A stretch of 46,715 bases of DNA, taken from a virus. The stretch spans positions 1 to 46,715 of IMG/VR virus record IMGVR_UViG_3300024344_000029; one strand, written 5' to 3'. Position numbers and translations under genes: made by a program. The notes below the pieces were generated by a model. It was given only the letters and a program-made list of their open reading frames with translations. It made no database searches and had not been told where the DNA came from. Shown here one piece after another: positions 1 to 46,715 of the stretch (its first letter is position 1; each line of letters starts with the position of its first letter).

Positions 1-1
1 G

Positions 2-418
2 CTCCCGATCCCCGCGCACCGTGACGTGCGTCCGGGGGACTACGTGATGCAGCTCGACGGGATGCTCAGGCCGGTGCCGGCGCACCTGCTCGACATGTTC
101 CGCTCGATGGACAAGCCCGTGCCCCGGGTGTTCAAGCTCCTCTCGGACGGCGTCATGGTCGTCGAGAAGCACGCGGAAGAGGTGACTGTCACGAAGATCC
201 GACAGCGTCGCCGCGAGCTGGAGCAGAAGACGGAGAAGGCCAAGCCTGCGGAGCGCGTGCGCAGCCCCTTGCAAGATCTGCCGGACAAGGACGTCATGGC
301 GTTCATGCGGGCGGAGTTCGAGGAGATCTTCGCGCCGGAAGGCATCCCCGATGAGCCCGAGCTTCTTCCGGTCGCCGAGGACATCGAGGATGAGATCACG
401 GAGCCGATGGGGAGTTGA
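2..418 (+). CDS. Hypothetical protein, 5' end cut by window
   Basis: The frame stays open to the left edge with no stop, so the true start probably lies outside the window. The first possible internal start is GTG at 26, which would give 130 aa. The product is acidic, with a charged, probably helical stretch in the middle (many Arg, Glu and Lys) and an acidic C-terminus rich in Glu and Asp. I recognise no domain. It reads in the same direction as the packaging genes and is separated from the next gene by 50 nt holding a palindrome and a promoter-like sequence, so it may end the preceding transcription unit. Confidence 0.6.
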   Translation, partial: LPIPAHRDVRPGDYVMQLDGMLRPVPAHLLDMFRSMDKPVPRVFKLLSDGVMVVEKHAEEVTVTKIRQRRRELEQKTEKAKPAERVRSPLQDLPDKDVMAFMRAEFEEIFAPEGIPDEPELLPVAEDIEDEITEPMGS

Positions 419-433
419 GGCGCATGATGCGCC
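419..433. promoter_or_regulatory. Palindrome next to a -35 box, operator-like
   Basis: GGCGCAT-G-ATGCGCC is a perfect 7-bp inverted repeat around a single central base. It starts one base after the stop codon of the first gene and ends directly against the TTGACA at 434. The position suits a repressor or activator site for the packaging genes; that role is inferred from position only. Confidence 0.4.
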
Positions 434-462
434 TTGACAGCGTTCCGTCGAAGTCATAAGGT
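434..462 (+). promoter_or_regulatory. Candidate promoter for the packaging genes
   Basis: TTGACA (434-439), a 17-nt spacer and TAAGGT (457-462). The -35 box is perfect and the spacer equals that of the four minus-strand promoters, but the -10 matches poorly. The AAGGTG at 458-463 that overlaps the -10 would also serve as ribosome binding site of the next gene, so the proposed transcript start would lie very near the start codon. Confidence 0.4.
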
Positions 463-468
463 GACACG

Positions 469-864
469 GTGAGTCAAGAACGATACGTCAAGCTGACGCT
501 GCACATCCGTCCGGAGGTAGCGACATCCGCCCAGGCCCAGGCTGAGGCCCGGGACTCGGACTACCACGACGTCCTCCGGGGGGCGCTCACGGCGAGCCTC
601 GGCAGCGGAGAGTACGATCCCGAGCCGCCGCCGTGCACGGTGCCCTACGACGATGCGGACGCGTTCCGCAATTGGCTCATCGGATCGAAGTCCTACCAGC
701 CGAACAGCGCGTCCACGACGGCGTCGGTTGCCAGGAAGGCGCAGAAGGGGGAGGGTCTCTCCGACGCGTGGGCTGAGGCTGGGACGGACGCCAAGGCCCG
801 AGGGAAGCGCCGCCGCATCGTCATTCTGTGGCGAGAGTGGACGGCAGCTGTCGCGGCGGGATGA
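469..864 (+). CDS. Hypothetical protein upstream of terminase
   Basis: A 131-aa protein starting with GTG, with AAGGTG five bases upstream. The N-terminus alternates in a beta-like way (about residues 5-15). An Ala/Glu-rich helical segment follows, and the C-terminus carries a basic KRRR patch before a short hydrophobic end. The stop overlaps the next start by ATGA, which indicates translational coupling. No family recognised. Its place in front of the terminase genes suggests a role in packaging or DNA binding, but the sequence does not show it. Confidence 0.6.
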   Translation: MSQERYVKLTLHIRPEVATSAQAQAEARDSDYHDVLRGALTASLGSGEYDPEPPPCTVPYDDADAFRNWLIGSKSYQPNSASTTASVARKAQKGEGLSDAWAEAGTDAKARGKRRRIVILWREWTAAVAAG

Positions 865-1577
865 CCGCCTGCACCGGCCGGCTGGACTGTCCGGTGCTCG
901 GCAACTACGGGCGATCTGTGCACCCGCTGGCGCACTTCGCACGACACGCTGATCCGCTGTTCTTCGATGTGACGGACCTCGGACGACTCGCGACCGTCCA
1001 CAAGAAGATTCGTGATCGGATCTACGTGGGAACGGTGTTCGCGCTGTGGCTGGGCTCGGAGGACGCACTCGTGCCGCCGATGCGCTGGCCTGAATCCGAC
1101 ATTTTCCCCGAGGGCGAGGACGTCAAGCCAATCGACGTGGCCTGCTGGTACCGCGCGACGACGACGAAGTACCTCGCCACCCAGGGAGCGCTCGCGCTCA
1201 CAGCCTGGGCCTTCGGCGCGGGGGAGCACGTCATCGAGGACGCACTGGGCGGCAACTACGCAGATCTGATCCGACAGGGCGCGAAGGACATCTGGAACGA
1301 GCCCTTCTTCAACCTGTGGGCGCGGAACGTCAGCTTCGCGCTGCCTGAGCGGTGGAAGTTCACGGGGGACCTGCGGCGCCGACTCAAGGAGCGTGGGAAG
1401 CTCGCCACCTTCGACCTGCGCGACCCGAAGGTGAGCGTCCCGAAGTCGATGCACGTCGAGCTGCGCATGTTCGCGAAGGCAGATCACCTGAAGAGAAGCT
1501 CGGAGCCCAGACGGCTGTGCCCTGGGCTAAAGTACCTGAACGTGCCCGACGTGCGAGCCTATGCCCGAATCCCGTAA
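861..1577 (+). CDS. Hypothetical protein, 238 aa
   Basis: I chose the ATG at 861 because it forms an ATGA overlap with the preceding stop; an in-frame ATG at 828 would add 11 residues inside that gene. The product is globular, rich in Trp and aromatic residues (for example around ACWYRATTTKYL and NEPFFNLWAR), with a basic C-terminal third. Cys occurs near the N-terminus (CTGRLDC). No known domain is visible. The 3' end overlaps the next gene by 17 nt. It lies two genes upstream of terL and may belong to the packaging module. Confidence 0.6.
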   Translation: MTACTGRLDCPVLGNYGRSVHPLAHFARHADPLFFDVTDLGRLATVHKKIRDRIYVGTVFALWLGSEDALVPPMRWPESDIFPEGEDVKPIDVACWYRATTTKYLATQGALALTAWAFGAGEHVIEDALGGNYADLIRQGAKDIWNEPFFNLWARNVSFALPERWKFTGDLRRRLKERGKLATFDLRDPKVSVPKSMHVELRMFAKADHLKRSSEPRRLCPGLKYLNVPDVRAYARIP

Positions 1578-1971
1578 GAAGCGATCGAACACGAACAGCA
1601 AGGCGCTGAATGGCGCCTACATGACGTGGCTGGCGACGGTTCCCGAGGGTGTCCGCGAGGACGTGGCGAACCGGCTGGGGTCAACTACGATCTCCACGTA
1701 CGGGGAGTATGTCAACTTCGTGCAGGCGATGATGGTGGAGACCGTGCGCGGCGACATCCACCCGGAGGTCGCGAGGGTGCTGTGCGAGATGGCCGAGATG
1801 ATGCTCGTGGCACTCTCGGCAGATCGGATGGAGAAGGGCCCCACAGTGGCGGGCGCCTCGCAGCACCTCATCGCAGCGCTCACCGACGCGGAGGAGCGGC
1901 TGAAGAGCGAGCCGATCGACGCGACCTACTTCTCCCTGGACGCAGACGAGCCTGACGCCGAGGTCGGATAG
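1561..1971 (+). CDS. Possible small terminase subunit
   Basis: A 136-aa protein with a basic start (MPESRKKRSNTNSK), a helical middle and an acidic tail (DADEPDAEVG). It directly precedes terL and shares one base with it (TAGTG). Small terminases usually sit here, are 100-200 aa long, bind DNA through an N-terminal helical region and assemble into rings. The call rests on position and size; I see no diagnostic motif. Other small genes upstream could equally be the terminase partner. Confidence 0.4.
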   Translation: MPESRKKRSNTNSKALNGAYMTWLATVPEGVREDVANRLGSTTISTYGEYVNFVQAMMVETVRGDIHPEVARVLCEMAEMMLVALSADRMEKGPTVAGASQHLIAALTDAEERLKSEPIDATYFSLDADEPDAEVG

Positions 1972-3707
1972 TGTCCTCGCTGAACCCGCAGATCAGGGAG
2001 AAGCTCGGCAGCAACATCGCGCTGGCGCTCCACTCCTTCGGGCACGTTATCGACCAGAAGCGGTCGCGGCTCGTCAAGTACGACTCCCGGGCGATCACGC
2101 ATCGGCTGCAAGACACGGTCATCAGCTACTTCGACAACCCTCCGCTGACGGAGCACGGGCAGACGACGTGGCTCGTTCTGCTGGGCTACCGCCAGGGCGG
2201 CAAGTCGCTGACTCCTGAGCTGTGCGCGTACGTCAAGGCAGCGTACAACGAGCACTGGGACCACGCCTGCATTGCAGACAAGAAGGAGCGTGCGAACTAC
2301 CTGCACGAGCGCGTGCACGTCTGCCACGAGCACTGGGAGGCGGAGGTTCGTGCGGAGACCGCGGCGTCGCGAGAGCGTCGGCAGCTCACGTTCAAGGCGC
2401 CCGGCGGCAAGATGCGCACGCTGTCCGCGCACGCGGGTGCGGTGGGCATTGGGCAGTCGCCAGACAGCTTCCACGGATCGGAGCTTCCATTCTGGGCGGA
2501 GCTGGGCCCTTCGCTGAACCTGATCATCCCGTCCATGATCAACCGGGATGCCGGGCTTGCCATCTACGAGGCGACGCCGGCACCTGCAGATGCACCCTCG
2601 GTGGACGCGTGGCGCGAGATGTGCGGATCTGCCAGACGGCAGCAGGGGCGGTTCATCTACGCCTTCTTCCCGTTCTGGGACGGAAAGCTCAACGCGCGGC
2701 CCTGGAACAAGACCTGGACGCCGACGCTGGAGGAGCTGCGCCTCTTCGAGAAGTACCAGCACCAGGGCCTGCGGTGGGACAACCTCGCCTTCCGCCGCCT
2801 GATGATGGACACCGACGACGAGATCCGTCGGAACCCAGATCTGTTCAAGGTCTTCTACCCCTTCGACGACATCACCTGCTGGCAGGCTGTTCGTGGCGGG
2901 GTCATCCACGGCAAGGCGCTGAAGCGCCACCAGCAGTCCATCCTGGTGCCGTGGTCACCGCCGTACTCGGAGTACGAGGACCCACAGCCCGGGGCGCAGT
3001 ACGTCCTCGGGGCAGACCCCGCAGGCTTCGCCGCCCGAGACCACGCAGCCTTCCACGTGCTCAAGGTCTTCGACGGTGAGTGGACGCAGGTGGCGTCATT
3101 CGCAGACCACGTCGATCCGGTGGCGTTCGGCAAGAAGGTGATCGAGGTCGGTACACGGTACAACATGGCCAAGGTGGTGATGGAGGCCAACGGCGTGGGT
3201 GCAGGTGCTCTCGCGATGATGAAGGCGGCGGACTACCGGAACCTCCATCACGAGAAGCCGTTCAAGCCGGGCGTCACCGTCACCGGGGCGAACATCGACA
3301 AGTTCCTCGGCCACCTGATCGACGGGCTCATGGATGAGCTGGTGCTGCGAGATGCGGACACGGTCGATCAGCTCAGCACGTACCGCAACGACAAGCGCAC
3401 GGAGGACGGGGCATCTGCGGAGATGCTTCGAGGCGGCATCGGGCGCGGGCGTCGCGAGCGTCACCACTGGGACAAGGTCAGCGCGCTGGCGATGGCGGTG
3501 CAGGGTGCGAGGATGATGCCCCGGCGCAGGAAGCGGGAAGATCCGAAGCCCACGAACGTGGTGCCGTTCGGCATGCGTAGCGTGTCGGAGCAGCAGGACT
3601 ACTTCGATCAGGAAGCGAGGCGCAAGGCGCGGGCGGAGAAGAAGGCCCTTGGCGGTCGGCCACGCCTGCGGTACAAGTCAGTGCGGAAGCGCCGCGGGAG
3701 GAAGTGA
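1971..3707 (+). CDS. terL: Terminase large subunit
   Basis: The ATP-driven packaging motor and nuclease that cuts concatemeric DNA and pumps it through the portal. The N-terminal ATPase has a Walker A-like GYRQGGKS (residues 72-79), a Walker B-like stretch ending at Glu171 (SFHGSEL) and a coupling-type motif near Glu200 (IYEATP). The C-terminal RNase H-like nuclease shows the expected acidic triad: Asp349 in VLGADPAG, Glu405 in VVMEANG and Asp501 in HHWDKVSA. The length of 578 aa fits the family. The GTG start overlaps the preceding stop by one base. The tail after residue 510 is strongly basic, as often seen for DNA contact. Confidence 0.93.
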   Translation: MSSLNPQIREKLGSNIALALHSFGHVIDQKRSRLVKYDSRAITHRLQDTVISYFDNPPLTEHGQTTWLVLLGYRQGGKSLTPELCAYVKAAYNEHWDHACIADKKERANYLHERVHVCHEHWEAEVRAETAASRERRQLTFKAPGGKMRTLSAHAGAVGIGQSPDSFHGSELPFWAELGPSLNLIIPSMINRDAGLAIYEATPAPADAPSVDAWREMCGSARRQQGRFIYAFFPFWDGKLNARPWNKTWTPTLEELRLFEKYQHQGLRWDNLAFRRLMMDTDDEIRRNPDLFKVFYPFDDITCWQAVRGGVIHGKALKRHQQSILVPWSPPYSEYEDPQPGAQYVLGADPAGFAARDHAAFHVLKVFDGEWTQVASFADHVDPVAFGKKVIEVGTRYNMAKVVMEANGVGAGALAMMKAADYRNLHHEKPFKPGVTVTGANIDKFLGHLIDGLMDELVLRDADTVDQLSTYRNDKRTEDGASAEMLRGGIGRGRRERHHWDKVSALAMAVQGARMMPRRRKREDPKPTNVVPFGMRSVSEQQDYFDQEARRKARAEKKALGGRPRLRYKSVRKRRGRK

Positions 3708-4192
3708 TGGCTGAAGGCACGAAGACGTGGGACGAGACGCGCGGAGACGCCGTCAAGAACGCACTGAGCGAGACCTGGGCTCCAGTGGAGGACTTGGAGG
3801 CCGCCCGCGATGCTGGGCGTGAGCGAAGCGCTGCAGGTGATGCTGCAGTGCGTGCGATGCCGGACGGAGACGTCGGGGCGAAGTCGGCATGGCTTGCCGC
3901 CTCGAAGAAGCTGCTTCCGGAGCTGTGGGCTGACACGGATGACGGGTATCCCGACACGCACGCCATCCGGCGCCTTGAGCAGGCGGGTGTGGTTTCGCTC
4001 AATCCGGACTTCGCTCGCAGACTCGCGGAGTACGAGACGCAGATGGATCAGCTCGGTACGGCGACAAACGAGCGGTATGCCGGGCAGGCCGACACAGCCG
4101 CTGCGGAGAAGGCGCTGCCTGCAGCGACACAGAAGGCCACCCTCACCGAGGCTGGCGGCGATCCCCTGAAGTCGCAGCTGCCCACGGAGTAG
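3707..4192 (+). CDS. Hypothetical protein, first of a motif-sharing trio
   Basis: 161 aa from the ATG at 3707, which overlaps the terL stop (TGATG) and has GGAGGA upstream; a GTG at 3704 is an alternative. The N-terminus carries TWDETRGDAVKNALSE, matching similar sequences in the next two proteins. The rest is Ala- and Glu-rich and probably helical. No enzyme motif is visible. Position between terminase and portal and the shared motif suggest a virion or head-assembly role, which is inference. Confidence 0.6.
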   Translation: MAEGTKTWDETRGDAVKNALSETWAPVEDLEAARDAGRERSAAGDAAVRAMPDGDVGAKSAWLAASKKLLPELWADTDDGYPDTHAIRRLEQAGVVSLNPDFARRLAEYETQMDQLGTATNERYAGQADTAAAEKALPAATQKATLTEAGGDPLKSQLPTE

Positions 4193-4194
4193 TC

Positions 4195-4371
4195 ATGGCT
4201 GGAGAGATGCTGGGCCAGTTCACCGGCCGAGACACCAAGAACCGCACGTCCGACGAGCATGCAGATCCTGAAGAGGAAGAAGGCGAGGAGACGATGGACG
4301 AGGCTCGGAAGAAGGCTGTGTCCAACGCCATGACGGACTACCGCAAGAACCTTCTCGGCGGAGGCCAGTAG
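4195..4371 (+). CDS. Small protein, second of a motif-sharing trio
   Basis: A 58-aa reading frame from ATG 4195, three bases after the preceding stop, to TAG. It has an acidic centre (DPEEEEGEE) followed by TMDEARKKAVSNAM and ends in LLGGGQ. The central motif matches both neighbours, and the end matches the LGGGE end of the next protein. Conservation of these elements between adjacent genes is the main reason to believe this short frame is real. Function unknown. Confidence 0.6.
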   Translation: MAGEMLGQFTGRDTKNRTSDEHADPEEEEGEETMDEARKKAVSNAMTDYRKNLLGGGQ

Positions 4372-4374
4372 ATC

Positions 4375-4620
4375 ATGCCGATCACAGACGAATCGCTCAA
4401 CACGATGGACGACGCGCGGCAGACTGCCGCCAGGAACGCGCTCACTGCGGAGAGCCAGGAGCTGGAGCCGCGACAGGCGGAGCGCCTCGCGAAGACGCGG
4501 AAGCAGCAGATCGGGTCCAGCGTCTCGAAGGCGACCCTCGGGGTCACTCCAGACTACGAGACCGAAGCTGCTCGCGAGTACCGATGGTCCAGCGGTGAGT
4601 CGCTGGGCGGAGGCGAGTAG
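4375..4620 (+). CDS. Small protein, third of a motif-sharing trio
   Basis: 81 aa, starting three bases after the preceding stop. It contains TMDDARQTAARNAL near the N-terminus, then a charged helical region with several Gln and Lys, and ends in SLGGGE. It resembles its two upstream neighbours in motif and, for the nearer one, in the Gly-rich C-terminus. The portal gene follows after three bases. It is probably part of the head module; no biochemical function can be read from the sequence. Confidence 0.65.
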   Translation: MPITDESLNTMDDARQTAARNALTAESQELEPRQAERLAKTRKQQIGSSVSKATLGVTPDYETEAAREYRWSSGESLGGGE

Positions 4621-4623
4621 AGC

Positions 4624-6423
4624 ATGCCCCTCACTGCAGCACAGATTCCCGCGATCATCCGGGCCCACAAGGAGTACGGCAACGCGGAGCGTGCCCAGTT
4701 TGACAAGTGGGCGGCGTGGTACAACTCCGAGTACGCACCGACCGACGCGGACCAGCCTACGGGTGCAGACATCGAAGAGACGGAAGACGATCTCTCCGTC
4801 GAATCGAACTACCCGTACGCCTTCATCGACACCATGGTGTCCAACGTCGTGCCGGCGAACCCCCAGGTCACCGTCGCTGCAAAGAAGGACGACCTGAAGG
4901 ATCAGGCCGAGGCGCGAGAGGCGCTGATCAACTACGCCTTCAAGCAGGTGAACAGCAAGGAGCTGCTCTGGTCGCTGGCGACCCATGCGGGCATCTACGG
5001 GCGGGGCGTCGTCAAGGGCGTGTACTCGAAGAAGAGCGCTCGTCCGGACTTCATCGTCATCGATCCGCGACAGTTCTGGTTCGACCTCTCCGCCGGGAGG
5101 TGGGAGGACATCCGCTACGCAATCCACGTCACCGTCATCACGCAGGCGGACTTCGCCGCCCGGGTCAAGAAGCCTGGGCGAGGGAACGAGGCGGGTCGGT
5201 ACAAGGAGGAGGTCGCGAAGAAGGCGCAGACGGGGAAGTACCCGGAGTGGCTCAAGGACAGTGCGAACGCTGACGTGACGGTGATCGAGGCTGCGCGGGA
5301 AGCGTTCGAGTGGATCACCGTCTACGAGTTCTACGACTTCACGTCCGGTCGCTACTACCACTACCTCGACGACGCCAGCGAGCCGCTCTTCGCAGGCAAG
5401 ATGCCGTACCGGCGGGTCAAGAACGTCTTCCGGATGCTGACGTTCAACGACAGCCTGCGCAACATCGGCGGGCTGTCGGACATCAAGCTGATCGAGCCGA
5501 GCCTTGAGCGGCTCAACGAGATCGACACGCTGGAGCTGATGCACGCGCACTCGTCCATCCCGGAGACGTACGTGCACACAGGGCTGCTCGATGATCCGGA
5601 GAACTTCTACGCCGTCAAGGAGGAGGGTGCGTACCCCGGGAAGCTGACTCCGATCGAGGCGTTGAAGGAGCAGCCGCTCACCAACATCATCATGCACTCG
5701 CAGTCCCCGCAGATCAACCCGAGCTTCAAGGTGATGCGGGAGCGGCTGATCACCAACATTGAGTACATCCTCGGCATCCCGAAGTTCGCCCGCGGTGGCG
5801 TCGGGGCGTCCGACGTGGCGACCGAGCTGGCGCTCGCAGACCAGTCCACCAAGACCCGCAACGGGCGGCGGCAGGCCAAGGTCTACGACGTGGTGCGCTG
5901 GATGGCTGCGGTCGCCATGGGGCTCTACGAGGAGTTCCTGGACGCCGAGAGCGTCATCCCCGTGCGGCTCACGGACATGCACTCGACGATGGACGTGACG
6001 CGGGAGCTGATCGCCGCGGGTGAGATCCGAGACGAAGAGGATGAGGGTCCGCTCGACTACGACTACGACGCGATCCCGTACAGTCCGACCGAGAACCACC
6101 GACTCGTGCAGCTCAAGAGCATGCAGTCGTGGATGCCCTACTTCGTGGAGTCTCCCAACTTCGATCAGAAGAAGGTCGACCAGAAGCTCGCGAAGCTGAT
6201 GGAGTTGGAGGACGCGCTCATCGACCCCGCGACCCAGCAGGCTGAAGCGCAGGCCGCCGCGAGCGCTCAGGGCATGCCCGCTCCGCCGGAGGGCGGGGAC
6301 ACGGTGGCTGGTGGCGCGGAGATGGCGCCCGCGGTCGAGAAGCCCATCACGCCCCTTGGCGGCCCGGGGCATCCCGCTCCGTCGCCCGGCCTGGGGCAGC
6401 CTGTTGCAGGAGTGCAGCTGTGA
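4624..6423 (+). CDS. Portal protein
   Basis: The ring-shaped channel at one head vertex through which DNA enters and leaves. At 599 aa and directly after the packaging genes, it has the size and place of a podovirus portal. Family-like features are an aromatic N-terminal helical region, VIDPRQFWFD (about residues 140-150), a long helical stem region, and a Pro/Gly/Ala-rich, probably disordered C-terminus after about residue 535. No catalytic motif is expected. The stop overlaps the next start by GTGA. The assignment combines position, length and composition. Confidence 0.85.
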   Translation: MPLTAAQIPAIIRAHKEYGNAERAQFDKWAAWYNSEYAPTDADQPTGADIEETEDDLSVESNYPYAFIDTMVSNVVPANPQVTVAAKKDDLKDQAEAREALINYAFKQVNSKELLWSLATHAGIYGRGVVKGVYSKKSARPDFIVIDPRQFWFDLSAGRWEDIRYAIHVTVITQADFAARVKKPGRGNEAGRYKEEVAKKAQTGKYPEWLKDSANADVTVIEAAREAFEWITVYEFYDFTSGRYYHYLDDASEPLFAGKMPYRRVKNVFRMLTFNDSLRNIGGLSDIKLIEPSLERLNEIDTLELMHAHSSIPETYVHTGLLDDPENFYAVKEEGAYPGKLTPIEALKEQPLTNIIMHSQSPQINPSFKVMRERLITNIEYILGIPKFARGGVGASDVATELALADQSTKTRNGRRQAKVYDVVRWMAAVAMGLYEEFLDAESVIPVRLTDMHSTMDVTRELIAAGEIRDEEDEGPLDYDYDAIPYSPTENHRLVQLKSMQSWMPYFVESPNFDQKKVDQKLAKLMELEDALIDPATQQAEAQAAASAQGMPAPPEGGDTVAGGAEMAPAVEKPITPLGGPGHPAPSPGLGQPVAGVQL

Positions 6424-6830
6424 TCCTCTACGAAGGCCGCTGCCGGCCCTGCGACAAGCTCTTCGACGACGTCATGTCGGTGGACGAGTTCTCCGAGAAC
6501 GGCCTCACCTGCCCTGACTGCGGGCAGCCGGCGGAGCGCTATTACGGACATGGACAGCCTGCGGGCATCTCCGGCCCGCTGCCCTCCAAGCCGCTGGTGA
6601 TCAAGCATGCGGGTCTGGAGTTCACCTCCAAGTCGCAGATCAAGCAGTACGAGGCGGAGAACCCCGGGGCGCGGATGCTCACCAAGGACGACTCCTCGTG
6701 GCGAAGCCATCACGACAAGACCCGAGCGAAGGCGGAGTCCCGGGCGAAGGCGCGTGGGTTCCGCGACTACGAAGACCAGTGCAACCACCAGCGCCGCGAG
6801 CGTGACCGGAAAAACGCGTGTCGTTCTTGA
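6420..6830 (+). CDS. FmdB-like zinc ribbon protein
   Basis: 136 aa with GTG start overlapping the portal stop. The first 40 residues match the FmdB/CxxC zinc-ribbon pattern: ILYEGRC8RPC11, then C31PDC34. The four Cys probably bind one zinc ion. The remainder is basic and highly charged (many Lys and Arg after residue 75) and could bind nucleic acid or the acidic scaffold. Such small ribbon proteins are common in phages between portal and coat genes, but their role is not settled. The stop codon overlaps a promoter-like TTGACA. Confidence 0.7.
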   Translation: MILYEGRCRPCDKLFDDVMSVDEFSENGLTCPDCGQPAERYYGHGQPAGISGPLPSKPLVIKHAGLEFTSKSQIKQYEAENPGARMLTKDDSSWRSHHDKTRAKAESRAKARGFRDYEDQCNHQRRERDRKNACRS

Positions 6831-6855
6831 CACCCCGTATCGTTTCCGGTACACC
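6827..6855 (+). promoter_or_regulatory. Candidate promoter for the head genes
   Basis: TTGACA (6827-6832), a 17-nt spacer and TACACC (6850-6855). The -35 box is perfect and overlaps the stop codon of the zinc ribbon gene. The first bases of the -10 resemble the TACCGT of a minus-strand promoter. The next gene starts 20 nt downstream, which leaves room for a short leader with its GAGGAG. Confidence 0.5.
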
Positions 6856-6875
6856 CTTCACACGAGGAGCCCCTC

Positions 6876-7235
6876 TTGCCTGATCCCTCCCTGGACATGA
6901 TCGACGACGAGACTTCGGCTGAGCCGACAGTTGAGCCGTCGGCTGAGCCTGCTGCCGAGACAGCGGCGCCGTCCACACCTGAGGATGCAGTCGCACAGGC
7001 GCTCAAGGAGCACGGAGACGATCCGGCTGCGATCGTGTCCTGGCTGAAGGACTCCGGCTACGATGTCGTCCCGACGGAATCGGCGGGCATCGAACTGGGC
7101 GGCGAAGAGCCCGGTATCGAAGAGCCTGCAGGCGAAGATGAGGGCATGGACATCGACGTGATGCGCCTCGATGGCGTGCGCAACGCGATGAAGAAGCACG
7201 GCTACGACACCGACGAGGGTGCCGACGATGAGTGA
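6876..7235 (+). CDS. Acidic protein before the scaffold
   Basis: 119 aa from TTG 6876, chosen because GAGGAG lies about six bases upstream; ATG 6897 would shorten it by seven residues. The product is very acidic and rich in Glu, Ala and Pro, with a short ordered-looking centre (EDAVAQALKEHGDDPAAIVSW) resembling a small helical bundle and a final segment with KKHGYDTDEG. It overlaps the scaffold gene by 8 nt. Composition and place suggest an assembly helper or second scaffold-like protein. No known family recognised. Confidence 0.65.
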   Translation: MPDPSLDMIDDETSAEPTVEPSAEPAAETAAPSTPEDAVAQALKEHGDDPAAIVSWLKDSGYDVVPTESAGIELGGEEPGIEEPAGEDEGMDIDVMRLDGVRNAMKKHGYDTDEGADDE

Positions 7236-8115
7236 TGTCGTCACCACCCCCGAGGTCGAGACCCCTGCGGTCGACACGAGTCCCGCTGCCGCACCTGCGG
7301 TGGAGGCGACTGCTGCGGCTCTCGCTGTGACCGAGGTCGTCGGAGCCCCGCCTGCGGACACTGGTCCCAAGGACACCGCTCCGGAGCCTCCTCCCGTCGT
7401 GGACGAGGCGCCGCCTCCGTACGACTGGGATTCGTGGGATCCGGCGTCGCTTGACGGCGTGCCGGACACGCATCGTCCCGCCCTGGAGCGCCTCGAAGCG
7501 CACTGGCGCGAGAAGTACGACAAGGTCTCCTTCGATCAGGACGTCTTCAACGCGTACCTGAGCGGTGAGGACGACCCCCGGATCGCCGAGGTTACGGGTG
7601 AGCGCGACGAGTGGCAGAGCAAGCACGCCTCGGTCGAGTCGGAGCTGTCGCAGGCGCGGCAGGATCTGACGTCGTTCAAGGCCCAGGTCAAGGCCGAGCA
7701 GACGGCCGCCATCGAGCGGCACGCTCGCTGGATGATGCACCACTACAAGGACGTCTTCTCCGATGACGCCCGGTGGGAGACCTACAAGGAGCTGTTCGGC
7801 CTGGGCATGGAGGCCGAGTTGGCCGCCGAGCTGTCCCGAGCGGAGCCCGATGCTCGCGACATGGCTGTGGAGGCGGTGAAGAACGGCGCCTCCGGGCCCT
7901 ACGTCCTGAAGCTCATGTCGCGCCTTCAGGCTGCGGGTTCTCGTCCCGCGACTCCGGAGCCGCGTCCTGCCGCAGCCATCGTCGGTGGCGCCGACGGAAC
8001 CACTTCCAAGCCGGCGCCCAAGCCGCGAAAGGTGGCCCCTGAGGCCAGCCTGGATCCCTTCTCCGCGGAGCGCTCAGCGGCGATCCGCAACGTCCTGAAG
8101 ATCAAGAGGAACTGA
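7228..8115 (+). CDS. Scaffolding protein
   Basis: 295 aa from ATG 7228, which overlaps the preceding stop; a GTG at 7219 would add three residues. Scaffolds guide coat assembly and leave the head before maturation. The protein starts with a low-complexity Pro/Ala/Glu region (about residues 1-65), continues with a charged coiled-coil-like helical part (about 110-190) and ends in a Lys/Arg-rich segment suitable for binding the coat. It sits immediately before the coat gene with only two bases between. The assignment is by position and composition, as usual for this divergent family. Confidence 0.8.
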   Translation: MSDVVTTPEVETPAVDTSPAAAPAVEATAAALAVTEVVGAPPADTGPKDTAPEPPPVVDEAPPPYDWDSWDPASLDGVPDTHRPALERLEAHWREKYDKVSFDQDVFNAYLSGEDDPRIAEVTGERDEWQSKHASVESELSQARQDLTSFKAQVKAEQTAAIERHARWMMHHYKDVFSDDARWETYKELFGLGMEAELAAELSRAEPDARDMAVEAVKNGASGPYVLKLMSRLQAAGSRPATPEPRPAAAIVGGADGTTSKPAPKPRKVAPEASLDPFSAERSAAIRNVLKIKRN

Positions 8116-8117
8116 CA

Positions 8118-9197
8118 ATGGCGATCTCCCCTGACGTCCTGGCGAGTGCGCTCCAGGAGCTGATGCCCAAGTACAGCGAGATGTTCACGCAGTGGCACCC
8201 GGTGCTGCAGCGCGTCGTCCTCAAGGGCAACTTCTCCCGCAACGTCCTCACGGGCCCCTACCGCGAGTTCAACGTCGTCACCGACGGCCCCGGGCAGGTC
8301 ACCCACGTGGTGAGCGGCTCCGAGCTGATCGGAGGCGGCCGGCGCCAGAACGCGCAGCGCGGCAACACCTACGCTCCGCGCATGATCTACGCGTACGACG
8401 TGCCCGCCAAGGACCTCGCTGAGGCCAGCGGCGAGCAGGACATGGGCCAGATCATCAAGTCCTACCCGGAGCTGGCGCTCTCGGACTTCCACGAGCGCCT
8501 CGCCGACCAGACCGTGGTGGGCAACGGCACCGACGTGGGCGGCTTCCTGACCTTCAACGGCGACACCACGTACTCGCCCGACGGCACCGCGCGTGACGGC
8601 ATCTTCGAGTTCGCCGCGACCACCGCGCAGACCGACACCGTCCACGGGCTCGTCAAGTCCGGCGGCGCTGGTGGCGTGACCGGCTGGCACAACCAGTACG
8701 GGCTCATCACCTCCATGGGCACCGACGGTCGTCGGATCATGCGGCGTGAGTACTTCCGTGCGGGCCGCCAGGGCTCCAAGTTCGACAAGGGCATCGACCT
8801 GATGCTCGGCGACGAGGCGTCCTACCTCAACTACCTGGAAGACCTGGACGACCACGTCCGCGTCCAGTCGGTCGAGAACGACCACATCCCCGGCAAGATC
8901 CGCGAGGGCGTCAAGTTCCTCCAGGCGGACTTCTTCCTGGAGGACGCCATCGACATCACCGCCTTCAACGGCGGTGCGGGTCGGAACGGCGTCATCTACG
9001 GGCTGGCGACGTCCTCGTGGCACGCCTACACCCTGGGCCACGACGCGCAGAAGGAGACCAAGGGCTTCTTCGACTCCCGCGGCCCCTTCCGGATTCCCGA
9101 CCAGGACGCCTTCCGGTACGAGCTGGTCCTCTACATGGGGATGCACTGCGTGCAGCCCCGCTGCAACTTCGTGATCGAAGGCGGGTCCATCCCGTAG
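8118..9197 (+). CDS. Major capsid protein, HK97-type fold
   Basis: 359 aa, right after the scaffold. It builds the icosahedral shell. Length and position fit, as does the pattern of an N-terminal arm (LQELMPKYSEMF), a core with DFHERLADQTVVGNGTD typical of coat proteins that list a per-subunit spine helix, and a long beta-rich insertion rich in Gly and Thr. The start has GAGGA about ten bases upstream. Codon use looks cleaner (more C-ending codons) than in the neighbours, which suits a highly expressed gene. Confidence 0.85.
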   Translation: MAISPDVLASALQELMPKYSEMFTQWHPVLQRVVLKGNFSRNVLTGPYREFNVVTDGPGQVTHVVSGSELIGGGRRQNAQRGNTYAPRMIYAYDVPAKDLAEASGEQDMGQIIKSYPELALSDFHERLADQTVVGNGTDVGGFLTFNGDTTYSPDGTARDGIFEFAATTAQTDTVHGLVKSGGAGGVTGWHNQYGLITSMGTDGRRIMRREYFRAGRQGSKFDKGIDLMLGDEASYLNYLEDLDDHVRVQSVENDHIPGKIREGVKFLQADFFLEDAIDITAFNGGAGRNGVIYGLATSSWHAYTLGHDAQKETKGFFDSRGPFRIPDQDAFRYELVLYMGMHCVQPRCNFVIEGGSIP

Positions 9198-9209
9198 GAG
9201 CTGAACGTC

Positions 9210-9707
9210 ATGGGTCTCTACACCACCGCAGCGGGCGTCGCATCGGCGCTCGTCACCACCGATCAGCAGGCTCCCCTGGGCCAGCTCCTCGTCGACCCCG
9301 CCGTCATGGTGGGCGACCGGGCGAACCTGGGTCCCCGGGTCTGGGTCTACGTGCTCAACGCCGAGGCCGCCACCGCGTTCGCGCAGGGCAGCATCGTCTC
9401 GCGCGACTTGGGCGTGGCCACCTACGCCGGCAACCTCGCCCCCACGGGCACCGCCACGGCGGGCGTCATGGGCGTCGCCCAGCACACCATCGCCTTCGGC
9501 TCCTACGGCTTCATCCAGAAGCTCGGGATCGGAGAGGTGCTGGCTGACACGGGCGGCATCACCGCCGACACCGCGCTCGTGGTCGGCAACGCCGTCGCTG
9601 GCCGCGCTGACGACGTCGCTGCGGTCACCGACCACGCCTTCGGCATGGCGACCGAGGCCGCCCTGGCGACCGCCCTGGCGACTTCCTGGCTCAACTGCCC
9701 GGGGTAG
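9210..9707 (+). CDS. Head decoration-like protein
   Basis: 165 aa following the coat gene, with AGGAG upstream of ATG. Composition is Ala-, Val-, Gly- and Thr-rich with regular hydrophobic alternation, suggesting a small beta-barrel. Repeated phrases such as GVATYAGNLAPTGTATAGVMGVAQ recall DUF2190-type capsid decoration proteins, which bind the shell surface and stabilise it. The adjacent position to the coat gene supports this. The 23-nt gap after it contains a small hairpin. An alternative is a minor head component of unknown role. Confidence 0.6.
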   Translation: MGLYTTAAGVASALVTTDQQAPLGQLLVDPAVMVGDRANLGPRVWVYVLNAEAATAFAQGSIVSRDLGVATYAGNLAPTGTATAGVMGVAQHTIAFGSYGFIQKLGIGEVLADTGGITADTALVVGNAVAGRADDVAAVTDHAFGMATEAALATALATSWLNCPG

Positions 9708-9731
9708 TCGGCTGACTACGAGGTCCGCACC

Positions 9732-11291
9732 GTGAATCTCCTCGATCTCCGGACGCGGATCTTCGCCGAACTGGACTGGGCTCCCACCCAGTCCCCTGAG
9801 GCGATCGTCCGCTTCAACGGCTTCATCAACCGTGCCTACGTCGCGATGGCGCAAGAGGTGCCGTTCGTCTTCTTCGAGGACACGGTGCGCTTCGCCACGC
9901 TGCCCGACTTCCCTGCACAGGGGGGTCTGGCCGCGGGTGCGGACACGCTGCGCGTCAACGCGACAGATCCGTGGGTTCTGGAGCGGACCCTCCCCACGGC
10001 CACGGCGGGCATCACCGACTGGAACGAGGACGGGTACTGGGACTCGCGCATGGTGGAGGTCACGGCTCCCGACGGACGTGTTCACCAGCACCGCATCCGG
10101 GACATCTGGCGGGAGGACGTCGGTGGAGTGCGGCAGTTCATGAGCCTGTACCGTCCGTGGCACAACGTCACGGACACGGCGATGGACTACCGGATCTACA
10201 ACCAGACGTACTCGCTGCCTGACGACGTCATCGAGGTGCGCTCGCTGCGGCTGGTGGAGCCGAACCAGAACTGGCCCCTCGACATCATCGGGGAGATGGA
10301 CGCGGAGCAGTACTCCTTCGACGACTCGCCCGCGAACGTGCCCACGGGCGTACCCCGGTCAGCGTTCCGCCGAGGTCACGTCAACCTGCCTGCTCCGACG
10401 TCGCCCCCGACGTTGACCATCCAGGACGAGGTCGCCAACCCTTGGTTGGGCCCGGAGCCTGCCGGCCAGTTCAGCTATGTCTACACGTACGTGTGGGGGT
10501 ACCGCGACGACGAGATCCAGAACTCCGGCCCAAGTGGGTCGATCCTGGCGTCGACCAGCGCGTTCCCCGAGCCTCGATGGGAGAGTCCTCCGAGCCCGCT
10601 CAGCGCTACGATCACCGCCGCCAACGGCGTTCCCGGTCCCGGTGCCTCAGGCAGCATCCTCGTCACGCTGCCGAACTTCGGGTTCATGCAGGGCTTCGGG
10701 CGTCTCGGCACGACGCGCTACCTGCACGCGGGGTTCCGCAAGCGGATCTACCGTCGCAGACACACCGTCGATACGGCGCTCTACTCCGTGGGGCCCCTGG
10801 CGACCATCGACTCCGGAGGTACGCAGATCGAGACGCCGGATGCCTACTACCTGATCGCGGAGGTCGAGGACTGGGTGCTGAGCTGGCAGGACGATGGGCT
10901 GCAGTCTCCCGACTACCACCGCCGGCTGCGTCCTGTCCACGGTTACCAGTCGATCGCCCTGCACCCGCGTCCAGATGCTCGCTACGAGATCGACTGCCGC
11001 TGCGTGCGGAAGCCTCCGCTGCTCGAAGACGACGCAGATGCACCGCACCTGCACGAGGAGGTCGCCGCCACGCTGCTGCTCTCCCGGGCACTGGTCTTCG
11101 CGTACGAGTCCTTGGGGGATCCGGCACGTGCGAAGTTGTCGATGTCGCGCTACGACCACGAGCTGAGCGAAGCGCGAAAGCGCTATGGTACGCTGCGACC
11201 TGCGTCCCGCGGTGTTATGACACGGTTTGCCCGTGCGACGCCCGGGTACCGACGCCGCCGACCGCACCGGAAGTGGTGGCGCAACACCTGA
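9732..11291 (+). CDS. Tail connector/adaptor-like virion protein
   Basis: 519 aa with GTG start and GAGG upstream. The first about 60 residues (LLDLRTRIFAELDW to FINRAYVAMAQEVPF) look like the helical N-terminus of podovirus adaptor proteins that dock beneath the portal. The central part, about residues 220-330, is rich in Pro, Ser, Thr and Tyr and beta-like, so this may be an adaptor carrying an inserted domain. The C-terminus is very basic (GYRRRRPHRKWWRN). It precedes the predicted nozzle gene, as in many podoviruses. Called by position and N-terminal pattern. Confidence 0.65.
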   Translation: MNLLDLRTRIFAELDWAPTQSPEAIVRFNGFINRAYVAMAQEVPFVFFEDTVRFATLPDFPAQGGLAAGADTLRVNATDPWVLERTLPTATAGITDWNEDGYWDSRMVEVTAPDGRVHQHRIRDIWREDVGGVRQFMSLYRPWHNVTDTAMDYRIYNQTYSLPDDVIEVRSLRLVEPNQNWPLDIIGEMDAEQYSFDDSPANVPTGVPRSAFRRGHVNLPAPTSPPTLTIQDEVANPWLGPEPAGQFSYVYTYVWGYRDDEIQNSGPSGSILASTSAFPEPRWESPPSPLSATITAANGVPGPGASGSILVTLPNFGFMQGFGRLGTTRYLHAGFRKRIYRRRHTVDTALYSVGPLATIDSGGTQIETPDAYYLIAEVEDWVLSWQDDGLQSPDYHRRLRPVHGYQSIALHPRPDARYEIDCRCVRKPPLLEDDADAPHLHEEVAATLLLSRALVFAYESLGDPARAKLSMSRYDHELSEARKRYGTLRPASRGVMTRFARATPGYRRRRPHRKWWRNT

Positions 11292-11308
11292 TGAAGAGGA
11301 TCTGAGAC

Positions 11309-11713
11309 ATGGCCACGACGAAGACTGCACTGGAAGCCAAGCAGGCCGCGCGAGATGCGCTCAAGGTCAAGATGAAGCCGGGCGGCATCTACAAGCTGTC
11401 CCGCCGCGAGGGCTCGGGGACGGAGTACGCAATCGTCGTCGCGATGGAGGAGGCCGAGAACGGCGACCGTGGCGGCACGCTCTACGGGTACCGCGAGGTG
11501 CCGCTCCGCTGCAAGGAGTCCGACGACGCCTTCCAGGGCCTGGAGTACGTCGGCTCGCTCAGCGACGTGATGGCGTCGCTGGAGGGCCTCACCGAGCGCG
11601 TCGCCGCGCTGGAAGGCATCCTGGAGAAGGCCAAGGCCGCCAAGGCCGCCAAGGCCCCCAAGGCGTCCGCCCGGAAGCCGGCCACCAAGAAGAAGCCCGA
11701 GGCCGCGGAGTAG
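11309..11713 (+). CDS. Small virion protein with Lys/Ala-rich tail
   Basis: 134 aa. The N-terminal two thirds form a compact mixed domain (PGGIYKLSRREGSGTEYA, LYGYREVPLRCK), followed by a short coiled-coil-like segment (SLEGLTERVAALEGILEKAK) and a low-complexity Lys/Ala/Pro tail. Its place between connector and nozzle genes suggests a tail or head-tail component. The KA-rich tail resembles tails on the SSB-like protein and on the low-complexity protein of the minus strand, a compositional habit of this phage. No family recognised. Confidence 0.6.
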   Translation: MATTKTALEAKQAARDALKVKMKPGGIYKLSRREGSGTEYAIVVAMEEAENGDRGGTLYGYREVPLRCKESDDAFQGLEYVGSLSDVMASLEGLTERVAALEGILEKAKAAKAAKAPKASARKPATKKKPEAAE

Positions 11714-11716
11714 TTC

Positions 11717-13864
11717 ATGGCGGATCGGCGACTCAGGCAGTCGGCTGGTCCGCTGTTCATCCGGATCGAGTCCGGCCAGCTCATCCAGCCGGATGGTGTG
11801 GCCGCTCGCCTGGAGAACATGTTCCCGACGGAGGAGGGTACGCTCCGCGCCGTCTGGGGCCCCGCGCCGATGGTGCCGGACTACGGCGCAGGCTACCCCG
11901 CCTACGGCACCATGCACGGGATCTTCCACGCGAAGCTGCGTGGTGGTGAGCGCGAGGTCATCCTCGTCCACACGGCAGATCAGATCTGGGTCTATGAGGG
12001 CTGGCGCCGTGCGTGGCGCGTGCTCCTGGGCTCGTCAGCGAGCACGCCGCAGCGCGAGGCTGAGCTGCCAGACGACACGCGTCCTCGGTTCCCAACGCAG
12101 TTCGAGGTGACGCCCACGGGCATCGTCATCGCGCCCCAGGGCGCTCGGGCGTACTTCTACGACGGCGAGGAGGTGCTGCCCCTCGGGTACGACCGCGCCC
12201 CCGGGACGCCCACAGGCCACGGGCCGATCTTCGATGACAACGACACGACCGTAGAGGATGTGCCTCAGTCGGGCTACGTCCACGACGGCACGACGATGCA
12301 CGAAGACTTCAAGTTCGGGCGCGTCGGCCACGGACGCACCCCTGCCGGGGCAACCGAAGTCACGGGCGTCCTGGACAAGGGGACGTATCGGCTGGGGACG
12401 CAGTGGATCGATCGCTGGGGTAACCTCAGCCCCATCTCGGGTCGGTCGAGCACGGTCGACATCCCCAACGAGAAGAGCGAGAAGGCCGTGGGCGGCGCAG
12501 CCCCACATCGTGTGGACGCCATCCTGAAGCAGCTGTTGTGGACGGACATCGACAAGGGCCCGGAGGGAACCATCGGGCGGATCCTCGGGCGCACGAAGGA
12601 CGAGCTGCACACGGACAACCTCGCGCTGTTCGAGCTTCCCGGCTACGCGGCAGGCGGGCAGTTCGCGTTCGCCACGATCCCAGACAACATCTCGGACATG
12701 TACCCGGACAACGCACCGGACTCCTGGCTGCTGCGAGAGATGACCGAGGTCGACTCCATGCCGCTGTTCAGCGTCTGTCGCATGGCGTTCGGGCGCATGT
12801 GGTACGCACCGCTGAACACTCCCGGGACGATCCGGCCGTCTCTTCCGCTCTTCTGGGGGACGCTGCCCGCAGATGAGGTCGTCGTCTGCGACCCGTCAGG
12901 TGGGCCGATCACGGGCATGTGGGTCGTCGAGGGGGGACTGCTCGCCTTCACGGCGTCGAGCACGTTCCTGGTCACTCCCTCCGACGACGGTCTGCGCTTC
13001 ATCCGGCGGACGATTCACCCGTCAGTGGGCTGCGTCGCGCCGGACTCGATCGACACTATGCCTGACGGCACGACGGTCTGGCTGGGGGAGAAGGGCTTCT
13101 ATGGATACAAGGACGGATCGATCTCGCCTATCTCCGGCGCCAAGCAGCGAGACATGCGCACGGTGAACAAGGCGCGGCAGCTCCAGGCGACCGGGTACGT
13201 GGACACGCGCACGGGCGAGTACCGCTGCTGGGTCGCAGTGAACGGATCGCAGGTGAACAACCGCGGCTTCATCTACTCGGGCGAGGGCTGGCGTCGCCGG
13301 AACGATGTGACCCCCGCAGCGGTGTGCCGAGTTGAAGATCACAGGCAGTGGGCGCTCGCTGCAGGCACTGCCATCGAAGCTGGTCCCACCACCCGCACGG
13401 GCGTCTGGGTGCTCGACCACGAGGTGCAGTCTTTCAACCCGGGCCCGCGCAACTACGTGGTCGAGACCGCGTGGATGGGGGGCTTGCGCTCGCAGGACAA
13501 GTCGACGCGCTATCAGGTTCGGATCTGGCTGCGGGAGTCGCACAACGAAGACGCAGACTCCGCGACCGCGATCACCGTAGAGTCTATGCGGGACTACCGC
13601 GAGACCGTGCTGGAGTCCGTGACTGCGCAGCGCGTGCCCATGTATGAGACCGCGGATGCACCCCCCTTCTGGGGTAATGCCGTGCTGGGCGCGGCCGATA
13701 CGACGTGGCGTCGCCGCCGGCCGTTCTGGACGCGAGCGCACCTCTACGTGCCGTCCAGCGAATCGATCAAGCTCCGACTGACGTCAACGACTCCGTTCGA
13801 GTTCATCGGGCTGATGATCGAGGAGGTCGGCAAGAAGAGCGGCGGCGCGAGGATCAACCGATGA
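11717..13864 (+). CDS. Tail nozzle / tail tubular protein B-like
   Basis: 715 aa. The N-terminus FIRIESGQLIQPDGVAAR with LENMFPTEEGTLRAVWGP is the pattern seen in podovirus nozzle and stabilisation proteins, where a first strand presents the ligand edge of a beta-propeller. The rest is beta-rich with repeated blocks of Gly, Trp and Tyr, including WLGEKGFYGYKDGSISPIS. The length fits the family. It follows the connector gene and overlaps the first appendage gene by ATGA. Acts at the distal end of the short tail. Confidence 0.72.
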   Translation: MADRRLRQSAGPLFIRIESGQLIQPDGVAARLENMFPTEEGTLRAVWGPAPMVPDYGAGYPAYGTMHGIFHAKLRGGEREVILVHTADQIWVYEGWRRAWRVLLGSSASTPQREAELPDDTRPRFPTQFEVTPTGIVIAPQGARAYFYDGEEVLPLGYDRAPGTPTGHGPIFDDNDTTVEDVPQSGYVHDGTTMHEDFKFGRVGHGRTPAGATEVTGVLDKGTYRLGTQWIDRWGNLSPISGRSSTVDIPNEKSEKAVGGAAPHRVDAILKQLLWTDIDKGPEGTIGRILGRTKDELHTDNLALFELPGYAAGGQFAFATIPDNISDMYPDNAPDSWLLREMTEVDSMPLFSVCRMAFGRMWYAPLNTPGTIRPSLPLFWGTLPADEVVVCDPSGGPITGMWVVEGGLLAFTASSTFLVTPSDDGLRFIRRTIHPSVGCVAPDSIDTMPDGTTVWLGEKGFYGYKDGSISPISGAKQRDMRTVNKARQLQATGYVDTRTGEYRCWVAVNGSQVNNRGFIYSGEGWRRRNDVTPAAVCRVEDHRQWALAAGTAIEAGPTTRTGVWVLDHEVQSFNPGPRNYVVETAWMGGLRSQDKSTRYQVRIWLRESHNEDADSATAITVESMRDYRETVLESVTAQRVPMYETADAPPFWGNAVLGAADTTWRRRRPFWTRAHLYVPSSESIKLRLTSTTPFEFIGLMIEEVGKKSGGARINR

Positions 13865-14490
13865 CGCAGCGTCTCCCCAAGTTTCGCCCCCGCAACTCGG
13901 AGGTTGTCGACGTCGACGACTACAACCGGGCGCTGCTCCCGTTTGCGGAAGAGGCTTCCGGCAAGCTCGGAGAGCACAACTTCGCAGATCAGACCACAGC
14001 GGGCAACGCCATCCAGCGGGGCGACGTGGGCCAGAACGCAGGCTTCCGCTGGCGGCAGACCGAGCACACGCAGGACCAGCTCACCGGCACTACGGGCACG
14101 CGGTTCGAGATCATCCGGGCACCGTACTGGCGGACGGTCACCTCGGCGACGGTGTCTTGGACAGGCCCCGCAGGGAAGTTCTGGATCATCGCGTCCTGGC
14201 AACTCTTCCCGCAGACGATCAACCTCGTCCCGGGGAACGGCCCGATGTTCGCCATCCGGGTGAACGGAACGGTCATCCCGGAATCGATCGTCGGAACCGC
14301 GGAGATGGACAACGATCCCCTGGGTGGGCTGCTGTGGGGGTGCTGGCCTCACGCCGTGGACACCATCGTGGATATCCCGGAAGGGGAGAACACCGTCGAG
14401 CTGGTCGTGCGCACGATGCGCGACAACACCTCGGGCATCCGCGATATCGTCGCAAATCGTGAGCTGATCATCCTGCAGCAGACGAGGTAG
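13861..14490 (+). CDS. Tail appendage protein, first of three tandem paralogues
   Basis: 209 aa from ATG 13861, which overlaps the nozzle stop. A short N-terminal helical motif (VDVDDYNRALLPFAEEASGKLGEHNF) is followed by a beta-sandwich-like body with the conserved phrase FEIIRAPYWRTVTSATVSW and the end VELVVRTMRDNTSGIRDI. The next two genes have comparable size, a similar helical start and a similar beta-rich body. Such sets occur near podovirus nozzles as spike or fibre adaptors. Called by context; no receptor-binding residue can be identified. Confidence 0.6.
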   Translation: MTQRLPKFRPRNSEVVDVDDYNRALLPFAEEASGKLGEHNFADQTTAGNAIQRGDVGQNAGFRWRQTEHTQDQLTGTTGTRFEIIRAPYWRTVTSATVSWTGPAGKFWIIASWQLFPQTINLVPGNGPMFAIRVNGTVIPESIVGTAEMDNDPLGGLLWGCWPHAVDTIVDIPEGENTVELVVRTMRDNTSGIRDIVANRELIILQQTR

Positions 14491-14492
14491 GC

Positions 14493-15224
14493 GTGCCTGT
14501 TGATCTGACACTTCAAGCCGAGGGTGACACCTTTGACGCTGCGTCGCTGAACGACTCGCTCGGCGATGTGGAGACGGGTCTCAACGCGCTGACCGAGCAG
14601 GACATCGACGAAGGTGCGCTCAGCCGTCAGCACTTGCCGTCGCTGGTGATCGAGGTTGCTCCGCTCGTGGAGTTCGTGGCAACCCACGTCTACACGGAGG
14701 CGGACTGCACGTGGCCGGGCTTCAACAACAACGCTGTCGCCCCCGGCGTGGGTTGGCGAGAGATCAACACGACAGGCTCTCCAGGAGGAGGCACCGATCT
14801 GGAGACCACGTTCGCGGTGGCGCGGACCATCGGGTCGGACAACGTCGGCGGCATCCTGGTGCTCGCAGACATTCACCTGCAGACCATCCGCGACACGCCG
14901 CCTGTGCCGGGCGCGGCCTTCGGCGTCTATGCCTGCTTCGCGATTCAGATTGAGCACGACACAGGTGGCGGAGCTGCGTGGGAGACGATCGGGAAGACCG
15001 AGCGGTACGTCGACATGCGCAACGTGCAGGGCGATCTGTCGGACGAGTTCCTCCACATCGATGTCCCCATCCGGACCCTGATCAAGGCGGCGGATTCTAC
15101 GTCTCCGATCACGAAGGTGCGGGCGGTTACCGCCATCTACGACCCGGGCGCCGCGGGCGTGCACGAGACGTCGCTGCGACACTGCAACCTGACTGCGCTC
15201 GTGCTCCACGCAGGAGCCCCCTGA
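14493..15224 (+). CDS. Tail appendage protein, second of three tandem paralogues
   Basis: 243 aa, GTG start with GAGG upstream. The N-terminus DTFDAASLNDSLGDVETGLN, followed by DEGALSRQHLPSLV, is a helical motif found in many phage fibre-type proteins where a short coiled coil trimerises the chain and attaches it to the tail. The body is beta-rich and ends in VRAVTAIYDPGAAGV and CNLTALVLHAG. The stop overlaps the next ATG. Probably a spike or collar subunit that works with its neighbours. Confidence 0.62.
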   Translation: MPVDLTLQAEGDTFDAASLNDSLGDVETGLNALTEQDIDEGALSRQHLPSLVIEVAPLVEFVATHVYTEADCTWPGFNNNAVAPGVGWREINTTGSPGGGTDLETTFAVARTIGSDNVGGILVLADIHLQTIRDTPPVPGAAFGVYACFAIQIEHDTGGGAAWETIGKTERYVDMRNVQGDLSDEFLHIDVPIRTLIKAADSTSPITKVRAVTAIYDPGAAGVHETSLRHCNLTALVLHAGAP

Positions 15225-15853
15225 TGCCCACCATCAACCTCCCAGGTACGCCGTACACCGACGTCTTGTCCAACGCGGACACGGTGGCGACCGACATCTA
15301 CGACCCCACCGGGGACAACTCCTTCGAGGTGCTCAACGGCAAGCTCGATCGGGACAACATCGACATCGCAGGTGGCGAGCGAATCCGTCGGGCGCACCTT
15401 CAGCGCCGGGCGCTGAATGACGGGCGTCTCGTGGGAGCGACGGCGAACCTCGACTTTTTCGAGGAAGTCTTCGACAACTTCGATCCGGCCGCAATCGATA
15501 CGCGACTCTTCCGCCCCATCCCCGGGGCGAGCATCGAGTTCTACGTCAAGGACGGCAACCAGTCTGCGGTCATGCTCACGTGGCACCTCTTCGCGGCGAA
15601 TGACGCGACGGACGGTGAGCGGTCGATGATGCTCCTGTTCCTGGATGACGCCGCGACAACGATCTGGCGCCGTCAGGTGCCGGTATCTGTGCACGGCGGA
15701 ACCCGGGACTTCTTCTACGATCGCACGTGGTGCGGACATCGAACCATCACCAGCCTCGCCCAGGGCTGGCACTCGGCCAGCATCCGCGTGGCGTCCAACG
15801 CCCCGCAGACGCGCATCCGGTGTCGCTCGATGGCGCACCACTGGCTATGGTAG
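15224..15853 (+). CDS. Tail appendage protein, third of three tandem paralogues
   Basis: 209 aa from ATG 15224 (TGATG junction); the longer in-frame extension upstream lies inside the previous gene and is not likely used. The N-terminus has NSFEVLNGKLDRDNIDIAGG with IRRAHLQRRALNDGRLVG, the same helical plan as the preceding protein (Asn-x-x-Leu, Asn-x-Asp, then a His-Leu or Arg-Arg turn). A beta-rich body follows, ending in an aromatic cluster (MAHHWLW). Likely a tail fibre or spike component. Confidence 0.6.
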   Translation: MPTINLPGTPYTDVLSNADTVATDIYDPTGDNSFEVLNGKLDRDNIDIAGGERIRRAHLQRRALNDGRLVGATANLDFFEEVFDNFDPAAIDTRLFRPIPGASIEFYVKDGNQSAVMLTWHLFAANDATDGERSMMLLFLDDAATTIWRRQVPVSVHGGTRDFFYDRTWCGHRTITSLAQGWHSASIRVASNAPQTRIRCRSMAHHWLW

Positions 15854-15873
15854 GTTTGGGAGAGAGGTGAGCA

Positions 15874-16389
15874 GTGCCTGAGGCCGTCTATTTCGAGCAG
15901 CCGCACCTGAGCGATTCCTTCGGTCAGAACACGGGTCCGACGACCGCCAAGGAGAGCGGCCTGTGGGCCGGCGCGGGACAGGAGTCCCGTAAGCAGCTCA
16001 CGTCCGATCTGGCGCGGATGCGCAGCGGAGAGCTGTACCCCTCGCAGGCGGAGCAGGAGCAGCGCAAGGCCGGCGGGCAGCAGTTCATCGCCCAGGCTGC
16101 GGAAGCGTACGATCCCTCAGACCGTGCCGCGCTCGCGGACCCGTACAACGCCGACACGTATGCGAAAGCCGGGCAGGCGTCCTCGGAGGCTGCTGCCCAG
16201 CACGCCGTGCAGGTCGACCAGCAGGGCAAGGCGGAGGAGCTGGGCCGAGAGGCGCAGGTCCGCCAAGATCTGCACCGGCAGCAGGACATCTCCCGCGAGA
16301 ATCTGCAGTTCGCCTACGACGTGCGGAAGTTTGAGCACGACGCGGGCGGTGACCTCGCGTCCTTCATCATGAACATGGTCCCGGTGTAG
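15874..16389 (+). CDS. Small helical internal virion protein
   Basis: 171 aa from GTG 15874 with GAGAGGTGA upstream. Apart from the first 35 residues it is almost wholly helical, rich in Ala, Gln, Glu and Arg, without Cys. It ends in a short hydrophobic stretch (LASFIMNMVPV). This composition, and the place directly before two larger helical proteins, match the small member of the ejection-protein set of podoviruses (like gp14 of T7), which leaves the virion with the DNA and helps form the channel into the cell. By position and composition only. Confidence 0.55.
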   Translation: MPEAVYFEQPHLSDSFGQNTGPTTAKESGLWAGAGQESRKQLTSDLARMRSGELYPSQAEQEQRKAGGQQFIAQAAEAYDPSDRAALADPYNADTYAKAGQASSEAAAQHAVQVDQQGKAEELGREAQVRQDLHRQQDISRENLQFAYDVRKFEHDAGGDLASFIMNMVPV

Positions 16390-16392
16390 ACG

Positions 16393-18291
16393 GTGGCTGA
16401 TCCGACTCTCAACGATCTGATCTCACAGTACCGTGCCGAGGAGACTCGTCGTCGGATGTACGGGCTGCAGTCCGGCATGCAGGCGGCGAAGACCGGCGTG
16501 GGCAAGGGTCCGTACCCGGAGGCTGGTCAGCTCTCGATGTCCGAGCGCGTGCAGGCGCAGGTCGAGCTGGCCAAGGCGCTGAAGGATCTGGAGAAGGTCT
16601 CCGGCGATGTCGCCATCGAGGGCAGCACCGCGAAGCGTGAGTACAACCGCCTCTTCGGGCAGATGCTCTCGGCGAGCGCCCGGGTGGAGGCGGCGGGCAC
16701 CGCGGCTCGCGGGACGGTGGAGTCTGCGGACATCCGGCGGCGAGCCGCGCTGGTTGAGTCCTGGAACAACGAGATCGTGCAGCCCGGTGGCAGCGGCTAC
16801 CTGCCCACCGGGGCTGACCTGGACCCCAAGCTCCGAGAGACCGCGGTCAGCCTGGGGCGACGCATCGACCCTGCGACGCAGCAGCCGCGCCCGGACGAGA
16901 TGTCGAGCTTCATGCAGGAGCTGAACGCGGAGCTGCGGCGCGTGGTCGCAAAGGACCCGGCGCAGGTGCGGGCGTTCATCAACGAGGTGGAGCAGTCCAC
17001 GGGTGCGAGCGTCATCGACATCCGGAACAAGGCGCTGCCGAATGATCAGCGCCTGTTCGATCAGCTCGAAGAGGCGGGTCGGAAGGAGTACCTCAAGCGC
17101 GAGAAGCGGCAGGATGAGGTCCGCGAGGACATCAAGCGCGAGAACGCCAGCCGTCCAATGTACCCGGGCGGCTCAGGCGCCACGCAAGATCTGATCGACC
17201 GCTTCCTGGCTGACGGAGAGATCGACCCCACGCTCGTGGGCGCTGCTCAGCAGGAAGTGCAGTCGGCGCTCCCGGGCTACGACCCCGCAGGCACGCGTGG
17301 GCAGCTGGAGAAGCTGCTCAAGCAGCTCGAAGAGCCGAACCCCGGTCCCGCCATCGAACGCTACAAGCAGGCGATCATGGAGGACCCACGCTTCGACCAG
17401 TACATGGAGATGCGTGGTCTCACTGACCGCGAGAGCGCGTTCAAGCTGATGCTGCGCGAGACCGCAGTGCAGCAGAAGCAGGCGGAGCGGCAGTCCAAGA
17501 AGCAGATTCGGGCAGGCAAGCGTGCGGGCAAGTACGCCGATGCGGAGTTCACCGATCTGCTCACCGCGGACGCTCCGGCGGAGCCGCGTGAGGCGAGCGC
17601 AGCGTCTGACCTCACCGAAGGCAGCGGGCGTGACACCGGAGCGGGCGTGGGTGACGAACCCGTCGAGACGACGTCGAGCGAGGGGACTGCCCCCAAGCCG
17701 ACCGAGCCGGACACCCCGGAGATCCCCAAGGCGCCACTCGAAGCGGGCGCGGAGGAGCCCGAGGCGGAGGTCGACGAAGAGGCGGAGGTCGACAAGGAGG
17801 CCGAGGAGGTCGACGACGTGCTCAGCCAGCGCGGGCGTGAGTACAAGACGATGCAGGGCGAGCGCCTGGGCCTCTCCGAGAAGGAGGAAGACCGCGCCAT
17901 CCGCAAGTCCGATAGGGCGATGCGCAAGGCCAAGCGTGCCGGTGCTCAGGGCGAGCGACAGGTCACGGCTGACGTGCGCCGCGAGGACGAGGTGGGCGAG
18001 ACTCCACGTTCGGAGCTGGCCGGGCTGGTGCCGTCAGATCCTGACGTTTCCGCAGGTGGCCCCGCTGAAACCCCACTGGACGTCTACGAGCGCTACCGCG
18101 ACGAGCAGCAGGGTGGTCGAGTCGAGGCTGAACAGTCGGAGATCTTCAGGACCGCACAGGAAGATGCCGAGCGGCGAGGCGAGGCTCGCGAGCTGACCGC
18201 TGAGGAAGCGCAGCGGGCCCAGCAGCAGGAGCTGCACAAGCTCCTGGAGGCGGAGCGCAAGCGCAGGGCTGAAGCTCAGCAGGGGGCCTGA
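16393..18291 (+). CDS. Middle internal virion (ejection) protein
   Basis: 632 aa, GTG start three bases after the previous stop. It is highly charged and helical. The central third is rich in Glu, Gln and Arg, then about residues 390-480 form an acidic, Pro-rich linker with repeated VDEEAE/VDKEAE phrases, and the end is again helical. Long helical proteins between tail and the largest virion gene are typical of ejected core proteins. No enzymatic motif is seen. The stop overlaps the next gene by TGATG. Confidence 0.6.
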   Translation: MADPTLNDLISQYRAEETRRRMYGLQSGMQAAKTGVGKGPYPEAGQLSMSERVQAQVELAKALKDLEKVSGDVAIEGSTAKREYNRLFGQMLSASARVEAAGTAARGTVESADIRRRAALVESWNNEIVQPGGSGYLPTGADLDPKLRETAVSLGRRIDPATQQPRPDEMSSFMQELNAELRRVVAKDPAQVRAFINEVEQSTGASVIDIRNKALPNDQRLFDQLEEAGRKEYLKREKRQDEVREDIKRENASRPMYPGGSGATQDLIDRFLADGEIDPTLVGAAQQEVQSALPGYDPAGTRGQLEKLLKQLEEPNPGPAIERYKQAIMEDPRFDQYMEMRGLTDRESAFKLMLRETAVQQKQAERQSKKQIRAGKRAGKYADAEFTDLLTADAPAEPREASAASDLTEGSGRDTGAGVGDEPVETTSSEGTAPKPTEPDTPEIPKAPLEAGAEEPEAEVDEEAEVDKEAEEVDDVLSQRGREYKTMQGERLGLSEKEEDRAIRKSDRAMRKAKRAGAQGERQVTADVRREDEVGETPRSELAGLVPSDPDVSAGGPAETPLDVYERYRDEQQGGRVEAEQSEIFRTAQEDAERRGEARELTAEEAQRAQQQELHKLLEAERKRRAEAQQGA

Positions 18292-21200
18292 TGCCCAGCT
18301 ACGACGAGTGGTTCGAGTCACAGCGGCCTGACGCGGAGAAGGAGGAGGAAGAGCCTGAGGTTCTGGCTCCCGCACCGCCGCAACCTGCAGTGTCGGAACC
18401 GCCGCAGGCGGAGCCCCCTGCGGGGCAGGCAGGGCCGTTGCGCATCGACACGCCGTTCTCGGAGCCCCCGGAGGAGGGGGAGCGGCACACGACTCCCGAG
18501 GAAGACGCCGCCTACGAGCGCTCCCAGCGGGGCGTGCGTCGGGCGGAAGCTCTTGCAGATCCGGAAGCTGCCGCAGCGCGGAAGGAGGCGTACGACCGCC
18601 AGGAAGACCTGGGCGTCGGCGCAGCGAAGCGCTCAGCTGCACGGATGTCCCGGCTCACTACGTCGCCGTACGATCCAGAACCCGTTGTCGACTACGCGGA
18701 CATCGAGTCCAAGGTGGCAACCAAGCTGATCACGCACCGCATCGATCGGTTCATGTCGGAGGAGAAGCGGCAGCCGACCCCGGAGGAGCGGGCGGAGCTG
18801 AACAACTGGGCGGAGCGGCAGGCCAAGGCCCTGGTGGAGGCGGAACAGTCCCGCGGGACTGGGCGCACGTTCATCCCCTCCACTGGACGGGTTGCACGAG
18901 AGCACGCCAAGAGCGTCTCGCGATCGATGAACGCTGGGTGGGATGCCTTCGAGGACGCCGCCGAGCAGGCGCAGGAGACTGCAGCCACGGGCACCACAGG
19001 CTTCGCCGGGCAGGAGCGGGCAGGAGCGCTCGGCGCCGCTGACCTGATCGGTCGCTACGCGCTCAACCTCCTGGCGGGCATGTACGCGACCGCGCAGATC
19101 ACGACGACGGCAGACCGCGTCGGATCGGACAAGGTTGAGATGGAGTCGGAGCACGCGCTCCAGTACTTCGGCCGCATGGGCACCTCGACCCCCATCGCAG
19201 CGGGCGTCAAGACGCGCAGCCTCCCTGGTAGCGACGAAGCCATCGACTGGATCTCCAAGGGCGGAGACATCACGGAGGCGTTCCCCGAGATGGGGGCGGC
19301 GACGCTCTTTCCCGAGCAGTACTGGACGGCGACCCCCGGGCAGCTCTCGTGGATGACGAGTACCCCGGAGGCGCGACAGGTGGGGGCGTTTGTCTCGGTG
19401 CCCATCATCCTCACGGAAGCCGATCCCATCAGCCTGGGCATGGGCAGCATCGGCATGGGGGCGAAGATCACCGGCAATCTCCTCGACAGTCGGCGCATTG
19501 CGAAGACGCAGCAGGCGCTCCGCAAGACGGCAGACAATGTCGCGATCACGGAGATGCGAGAGGGTGTGCGACGGATCGGTCTGGAGGCGGACAACGTTAC
19601 GCAGCGGGCACTGGTTGCGGAGGTGGGCTACCACCAGGGGCTGAACTCCGACGTCGCCGCCAAGGTCGATGCCCAGACGCGGAAGCTGCCCGAGCTTCAG
19701 AAGAAGGCTGCTGACGCACGAGCACGGGCGGAGAAGGCAACGGACGCTCGGGTCAAGGCGGAGGAGACCGCCCGAGCGGACAGCTACGAGTACGAGGCGC
19801 TCAACGTAGAGGCTGAGATCCTCGCCCGGCGCGAGGCTCGTGAGCGCATCCACGTCGAGCAGATGGAGCAGGTGGCTGCCGTCACCCCGCAGGCAGGCGT
19901 CCGTGCCGCCAAGGGTCTGGAGAAGGCGCAGGCTGACGTCCTGCAGGCGCAGGCTGACCTGACGAATCTGCTGGGGAAGAAGTCGGTCGATGAGTACGCG
20001 ACGCCCACGAAGGATGTCGACCACGCTCGGGGCAGCGCTGCAGATCTCATTCAGTCCAAGTACGACGCTGACGCCGCCGCGATGAAGGCGGAAGCGGCGG
20101 TGATCAAGGCGAAGAAGGCACGCGCATCTCGGATGGAGCGCCGCAAGGCGGAGATGAAGGAGATCACCACCGTCCACGCACGCAAGCGGACGGTGCAGCA
20201 GTCCCGGCGCCTGAACGCCCTGCGCAATCAGCAGGCGAAGGACAAGGCTGGCCTGATGGGGGGCCTGCCCAAGAAGGCCGCCGAGTACAAGGCGGCGCAC
20301 AAGAGGGCGTCTGACCTGGAGAAGCACCCGTTCTTCGGAGTGGTGCGTCAGCAGGAGAAGAAGCTCGCGTCGGCGCGGAAGCGGCACGCCAAGCTCCTCG
20401 GTGAGGCGCCCCCAGGCATCGCGCGGCAGCGCCTCAATGGCGTCAGCAAAGATCTGAACACCGTCATCCGCCAGCTCTCCAAGCTGGAGAAGGCTGGCGG
20501 GAAGCACGGCGCAAAGATCGAGAAGAAGGGCGCGACCGAGCGCCTCATGGCGCAGCGTGTGATCACCGCTGAGGACCGCGTGCGTGTCGCGGAGTACGGC
20601 AAGGACGCGTGGCGTGACGCCGCCCGCCGGACTGCGGACTCGCTCGATGCCGTGCGGGCGCGGATGAAGGCGCAGCGCGGAGATCTCTTCGACGACGCAG
20701 GCCGCTTCGAGGATGTGACGCGGAGCGCCGTCCTGCACGAGGGCCCGGACAACCGCCGCGTGATCGACAAGGGCGCACTGTGGAAGACGCTGGAGGAGCG
20801 CTTCGGCAAGGAGGCCCTGGAGCGGCACATCGCACAGGGCGGCCCTGCTGGGCGAGCCCTGGGCCGGGCGGTCGACTCCTCCGGGCAGCGTGTCCTCACG
20901 ACGCTCAGGGCCGACGAAGTGGCAGATCTGCAGGCGTCCATCGAACCACTGCAGCGGCTGTCAATGATGCAGCAGTTGCGCGAGGAGGGCTCCCTGCGGG
21001 GCATGACCCTCCTGGAGGCGTGGAACAAGGGCGGCATGACGATGGGCGAGTCGGTTCGCCGCACCCTCGGACGTGTCGACTTCATGCGCAAGGCGTTCGA
21101 TCCGAGGAACGAGCGGTTCGGTGACTACGCTGACGACGTGCTCAAGATCGGGACCGGTACCACGAACAACGTCGGCCGCCTCTCCGATGAGATCGCGCTC

Positions 21201-23672
21201 ATCGCCCGGGAGAACCCGGAGCACCCGTTCGATCTCATCCGGTACGTGGACACGCACGAGAAGTTCAAGGTCTCCGACGGCTACTCGCTGATGAACCAGT
21301 TCGACGAGACCCTGTGGGTCAAGGCGAAGCGCTACATCACGACGGCGGGCGAGGTGAACCCGGAGCAGGTCACGAACGAGCTGCTGGGACTGTCACGCGT
21401 TTGGATCAAGGGAGGCATCAGCGTCTCGGACGAGGCGTCCGCGTTCCTGGTAGGGCAGGCGCGGACGAACATCGCGAAGGCCAAGAGCTTCCAGGAGTTC
21501 CTCGATCTACAGCGCAAGGCGACTGGGTCGGGTCGGGGCGTGGGTTCCACAGCAGGTGTGCCCCTTGGCACGGAGACGCCCAAGGGGTTGATCGCAGGCA
21601 TCCGTGAGGGGAGTGGGACGGTCAAGGAGCGCGTCACGGGAGCCCGCACTGCGCTGGCTGCGAACAAGGCCCAGCTGCGCAGCGTCGACCACGCTGTACA
21701 GCTCGTGGGCAACGCCGCGATGCTCGATGAGGCGTCGTACATGATGTCCCGGGCAGCCGGTGGAGTGATCGACGAGAACACCGCAGCCTCGGTCAACGCC
21801 CTGCTCACGGGTGCGTACGACAAGATCCCAGGCTCCTACGACGACGCCCTGGAGGGGTTGCTCCGCCTCGGGCAGCCCTTCACGAGACGCAGCGTTCGCG
21901 TCCTCGACGAGGCCCAGTCGACCGCCAAGACCCTGGTGGCGCACTCCAAGCTGGCAACGGGGGAGACGGTCTTCATGCCGGCGCCGCTCGTCAACCGCTT
22001 CGACGAGCTGTCCTCCGGGCTCATTCGCGAGCTGGACGCCACGTATGCCAAGTCGCAGAATGCGTGGATCAAGGGCACAGGGCGGGTGTTCGCCGAGGGC
22101 ATCCGCTTGTGGCGTACCGACGTCGTCCTGGGTCTGGGCGTGCCCCAGCTCAAGTACTGGGCGAACAACGTGGTGGGCGACCTCTCGCAGATGTGGCTGA
22201 CGGAAGGCGTGGGCACCGCTGCGAGGCTGACCACGCAGAACCTGCTGACGAACGTCCCCTTCCTCGGGCGCTTCGCGCATGACCGCGCCCTGGAGATGGC
22301 GAAGTGGGCGAACGGGAAGCCGGTCCTCGGCGACGTCGTCAACGCTGTCTTCAACCCGAAGCTCTCCGACATCTGGCAGGGCAAGGCGGGGAGCTTCCGC
22401 ACGAAGACTGGGCAGGTGATCACCAACGATCAGATCCGGAAGTGGATGCCGGAGGACGGCATCCTCGACACCTTCGTCAAGGGAGAGCTGCACGACGCGT
22501 ACTGGCGTGCGGCGCAGACGGCGCCCTGGGCAAAGATGCCCGGTGCCCAGCATTGGATCAACGAGTGGGCAGCCTTCACGCAGCAGCGTCAGCGTGGGGC
22601 CTTCTACGTTGACATGCTCCGCCAGGGCTACACCCGCAAGGAGGCCACGCGGCGCACAATGGATGCGCTGTACGACTGGGAGAGCGGGCTCACGAACTGG
22701 GAGTTGAAGACCGTCGCGCGGGTCATCCCCTTCTACCGCTTCTGGGGCCTCGCCATGCGGCAGGGCATCCGGGCCTCCCTGGAGGGGCTGACCAAGCCTG
22801 GGGCCACGATGCTCAAGGGGATGGTCGGGCAGACGAAGACCGCCCGAGCGCGGCAGCAGATGCTGCTCCTGAACAACCTGCACGACTTCCAGGGAGAGGA
22901 TCCGAACGAAGTGCTGTCTGCTGATCAGCAGTACTACGAGCTGGCCAAGCACCTGCGTCCCGGCTACCTCGACAGCTTCCCACGCTTCATGGGCGACATG
23001 TCTGCCGCCGAGCGTGACTGGTCACGGCACGTGCGGAAGCGGGACCACACGCACGTCGCGTACACGCTGCCGAAGCCGACGGTGTGGGACATCACCGAGA
23101 TTCAGCTCGGCATGGTGCGGGGCATCGCGGGCATGCTCGCGTCCTCGCAGTCCGATACGCGGATGCTGGCCTCCGACTGGGAGGAGCGGTTCTGGGATCC
23201 GGTTCTCTCGATGCCGTACGGGCCCATCAGCGACGGCCTCAAGCAGATCGGCGAGAAGATGGGAGCGGACGTCGGCGTACACACGCGACGCAGCGTGAGC
23301 CGGTTGTCGGAGGCGCAGGCCGCGATGCTGCTCTCCAGCAAGTACACCGCCGGCTACGTCTCGACCCCTGACCCGGAGACGGGGGAGTACAGCACCGACA
23401 GCTGGCTGGTGTCCCTGCTCTCGCTCACGCCCGTTATCGGATCGCGCATCCCGTCGCTGGCCGACCAAGTCTACTTCAACAATCCGGAGTGGCAGAACGG
23501 CCCCGGGCGAGCCACGCTCCGCATGCTGCAGAACATGTCAGGAGTCATGGCCCCGCGCACCTACAGCCCACGCCAGCAGCTCGACTACCGGGACAAGGAC
23601 GTGAAGGCGCACTTGCGCGACTTGGCGCCCCCGGGTAGTGTTGACCCCGGCTGGGAAGCTCCCGAGCCCTGA
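18291..23672 (+). CDS. Giant internal virion protein, 1793 aa
   Basis: The largest gene of the window. An acidic Pro-rich start (about residues 1-70) is followed by Ala/Glu/Lys/Arg-rich helical and coiled-coil-like regions (about 430-800). The C-terminal half is more globular, with aromatic motifs: LKYWANNVVGDLSQMWLTEG near residue 1290 and NWELKTVARVIPFYRFWGLA near 1475. The last motif type, an aromatic PFY/F-W box after a helical stretch, recurs in very large phage virion proteins. It probably forms the core or ejected channel. I see no lysozyme, protease or polymerase motif, so enzymatic activity cannot be claimed. Confidence 0.65.
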   Translation: MPSYDEWFESQRPDAEKEEEEPEVLAPAPPQPAVSEPPQAEPPAGQAGPLRIDTPFSEPPEEGERHTTPEEDAAYERSQRGVRRAEALADPEAAAARKEAYDRQEDLGVGAAKRSAARMSRLTTSPYDPEPVVDYADIESKVATKLITHRIDRFMSEEKRQPTPEERAELNNWAERQAKALVEAEQSRGTGRTFIPSTGRVAREHAKSVSRSMNAGWDAFEDAAEQAQETAATGTTGFAGQERAGALGAADLIGRYALNLLAGMYATAQITTTADRVGSDKVEMESEHALQYFGRMGTSTPIAAGVKTRSLPGSDEAIDWISKGGDITEAFPEMGAATLFPEQYWTATPGQLSWMTSTPEARQVGAFVSVPIILTEADPISLGMGSIGMGAKITGNLLDSRRIAKTQQALRKTADNVAITEMREGVRRIGLEADNVTQRALVAEVGYHQGLNSDVAAKVDAQTRKLPELQKKAADARARAEKATDARVKAEETARADSYEYEALNVEAEILARREARERIHVEQMEQVAAVTPQAGVRAAKGLEKAQADVLQAQADLTNLLGKKSVDEYATPTKDVDHARGSAADLIQSKYDADAAAMKAEAAVIKAKKARASRMERRKAEMKEITTVHARKRTVQQSRRLNALRNQQAKDKAGLMGGLPKKAAEYKAAHKRASDLEKHPFFGVVRQQEKKLASARKRHAKLLGEAPPGIARQRLNGVSKDLNTVIRQLSKLEKAGGKHGAKIEKKGATERLMAQRVITAEDRVRVAEYGKDAWRDAARRTADSLDAVRARMKAQRGDLFDDAGRFEDVTRSAVLHEGPDNRRVIDKGALWKTLEERFGKEALERHIAQGGPAGRALGRAVDSSGQRVLTTLRADEVADLQASIEPLQRLSMMQQLREEGSLRGMTLLEAWNKGGMTMGESVRRTLGRVDFMRKAFDPRNERFGDYADDVLKIGTGTTNNVGRLSDEIALIARENPEHPFDLIRYVDTHEKFKVSDGYSLMNQFDETLWVKAKRYITTAGEVNPEQVTNELLGLSRVWIKGGISVSDEASAFLVGQARTNIAKAKSFQEFLDLQRKATGSGRGVGSTAGVPLGTETPKGLIAGIREGSGTVKERVTGARTALAANKAQLRSVDHAVQLVGNAAMLDEASYMMSRAAGGVIDENTAASVNALLTGAYDKIPGSYDDALEGLLRLGQPFTRRSVRVLDEAQSTAKTLVAHSKLATGETVFMPAPLVNRFDELSSGLIRELDATYAKSQNAWIKGTGRVFAEGIRLWRTDVVLGLGVPQLKYWANNVVGDLSQMWLTEGVGTAARLTTQNLLTNVPFLGRFAHDRALEMAKWANGKPVLGDVVNAVFNPKLSDIWQGKAGSFRTKTGQVITNDQIRKWMPEDGILDTFVKGELHDAYWRAAQTAPWAKMPGAQHWINEWAAFTQQRQRGAFYVDMLRQGYTRKEATRRTMDALYDWESGLTNWELKTVARVIPFYRFWGLAMRQGIRASLEGLTKPGATMLKGMVGQTKTARARQQMLLLNNLHDFQGEDPNEVLSADQQYYELAKHLRPGYLDSFPRFMGDMSAAERDWSRHVRKRDHTHVAYTLPKPTVWDITEIQLGMVRGIAGMLASSQSDTRMLASDWEERFWDPVLSMPYGPISDGLKQIGEKMGADVGVHTRRSVSRLSEAQAAMLLSSKYTAGYVSTPDPETGEYSTDSWLVSLLSLTPVIGSRIPSLADQVYFNNPEWQNGPGRATLRMLQNMSGVMAPRTYSPRQQLDYRDKDVKAHLRDLAPPGSVDPGWEAPEP

Positions 23673-23716
23673 GCCTCGAAGAGAGATCTCAGCGATCCTG
23701 AAGACGGAGAGACGAC

Positions 23717-24634
23717 ATGGTCACCAAGCCCAAGTGGGTCAAGCCCTCGAAGACGATCCCCTACCCAGCGGCGATCTTCTTCCGCAACGAGAGCGGCAGC
23801 AACATCGCGGCCGACGCCCTCATCTACCAGACGGGCCTCCTGGGCACCTCGCAGATGACGATGGACGTGGCTGATGCTGACGCCGTCATCTCCACGCAGG
23901 GCAAGCTGTGGATCAACCGGCACCGCGTGCCGGACGACAGCAACTCCGGCGTCGCGGTTCCGTGGACGGTGCTCACGGGCGTCAACACCGCCAGCTCCGC
24001 TGCCGGCAACCCGGTCTTCCTGTCCAACACTGCGGGTGGCTGGTCGCTCTCCGCCGGCACCATCCGCCGGCAGATCGGTCGGGTGATCACGGCGAACGCA
24101 ACCACGGGCTCCGTCCTGCTCTACCCGGACGCCTACTCCGCGGCGCAGACGCTGAAGATGGCGACCGTTGCCGACTCCGCTGCGGTCACTGCGACTGCGA
24201 CCGAGACCGCCTTCGACCAGACGCGGAGCATCCCCGCCAACTTCCTGGGCGTGGGCAGCATCGTCAAGGTCAAGTGGACGGTGCGCGTCACGGCGGACAA
24301 CACCACGGACACGCTCATCCTGCGCTGCCGCATCGGGGCGGCTGACATCACGATCAGCTCCGCCATCGACGTGGCCGCGGGAGACACAATCTCGGGCACC
24401 GCCTGGGTGACCACGCGAGCTGTGCCGGGCGCTGCGGTCGACACCGTGGGTGGAGGCATCACCGTCTTCTCCACGGGCGCCGCGGGCGCTATCTCGACGG
24501 CCTCGACGCTGCCGAACGTCACCACCCTCGCCACCAACACCGCCCTCGTGGTCGACGTCACGGCGGAGTGGAGCAGCGCCAACGCGGGTAACTCCTGCTA
24601 CCTGGAATCGCTCATCGTCGAAGCCGCCGCGTAG
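23717..24634 (+). CDS. Beta-rich virion protein
   Basis: 305 aa with GGAGAG upstream of ATG. The first half contains blocks of short strands (AIFFRNESGSNIAADALIYQ, NPVFLSNTAGGWSL) ending in RQIGRVITANATTGSVLL, similar in style to capsid decoration or fibre-base proteins. The second half, Thr/Ala/Val-rich, resembles a beta-sandwich with few charged residues. Probable surface-exposed virion component, such as a head fibre or tail decoration. No family identified with certainty. Confidence 0.55.
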   Translation: MVTKPKWVKPSKTIPYPAAIFFRNESGSNIAADALIYQTGLLGTSQMTMDVADADAVISTQGKLWINRHRVPDDSNSGVAVPWTVLTGVNTASSAAGNPVFLSNTAGGWSLSAGTIRRQIGRVITANATTGSVLLYPDAYSAAQTLKMATVADSAAVTATATETAFDQTRSIPANFLGVGSIVKVKWTVRVTADNTTDTLILRCRIGAADITISSAIDVAAGDTISGTAWVTTRAVPGAAVDTVGGGITVFSTGAAGAISTASTLPNVTTLATNTALVVDVTAEWSSANAGNSCYLESLIVEAAA

Positions 24635-24643
24635 GGGGTCGAC

Positions 24644-25027
24644 ATGGCCAACAGCCGAAAGCGCGTCGGAGTACGCGGATCTGTCACCAGCGAGGCCAAC
24701 GTCGGCACCGTTGTGGTCGAGCTGGAGATGGAAAACCTTCCCCGCAAGGGGTGGATTCGTCGCGTCCGCGCGGACGTCACCGCAGGTACCAACATCCTGA
24801 ACGTCTCGGCATCGATCCGGGAGTCGGCTGGTGGTACCGGACTGGCGGAGATTCTCGCCTACGCCCTGGCTGCGGAGCCCGTCGACTCCGAAGAGGACAT
24901 CTACTACGAGGCGACCGTCTCAGACATCACCCTGGGCACCGGGTCGCTCTTCATCGGAGTCGCCGTCGATGATGCCACGCTCGACCACGTCGTCGCAGTG
25001 CAGCTCGACATCGAGCCGGCGATCTGA
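24644..25027 (+). CDS. Small virion-associated protein
   Basis: 127 aa, starting nine bases after the previous stop with a run of G upstream. After a basic start (ANSRKRVGVRG) it is beta-rich, with an acidic middle (EPVDSEEDIYYEATVSD) and ending in hydrophobic strands (LDHVVAVQLDIEP). Composition matches its neighbours and suggests a decoration or fibre subunit. No homologous family recognised. Confidence 0.5.
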   Translation: MANSRKRVGVRGSVTSEANVGTVVVELEMENLPRKGWIRRVRADVTAGTNILNVSASIRESAGGTGLAEILAYALAAEPVDSEEDIYYEATVSDITLGTGSLFIGVAVDDATLDHVVAVQLDIEPAI

Positions 25028-25030
25028 GCC

Positions 25031-25924
25031 GTGGGAAGCGTCGGCGTCAGCAGCGCGAGGACGGTGCCCCCTGCGCCCGCAGGGAGTGGATCTGACCTGA
25101 ACCTGACCACGGGTGACTCCGAGCAGTCGGGCCTCGCACTCGTCACGAGTACTGCTGCGGACGGGCTGGGGACCTTCACCTGGACCCTGACCGATCCCCT
25201 GGGGGTCAACAGGGACGCCCTGCTCTCCGCCACGGACACCGCCTCCGTCACTTGGACGCCCGACCTGTGGGGCGTGTGGAAGGCGAAGTGCACTGACGGC
25301 ACGGTCACACTGACGCACGTCGTGGAGACGGGCGTCCTCGATGTAGACCTGTCGACACTGACGCTGTCGAATGACGGCGGTGGACTCATCGCCAGCGAGA
25401 CCGCGACTGATCTGAACTTCGCGGCCGTGACCGGAAGCAACGCAGGCGAGGACTGGCCCTATTGGGAGATCGAAGATCTCGTCCCGAACACGTACTACGA
25501 AGTGACAGTTCGAGACACCGCACCTGCGACGGATCGTCGAGGCATCGGCATCGGCTGGCGGGACGACAACATCATGGCATGCGTCGGGTTCTTCAACTCG
25601 GCGAGCGCTCGCGAGTGCTTCTCCGCCTCGGGATCCAACAGCGGGCCGACTGAAGATCTCATCGAGTTCTCGAACGCGAGCATGACGACGGTGCGCTCGG
25701 GATTCTACGTCACAGCTGACAGCAAGCTGCAGCTGCAGATGAACGTCGTAGGCACCAACGACGACAACGAAGGGCTGGCCAGTCAGGCCCGAGGCACTGC
25801 TGCCACGCTGACTGCGCTGAGCAACGGCAAGTTGACTGCGTTCACCCGCCGCGGGACGAACAACGGCACATGCACCATGGGCTACTCGATCAAGGTGCGG
25901 AAGCGCTCCGGGCACACCCCGTAG
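25031..25924 (+). CDS. Virion protein with Ig/PKD-like domain
   Basis: 297 aa from GTG 25031, without a clear ribosome binding site. About residues 25-105 look like an immunoglobulin- or PKD-type domain (GTFTWTLTDPLG, ASVTWTPDLWGVWKAKCTDG). The remainder is a Ser/Thr/Asn-rich beta domain with IGIGWRDDNIMACVGFFNS, somewhat like carbohydrate-binding jelly rolls. Such proteins on phage surfaces often bind sugars or mucus. The terminator-like hairpin after the stop suggests it ends a transcript. Confidence 0.5.
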   Translation: MGSVGVSSARTVPPAPAGSGSDLNLTTGDSEQSGLALVTSTAADGLGTFTWTLTDPLGVNRDALLSATDTASVTWTPDLWGVWKAKCTDGTVTLTHVVETGVLDVDLSTLTLSNDGGGLIASETATDLNFAAVTGSNAGEDWPYWEIEDLVPNTYYEVTVRDTAPATDRRGIGIGWRDDNIMACVGFFNSASARECFSASGSNSGPTEDLIEFSNASMTTVRSGFYVTADSKLQLQMNVVGTNDDNEGLASQARGTAATLTALSNGKLTAFTRRGTNNGTCTMGYSIKVRKRSGHTP

Positions 25925-25939
25925 GGGTTACCCCCCTAC
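25921..25939 (+). terminator. Hairpin after the beta-rich virion genes
   Basis: GTAGGGG (25921-25927), loop TTACC and CCCCTAC form a perfect 7-bp stem overlapping the stop codon. No U tract follows. It could be a weak terminator or an RNA-stabilising hairpin separating virion and lysis genes. Confidence 0.4.
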
Positions 25940-25975
25940 CCATCTGCCGAGGCAGGCAGTACAACTGGAGGCAAG

Positions 25976-26344
25976 ATGCCGAACGAGACCCCAGACCAGG
26001 AGCCCTCGGGCATCCAGCCCGCGCCGGCACTCGCTGTCGAGGCGACGCCCGCAGGCTTCTTCTCCGCACTGCTCAATAGCCCGAAGCTCACGGCCAGCGC
26101 GGTGAGCCTCGCGGTCGCGATGAGCGTGGGCCCGTGGGGCGTACACACGTTCCTCGGCGAGTACATCAGCCAGTACCTGGACATCCAGGAGCAGCGACTG
26201 GTGACGTCAGATCTGACCGCGCGTGTGGCCGCAGTCGAGGCAGGGCTGTCGAACCACAATGAGCTGTCCGCCGAACGCCACCGCGGCATGGTGGACAAGA
26301 TCGAACTCATCCTCAAGTACACCTCACCCGGGAGCACACCGTGA
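25976..26344 (+). CDS. Holin-like membrane protein
   Basis: 122 aa, GGAGG eight bases upstream of ATG. A Pro/Glu-rich start precedes one hydrophobic segment (about residues 39-60, TASAVSLAVAMSVGPWGVHT), then a charged helical tail (ISQYLDIQEQR, VAAVEAGLSNHNEL). One membrane span with a hydrophilic coiled-coil-like C-terminus resembles single-span holins or haemolysin-type XhlA proteins, which let the lysin reach the wall. The following two genes fit a lysis cassette. The residues themselves do not prove holin activity. Confidence 0.5.
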   Translation: MPNETPDQEPSGIQPAPALAVEATPAGFFSALLNSPKLTASAVSLAVAMSVGPWGVHTFLGEYISQYLDIQEQRLVTSDLTARVAAVEAGLSNHNELSAERHRGMVDKIELILKYTSPGSTP

Positions 26345-26580
26345 CCTGCCTCACGATCTTCGCCCTTCTTGCCCACGCGGCTCCGCCCGCATCCCCACCT
26401 GATGTCAGCGTCGAGGCTGCAGCGGAGGTTGACGCCAAGCTCGCCGAGCTACTCTCTCAGCTGCAGGCCGAGGCGCCCGCGCCTGAGGGCGTCGAAGAGA
26501 CGCCGCCTGTGGCGGAGGCGCCGGGCGACAGCGCCGACTCGGGCGTGGACGAGGGCCCGCTCTTGGTGCCGGTGAAGTGA
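26341..26580 (+). CDS. Small secreted protein in the lysis cassette
   Basis: 79 aa, GTG start overlapping the preceding stop (GTGA). A short hydrophobic N-terminus MTCLTIFALLAHAAPPA could act as a signal peptide cut after the AHA. The rest is acidic and Pro/Glu/Ala-rich with a helical LAELLSQLQAEA. Pro-rich small exported proteins beside holin and lysin are often spanin components in Gram-negative phages, but there is no lipobox Cys here, so the spanin idea is tentative. The stop overlaps the lysin start. Confidence 0.4.
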   Translation: MTCLTIFALLAHAAPPASPPDVSVEAAAEVDAKLAELLSQLQAEAPAPEGVEETPPVAEAPGDSADSGVDEGPLLVPVK

Positions 26581-27212
26581 TCGAGGTCCCAGCGGGCCTT
26601 GACCTGCAGAAGCTGGTCAAGATCGCGTGTGACCAGCACGGCTACAAGTTTTTCGAGAACGGCGACTATGACCTCAACGTGGGCGGGCTCCGTACTGGCC
26701 CTCACGTCACGAATCGGTTCGACGACCTCGGCTGGTGCATCTACCGCAAGGGCGGCGTCTGGCAGACGCACCTGTGGGCCATGACTACAGACCCCGGGGC
26801 GCCATACCTGGAACAACCGATGCGAGAGGAGGGGTGCGCCATCCTCGTGCCTGATCAGTACCGCGGGTGCTGGAGGCTTGGCACGCACCGGGGCAAGCCG
26901 GGGCTGGTTCAGATCAAGCCGGTCAAGGTCTACCGGGACGACGACCGTGATGGAATGCTGAACTTCGATCCGGCAACCATCCAGGAGGGTCTCTTCGGGA
27001 TCAACCAGCACCGTGCAGGAGCCAACTCAACACAGGTCGGGAAGTGGTCTGCAGGTTGTCAGGTGACCGCAGCTGACGCCGACTTCGAGGAGTACCTCGC
27101 CATGTGTCGCATGCAGCGAGAGCAGCGCGGCTGGGAGAGCTTCAGCTATACGCTCTTTGATGTGCGTCAGACCCCCGCGCTGTCTGCGCTGCTGCATCTC
27201 GCCGCCTCGTGA
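26577..27212 (+). CDS. YkuD-like (L,D-transpeptidase-fold) cell-wall lysin
   Basis: 211 aa from GTG 26577 (GTGA overlap). The C-terminal half shows an L,D-transpeptidase-like pattern: GINQHRAGAN (His145) and KWSAGCQV (Ser158, Gly160, Cys161), matching the family's HxG ... SxGC signature. The first 120 residues contain a globular domain with WCIYRKGGVWQTHLWAMTTD. In lytic phages this fold could hydrolyse the peptide stem of peptidoglycan. It follows the holin-like gene. Alternative: a structural protein derived from the same fold. The catalytic Cys and His are present. Confidence 0.6.
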   Translation: MIEVPAGLDLQKLVKIACDQHGYKFFENGDYDLNVGGLRTGPHVTNRFDDLGWCIYRKGGVWQTHLWAMTTDPGAPYLEQPMREEGCAILVPDQYRGCWRLGTHRGKPGLVQIKPVKVYRDDDRDGMLNFDPATIQEGLFGINQHRAGANSTQVGKWSAGCQVTAADADFEEYLAMCRMQREQRGWESFSYTLFDVRQTPALSALLHLAAS

Positions 27213-27226
27213 TATAGGCTGCAATC

Positions 27227-28072
27227 ATGGGAATCGGAAAGTTCTTCGTCTGGCCTCGCCTCAACCGTGGGCCGCAGATCGCAACGGACGTTGACGTAAA
27301 CGACGTCCACACGCTCAAGGCGATGCTCGCAGGGATTCCCGGCGTCAGCATGGTGGACGGGTCGATCCCAGGTCTCACCAGCATTGTGAAGTTCGGGCGG
27401 AACGACAACGTCGGCACGACCGAGGAAGACCTGTGGATCAACGGGGGCACGTACACCGGGTGGCTCACGGCGGCGTCCGCAGTGCGGGTCAAGGCTGGTG
27501 GAGATGCGGCGGACGACGCAGCGGGTGCGGGCGCTCGCAAGATCATGGTCGAGGGTCTGGACGAGAACTGGGAAATCGCGACCGAGGAGATCACCCTCGC
27601 TGGAGCCTCGGTCAGCAGCCCCACCTCGATCACCTTCATCCGGGTGTACCGGGCGTGGGTCACGGACGTGGGCACCTACGGTGGAGACAACGAGGCTGCT
27701 GTCCTCATCGAGACCACGGGTGGAGCCCTGGTTGCCAACATCGAGGCTGGCAAGGGTCAGACCCAGCTCAGCATGTACACGGTCCCAGCGGGCAAGACGG
27801 CGTATGTGCTCCTTGCACGAACCTACGTCGCGGGCAACAAGAACGCCGACGTGTTCTTCTGGCAGCGGCAGGACGCCGACGTGACCTCGGCGCCGTTCAC
27901 GGGCAAGCGTATGTGGCACCCGATCGACCAAGTGCAAGGCCCTGCTGGTGGGGATCACCCCATTCCGCACGTCTTCCCGGCCAAGACAGACATCTGGGCT
28001 TCTGCGGTAGGACCGTCCGGCGGTGCCGCAGTGTCCACGCGCATGTTCATCGCGCTCTTGGACGCCGCGTAG
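27227..28072 (+). CDS. Virion protein of the marine podophage type
   Basis: 281 aa, ATG start. A conserved-looking central block contains KFGRNDNVGTTEEDLWING, RVYRAWVTDVGTYGG and SMYTVPAGKTAYVL. I have the impression of a protein family in environmental tailed phages, usually annotated only as structural or fibre protein, with a beta-sandwich style. A short N-terminal region (about residues 1-45) may attach it. It lies after the lysis cassette, so it could be a late-expressed fibre or decoration protein. Function not established. Confidence 0.55.
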   Translation: MGIGKFFVWPRLNRGPQIATDVDVNDVHTLKAMLAGIPGVSMVDGSIPGLTSIVKFGRNDNVGTTEEDLWINGGTYTGWLTAASAVRVKAGGDAADDAAGAGARKIMVEGLDENWEIATEEITLAGASVSSPTSITFIRVYRAWVTDVGTYGGDNEAAVLIETTGGALVANIEAGKGQTQLSMYTVPAGKTAYVLLARTYVAGNKNADVFFWQRQDADVTSAPFTGKRMWHPIDQVQGPAGGDHPIPHVFPAKTDIWASAVGPSGGAAVSTRMFIALLDAA

Positions 28073-28128
28073 CTACAGCAGCACCGTCGTGATAGGGTGG
28101 GGAGCTACATCAACCCCTGGAGAGATCC

Positions 28129-28347
28129 ATGTCCCTGTCCAAGTCCGAAGCCAAGGAACACCTGTCCACCCTCAAGAAGGTGCACAACGCGCTCGGTGAG
28201 CTGATCGATGAGATCACCGAAGCCATCGAAGACGGCAACGTCTCCACCTCCGAGTGGGCGAGCATGGGACGCAACGCCCTGGCTCAGATCTTCACCGTCG
28301 GGCCCAGCATCCTCGCCTTCATTCGAGACGTGAAGGACAACGACTGA
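28129..28347 (+). CDS. Small helical protein at the end of the late module
   Basis: 72 aa, GGAGAGATCC upstream of ATG. Predicted fully helical: a charged N-terminal two thirds (KVHNALGELIDEITEAIEDG) and a more hydrophobic C-terminal helix (ALAQIFTVGPSILAFI), perhaps membrane-associated. It is the last plus-strand gene and meets the minus-strand genes after five bases. It may help lysis or be a small virion protein; no family recognised. Confidence 0.55.
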   Translation: MSLSKSEAKEHLSTLKKVHNALGELIDEITEAIEDGNVSTSEWASMGRNALAQIFTVGPSILAFIRDVKDND

Positions 28348-28356
28348 GGATCTCAG
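28344..28356. terminator. Small hairpin at the convergent gene junction
   Basis: CTGAG-GAT-CTCAG, a 5-bp stem that overlaps both stop codons of the converging genes. It has no U tract and is weak, but it is the only structure seen where the two transcription units meet. Confidence 0.25.
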
Positions 28357-28580
28357 CCCCTACGCTGCCGAGGTGGCGACCGACGAACCGGAGTCGCCCC
28401 CTCGGCCAGCTCGCCCTGAGCGCCATAGATCGTTAGCACGATGCAGGCGTCGCAACGGTACCCGACACCCGGAACGCGGGTTGCGGCCGGCTCCCCGCAG
28501 GTCACGGGCTTCCCGCCGTCAGGGGTCTCTTCCCAGCGGATGCCCGTGCAGGGGCCGTCGAGCGCGTAGAACATGCTCAT
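28353..28580 (-). CDS. Small Cys-containing protein
   Basis: 75 aa, ATGA overlap with the preceding gene on this strand. It has Cys at the start (GPCTGIRW), VTCGEP and YRCDACIV, so four Cys in two pairs could bind zinc, and a basic C-terminus (RRSPPRQRR). The last gene of the minus-strand unit. No known family. Its size and pattern match the many small zinc-type proteins of this half of the genome. Confidence 0.55.
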   Translation of the reverse strand: MSMFYALDGPCTGIRWEETPDGGKPVTCGEPAATRVPGVGYRCDACIVLTIYGAQGELAEGATPVRRSPPRQRRG

Positions 28581-28819
28581 CTCCCGAAGAGCTGGTCGAA
28601 CAGGTCTGGCGTCGGGCCAGACGCTGCCCGCAGGCGCTTGCGTAGATCTGCATTCACCTCGCGGAGCTGCCTGTTCTCCTCGCGGAGCTTCTTCGCAGCG
28701 CCCTGCACGCCCTTGCCCTTGTCGTTGTTCCGACGCACGACACCGCGAAGGCGGTGAATCTCCAGGAGCTTCGACTCCTCGGAGGGGAAGTCCTTCCGCA
28801 GTTCAGACAGATCAACCAT
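28577..28819 (-). CDS. Small coiled-coil protein
   Basis: 80 aa, preceded by GGAGGAAACG, a strong ribosome binding site. Highly charged and helical throughout with heptad-like spacing (ESKLLEIHRLRGVV, KKLREENRQLREVNADLRKRL), ending in PTPDLFDQLFGR. The last motif (DLFDQLF) is a short hydrophobic peptide that could dock on another protein. A DNA-binding or regulatory role is possible but not shown. Confidence 0.6.
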   Translation of the reverse strand: MVDLSELRKDFPSEESKLLEIHRLRGVVRRNNDKGKGVQGAAKKLREENRQLREVNADLRKRLRAASGPTPDLFDQLFGR

Positions 28820-29375
28820 CGTTTCCTCCTAACGCCACCTCGAACACCCCGCCCGACAGCCACCACCCCGCCTCGGCAGCGGCGAGGTCTGCGGCTGCCT
28901 TGCCGGCTGCGGTCGTTGGACGCGCCTGCCTATGGTGGCGCGGCGTGCTCGATCGCGTCCACGCCTTCGCCCCGTCGGGCTGAACCGCCCACTGCCACGG
29001 ACCCTTGCGGCCCAGCACCGGCTTCCCCTGGCTCAGCCGCTCGACCACAGCCCACCGCAGCGCGAGGGCTTCGTCGGGTCGGTTCGCGGTCCAGTCCAGG
29101 GGCGTGGGTGGGCGGAGCCAGCCGGTGCTGTTGCAGTGCGGGCACGCTGCCCCACCGTCCGCCCAAAGACCCACAGGGCACTGCTCCCCACGAGACGCCC
29201 ACCAGCGCAACAGGTCCCCAGCAGCAGGGCACTCCATCCGCAGCGCGATCACGTCGCTGACCGTCACGAAGGGCGCTGGAAACAGGTCCGACGGGCGAAG
29301 CCCGAAGTAGACACGGGCCGCCTCCAGGATCGATTTCTCCGCGTCGTCGAGGACGAAGTAGTTGTCAGCGGGCAT
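28812..29375 (-). CDS. Hypothetical protein, 187 aa
   Basis: Starts with ATG behind GGGAGCCGACG, the same initiation context as several genes in this region, and overlaps the previous gene. The N-terminal half (about residues 1-60) is mixed helical. A single CPHC pair (around residue 78) might join a zinc site, and the centre is Trp-rich (NRPDEALALRWAVVE, GPWQWAVQP). The C-terminus ends in Gly-rich GWWLSGGVFEVALGG. No domain recognised. Confidence 0.55.
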   Translation of the reverse strand: MPADNYFVLDDAEKSILEAARVYFGLRPSDLFPAPFVTVSDVIALRMECPAAGDLLRWWASRGEQCPVGLWADGGAACPHCNSTGWLRPPTPLDWTANRPDEALALRWAVVERLSQGKPVLGRKGPWQWAVQPDGAKAWTRSSTPRHHRQARPTTAAGKAAADLAAAEAGWWLSGGVFEVALGGNDG

Positions 29376-30054
29376 CGTCGGCTCCCACAGCGCCCACCAG
29401 CCCCTGGGTCAGCAGGAGCCGATCGGCGTCGTCGAAGGTGTCGTTCATCCACCGCCAGAGCAGGCCCTCATGTGTGGCGCACGCCTCGTCGTTCTTGAAC
29501 GCAGCAGCCTCCAGCCACCAGAACCGGAGTGCAGCGCCCACGTCCCGGGAGTCGTCGAGGTCGAAGCGGCGCTCTTCCGGGAGGGTGTCCATCAGGGGTC
29601 GCCAGGGATCGACACTGAGGTCGATGGGCGGCAGGGTGTCGATCAGGTCAGGGGTCATCGGCGTGATCCTTGGGTTGCCGTCCGGGGTCGCCAGAAGCAT
29701 GTTGCTCATGTAGAAGTCCTCGCGCTCGGCGGCTGTCGGGTCGCGTTCGGTAGTCAGGCGCATGAAGGCGTCCCGAAGCTCGGCGGGCTTGTCGGTGGTG
29801 ACTTCGTGCCCGCGCTCCTTCAGGAAGTCCCTGACTCGATGCCGGCTCAGGCTGGCGTCGTGGTTGGGGTGAGAGAGGACGAGGGCGATGTCCATGGACT
29901 CGAAGACTTCGCGCAGCCCGACTGCGGACGCGAGGAAGTGAACGTCTTCCTCAACGGACAGCCATGGGCCAACGACGCCGGCTTCCAGGTCCAGCACCAG
30001 CACCCCCGGCATCAGCAACGAGTCGTAGGCAGGGCAAGTCACGATGTCGGTCAT
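29365..30054 (-). CDS. Hypothetical protein, 229 aa
   Basis: ATGA overlap with the HNH gene upstream. The first 75 residues read like a HAD-type beginning: a hydrophobic strand ending in Asp (LVLDLEAG) and a second strand ending in Ser (IALVLSHPN), but the usual second Asp of DxDx(T/V) is Glu and no third motif is evident, so activity is doubtful. The C-terminal half is acidic with FDLDDSRDVGAALRFWW and WRWMNDTFDDADRLLL. No family certain. Confidence 0.5.
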   Translation of the reverse strand: MTDIVTCPAYDSLLMPGVLVLDLEAGVVGPWLSVEEDVHFLASAVGLREVFESMDIALVLSHPNHDASLSRHRVRDFLKERGHEVTTDKPAELRDAFMRLTTERDPTAAEREDFYMSNMLLATPDGNPRITPMTPDLIDTLPPIDLSVDPWRPLMDTLPEERRFDLDDSRDVGAALRFWWLEAAAFKNDEACATHEGLLWRWMNDTFDDADRLLLTQGLVGAVGADDAR

Positions 30055-30593
30055 TTCCTGCTCCTCCGCTGGTCCCTCTTGCGCTCACAGGCCCGACACA
30101 CCCGGTACCCACGACCGTCTGTGCGGGTGTTCTTCTCGTCGAACGGGTGCCCGTTCTTGCAGTGCGTCTTCCTGGCGTTGAGCGCCGTCGGAGACTCGCC
30201 GCGCAGGATGTTCTCCTTGCGCGTCACGGGCTCCAGGTGCTCGGGGTTGCAGCAGAGCCGGACCCGGCACAGGTGGTCCAACTCCAGCCCGTCCGGCACA
30301 GGGCCGACCAGCCGCTCGAAGGTGGCACGGTGAACCAGGAACTTCTGGCTGCCCTTCTGAATCTGCCCGTAGCCCTTGCCGTTCGTGGAGCGGGTCCACA
30401 GCCAACAGGTGTCGGTCTTCTCGATGCCGGACCACAGGCGGTGCTCGAAGTCGAAGTAGGGCGTCCACTCGGGATCGCCGTTCCGCCTCCAGCGCTGGTA
30501 GTGCAGAGCGCACCACCCTTGAGCCAGGTGCTTGCTGTTGCAGCCGTCGAGAGTGCAGGACCGCTCGGGCTGGTTGGTATACTGGTTCGGCAT
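30051..30593 (-). CDS. HNH endonuclease with zinc finger
   Basis: 180 aa from ATG 30593 (GGAGCGACG upstream). It carries a Cys4-type finger at the N-terminus (C13, C18, C28, His31 in CTLDGCNSKHLAQGWCALH) and the core ELDHLCRVRLCCNPEHLE, giving an HNH motif with Asp106-His107, Asn116 and His119, after the typical CWLWTRSTNGKGYG. The basic C-terminus has a further Cys pair (CRACERKR). Such free-standing enzymes cut DNA and can home between phages. It may instead aid packaging. It sits in the cassette-like region, consistent with mobility. Confidence 0.85.
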   Translation of the reverse strand: MPNQYTNQPERSCTLDGCNSKHLAQGWCALHYQRWRRNGDPEWTPYFDFEHRLWSGIEKTDTCWLWTRSTNGKGYGQIQKGSQKFLVHRATFERLVGPVPDGLELDHLCRVRLCCNPEHLEPVTRKENILRGESPTALNARKTHCKNGHPFDEKNTRTDGRGYRVCRACERKRDQRRSRK

Positions 30594-30654
30594 CGTCGCT
30601 CCTTCAAAGCGGTGGTGCAGGTGGGTTGAGCCGTTGGCGCGGCTCCCCACCACT

Positions 30655-30690
30655 CTACCACGCCTGCTCGATGGTGATCAGGTCGCTCAT
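30655..30690 (-). other. Eleven-codon reading frame, possible gene remnant
   Basis: MSDLITIEQAW then TAG. The ATG overlaps the preceding stop (ATGA) and has the same MSD start as several cassette genes. It is too short to call a gene. It may be the remaining 5' end of a gene disrupted by the HNH gene that follows, or a leader peptide. Confidence 0.3.
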
Positions 30691-30713
30691 GCGCCCTCCT
30701 CGGGCTCGGGGGT
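30682..30713. repeat. Gene-boundary repeat, copy 1
   Basis: A 32-bp segment covering a C-terminal tail and the following start. It is nearly identical to 31691-31722, with one difference that I see. A third copy of the tail part lies at 30947-30973 and shares 26 of 27 bases with the matching part of the 31691 copy. Such direct repeats at gene joints could serve as recombination points for exchanging small genes. Confidence 0.55.
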
Positions 30714-30941
30714 AGGCACGGTCGCTGCTGCCGCTTCCGCCAGCCGCTTGGCTTCGGCGAAGAGCTTGAACGGATCCATGCGCCCGCTGTTGACCCGGCC
30801 CGTGATGTGCGGGCAGTGATCGTCACTGGGCACGTACCAGGACCAGTGAACGGAGCCGTGGTGGCCTACCCAGACCATGAGGGTGTGCCCATCGTGGTCT
30901 GCACGCTGTCCGTTGGGGGTGGTTCTCCAGGCCCAGACCAT
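30687..30941 (-). CDS. Hypothetical protein with repeated C-terminal tail
   Basis: 84 aa from ATG 30941, which shares bases with the previous stop (TGATG). The N-terminal part is rich in Trp, His and Gly (HTLMVWVGHHGSVHWSWYV), consistent with a small beta-rich metal- or DNA-binding fold. The C-terminus ends in PTPEPEEGA, shared with two other cassette proteins. Function not recognisable. Confidence 0.5.
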   Translation of the reverse strand: MVWAWRTTPNGQRADHDGHTLMVWVGHHGSVHWSWYVPSDDHCPHITGRVNSGRMDPFKLFAEAKRLAEAAAATVPTPEPEEGA

Positions 30942-31699
30942 CACTCCTCCTCGGGCTCGGGGGTGAGCAGGGCTTGGGTCATCTGTCCTGTGTTCGTCCA
31001 GATCGCCTCTGCGCTGTAGCCGCGACCTCGGCGGGACGGGTTCGACTTGATCGTCGAGAACGGGCGGAATGGAAGCCAATCAGCCCCGACGTTCTCGCAA
31101 ACGATGGCTTGGCCCTGCCGTTGGCGACACCACGCAGCGAGTGCCGAATAGTCCAGGTCTTTCCCGTGGCGGTACAGCCTCCCTGCGGCTCCAGAATAGG
31201 GAGGGTCGATGAACCAAGTTGCTTCGATGTCGGGGGCGTCCCTGTAGTCTCCCTCGATGATCTGCCAGTGCCTGGCATGCTCTACGTCTCGGGCGACTCG
31301 CTCGCGGACAGCGCGGCCCCAATAGGAGTTCGGACGGATCCCTGATCTCATCCAACTGGAGGGACTCTTGCATGGGCTGGCAGCCCCCTTGTTCAGCCAC
31401 CACCCGATGAACCACCGGGCCTCCTGGCAGAGGCTCAAGTCATCGACTGTCTGCCCAGGAGCCAGATCCGGCAGCGAAAGGATCTCGGATGGGGTTGCTT
31501 CCAGGAGCCACCTCCATGTGCCCACCACGGCCGGATCTCGCTCGACCAGAATCACCCGTCGCCCTGCGTGCCTCATGCTGTAGCCAGCAGAGCCGGCGAA
31601 GGGCTCGACGATTGTGTCGTGCAGAGGTTGTGGATAGCGCTTCCCAGCCCGCCACTTGCCGCCATAGAAGGAGAACAGGGGCCATACTGTGTCGCTCAT
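30941..31699 (-). CDS. D12-class DNA adenine N6-methyltransferase
   Basis: 252 aa from ATG 31699 (ATGA overlap); an earlier in-frame start at 31810 would lie inside the previous gene. Motif X (FSFYGGKWRAGKRYP) at the start, SAM-binding FAGSAGY (34-40) and catalytic DPPY (165-168) are present in the order of Dam-type enzymes, which methylate the adenine N6 of short targets such as GATC. The DNA of this window is rich in GATC. Likely protects phage DNA from host restriction or marks it; the target is inferred. Confidence 0.85.
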   Translation of the reverse strand: MSDTVWPLFSFYGGKWRAGKRYPQPLHDTIVEPFAGSAGYSMRHAGRRVILVERDPAVVGTWRWLLEATPSEILSLPDLAPGQTVDDLSLCQEARWFIGWWLNKGAASPCKSPSSWMRSGIRPNSYWGRAVRERVARDVEHARHWQIIEGDYRDAPDIEATWFIDPPYSGAAGRLYRHGKDLDYSALAAWCRQRQGQAIVCENVGADWLPFRPFSTIKSNPSRRGRGYSAEAIWTNTGQMTQALLTPEPEEE

Positions 31700-31722
31700 G
31701 CGCCCTCCTCGGGCTTGGGGGT
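31691..31722. repeat. Gene-boundary repeat, copy 2
   Basis: The second copy of the boundary repeat, at the joint of the 86-aa protein and the methylase. It codes on the minus strand for TPKPEEGA plus the stop and the next ATGAGCGAC start. It differs from copy 1 at a single base in the first 32 bp by eye. Confidence 0.55.
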
Positions 31723-31956
31723 GAGCAGGGCGAGGGCGCCCAGGATGGACAGATACCGCCGGGCAACGCTGACGGCTTCCATGACCTCTTCGTACCCGTG
31801 GGCGTCGCACTGGTGGTCGCTGTGCAGGTGCTCGGCGGCCTCCACCAGCCTCGCGACCACGTCACGAAGCGGCCATGGTTGGTCGAATCCCAGCGCAGCC
31901 CGCAACCGGTCGCGCTCGGCGATCAGGGCATCCAGGTCCGGGCGGTCAGAGGACAT
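31696..31956 (-). CDS. Small helical protein with cassette ends
   Basis: 86 aa from ATG 31956; the start overlaps the preceding gene by 11 bases. It begins with MSSDRPDLDAL, nearly the same as the internal start of the gene at 32712, and ends in LLTPKPEEGA, shared with its neighbours. In between it is helical with His and Cys (AEHLHSDHQCDAHGYEEVME), which might bind metal. No family recognised. Evidence of mosaic origin is stronger than evidence of function. Confidence 0.55.
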   Translation of the reverse strand: MSSDRPDLDALIAERDRLRAALGFDQPWPLRDVVARLVEAAEHLHSDHQCDAHGYEEVMEAVSVARRYLSILGALALLTPKPEEGA

Positions 31957-32083
31957 CGTTGTCTCCGTTGCTGGCTCGCTGCTCCAACTCGGCCGCAACC
32001 CACAGGAGCCCCGCGAGGGAGAATCCCATCTCCAGGCCGATTCGGATGAAGGTGGCGTGCCGCTCAAGGCGTTCAAGGCTCAT
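31946..32083 (-). CDS. Short protein with a hydrophobic helix
   Basis: 45 aa from ATG 32083, which overlaps the previous stop (ATGA), to TGA. Central residues IRIGLEMGFSLAGLLWVAAE form one amphipathic or membrane-spanning helix, with a charged N-terminus (LERLERHATF). The tight coupling to the genes on both sides supports that it is expressed. Role unknown. Confidence 0.5.
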   Translation of the reverse strand: MSLERLERHATFIRIGLEMGFSLAGLLWVAAELEQRASNGDNDVL

Positions 32084-32712
32084 GTCTGGCTTTCCTCGGT
32101 CTCGGGGTTGGCCCACCACCGCTCCAGGTCGGCGGCGGTCACGGGGTAGCGGTCGGCGCACTCGACGAGGGCGGCCCGGTAGTGGTCGCGCTCCTCTCGA
32201 AGCTGCTTCTCGATCACGTCCGATGCGGCCACCTCGTCGGTGTACTGCTCGTCCAGCGCACCCAGCTTCTCCTGCGCCTCCAGCAAAGCCTTGCGGTGGG
32301 CGTCGAGCGCCACACACCGCTGCTTGGCGAGCAAGCGAGCCTCGTCCCGCTCCCCCTCCAGCCGCCGGGCGTAGGCGATCAGGGACAGGATGGTGGCAGG
32401 ATCGTAGACGAACCACCCGTTCGTGTTCAGCCCTTGCCCGCCGCACTGATCGCAGATCCGCGAGTCCGCCGGGTATCGCGACAGGATGCCCGACCCCTTG
32501 CACTTCGGGCACGCGGGCTCACTCGCAGCGCGGATCCGGGCTTCCAGCGCATCCAGGTCAGGGCGGTCAGACATCGTCGGCTCCTTGAGCGTGCGCCGGG
32601 CCTTGCGCTCTCGCTCCTTGATCTCGCGGCTCTCCGGGGTGTCTGGGAGCAGGTCCAGCGGGTCGGTGTAGTCAGACATCGTCGGCTCCGGGCTCAAGGG
32701 GTTGGAGGTCAT
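32080..32712 (-). CDS. Zinc-finger and coiled-coil protein with nested starts
   Basis: 210 aa from ATG 32712, but two internal ATGs (32679 and 32574) stand in an identical 19-bp initiation context. After the third start, MSDRPDLDALEARI leads into a DnaJ-type zinc finger, CPKCKGSG and CDQCGGQG (about residues 68-95). A long charged coiled coil follows (about 108-185), and the end is Trp-rich. Probably a nucleic-acid or partner-binding protein. Any of the three starts may be used, so the true length is between 164 and 210 aa. Confidence 0.6.
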   Translation of the reverse strand: MTSNPLSPEPTMSDYTDPLDLLPDTPESREIKERERKARRTLKEPTMSDRPDLDALEARIRAASEPACPKCKGSGILSRYPADSRICDQCGGQGLNTNGWFVYDPATILSLIAYARRLEGERDEARLLAKQRCVALDAHRKALLEAQEKLGALDEQYTDEVAASDVIEKQLREERDHYRAALVECADRYPVTAADLERWWANPETEESQT

Positions 32713-33035
32713 GGGGCCTCCTTGAGGGCTCGGATGGCATCAGCACAGTGACAAGCCCCGGCAGCCTCGCCGGCAGCCATCGCCTGCGCTTGTGGGAATG
32801 TCGGGCGGTGCGACTCATCTTCGGCTGCGTCGGCCACGTCGTCACACACCTCCGCAGCCCGCTCAAGTGCCCGCGCCTCGGCTGCGGCCAGGGCTGCATC
32901 CACCCGGACAGGGCAGTAGGACCACTCCTGGGTCCTGAGCATCCCGCAGTGCTTGCAGTAGCCGTTGATGCCGTGGCCATCGTGCTCGTGCTTCAGCCCC
33001 TCAGCCCGCGCCCGGTTCTCGGTCTTGTCAGACAT
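32709..33035 (-). CDS. Small Cys/His-rich protein
   Basis: 108 aa from ATG 33035 (TGATG with the GroES stop); the longer frame upstream lies inside GroES. Motifs HDGHGINGYCKHCG and EWSYCPVR suggest a zinc site formed by His and Cys. An Ala/Glu-rich helical part with further Cys (AAEVCDDVADAAED, GACHCADAIRALK) follows. Similar His-Gly-x-Asn-Gly-x-Cys-x-x-Cys patterns occur in small phage zinc proteins. Function not known. Confidence 0.6.
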   Translation of the reverse strand: MSDKTENRARAEGLKHEHDGHGINGYCKHCGMLRTQEWSYCPVRVDAALAAAEARALERAAEVCDDVADAAEDESHRPTFPQAQAMAAGEAAGACHCADAIRALKEAP

Positions 33036-33340
33036 CAGAACGGGGTCTCGTCTTCCAGCACACCGAGCACGTCGCCCATCTTGAGGAAGACGCACTTCTC
33101 CTCGTTGACAACGATCTCGCTGCCGACGTAGTTGCCGATGAGAATGGTCTCACCGGGGCGCACGGACATCTCCGTGATTGAACCGTTCGCGTGACGGATG
33201 CCCGGACCCACCGCCACGACCCGCAGGTGGTTGAGCTTGCTCCGCACGGCCGACGCCGGGAGGTGCAGGCCGCTGGGGGTGGTGGACTCCGCGTCGATGC
33301 GCGTGGCCAGGATGTTGTCGTGGAGGGGGTTGATCTTCAT
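33035..33340 (-). CDS. groES: GroES-type co-chaperonin
   Basis: 101 aa, the usual length of the family. It follows the Cpn10 pattern: start KINPLHDNILATRID, a mobile loop near residues 17-32 with SGLHLPAS (hydrophobic docking peptide for GroEL), the strand VVAVGPG (41-47), and the C-terminal GNYVGSEIVVNEEKCVFLKMGDVLGVLE. Phage-encoded co-chaperonins such as T4 gp31 replace host GroES so that the coat folds in the host GroEL chamber. No GroEL is in the window, so the host protein is the likely partner. It overlaps a tiny Cys-rich frame at its start. Confidence 0.85.
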   Translation of the reverse strand: MKINPLHDNILATRIDAESTTPSGLHLPASAVRSKLNHLRVVAVGPGIRHANGSITEMSVRPGETILIGNYVGSEIVVNEEKCVFLKMGDVLGVLEDETPF

Positions 33341-33411
33341 CTGTACCTCGGGGCCTTGCAGCCCTCACAGATGCCCTGGTTGAGACACCAGCTCAAGTGA
33401 CCACAGGGCAT
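33337..33411 (-). CDS. Tiny Cys-rich open reading frame
   Basis: 24 codons from ATG 33411 to TGA 33337, overlapping the GroES start by ATGA. MPCGHLSWCLNQGICEGCKA has three Cys and His in a ring-finger-like spacing (CGH, CLNQGIC, CEGC). It fills the 100-nt gap between the Rad50-like gene and groES. The start has no good ribosome binding site, so expression is uncertain. Confidence 0.35.
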   Translation of the reverse strand: MPCGHLSWCLNQGICEGCKAPRYR

Positions 33412-33442
33412 CCGGTGTGGCCCGAGCCTGATCCGCTCGACT

Positions 33443-34717
33443 TCAGCCGAGGGGAAACTTGCAGATCGACCACCCTCCCGGGGGCCGACCGCGCTTGAGC
33501 TTGACGGCGGTGACGACGCGGAGACCCTGGGCCCCCTGGAGGGCGCCGAGGATGTGCCGCAGGAAGTCCTCGTCCAACCAGCGGTCACCCGTCATGGTGA
33601 CCGGGAGGCCGCCCTCTTCGTGCACGCGGATGGACACTGCGGCACAGATCGCCGCGAGGAGGAGCTGGCCCTCGCCACCGGAGAAGCCCATGCGAATGTC
33701 CTCGCCGTCGCGAAAGCCCGCGAGGAACTGCCGCCCGTGGAAGGCCCCGCGAAAGGCGAACCCTTCGGGCAGGTGGGAGTTGATCTCGTCGCAGATGCTC
33801 GGGAGGGCGGACTTGACCGCGGCCTCCATCCAGGACTGGATCCACTTGAGGACCTTGTCGAGCACCTTGACCTCGGCGGAGACGGACTCCGCTTCGAGCT
33901 GGAGACCCGCAGCCACAGCCAGGGCCTCGCTCGCGCTGGGCAGCTTCGCCTTGGGCAGGGCCTTGGTGACCTTCGCCAGCCGGGCGGTGACCTTCGCCTC
34001 GTCCGTGTCCTCGCCGCAGGTGATGCAGTTCGGCTTGCCTCGGGTGAGCTGGGCCCCCATGATCTGAGCCAGGGGACGCATCAGCGCCTTGCCGTCTGCG
34101 TTGTCCACCGTACGGCAGGACTTGACCACCGCCATCGCAGCCGTCAGTGCCTTCAGCCGGTCCTTGTGACCCTTGAGCACCTTGGCGACCTTCGTCTCGG
34201 CGGCGAGGAGGTCGGAGCTGTCGGTGAACTCGAACGGGTTGTCCTCCGGCGTCGGGCTGATCTCGAAGCTCTCGATGCGATTGAGCACGGTGTCGTCAGC
34301 CAGCGGGGCCTTGGGCAGCTCCGGGGAGAAGCGGTTCACGAAGAAGCGCACGGCGGTCGTGGCACCGCCTGCGACCATTGCCTCGGCCTCCTGCCACAGG
34401 AAGGCGACGTCGGCTTCGAGGCCCGACCAGGACAGCTTCTCACCCTGCTCCCAGCGGGCGATGCCCAGCTCGCCCAGATCGATCTCGGCGAAGGGGGCGT
34501 CGGCGGTGGTGGCGAGCACTGCGCTGCGCCGGGAGCCTGCCGCCACGCTGTCTCGGAGGCCCACGTCGAGGGCCTTGCCCGAGAGCGGGAGCTGGATGGC
34601 GTTGGTGAACGCGGTCTTGCCCGAGCCGTTGGGCCCTAGGGCGATGATGCCGGAGCTGAGATCCTGCAGGGTGACGGTGTCACCTCGCTTCAGCCGGTAG
34701 GAAAGGGACTTGATCAT
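33443..34717 (-). CDS. Compact Rad50/SbcC/RecF-like ATPase
   Basis: 424 aa, ATG behind GAGGTAGCACTC. Walker A GPNGSGKT (28-35), an ABC-type signature FSGGEGQ (345-351) and a Walker B-like DRWLDEDF (378-385) are in SMC/Rad50 order. The coiled-coil arms are very short, and CITC (231-234) stands at the centre as a zinc hook. This resembles SbcC/Rad50 or RecF proteins that bind DNA ends with ATP. No Mre11/SbcD phosphodiesterase neighbour is visible; partners may be the Cas4-like nuclease or the Sak4-like ATPase. Served by its own promoter, so likely an early replication or repair gene. Confidence 0.8.
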   Translation of the reverse strand: MIKSLSYRLKRGDTVTLQDLSSGIIALGPNGSGKTAFTNAIQLPLSGKALDVGLRDSVAAGSRRSAVLATTADAPFAEIDLGELGIARWEQGEKLSWSGLEADVAFLWQEAEAMVAGGATTAVRFFVNRFSPELPKAPLADDTVLNRIESFEISPTPEDNPFEFTDSSDLLAAETKVAKVLKGHKDRLKALTAAMAVVKSCRTVDNADGKALMRPLAQIMGAQLTRGKPNCITCGEDTDEAKVTARLAKVTKALPKAKLPSASEALAVAAGLQLEAESVSAEVKVLDKVLKWIQSWMEAAVKSALPSICDEINSHLPEGFAFRGAFHGRQFLAGFRDGEDIRMGFSGGEGQLLLAAICAAVSIRVHEEGGLPVTMTGDRWLDEDFLRHILGALQGAQGLRVVTAVKLKRGRPPGGWSICKFPLG

Positions 34718-34753
34718 GAGTGCTACCTCAGGGGTGGGTGGGAAGGAGTGTGT

Positions 34754-34782
34754 ACGCTAACAGGAAATAGCGGGATTATCAA
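34754..34782 (-). promoter_or_regulatory. Promoter for the Rad50-like gene
   Basis: TTGATA (34782-34777), 17-nt spacer, TAGCGT (34759-34754). The -35 box overlaps the TGA stop of the polymerase gene. It matches the promoters at 45745 and 42011 in the -10 sequence and spacing. The start codon lies 37 bases after the -10. Confidence 0.75.
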
Positions 34783-37319
34783 GTATCACTCCACCGCTGC
34801 GCGATTGCTGCCTCGGCGGTGAAGTCGACATCGAGGTGATCGATGCGCATGGTCATGTGGTGCTGGATGATGCCCTTGACCTCCTCTCCGAGATCTTCAG
34901 GGCAGATGGCGCACAGCGAGTCGTGCACCTGATTGCAGATGCCGAAGCTGCCGGCGACATCAGTCGGCAGGGGGGCGGCGAAGTGCTCGCCCGTCAGCGG
35001 GTCCCAGCCCTTGGTGAGCCGGAGAGTCGCAGCGTTGACGATGCCGGCGCCACCGCCCTGGATCGGGAAGTTGACCAGCTCGTTCTTCTTGCCGCCCGTG
35101 CCGGTGAAGTACCTGCGCCTGCCCATGACGGACTCGGCGAGCCAGCCCTGGCGACGGAAGGTGCGCTGCATGAGCTTCCACCACTCGCCCACCTCAGGGT
35201 CGGGCTTCCACATCTTCTTCGTGATCACGCGGATGTCCCGCACGCTCTTGCTCGCGAAGATCAGGTTGCCGTCCTTGTCCTCAGCCTCGGTGACCACACC
35301 GTGGGCAGTCTCCGCCGAGGCGTCGTACTGGGTGGCGTAGCGGACACGCTTGATGAGATCGCGTCGGAGCGAGAAGAGGCCCTTGCCCTTGGCGACTGCG
35401 CCCGCGATGGTGCCCTCGGGCGGGGCGCCTGCGAGCTGCCAGATGCCCTCGCCGAAGACGTCGAGCATCGCCGTGGTGTGCGGGTCGATGTCCTGGGCGA
35501 AGACCTGGAGCAGCCGCTTCGCCCCAGCCTCGGCTGCGATGAGTCGCAGCTCCAGCTGATCGTAGTCCGCGCCCACCAGGACGAAGCCCGGAGGGGCGAC
35601 GAAGATGTCACGTAGGTGCTTCGGCACGTTCTGGAAGTTCGGGCCCGAGCTGGAGAAGCGGCCGGTCAGGGTGCCCTGGACGTTGTAGTCGGGGCGGATC
35701 TGGAAGTACTCGTCCCGAGGAGCGCCTGCCCACCAGGGCCGGAGGTAGGTGGTGAGCACCTTGTTCGTCTGCCGGTACTTCCTCAGGGCCTTGATCGCCA
35801 GCCGCTGTTCGGGCTCGACCAGGGGGTTCGACAACAGCGCACGCAGGGCATCGTCGTCGGTGCTCTCCAGCCCAGCCTTCGTGAAGCCCTGGGCAGGCAG
35901 GGACCAGCGGTTGAAGATGATGTCCCGGATCTGATCGTAGCTGTTCGGGTTCAGACCCGGGCGCCCGAAGGCTGCGACGACTGCTGCCCGCTGCACCTCG
36001 ACTCGCTCCTCGTAGTCGATCAGTCGATTGCGGAGCTGGACGCGGTCGACCCACATGCCCAGGCGGTGCATGCCCACGCAGACATCCTGAAGGGCGGAGT
36101 CGATGGCGTAGAGGTGGCGCTGCCCGCGCCGCTCAGCGAGCTGCTTCATGGGCTTGGCGATCCGCGCAGTGACCGCGACGTCCGTGGCGTTGTATGCCCA
36201 CAGCTCGTCGTCGGTCTTGGCGGTGACCGCCGTGTGCTCGCTCTTCCAGGAGGGCACGTCGGTGTGGATGGAGCCCCGGTAGGCGAGGCTCTTGGGCATC
36301 TCGGAGTCAGCCAGACGGCTGAGCAAGATGGTGTCGACCAGCCTGCGGGGCGTCACGCCGAACTGCGTCTCGATCACCATGCGGTCGAAGTAGCCCGCGT
36401 TGTGCCCGAGGAGTGTGACCTTGGGGTCCCGGAAGAATCGAGTCAAGATCCGGCGGATATCGTCCTCGTCGCGCTTGCCCCAGATGCGGGACACGCCGTC
36501 GACAGACAGCAGGCCCACGACAACCACGTCGTCGGTGGTGCCCAGGGCGAGGCATCGGAGGTTGGCCGACAGCGGGTCGATGCCGTCGGTCTCCACGTCG
36601 TACGCCACGGGCCGACCCGCCCGCTGCCAGTCGCGCAGCTTGGAGTGCAGCATCTGTGGCGGCGGGTTGTACGTGACCTTCGGATCCTTCCAGGTCAGCT
36701 TGCCCGCGAAGAAGCGCTTGGCCTTGGCGATGTCCAGCTTGAAGATCCGCTGCCACTTCAGCATCCCGGGCTTGTAGACCGACTGCGGGTGAAGCGTGGG
36801 CAGGACGAGCCGATCTTCCGACTGGGCGGGGCCTCCCCGGATGTCGAAGATGTTGGCGTTCCCCGAGAGCACGGCGGAGGCTGCGCTCTTCCCCATGGGA
36901 ATCAGACGATCTGCCCCAGCAAGCTCGGCGTCGAGCCGCGGGCGGCAGCAGGTCTCGGGCGTAGGTCGCGGGGCCTTGTCCTTGCGCTTGCGCGTCCGGT
37001 TGCTCCGCTTCAGCTTCGCCAGGAACTCCTCACTACGATCGTTCGGATAGCGGCACGCGACGGTGTTCGTCCAGTGGAAGTCGCGGCGTCGGAAGCCGGC
37101 CGCATCCAGAGCTTCCAGGGAGAGCACGCCCGCGGGTCCGACGAAGGGGCGGCCGTGGATGACTTCCTGTTTGCCGGGCGCCTCACCGACGATGACGGCG
37201 GTGGCGCCTGGGTTCCTCTCCGCGGGGACAGGCGCGAACTGATCGAGTCGACGCCAGTGCGCACCAAGAGGGCACTGGTCACAACGAGCAAGGTCGAGAG
37301 CGTCATCAGGGGAGATCAT
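34779..37319 (-). CDS. polA: Family 4-type uracil-DNA glycosylase fused to family A DNA polymerase
   Basis: 846 aa from ATG 37319; the frame extends 44 residues further but that part overlaps other genes. Residues 1-205 are a uracil-DNA glycosylase: Cys13, Cys16, Cys89 and Cys124/125 for an Fe-S cluster, GEAPGKQE (45-52) and LHPQ with His177. The 3'-5' exonuclease has DVE (241-243), NAGYFD (307-312) and YNATD (376-380). Polymerase motifs: DYDQLELR (585-592), RRDLIKRVRYATQYD (652-666) and VHD (798-800). All catalytic acids are present. It copies phage DNA and could remove uracil ahead of synthesis. Motif B has Tyr661 where E. coli Pol I has Phe762. Confidence 0.9.
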   Translation of the reverse strand: MISPDDALDLARCDQCPLGAHWRRLDQFAPVPAERNPGATAVIVGEAPGKQEVIHGRPFVGPAGVLSLEALDAAGFRRRDFHWTNTVACRYPNDRSEEFLAKLKRSNRTRKRKDKAPRPTPETCCRPRLDAELAGADRLIPMGKSAASAVLSGNANIFDIRGGPAQSEDRLVLPTLHPQSVYKPGMLKWQRIFKLDIAKAKRFFAGKLTWKDPKVTYNPPPQMLHSKLRDWQRAGRPVAYDVETDGIDPLSANLRCLALGTTDDVVVVGLLSVDGVSRIWGKRDEDDIRRILTRFFRDPKVTLLGHNAGYFDRMVIETQFGVTPRRLVDTILLSRLADSEMPKSLAYRGSIHTDVPSWKSEHTAVTAKTDDELWAYNATDVAVTARIAKPMKQLAERRGQRHLYAIDSALQDVCVGMHRLGMWVDRVQLRNRLIDYEERVEVQRAAVVAAFGRPGLNPNSYDQIRDIIFNRWSLPAQGFTKAGLESTDDDALRALLSNPLVEPEQRLAIKALRKYRQTNKVLTTYLRPWWAGAPRDEYFQIRPDYNVQGTLTGRFSSSGPNFQNVPKHLRDIFVAPPGFVLVGADYDQLELRLIAAEAGAKRLLQVFAQDIDPHTTAMLDVFGEGIWQLAGAPPEGTIAGAVAKGKGLFSLRRDLIKRVRYATQYDASAETAHGVVTEAEDKDGNLIFASKSVRDIRVITKKMWKPDPEVGEWWKLMQRTFRRQGWLAESVMGRRRYFTGTGGKKNELVNFPIQGGGAGIVNAATLRLTKGWDPLTGEHFAAPLPTDVAGSFGICNQVHDSLCAICPEDLGEEVKGIIQHHMTMRIDHLDVDFTAEAAIAQRWSDT

Positions 37320-37524
37320 CAGGTGGGTTCGTGCAGGCGGTGTGGACGCGGAAGGCGCCCGGTGGGGGGAGAGGCGCACCCTGGATGCGGTCGCAGCACA
37401 GGGCGCACACAGGTCCGGGGAGGCGGAGCCGAGGGCGACGTCGAGGAGCACTCGCAGCGGCGACAGCGTTGAAGCGAGTCTGCATGATGTTCTTGATCAC
37501 GTCTCCGTAGCTTTCCTCAGCCAT
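37306..37524 (-). CDS. Small Cys-rich protein before the polymerase
   Basis: 72 aa from ATG 37524 (TGATG with the preceding stop). The N-terminus is helical (AEESYGDVIKNIMQTRFNA), a basic stretch follows (RRRPRLRL), then PVCALCCDRIQG and VHTAC provide four Cys that could bind zinc. Its 3' end overlaps the polymerase start by 14 nt. Function unknown. Confidence 0.55.
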   Translation of the reverse strand: MAEESYGDVIKNIMQTRFNAVAAASAPRRRPRLRLPGPVCALCCDRIQGAPLPPPGAFRVHTACTNPPDDLP

Positions 37525-37832
37525 CAGTACCGATCCTCCGGCAGCCACGCCTCGGGAATGGCGTGGTAGATCCACGTAACGAACGAGCCCAGCCACCGGA
37601 GCGGTGCCCAGGGGGTGGCGAGAGGGACACCAGCAATGGGCGCGACCGCTTCGGGGAGAAGGTCGCCCTTCCGCACGAGGACATCGCCGCACCCCGGGCA
37701 CTCGAAGTCTATGGGGCAGATCGGGAACCGGCCCACGTGGTCGAGGTTCGGCCCGAAGGTGACCCCGTGCTCTACGTGCGTGCCACCGTGCGGGGGCGGA
37801 CACGTGTCGCAGCGGAAGCGGAAGTACCTCAC
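37524..37832 (-). CDS. Small zinc-binding-like protein
   Basis: 102 aa, GTG start overlapping the previous stop (GTGA). MRYFRFRCDTCPPP and ICPIDFECPGCGDVLV give the Cys pairs of a zinc ribbon. A hydrophobic region (about residues 65-95, PLRWLGSFVTWIYHAI) may bind membrane or another protein. The pattern suggests a small regulator or adaptor. Not recognised as a named family. Confidence 0.55.
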   Translation of the reverse strand: MRYFRFRCDTCPPPHGGTHVEHGVTFGPNLDHVGRFPICPIDFECPGCGDVLVRKGDLLPEAVAPIAGVPLATPWAPLRWLGSFVTWIYHAIPEAWLPEDRY

Positions 37833-38230
37833 CGGACGAACCGCTCAAGGGTGTCGAGGTGGTCGGTCTCGCCGGAGATGGCCGAGGAGAGGATGCCGCG
37901 CATGATCCGGGGCGTGACGAGCGTGCGCTCGCGCTCCTTGCCGGAGCCCCGGGGACGCGTGACGTGCGGCATCAGGCCCCAGTGCTGGGCACGCGGGCCG
38001 GTATGCGGCGTCGGCTCGAAGGGAGCCAGGGGCCCGGCGGGGTCGGGGTGGCGAGCAGCTGCCCGGTGGCGGGCGTTCATCAGGTGACGGAAGATCCGCT
38101 GCTCCTCCTTGGGGAGGCGCTGCAGGCTCATCTCCACGTCGTTCAGCGCCTTGCGCTGTAGGGGCTTCGCCGCCTCCCGGGCGTTGCGGGTGGGGCGGGA
38201 CTTCCAGCGGTTGCCGATCTTGCGGGTCAT
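37829..38230 (-). CDS. Basic helical protein
   Basis: 133 aa from ATG 38230, chosen because the upstream alternative (38266) lies inside the terminator hairpin. Strongly basic and helical at the start (TRKIGNRWKSRPTRNAREAAK), then an Arg/Gln/His-rich section (SLQRLPKEEQRIFRHLMNARH), a Pro-rich linker and a helical end (LVTPRIMRGILSSAIS). Basic charge suggests DNA or RNA binding. No domain recognised. Confidence 0.5.
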   Translation of the reverse strand: MTRKIGNRWKSRPTRNAREAAKPLQRKALNDVEMSLQRLPKEEQRIFRHLMNARHRAAARHPDPAGPLAPFEPTPHTGPRAQHWGLMPHVTRPRGSGKERERTLVTPRIMRGILSSAISGETDHLDTLERFVR

Positions 38231-38258
38231 GTTGATCTCGGAGGTGGGAGAGTGAAGA

Positions 38259-38301
38259 GACCCCACCAGCCAGGGAGCTTACCGGCCCGGCTGGTGGGGT
38301 C
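38259..38301 (-). terminator. Strong terminator-like hairpin after the SSB gene
   Basis: A perfect 13-bp stem (GACCCCACCAGCC paired with GGCTGGTGGGGTC) around a 17-nt loop, just after the SSB-like stop. T-rich bases follow on the minus strand (TCTCTTCAC). It probably ends or attenuates the transcript from the promoter at 39946, with polymerase gene expression relying on readthrough or another start. Confidence 0.6.
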
Positions 38302-38315
38302 ACTTCGACAGGGGA

Positions 38316-38945
38316 CTACAGGTCGAGGTCGTCGAGGAGATCGTCCTCGTCCTCTTCCTCCTCCTCGGGGGGCGGAGGCGGCGCGGCCTTCTTCTTGGGC
38401 GCGGCCTTCTTCTTGGCGGGCGCCCGCTTCTTGGGCGGCGCCTTCTTGGCGGGCGTCGGGGCGGGCTCGTCGTCGTCGATGTCGATGCCGTCGTCGGTCG
38501 CCGTCTCCATGGCGAGGAGCTGCTTGTAGCGATCCTCGGTGACCCAGGTCTTGGAGTCGTAGGTCTTCTTGTTGCCGACCTGCTCGGGCTTCGGCTCGTA
38601 CCAGCAGTACAGCGTCTTGCCCACGAACTTGTCGGAGTCGGTCTTGAGCCCCTTCTCCGCCTTGGCGAGCAGGCCGAGAGATCCGAAGAAGGCGAGCCAC
38701 GCGCCGGCACCCACGTCGTCCGCGGACTCGATGGTGTTCAGGCCGTCGCTGATGTCGCAGCCCTTGGCGTCCGGATCGGAACCTTCGAGCACCATGCAGT
38801 CGAAGTAGAAGCGCTCATTGCCAGCGTTCGACTCGCCCATGTTGGTCGCCACGATGCGCACCTTGTAGGCGCCACGCTTCGTGGGAGGGGTGAACTTGCC
38901 GAAGGCGCGAACGCCCTTGAGGGGAGGGATGATGAGGGTGGCCAT
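38316..38945 (-). CDS. SSB-like protein with acidic tail
   Basis: 209 aa from ATG 38945; the 5-base gap to the ATPase gene argues against the longer frame. The N-terminal about 140 residues could form an OB fold (FGKFTPPTKRGAYKVRIVAT, NERFYFDCMVLEGSDP, LYCWYEPKPE). A Lys/Pro/Ala-rich linker follows (residues about 165-190), and the end is a strongly acidic tail, DEDDLLDDLDL, as in bacterial SSB and T7 gp2.5, which recruits partners. It lies beside the ATPase and nuclease. Sequence similarity to a named SSB family is not certain. Confidence 0.65.
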   Translation of the reverse strand: MATLIIPPLKGVRAFGKFTPPTKRGAYKVRIVATNMGESNAGNERFYFDCMVLEGSDPDAKGCDISDGLNTIESADDVGAGAWLAFFGSLGLLAKAEKGLKTDSDKFVGKTLYCWYEPKPEQVGNKKTYDSKTWVTEDRYKQLLAMETATDDGIDIDDDEPAPTPAKKAPPKKRAPAKKKAAPKKKAAPPPPPEEEEEDEDDLLDDLDL

Positions 38946-38950
38946 GATGG

Positions 38951-39895
38951 CTACAGCTCCGTGTCGTCGGTGAGTGCCCCCGAGAGGGCGGTGATGAAGT
39001 CGTCCACGAGGTTGGCCTGGGCATCCAGGAGCCGCGCTCGATCGTAGGAATCTCGGATCGCCCACTTGATGTGCTCGGGGGCGATGCCCTTGGAGCCCAG
39101 CTTGGTGGCGATGGAGGCGAGGTAGGTGCCCATGGCTGCGGTGTCAGCCTCCTGCATGATGGGCAAGATCTTCTGTGACGCAGCCGCCACAACCTTGTCC
39201 ATCCAGGCGAGCCCCTTGGGGCGGGGCACGTTGTAGCCCGCCTCTCGCAAGAGCACGCCCAGGTTCGCAGGGAAGAAGGGCGGGCTGATGCCGGTGCGGT
39301 CGCCGGTCACGTAGTCCGGATCTGGTCCCGTCTGGTACACGTAGGGCCAGCTCGGTGACGTCTCGTCGTACACCATGCGGATGACCATGGACATCCAGGC
39401 GGGGTACTCCTCGGGCAGCTTCCACCCGGGTACCAGCGGCCCGCCGGGCAGCGGCGTCTCGACCTTGGTCTTCTTGTTCTTGACCGTGCGCGGGTTCATC
39501 TCGTGGTGCGAGGTGAAGACGACGGCGTCGACCTCGTCGGCCAGCACACAGAACTCGCGCACCTCTTCGATGGTCTCCGTGAACCGATCCCAGTTGTCGC
39601 CGTGCTTGATCGTCATCAGCCGCAGGGTCTCGTCCATGGCGAAGTTGAAGTCGTCCAGGACGATGGACGAGGCCGAGGCCCCGTGCTCGTGCAGGGTGTC
39701 GATCGCATCCCGGACGTTCGTCAGGGGCACCGCCCGGTCCATGATGCGAGCAGCGACGTCTGTGCCCAGCATGCGGGCAGGGAGCAGGGCCCGAGTGCGG
39801 GCCACGAAGATGCTCTCCGGCAGGCCCGCCAGGAGCGAGAAGGTCTTGCCCTTCTTGGGAGGGGCGTAGACGCAGCCGAAGGTGGTCTTGGACAT
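38951..39895 (-). CDS. RecA-like ATPase of the Sak4/AAA_24 type
   Basis: 314 aa, ATG behind GAGGTAGCACTCC, the ribosome-binding element shared with two other DNA genes. Walker A is APPKKGKT (11-18), Walker B IVLDD (78-82). Further on, FCVLADEVDAVVFTSHHE resembles a sensor strand. Short RecA-type ATPases of this kind (Sak4-like) act in phage recombination or replication with SSB, consistent with the SSB-like gene that follows. No DNA-binding loop can be assigned. Its own promoter lies 22 bases upstream. Confidence 0.75.
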   Translation of the reverse strand: MSKTTFGCVYAPPKKGKTFSLLAGLPESIFVARTRALLPARMLGTDVAARIMDRAVPLTNVRDAIDTLHEHGASASSIVLDDFNFAMDETLRLMTIKHGDNWDRFTETIEEVREFCVLADEVDAVVFTSHHEMNPRTVKNKKTKVETPLPGGPLVPGWKLPEEYPAWMSMVIRMVYDETSPSWPYVYQTGPDPDYVTGDRTGISPPFFPANLGVLLREAGYNVPRPKGLAWMDKVVAAASQKILPIMQEADTAAMGTYLASIATKLGSKGIAPEHIKWAIRDSYDRARLLDAQANLVDDFITALSGALTDDTEL

Positions 39896-39917
39896 GGAGT
39901 GCTACCTCTTGGAGAGG

Positions 39918-39946
39918 ACGGTAATAGGAAGGAGAAGGAGTGTCAA
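39918..39946 (-). promoter_or_regulatory. Promoter for the ATPase-SSB genes
   Basis: TTGACA (39946-39941), 17-nt spacer, TACCGT (39923-39918). The TTGACA overlaps the TGA stop of the Cys-rich gene upstream. The start codon lies about 22 bases downstream of the -10. Confidence 0.75.
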
Positions 39947-40224
39947 GGAGAAGATGAAGCCAACCGTTCGCACTTGTAGCTGACGCATGGAGATCCGTCG
40001 GCGGGGTGCCCACTCGGGCACAGCTCGAAGCGGGCCCAGCTGCCGTCAGGCTCGAAGCTCGCACAGGACCGGACGCGGAAGCACCTGCCGTCCTCGCAGT
40101 CGTGGTGGCAGGTCCCGCCATCGGGGCAGACATAGCCCTTGCCCCAGCAGGTCTCGCACTCGATGATGCGGTAGCCTCGGGCCAATCCCACCGAGCCACC
40201 CGTACATTTGCTCGGGCACTTCAT
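39943..40224 (-). CDS. Cys-rich DnaJ-type zinc protein
   Basis: 93 aa whose ATG directly follows the nuclease stop. Twelve Cys with repeated CxxC-type spacing: CPSKC, CETCWGKGYVCPDGGTC, CEDGRC, CASF, LCPSG, PCVSYKC. The CxxCxGKG unit resembles DnaJ zinc fingers. It may bind two or more zinc ions and partner proteins of the replication complex. The stop overlaps the promoter for the ATPase gene. Confidence 0.6.
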   Translation of the reverse strand: MKCPSKCTGGSVGLARGYRIIECETCWGKGYVCPDGGTCHHDCEDGRCFRVRSCASFEPDGSWARFELCPSGHPADGSPCVSYKCERLASSSP

Positions 40225-41151
40225 CTACTTCATCCCCTGGCAGCGGGCGATGTGCGGGCAGGCGCCGTAACGCCCGTAGCACTGGAAGGACTGCGGCCAC
40301 TCCTCGGGAGGAACACCGGCTCGCTTCAGGTCAGCGATCTGCCGGCGCCAGAAGACCACGGTCTTCTTGAACGTGATCATCGCAGCGGGTGCTGAGGGCA
40401 GACGGGGCCGCCCGAAGTTGAGCTTCTTCTTTGTGATCTGGACTGCGTTGAGGATGTTGCCGCCCCACTTCGCGCCCCACTTCGCCTTGCACAGGGCCTC
40501 GTAGCCGATGAACTGGAGGGACATCGCGTAACTCGGGGCGACTGAGTTGATGAGCATCGACGTGCCCTTGTGATCGACGCTGAACACCTGCTTGAACTTG
40601 CGGTGCCAGATCATCAGGTCGGGGCGCTGGGTGTAGAGGTAGCGCACAGTCTCGGTCGCGAGCTGCGCAGCCGACGCGCCGTCAGCCTCAACGGGGCCGA
40701 CGACGTCGTCCTCGAAGTCATCCCAGATGACCTTGACCCGCTCCGGATCTTTGACCCGCACGCGCAGCTCACCCTCGACATCGAGGATCTTCCAGTCCCG
40801 GTCGTGGTTCCAGTAGCTGTGGTACTCCTTGATCGCCTCCTTGACTCGGGGCGCCAGCTCCACGGGCATCTCGCTGCGGTGCTCCTCGGCCAGCAGGGCA
40901 GCCTTGGTGTCGACTGCCTCGGTGGGACGCAGCCACTGTGCAGGATCCTCGCTCATCTGGACAGCCTGGATGCGGCGGTAGTAGTGGGCGAGCCCGGTGT
41001 GCAGGAGGATGCCCCGGAGCAGCGGCATCTTGTCGCCGTCGTCCTTGATCCCCAGCTCGTACTCGTAGCCGTACCGACGGGGGCACCCGATGAAGGTCGA
41101 CAGGCGGCTGGAGCCCCAGGTGCTTTGTCCTCGATCAATCAGCTCAGACAC
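40225..41151 (-). CDS. Cas4/RecB-like PD-(D/E)XK nuclease
   Basis: 308 aa from GTG 41151, behind GAGGTAGCA. Motifs: SRLSTFIGCPRRYGYEY with Cys23 at the start, RGILLHTGLAHYY (His51), RPDLMIW (Asp178) and FSVDHKGTS (Asp193, Lys195), then Cys291, Cys298 and Cys304 in CYGRYGACPHIARC. Cys23 plus these three are the four Cys expected for an Fe-S cluster in AddB/Cas4-type nucleases. Likely an exonuclease that trims DNA ends for recombination or packaging. It may work with the Rad50-like ATPase. A terminator hairpin precedes it, so its promoter is not obvious. Confidence 0.8.
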   Translation of the reverse strand: MSELIDRGQSTWGSSRLSTFIGCPRRYGYEYELGIKDDGDKMPLLRGILLHTGLAHYYRRIQAVQMSEDPAQWLRPTEAVDTKAALLAEEHRSEMPVELAPRVKEAIKEYHSYWNHDRDWKILDVEGELRVRVKDPERVKVIWDDFEDDVVGPVEADGASAAQLATETVRYLYTQRPDLMIWHRKFKQVFSVDHKGTSMLINSVAPSYAMSLQFIGYEALCKAKWGAKWGGNILNAVQITKKKLNFGRPRLPSAPAAMITFKKTVVFWRRQIADLKRAGVPPEEWPQSFQCYGRYGACPHIARCQGMK

Positions 41152-41183
41152 GATTGCTACCTCGTGAGGATGTTGTAGCCTAC

Positions 41184-41208
41184 GGGGCGGACAGAATGTG
41201 TCCGCCCC
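41184..41208 (-). terminator. Terminator-like hairpin after the low-complexity gene
   Basis: GGGGCGGACA, a 5-nt loop and TGTCCGCCCC: a perfect 10-bp GC-rich stem, ten bases past the stop at 41218 on the minus strand. No U tract follows, so termination may be partial and let the nuclease gene be read through. Confidence 0.6.
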
Positions 41209-41217
41209 TCGGCCTGT

Positions 41218-41946
<729 letters not shown>

Positions 41947-41982
41947 GAAGACTCCGGGGGAGATCGGTTGATTGGGGAGAGC

Positions 41983-42011
41983 ACGCTATCAAGATGGATA
42001 GCCAGCGTCAA
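41983..42011 (-). promoter_or_regulatory. Promoter for the low-complexity gene
   Basis: TTGACG (42011-42006), 17-nt spacer, TAGCGT (41988-41983). The start codon lies 37 bases downstream. The same -10 sequence occurs at 34754 and 45717. Confidence 0.75.
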
Positions 42012-42021
42012 GGAAAAAGAT

Positions 42022-42288
42022 CTACCAGATGACGCAGTAGACATAGCCGCCGTCGAACCACAGGTACTCCCAGGGCGCTGGGCAGCAGCCGCTGTAGTCG
42101 TACACGATGGTGGGCTGACTGCTCACGGTGTCGAAGCACTCGACCCACTCGACGGTGCCATCGGTGTTGACGGTGATCGTGGGCGAGACCTTCATCTCGA
42201 TGGAGCACTCCGTCTCAGGGTACTCGATCGGCGCAGCCGTATCAAAAGTGATAGGCTCGGCGCAGGCGAGGAGGGCGAGGAGGATCAT
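42022..42288 (-). CDS. Putative phage lipoprotein
   Basis: 88 aa with GAGGAG eight bases upstream of ATG. The start MILLALLACAEP has an L-A-C lipobox (Leu7-Ala8-Cys9), although the hydrophobic region is short and lacks the positively charged residues usually found at the start. The mature part is acidic with five Cys (ECS, ECF, GCC, YCV), suggesting disulphides in the periplasm. Lipoproteins in phages can block superinfection or act as spanins. Its place between HNH and the low-complexity gene suggests an early accessory role. Cleavage by signal peptidase II is inferred. Confidence 0.5.
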   Translation of the reverse strand: MILLALLACAEPITFDTAAPIEYPETECSIEMKVSPTITVNTDGTVEWVECFDTVSSQPTIVYDYSGCCPAPWEYLWFDGGYVYCVIW

Positions 42289-42297
42289 GGAGACTCC

Positions 42298-42834
42298 TCA
42301 GAAGATGCTGTCGTCATACTCGATCGGATCCTGTTCGGGGTGAGGTAACGTCCCGCCGCACTCGCGGCAGAACAGCTCGTTCTGAGACTGCAGGTGTTCC
42401 CACAGCTCCTGCTCGAAGGCGCCCTCCCACTGCTTGCGCACCAGCCAGTCGTGGTCGACGACCAGCTGGGCGATCGGCACACCGGGGATGCGGCCGAGCA
42501 GGAGCTTGGCGGCGGGGCGGTAGCGCTCGATGTCCTGCCGGCGATGACGCCCGCTACGAGAGCGGGTTGCGTTGTAGCTCAGGCCGAGATCGGAGCACAG
42601 CCTGAGCAGCGAGCCTCGGCCCTTGAGTGTGTTGCAGGCGTAGCAGGCAGTGACAAGGTTGCTCGGCTGGTTCGAGCCAGCCTTCGTGCGGGGCCTGACG
42701 TGGTCGAGGGTGAGGAAGTTCGCACCGTCCGGATCCTTCACCAGGGCCTGGATGGTGGCGCGGCAGTAGACACAGGCGAGCCCGTCACGGAGGTAGATGG
42801 CCCAGCGCGTCGTGGTGTATGCCCACTGGCTCAA
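42298..42834 (-). CDS. HNH endonuclease after the helicase
   Basis: 178 aa from TTG 42834, which shares bases with the helicase stop (TTGA); the long open frame further upstream runs antisense-like inside the helicase and is not real. Core motif: CVYC (21-24), TLDHVRPRT (Asp44-His45), SNLVTACYACN (Asn59, Cys64, Cys67, Asn68), a classical HNH with treble-clef zinc. The C-terminal part has a second Cys set (CRECGG). May nick DNA in replication, packaging or homing. Coupled to the helicase gene by the overlap. Confidence 0.85.
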   Translation of the reverse strand: MSQWAYTTTRWAIYLRDGLACVYCRATIQALVKDPDGANFLTLDHVRPRTKAGSNQPSNLVTACYACNTLKGRGSLLRLCSDLGLSYNATRSRSGRHRRQDIERYRPAAKLLLGRIPGVPIAQLVVDHDWLVRKQWEGAFEQELWEHLQSQNELFCRECGGTLPHPEQDPIEYDDSIF

Positions 42835-44294
42835 TCGTCCATCTCCCACAAGATCCTCGCAAGGATCTCTTCTTCGTCTTCGTCTCCCGCGACTGCCGCC
42901 ATGACAGCCTCGGCTTCCTCGTCGCCCACCGCCTCGCTCACCTGCTCCAGCTTGGGCAGCAGGATGCTGGCGATGCGCTCGTCCTCCGTGCCCTCGGCGA
43001 TGGGGTACAGCACCAGGGCGGGGCGGGTCTGCCCGAGTCGGGCGACCCGGTTCTCTCGCTGGAGGATCTGCCCGGGTGTGTACGGCAGCATCGACAGCAC
43101 CAGCAGGTCGGTGTCCTGGAGGTTCTTGCCCTCGCCGTAGGCATCGCCGGTTCCCACCAGCAAGGCGGGCCCAGGCTGCGCCATGTACTCGACGCACGTG
43201 GTGTCCACGTGGGCAGGGCCGAAGCCACCGTGTCCGAACCAGACGGGGCAGCCGAGCCCTTGCTTCTCGATCTTCTTGCTCAGCACCTCGGCGAGCTTCT
43301 CGCAGTCCTTCTGCCGCCCGGTGAAGATGACCACCTTCTGCTTGCAGATCAGGGCGTCCATCACTGTGTCGACCAGCCACTTCTGCTTGCGGGTGGCGGC
43401 CTCCATGAGGCGCATCTCCAGCAGGTTCTGCTTGCCCTTCTTGGCTGCCCGCCGCAGGTCTTGCTTGAACGCAGCCGGGCGGGACTGATCTTCCTTCCGG
43501 AGGTAGACGAGCTGCCGCCGCTTGGGCGGGAGGAAGCGGTTGACCTGGGCCTGCTTCACACGGTGCCACGTGCGCCGCAGGTTCTTCTTCAGCCTGCCGA
43601 CGTTCGACTTGCCCGAGGTGTCGAGCCCGCCGTACTCACCGGGCGAGGCGTCGCAGTACTCGTGGGCGTAGTTCCAGCTCGTGTCCCAGCAGCCGGGCTC
43701 AAGCACATCCTGCTGACTCCACAGATCCATCAGGCTGTTGGGCACAGGCGTTGCGCTGAGGCCCAGGCGATAGCGGCACGCCTTCGAGAGCGCAGCGGCG
43801 GCGTTGGAGATGTTGTCCAGGTTGTCCCACACGATCCTGTTGTTGCTGCTGATGCGTCGCGCCACTCGCTTCCAGGCACGGGCGTAGTGCAGCTCATCGA
43901 AGATGACGATCCCACCCCGAGCCCAGCGGGACAGCTCCGGCTGCCATGCAGCCAGGGTTGGCCAGCCCAGCACAACCCAGTCGATCGCCTGCGGGATGGG
44001 GTGCGGCGTCCTGCCGGTGAGCACCTGGGGGCGGATGGTGGAGAAGCGTTCGATCTCTCGACGGAACTGATCTCGCACCGGGGCCTTGGTCACGACGATC
44101 ACCTTCTTCCCGGAGTACGCCTGCCACACGAGCCCAGTCCAGATGGCGCCGAGGGTCTTGCCCGCACCTGCTGCCCACACGAAGTAGGCGGCGTTGCGCT
44201 CGGTCGCCCACTGCACGCCCTCACGCTGGTAGTCGACGGCGAACTCGGGGACCCAGGGTCGGAGGGTCGATGGGATGAGGGGAGAGGCGGTCAT
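42831..44294 (-). CDS. SNF2-type helicase/ATPase
   Basis: 487 aa from ATG 44294 (TGATG overlap). Superfamily 2 motifs: AAGAGKT (41-47), DELH (133-136), SAT (180-182), and the end-domain motif QRENRVARLGQTRP, typical of SWI2/SNF2-type ATPases, with a GEGKNLQDTDLLV block just before it. Such phage proteins remodel or unwind DNA, and many have been linked to recombination or replication start. It probably acts on DNA-bound proteins or forks. It is the only helicase recognised here. An HNH gene follows directly. Confidence 0.9.
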   Translation of the reverse strand: MTASPLIPSTLRPWVPEFAVDYQREGVQWATERNAAYFVWAAGAGKTLGAIWTGLVWQAYSGKKVIVVTKAPVRDQFRREIERFSTIRPQVLTGRTPHPIPQAIDWVVLGWPTLAAWQPELSRWARGGIVIFDELHYARAWKRVARRISSNNRIVWDNLDNISNAAAALSKACRYRLGLSATPVPNSLMDLWSQQDVLEPGCWDTSWNYAHEYCDASPGEYGGLDTSGKSNVGRLKKNLRRTWHRVKQAQVNRFLPPKRRQLVYLRKEDQSRPAAFKQDLRRAAKKGKQNLLEMRLMEAATRKQKWLVDTVMDALICKQKVVIFTGRQKDCEKLAEVLSKKIEKQGLGCPVWFGHGGFGPAHVDTTCVEYMAQPGPALLVGTGDAYGEGKNLQDTDLLVLSMLPYTPGQILQRENRVARLGQTRPALVLYPIAEGTEDERIASILLPKLEQVSEAVGDEEAEAVMAAVAGDEDEEEILARILWEMDD

Positions 44295-44566
44295 CAGTTC
44301 CAGTAGTCTTCGAGCCAACCGATCTCGATCAGCTCGTCCAGGTCAGCGGCAGCCATTGCCATCTCGATGAGGCCCTGGCGGTGCTCGTGTGCCGACCGCT
44401 CGTCGGCGGGCACGTAGCCGGGGGAGCGCACGACGCGGTCGCCGATGCGCAGCACGACGTGCCGCCAAGCTGTGATCCGGGAGGTAAGCCACGGGCCGGT
44501 AGCGGTGGGCTCGAAGGGGTTCTCCGCGCCGTAGCCGAAGTGATCTTCGATCAGTGTCACCCGCAT
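44294..44566 (-). CDS. Hypothetical protein before the helicase
   Basis: 90 aa from ATG 44566, overlapping the membrane protein gene by ten bases. Sequence RVTLIEDHFGYGAENPFEPT suggests a beta-rich start, followed by Trp- and Arg-rich ITAWRHVVLRIGDRVVRSPG and an acidic helix at the end (ADLDELIEIGWLEDYW). It overlaps the helicase by TGATG, so the two are probably translated together. Not recognised. Confidence 0.55.
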   Translation of the reverse strand: MRVTLIEDHFGYGAENPFEPTATGPWLTSRITAWRHVVLRIGDRVVRSPGYVPADERSAHEHRQGLIEMAMAAADLDELIEIGWLEDYWN

Positions 44567-44943
44567 GCCTTGTCTCCGAGGAAGAACACGATCGCCCACA
44601 TCAGGACGAGGATGCCCAGGTAGTTGGTGGTGGTGGCGCCCTTGCGGTTGCGCCTGTGCTTGGGTCGGGGTGCGTTGATCTTGGAGATGAACGTGAGCAG
44701 CGTGGCGGTGACGGCACGCTTCGCATCGACGTCACTCGTCGAAGGCCCCTGTCGCAAGGTCGCGCCGTCTGGTCGGAACACCTGCCAGAACGGCTTGTCT
44801 CCGCTCTCGCGGATTGTCGCAGCCTGATGGACGATCACGCCGTCCATCGTCCAGAAGCGGAACAACGCCCGCCCGTTGCTCGTCCAGTCGGTGAGCTTGA
44901 ACGCTCGCCACTCCTCGTGCAGCTCGTCGTGCAGATCTGCCAT
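44557..44943 (-). CDS. Hypothetical protein with C-terminal membrane segment
   Basis: 128 aa from ATG 44943 (TGATG). A globular front (DLHDELHEEWRAFKL, WQVFRPDGATLR) is followed by a very basic segment (PRPKHRRNRKG) and one hydrophobic helix near the end (YLGILVLMWAIVFFLGD). The basic patch before the helix suggests the front lies on the cytoplasmic side. May tether a replication or host-modifying complex to the membrane. No family assigned. Confidence 0.55.
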   Translation of the reverse strand: MADLHDELHEEWRAFKLTDWTSNGRALFRFWTMDGVIVHQAATIRESGDKPFWQVFRPDGATLRQGPSTSDVDAKRAVTATLLTFISKINAPRPKHRRNRKGATTTNYLGILVLMWAIVFFLGDKACG

Positions 44944-45131
44944 CAGGCGGGCCTCGTGGGGGTGGGGGTGAGCAGCACCTCCCACACCTCGGTCTCATCG
45001 GGCATGATCATCTCCTGCGGGCAGTGCTTGCAGTGGGTCAGCCAGCAGTGCCCGACGTTGGTGAACCAGTCTCGGTACATCACGTCCTCGTCGGGCTCGT
45101 GCTTGTCCTCGGCGCAGTAGAGGAGAGCCAC
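44943..45131 (-). CDS. Short Cys/His protein
   Basis: 62 aa from GTG 45131, two bases after the preceding stop. YCAEDKHEPDED and WLTHCKHCPQEM place Cys and His as a possible zinc site (GHCWLTHCKHC). The C-terminus LLTPTPTRPA resembles the TPEPEEGA tails of the cassette genes at 30.7-32.0 kb. Function unknown. Confidence 0.5.
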   Translation of the reverse strand: MALLYCAEDKHEPDEDVMYRDWFTNVGHCWLTHCKHCPQEMIMPDETEVWEVLLTPTPTRPA

Positions 45132-45133
45132 GG

Positions 45134-45688
45134 CTACACGTCGTCCCAGGACAGGGCGTCGCCCGCTGCGGACTGCGCCTCCTGGAGCGCCATCTCCAGC
45201 TCGTCCTCGAAGTCGTCGCCGTCCTCGTCCAGGCCGTCGACCTCGTCAGCGGCGAAGCGCAGGTTGGACGCCACGTCCTCGCCAGCGTTGGCGATCTCGT
45301 CGAGCTTCTCCCACATCTCGCTGCCTTCGACAGGCATGTTGTCGCGGCTCTCGCCGTACTCGGAGGCGGCGCCTTCGATGATGTCCGCCGCCTCGGTGAT
45401 CGTGTTGTAGATGGTGTTCTTCCCGTCGCTGACGTCGAGGCTCTCGACGGCATCCCGCGCGACCTGGATCAGCGCGTTCTTGCTCAGGTACTTGACGACG
45501 AACAGGCGCTCGTCGTCGGGTGCGGGCTCCTCCAGGAAGATGCGGCGCGGACGGCGGTAGGGCTTCACTGCCCAGTACTCGGTGCCGACCTCGACGCCAG
45601 CCTCGGGGATCGGCTTGCGGGCACGCTTGGTGTGCGTCAGCTTCAGCCGCTTGCGGCTCGTGGTGGGGATGAAGGACTCGACGGACAT
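45134..45688 (-). CDS. Acidic-tailed protein, first gene of the rightmost promoter
   Basis: 184 aa from ATG 45688 with GAGGAGGAACCCC upstream. The N-terminal third is basic (TSRKRLKLTHTKRARKPIP), then a beta-like segment (EVGTEYWAVKPYRRPRRIFLEE) and an acidic helical C-terminus with long Asp/Glu runs (ADEVDGLDEDGDDFEDELE). The charge split suggests binding to DNA at one end and a basic partner at the other. Directly downstream of a strong promoter, so it is likely made early. No family recognised. Confidence 0.55.
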   Translation of the reverse strand: MSVESFIPTTSRKRLKLTHTKRARKPIPEAGVEVGTEYWAVKPYRRPRRIFLEEPAPDDERLFVVKYLSKNALIQVARDAVESLDVSDGKNTIYNTITEAADIIEGAASEYGESRDNMPVEGSEMWEKLDEIANAGEDVASNLRFAADEVDGLDEDGDDFEDELEMALQEAQSAAGDALSWDDV

Positions 45689-45716
45689 GGGGTTCCTCCT
45701 CAGTGGGGACGGGGTG

Positions 45717-45745
45717 ACGCTAACAGTGGAGAGAGATGGTGTCAA
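45717..45745 (-). promoter_or_regulatory. Rightmost early promoter
   Basis: TTGACA (45745-45740), 17-nt spacer, TAGCGT (45722-45717). Best match of the family. The start codon lies 29 bases downstream, behind GAGGAGG. Confidence 0.8.
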
Positions 45746-45751
45746 GAGGGT

Positions 45752-46117
45752 TCAGTCAAAGACGCCCACCGCCTTGAGGTACCGCTCGACACGGGCGGGC
45801 AGCTCGTAGTCGTACGTGCCGAAGATCTCAGCGGGCACAGCCTCGTGCGCAGTGCAGTCGTCACAGGGCATAACGACCATCACCACATCCATGTTGTCGC
45901 TGCCCAGGTAGCCCTGCCCTCCGACGATGCCCGTGCCGTCGCAGCTGTCGCAGTCGGTGGGCTCCTCTTCGTCCTCTTCAGGCCACAGGATCCACTCGTG
46001 CTCGATGGCAAAGGATCCGGAGCTACCGCAGCTTCGGCAGGTGAGGTGGACGACGTAGCTGTTGCCATTCTCCTCGTAGCGATCGAAGGTGAAGTCGTTG
46101 TGCTCGCAGCTACTCAT
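45752..46117 (-). CDS. DnaJ-type zinc finger protein
   Basis: 121 aa; its start overlaps the previous gene by eight bases. Three Cys pairs, LTCRSCGSSG, DCDSCDGTG and MPCDDC, match the CxxCxGxG zinc-finger style found in DnaJ. The first part, CEHNDFTFDRY, adds Cys and His. The remainder is acidic. Probably a small zinc protein that binds a partner or RNA. The promoter for the next gene begins seven bases past its stop. Confidence 0.6.
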   Translation of the reverse strand: MSSCEHNDFTFDRYEENGNSYVVHLTCRSCGSSGSFAIEHEWILWPEEDEEEPTDCDSCDGTGIVGGQGYLGSDNMDVVMVVMPCDDCTAHEAVPAEIFGTYDYELPARVERYLKAVGVFD

Positions 46118-46385
46118 CGCTCGCGTCCTCCTTCTCAGGCTCAGCCAGCGCAGCGAGGTTGCGGAGGAGCCCGGCGGACTCGTGATCGTTGAGGTCAGCG
46201 CAGGCCGAGGCCGCCGCTTCGAGGAACGCTTCGCACATTGAGCGCACGGTGTGCGCCCCGCTCAGGTTGCGGCCCGCCGTGTACAGCTCGTGCTGCAGGG
46301 CAGTGTGGGTAGCCTGCGGGTCGGCGGTGGCCTCCAGGCCGCAGATCGTAGCCGCGGTGCGGAGGTGCTCGGGCATCAGGGACAT
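46110..46385 (-). CDS. Small helical protein
   Basis: 91 aa from ATG 46385 with GGAGAGACG before it. All-helical looking, Ala/Leu/Glu-rich with three Cys (ATICGLEA, RSMCEAF, ASACADL). The C-terminus is acidic (EPEKEDASDE). No family recognised. It follows a strong hairpin, so it may have a start of its own that I cannot identify. Confidence 0.5.
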   Translation of the reverse strand: MSLMPEHLRTAATICGLEATADPQATHTALQHELYTAGRNLSGAHTVRSMCEAFLEAAASACADLNDHESAGLLRNLAALAEPEKEDASDE

Positions 46386-46408
46386 CGTCTCTCCAGGGTG
46401 GAAGGGGT

Positions 46409-46445
46409 GGGGGCTGGGCGCGAGGCAGGAAGCGCCGCAGCCCCC
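46409..46445 (-). terminator. Hairpin between the two rightmost genes
   Basis: GGGGGCTG (46409-46416) pairs with CAGCCCCC (46438-46445), continued by GGCGC/GCGCC with one bulge. A strong GC-rich hairpin that follows the truncated gene on the minus strand and could end its transcript. Confidence 0.55.
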
Positions 46446-46473
46446 GGGCGCATGCCGTTGCCGGCTCCGCCCT

Positions 46474-46715
46474 TCAGGTGTTGATGATCTCAGCGATGGC
46501 GCGGGCCAGGGCGAGGCGGTCGGCGGGATTGATGGACTCCCACCAGTTGAGCCATTGGTCGGACAGCCGGTTGATGATGTCGTCCGCGCGGTCGTCGCTG
46601 TTGATGGCCAGCCACCGCAGCGCGTACCCGAAGCCCTGGGGGTCGTCGAGGTCGACCCGGAAGCAGTGCTCGGCGGTCCACCCGCCATCGAGGTCGCCCG
46701 TGTCCCGGACGGTCC
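46474..46715 (-). CDS. Hypothetical protein, 5' end cut by window
   Basis: 79 codons reach the right edge without a start, so the gene is cut. The end of the product reads with good coding character: LDGGWTAEHCFRVDLDD, FGYALRWLAINSDDR, RLSDQWLNWWESINPADR, LALARAIAEIINT. It is rich in Trp, Asp and Leu. Function unknown; the sequence outside the window is needed to say more. Confidence 0.55.
   Translation of the reverse strand, partial: TVRDTGDLDGGWTAEHCFRVDLDDPQGFGYALRWLAINSDDRADDIINRLSDQWLNWWESINPADRLALARAIAEIINT

Follow-up and report, generated by a model that had tools for sequence, protein, structure and literature searches.

A short-armed Rad50/SMC-like ATPase in a conserved recombination and replication operon of phages

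The ATPase gene and its operon

The window, i.e. the whole stretch of DNA that was analysed (46,715 nucleotides, IMG/VR record IMGVR_UViG_3300024344_000029), carries on its minus strand a gene for a Rad50/SMC-like ABC ATPase, identified by its homologs and by AlphaFold2, together with a set of recombination and replication genes. The 424-aa ORF lies exactly where it had been predicted from the DNA. It starts with ATG, has a plausible ribosome-binding site upstream (GAGGTAG) and is directly preceded by the stop codon of a polymerase gene. The relevant features are:

33443-34717, minus strand: Rad50/SMC-like ABC ATPase with short arms and a central CxxC, 424 aa
34613-34636, minus strand: Walker A GPNGSGKT, residues 28-35 (alignment)
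34118-34219, minus strand: outgoing arm helix, residues 167-200 (AlphaFold2)
34016-34027, minus strand: CITC mini zinc-hook motif, residues 231-234 (alignment)
33779-33934, minus strand: returning arm helix, residues 262-313 (AlphaFold2)
33668-33682, minus strand: ABC signature SGGEG, residues 346-350 (alignment)
33572-33601, minus strand: non-canonical Walker B and D-loop VTMTGDRWLD, residues 373-382 (alignments)
34779-37319, minus strand: uracil-DNA glycosylase (UDG)/DNA polymerase I fusion, UDG-PolA (Pfam UDG, DNA_pol_A_exo1 and DNA_pol_A; start inferred from the related contig L002)
38316-38945, minus strand: candidate DUF669-like ssDNA-binding protein (weak match; start inferred)
38951-39895, minus strand: Sak4-like RecA-fold recombinase (PHROG 124; AAA_24 with 26.9 bits against a cut-off of 27)
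40225-41151, minus strand: Fe-S nuclease of the RecB/AddB/Cas4 type (PDDEXK_1, 2.4e-11)
42831-44318, minus strand: SNF2-type helicase, the first gene of the conserved module

A homolog with 64% identity is found at the same place in contig IMGVR_UViG_3300030419_006275 (L002), which shares the order helicase, Lys-rich protein, nuclease, Sak4, SSB, UDG-PolA, ATPase and GroES. Between this pair the ATPase has a dN/dS of 0.28, as compared to 0.14-0.18 for nuclease, Sak4 and polymerase; it is thus under purifying selection and evolves faster than its neighbours. Together with the homologs, this value rules out a chance ORF.

The arrangement is widely conserved. The six genes (SNF2 helicase, Fe-S nuclease, Sak4, SSB-like protein, UDG-PolA and ATPase) stand in perfect order in 51 of the 55 polymerase loci that have at least 1.8 kb of downstream and at least 5.5 kb of upstream sequence. 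The ATPase itself follows the polymerase in 93 of the 95 distinct loci whose downstream sequence reaches 1.8 kb or more; in the clade, it is missing from this place in L173 and L207. It is likewise missing there from the polymerase relatives outside the clade that were inspected (L030-L043), with Virus Rctr197k as the exception. There, PDDEXK_1 (22559-23404), AAA_24 of the Sak4 type (23510-24214), the polymerase (25140-28088) and a 732-aa Rad50-like protein with a CVLC motif (28128-30326) follow in the same order as in the window. This protein, Rctr197k_029 (APU88860, annotated as hypothetical), shares with the window ATPase the slot behind UDG-PolA and a hook, but has a much longer central region. 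The literature search, which covered open-access papers, returned no description of this operon.

Some further observations concern the neighbourhood. A GroES-like co-chaperonin (33035-33340) is encoded directly behind the ATPase and is kept in L002 (77%). Between helicase and nuclease, a protein with acidic (EP)n and basic (KAK)n repeats is encoded (41218-41946), which is conserved in part in L002. An ORF with an HNH endonuclease domain (42298-43569) overlaps the helicase gene with its 5' part and is probably a shorter HNH gene. The family-4-type UDG motif at the N terminus of the polymerase reads GEAPGKQE in the window, GDFPGKQE in L002 and similarly GDFPG in relatives; given this variation, glycosylase activity may have been lost in some of them.

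Fold and active site of the ATPase

Rad50 is usually understood in terms of its nuclease Mre11, of long arms and of a zinc hook, as in Mre11-Rad50, SbcCD and, in phages, gp46/47 of T4. Rad50/SMC-like ATPases in phages are of an already known kind. Like Rad50/SbcC, the window protein has an ABC head, Walker A, signature, D-loop, a helical arm and a central CxxC. AlphaFold2, run with 76 sequences, gave a model with a pLDDT of 88.4 and a pTM of 0.83, in which the head carries a helical arm of about 34 residues and a tip; the tip (210-226, hook 231-234, 240-253) makes the turn before helix 262-313 leads back to the signature lobe. Apart from this helix and the outgoing one, no long antiparallel coiled coil was found in the model, in agreement with the short arms of the original prediction.

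The ABC-type head that had been predicted was also recovered: in the model, the head is a Rad50/SMC-type ABC fold, and its best solved match is the head of E. coli SbcC (Z 16.4, 292 residues, 4.6 A). SMC5/6 and other SMC heads were among the further matches, as were RecF (Z 14.9-15.3) and solved LmuACB chains of Lamassu; the heads of SbcC, SMC proteins and RecF are close to tied. In sequence, the family profile found archaeal and Thermotoga Rad50 as its best solved matches (E 2e-10 to 1e-9), and the ATPase of L002 and several other homologs pass the Pfam AAA_23 cut-off. The model of an archaea-specific SMC-related protein (ASRP, NF045487) gave only 18.3 bits against a cut-off of 300, and only in the hook region. 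In a viral structure library, Foldseek matched three unnamed proteins, whose lengths (467, 668 and 325 aa) correspond to size classes of the family described below; a 732-aa match there is probably the Rctr197k protein.

Walker A, ABC signature and CITC, all named in the prediction, are indeed found in the sequence, and G28 and K34 of Walker A as well as S346 of the signature are invariant across the 76 sequences. The Walker B that had also been claimed is not canonical; the strand ends in VTMT-G377-D378-R379. When aligned to Methanocaldococcus Rad50 (LDE), residue 377 corresponds to the Walker B aspartate and 378 to the catalytic glutamate. In the window ATPase the Mg-binding aspartate is therefore replaced by Gly377 and the catalytic glutamate by Asp378, and in this alignment to archaeal Rad50 the window protein does not show the pattern hhhhDE. 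The family consensus across Walker B and D-loop is hhhh[DEPYG][DE]RxxD, unlike the hhhhDE of Rad50/SbcC: position 377 is D in 33, P in 21, E in 15, Y in 3 and G in 2 of the 76 sequences, position 378 is D in 70 and E in 5, R379 is kept in 74 and the D-loop D382 in 71. As the window protein and roughly one third of the family have lost the Walker B aspartate, hydrolysis is doubtful. In some homologs the third glycine of Walker A is replaced by H or R.

A comparable case is LmuB of Lamassu, in which Walker B carries a change from Glu to Gln and slow or altered hydrolysis has been proposed (PMC10586767). By analogy, we infer that the phage ATPase may bind ATP and engage its heads with slow or altered hydrolysis. 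A reading as a catalytically dead ABC protein that scaffolds or regulates the replisome and takes no part in end processing could draw on the G, P or Y at position 377 in many members and on the lost Walker A glycine in some, but is highly improbable because the Walker A lysine, the signature serine, the acid at 378 and the D-loop aspartate are invariant or nearly so, which favours ATP binding and head engagement.

Arm length and hook in the family

The homologs were recovered mainly through the polymerase. A tblastn search of GenBank phages with the ATPase protein gave no genuine match even at E 10; weak matches, for example a gene amid structural genes in Rhizobium phage RHph_X3_9, were rejected as chance. 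Motif-pattern searches of IMG/VR and GTDB found only L002 again. That direct sequence searches came out empty is accounted for by the fast evolution of the ATPase. An alignment of the polymerases of the window, L002 and Virus Rctr197k was used as bait and brought in 80 viral loci, and a profile built from the two ATPases of window and L002 then matched homologs beside the polymerase in the nearest loci. Three polymerase-based scans and one ATPase-based scan of viral contigs with the iterated profile yielded 94 distinct homologs of at least 280 aa beside the UDG-PolA fusion. As most were found via the polymerase, the ATPase sequence was not the criterion by which they were selected. One locus (L114, JAERSQ010000243.1), a 57-kb contig from a metagenome-assembled genome of a Proteobacteria bacterium, contains the whole module; it is probably a phage that ended up in the bin and gives a hint of the phylum of the host.

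In this one slot the full-length proteins range from about 327 aa without a hook to 732 aa with CVLC in Rctr197k, some of the recorded lengths in the family being cut by contig ends. The smallest forms (~327-343 aa) have no hook. Proteins of 413-448 aa with CxxC occur in the window, L002, L116-L118, L183 and L232, and forms of ~426-518 aa are without CxxC. CLxC is found at 548-562 aa and hooks of the CPxC type at ~612-719 aa. The long forms match models of the phage SbcC family (phrog_77) and of LmuB, the former being a further likeness to Rad50/SbcC. Loss of ATPase motifs is independent of arm length, as some long hooked forms in L219 and related loci have a broken Walker A glycine (GSNTSHKS). 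The hooked ATPase of L119 (6208-7417) is divided between two frames that overlap, owing to a frameshift or to an error in sequencing. In the hookless clade, a protein of ~150-170 aa with an N-terminal 'FYAH/FLAH' is encoded between polymerase and ATPase (L090:9245-9751, L110:9338-9793, L112:9250-9705, L113:9534-10001); it is absent in the window, and the two copies scanned had no Pfam match.

The hook is present or absent as a whole. Both cysteines are aligned in 24 of the 76 homologs, the other 52 have a gap there, and there are no intermediates; CITC of the window aligns exactly with CGVC, CPVC and CLVC of the hooked homologs. The idea of a hook private to two phages had come from the first relatives, all of which lack CxxC, and was dropped when the polymerase-based scans gave a hooked clade and hooked long forms. 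Mapped on the polymerase tree (89 rows), the hook requires at least 4 changes, as compared to 24.7 for shuffled labels. Under a midpoint root, used for display only on a tree with long branches and no established root, long hooked forms fall on one side and short forms on the other; if this root holds, the ancestor would have been long and hooked, and the short forms would have arisen by reduction, the hook being lost several times. Tethering via the hook is not the role conserved in the family, because most members have no hook. In the open-access literature searched, an all-or-none mini-hook appears to be undescribed, as do the Mre11-free operon and the series of arm lengths in one orthologous slot.

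The nuclease partner and possible functions

As had been claimed, no gene of the Mre11/SbcD type was found in the window record. Metallophos gave no match over cut-off in 47 records, nor did Metallophos_2 in 27 of these, but these contigs are classed as linear and could be incomplete, so that the absence of SbcD is not proven. Three sub-threshold metallophosphoesterase matches were seen, one each in L186, L192 and L257. The positive control found metallophosphoesterase genes in 14 of 14 bacterial and archaeal genomes, and a host SbcD could serve the phage ATPase. That the ATPase works with host SbcD/Mre11 or another host nuclease is nevertheless very improbable: the operon supplies an intact nuclease of its own, the arms are too short for a conventional SbcC and Walker B is degenerate.

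The Cas4-like gene that had been placed about 6 kb away is found 5.5 kb upstream. Its key residues are H51, E126, D178 and D193-H-K195, and four cysteines (C23, C291, C298 and C304) are conserved. Across 118 nucleases, C23, H51, E126, D178, D193-H-K195, C298 and C304 are kept at 96-100% and C291 at 99%, from which an active Fe-S nuclease of the RecB/AddB/Cas4 type is probable. With PDDEXK_1 over cut-off, catalytic residues and four cysteines, it belongs to the pfam12705 Cas4-like phage nucleases (PMC5704561); a text search of that paper found no mention of Rad50.

Is this nuclease the partner of the ATPase, as had been suggested? Synteny, the intact nuclease site and the negative searches for Mre11 make the pairing reasonable. 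However, the ATPase is linked equally to Sak4, SSB, polymerase, helicase and nuclease, so that synteny singles out no pair. Moreover, members of the nuclease family are also found in phages that have a related polymerase but lack the ATPase (L032, L043 and Gordonia phage Button, MW202554), and the pairing must therefore be inferred. The proposed end-processing pair gains in that the arrangement is not peculiar to this phage, and loses in that the nuclease also occurs where the ATPase is lacking and Walker B is degenerate.

On balance, we lean towards a Rad50/SMC-type ABC ATPase that has a fixed place in a phage recombination and replication operon and that works, in the absence of Mre11, at DNA ends or junctions. 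It is not assigned to Rad50 proper, since a canonical Walker B, long arms and an Mre11 were looked for and none of them was found. The fold, the motifs, the family, the synteny, the intact nuclease and the Mre11 searches all point this way; each step of its action is conjectural. Two heads would close on ATP and clamp DNA, and the Gly-Asp Walker B, with the slow or altered hydrolysis expected of it, could make a long-lived clamp or sensor. This clamp might admit or direct the Fe-S RecB/AddB-type nuclease, together with the SNF2 helicase, to resect the DNA end. The 3' single strand would then pass to SSB and Sak4, which would use it in annealing or invasion, and UDG-PolA would extend it. In the window lineage, the CITC mini-hook, judged by its sequence, probably dimerises the two short arms via zinc; the family as a whole would function without it.

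It is tempting to speculate further, and here we are clearly less confident, that ATPase and nuclease form an Mre11-free phage end-processing machine. The Rad50-like clamp would here control a nuclease from another superfamily, and arms and hook would have been cut back or lost again and again since the ends need no tethering. Unlike Rad50/SbcC, the window ATPase has an arm of only tens of residues.

The main rival is a RecF-like mediator, the head of which would load Sak4 after recognition of ssDNA/dsDNA junctions or of gaps coated with SSB, arms and hook being dispensable leftovers. The smallest, hookless ATPases are near RecF in size, the structural scores of RecF and SbcC heads lie close together, Sak4 and SSB are nearly always in the operon, and the repeated changes of the hook fit as well: like RecF, the protein is a short SMC-type ABC head beside a RecA-fold protein and an SSB. 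We nevertheless regard this role as rather unlikely, since CxxC hooks are retained, in exact alignment, both in the window lineage and in the long forms, whereas canonical RecF has none, and since the family profile is nearer to Rad50 than to RecF; hookless relatives of the ATPase do exist.

A phage-borne defence or anti-defence protein of the LmuB type, directed for example against superinfecting phages, is very improbable. LmuB, too, is akin to Rad50 and has a short coil; its hook is present in many members and absent from others, and many systems couple it to PD-(D/E)XK effectors (PMC10586767). In these traits, as in the altered Walker B, the phage ATPase resembles it. Matches to the LmuB model were partial: the best was the long form of L230 (E 8.9e-11), the window matched over 47 residues only (E 4.8e-5), and no full-length match was obtained. 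Unlike LmuB, the ATPase is strictly linked to replication genes in a phage operon rather than to a variable accessory site, its Walker B has changed to Asp instead of Gln, the operon nuclease is of the Fe-S RecB/Cas4 type, and next door are helicase, nuclease, Sak4, SSB and polymerase, with neither an LmuA effector nor LmuC found.

For the end- or junction-acting ATPase that we favour, about ninety contigs of uncultured phages offer long hooked, short hooked, short unhooked and almost armless versions in one orthologous slot, all beside the same nuclease and recombinase; in the records that were searched, Mre11 was detected with none of them. This natural series allows direct tests of what each part of a Rad50-like protein is required for, and also of whether such an ATPase is able to drive a nuclease from a different superfamily.
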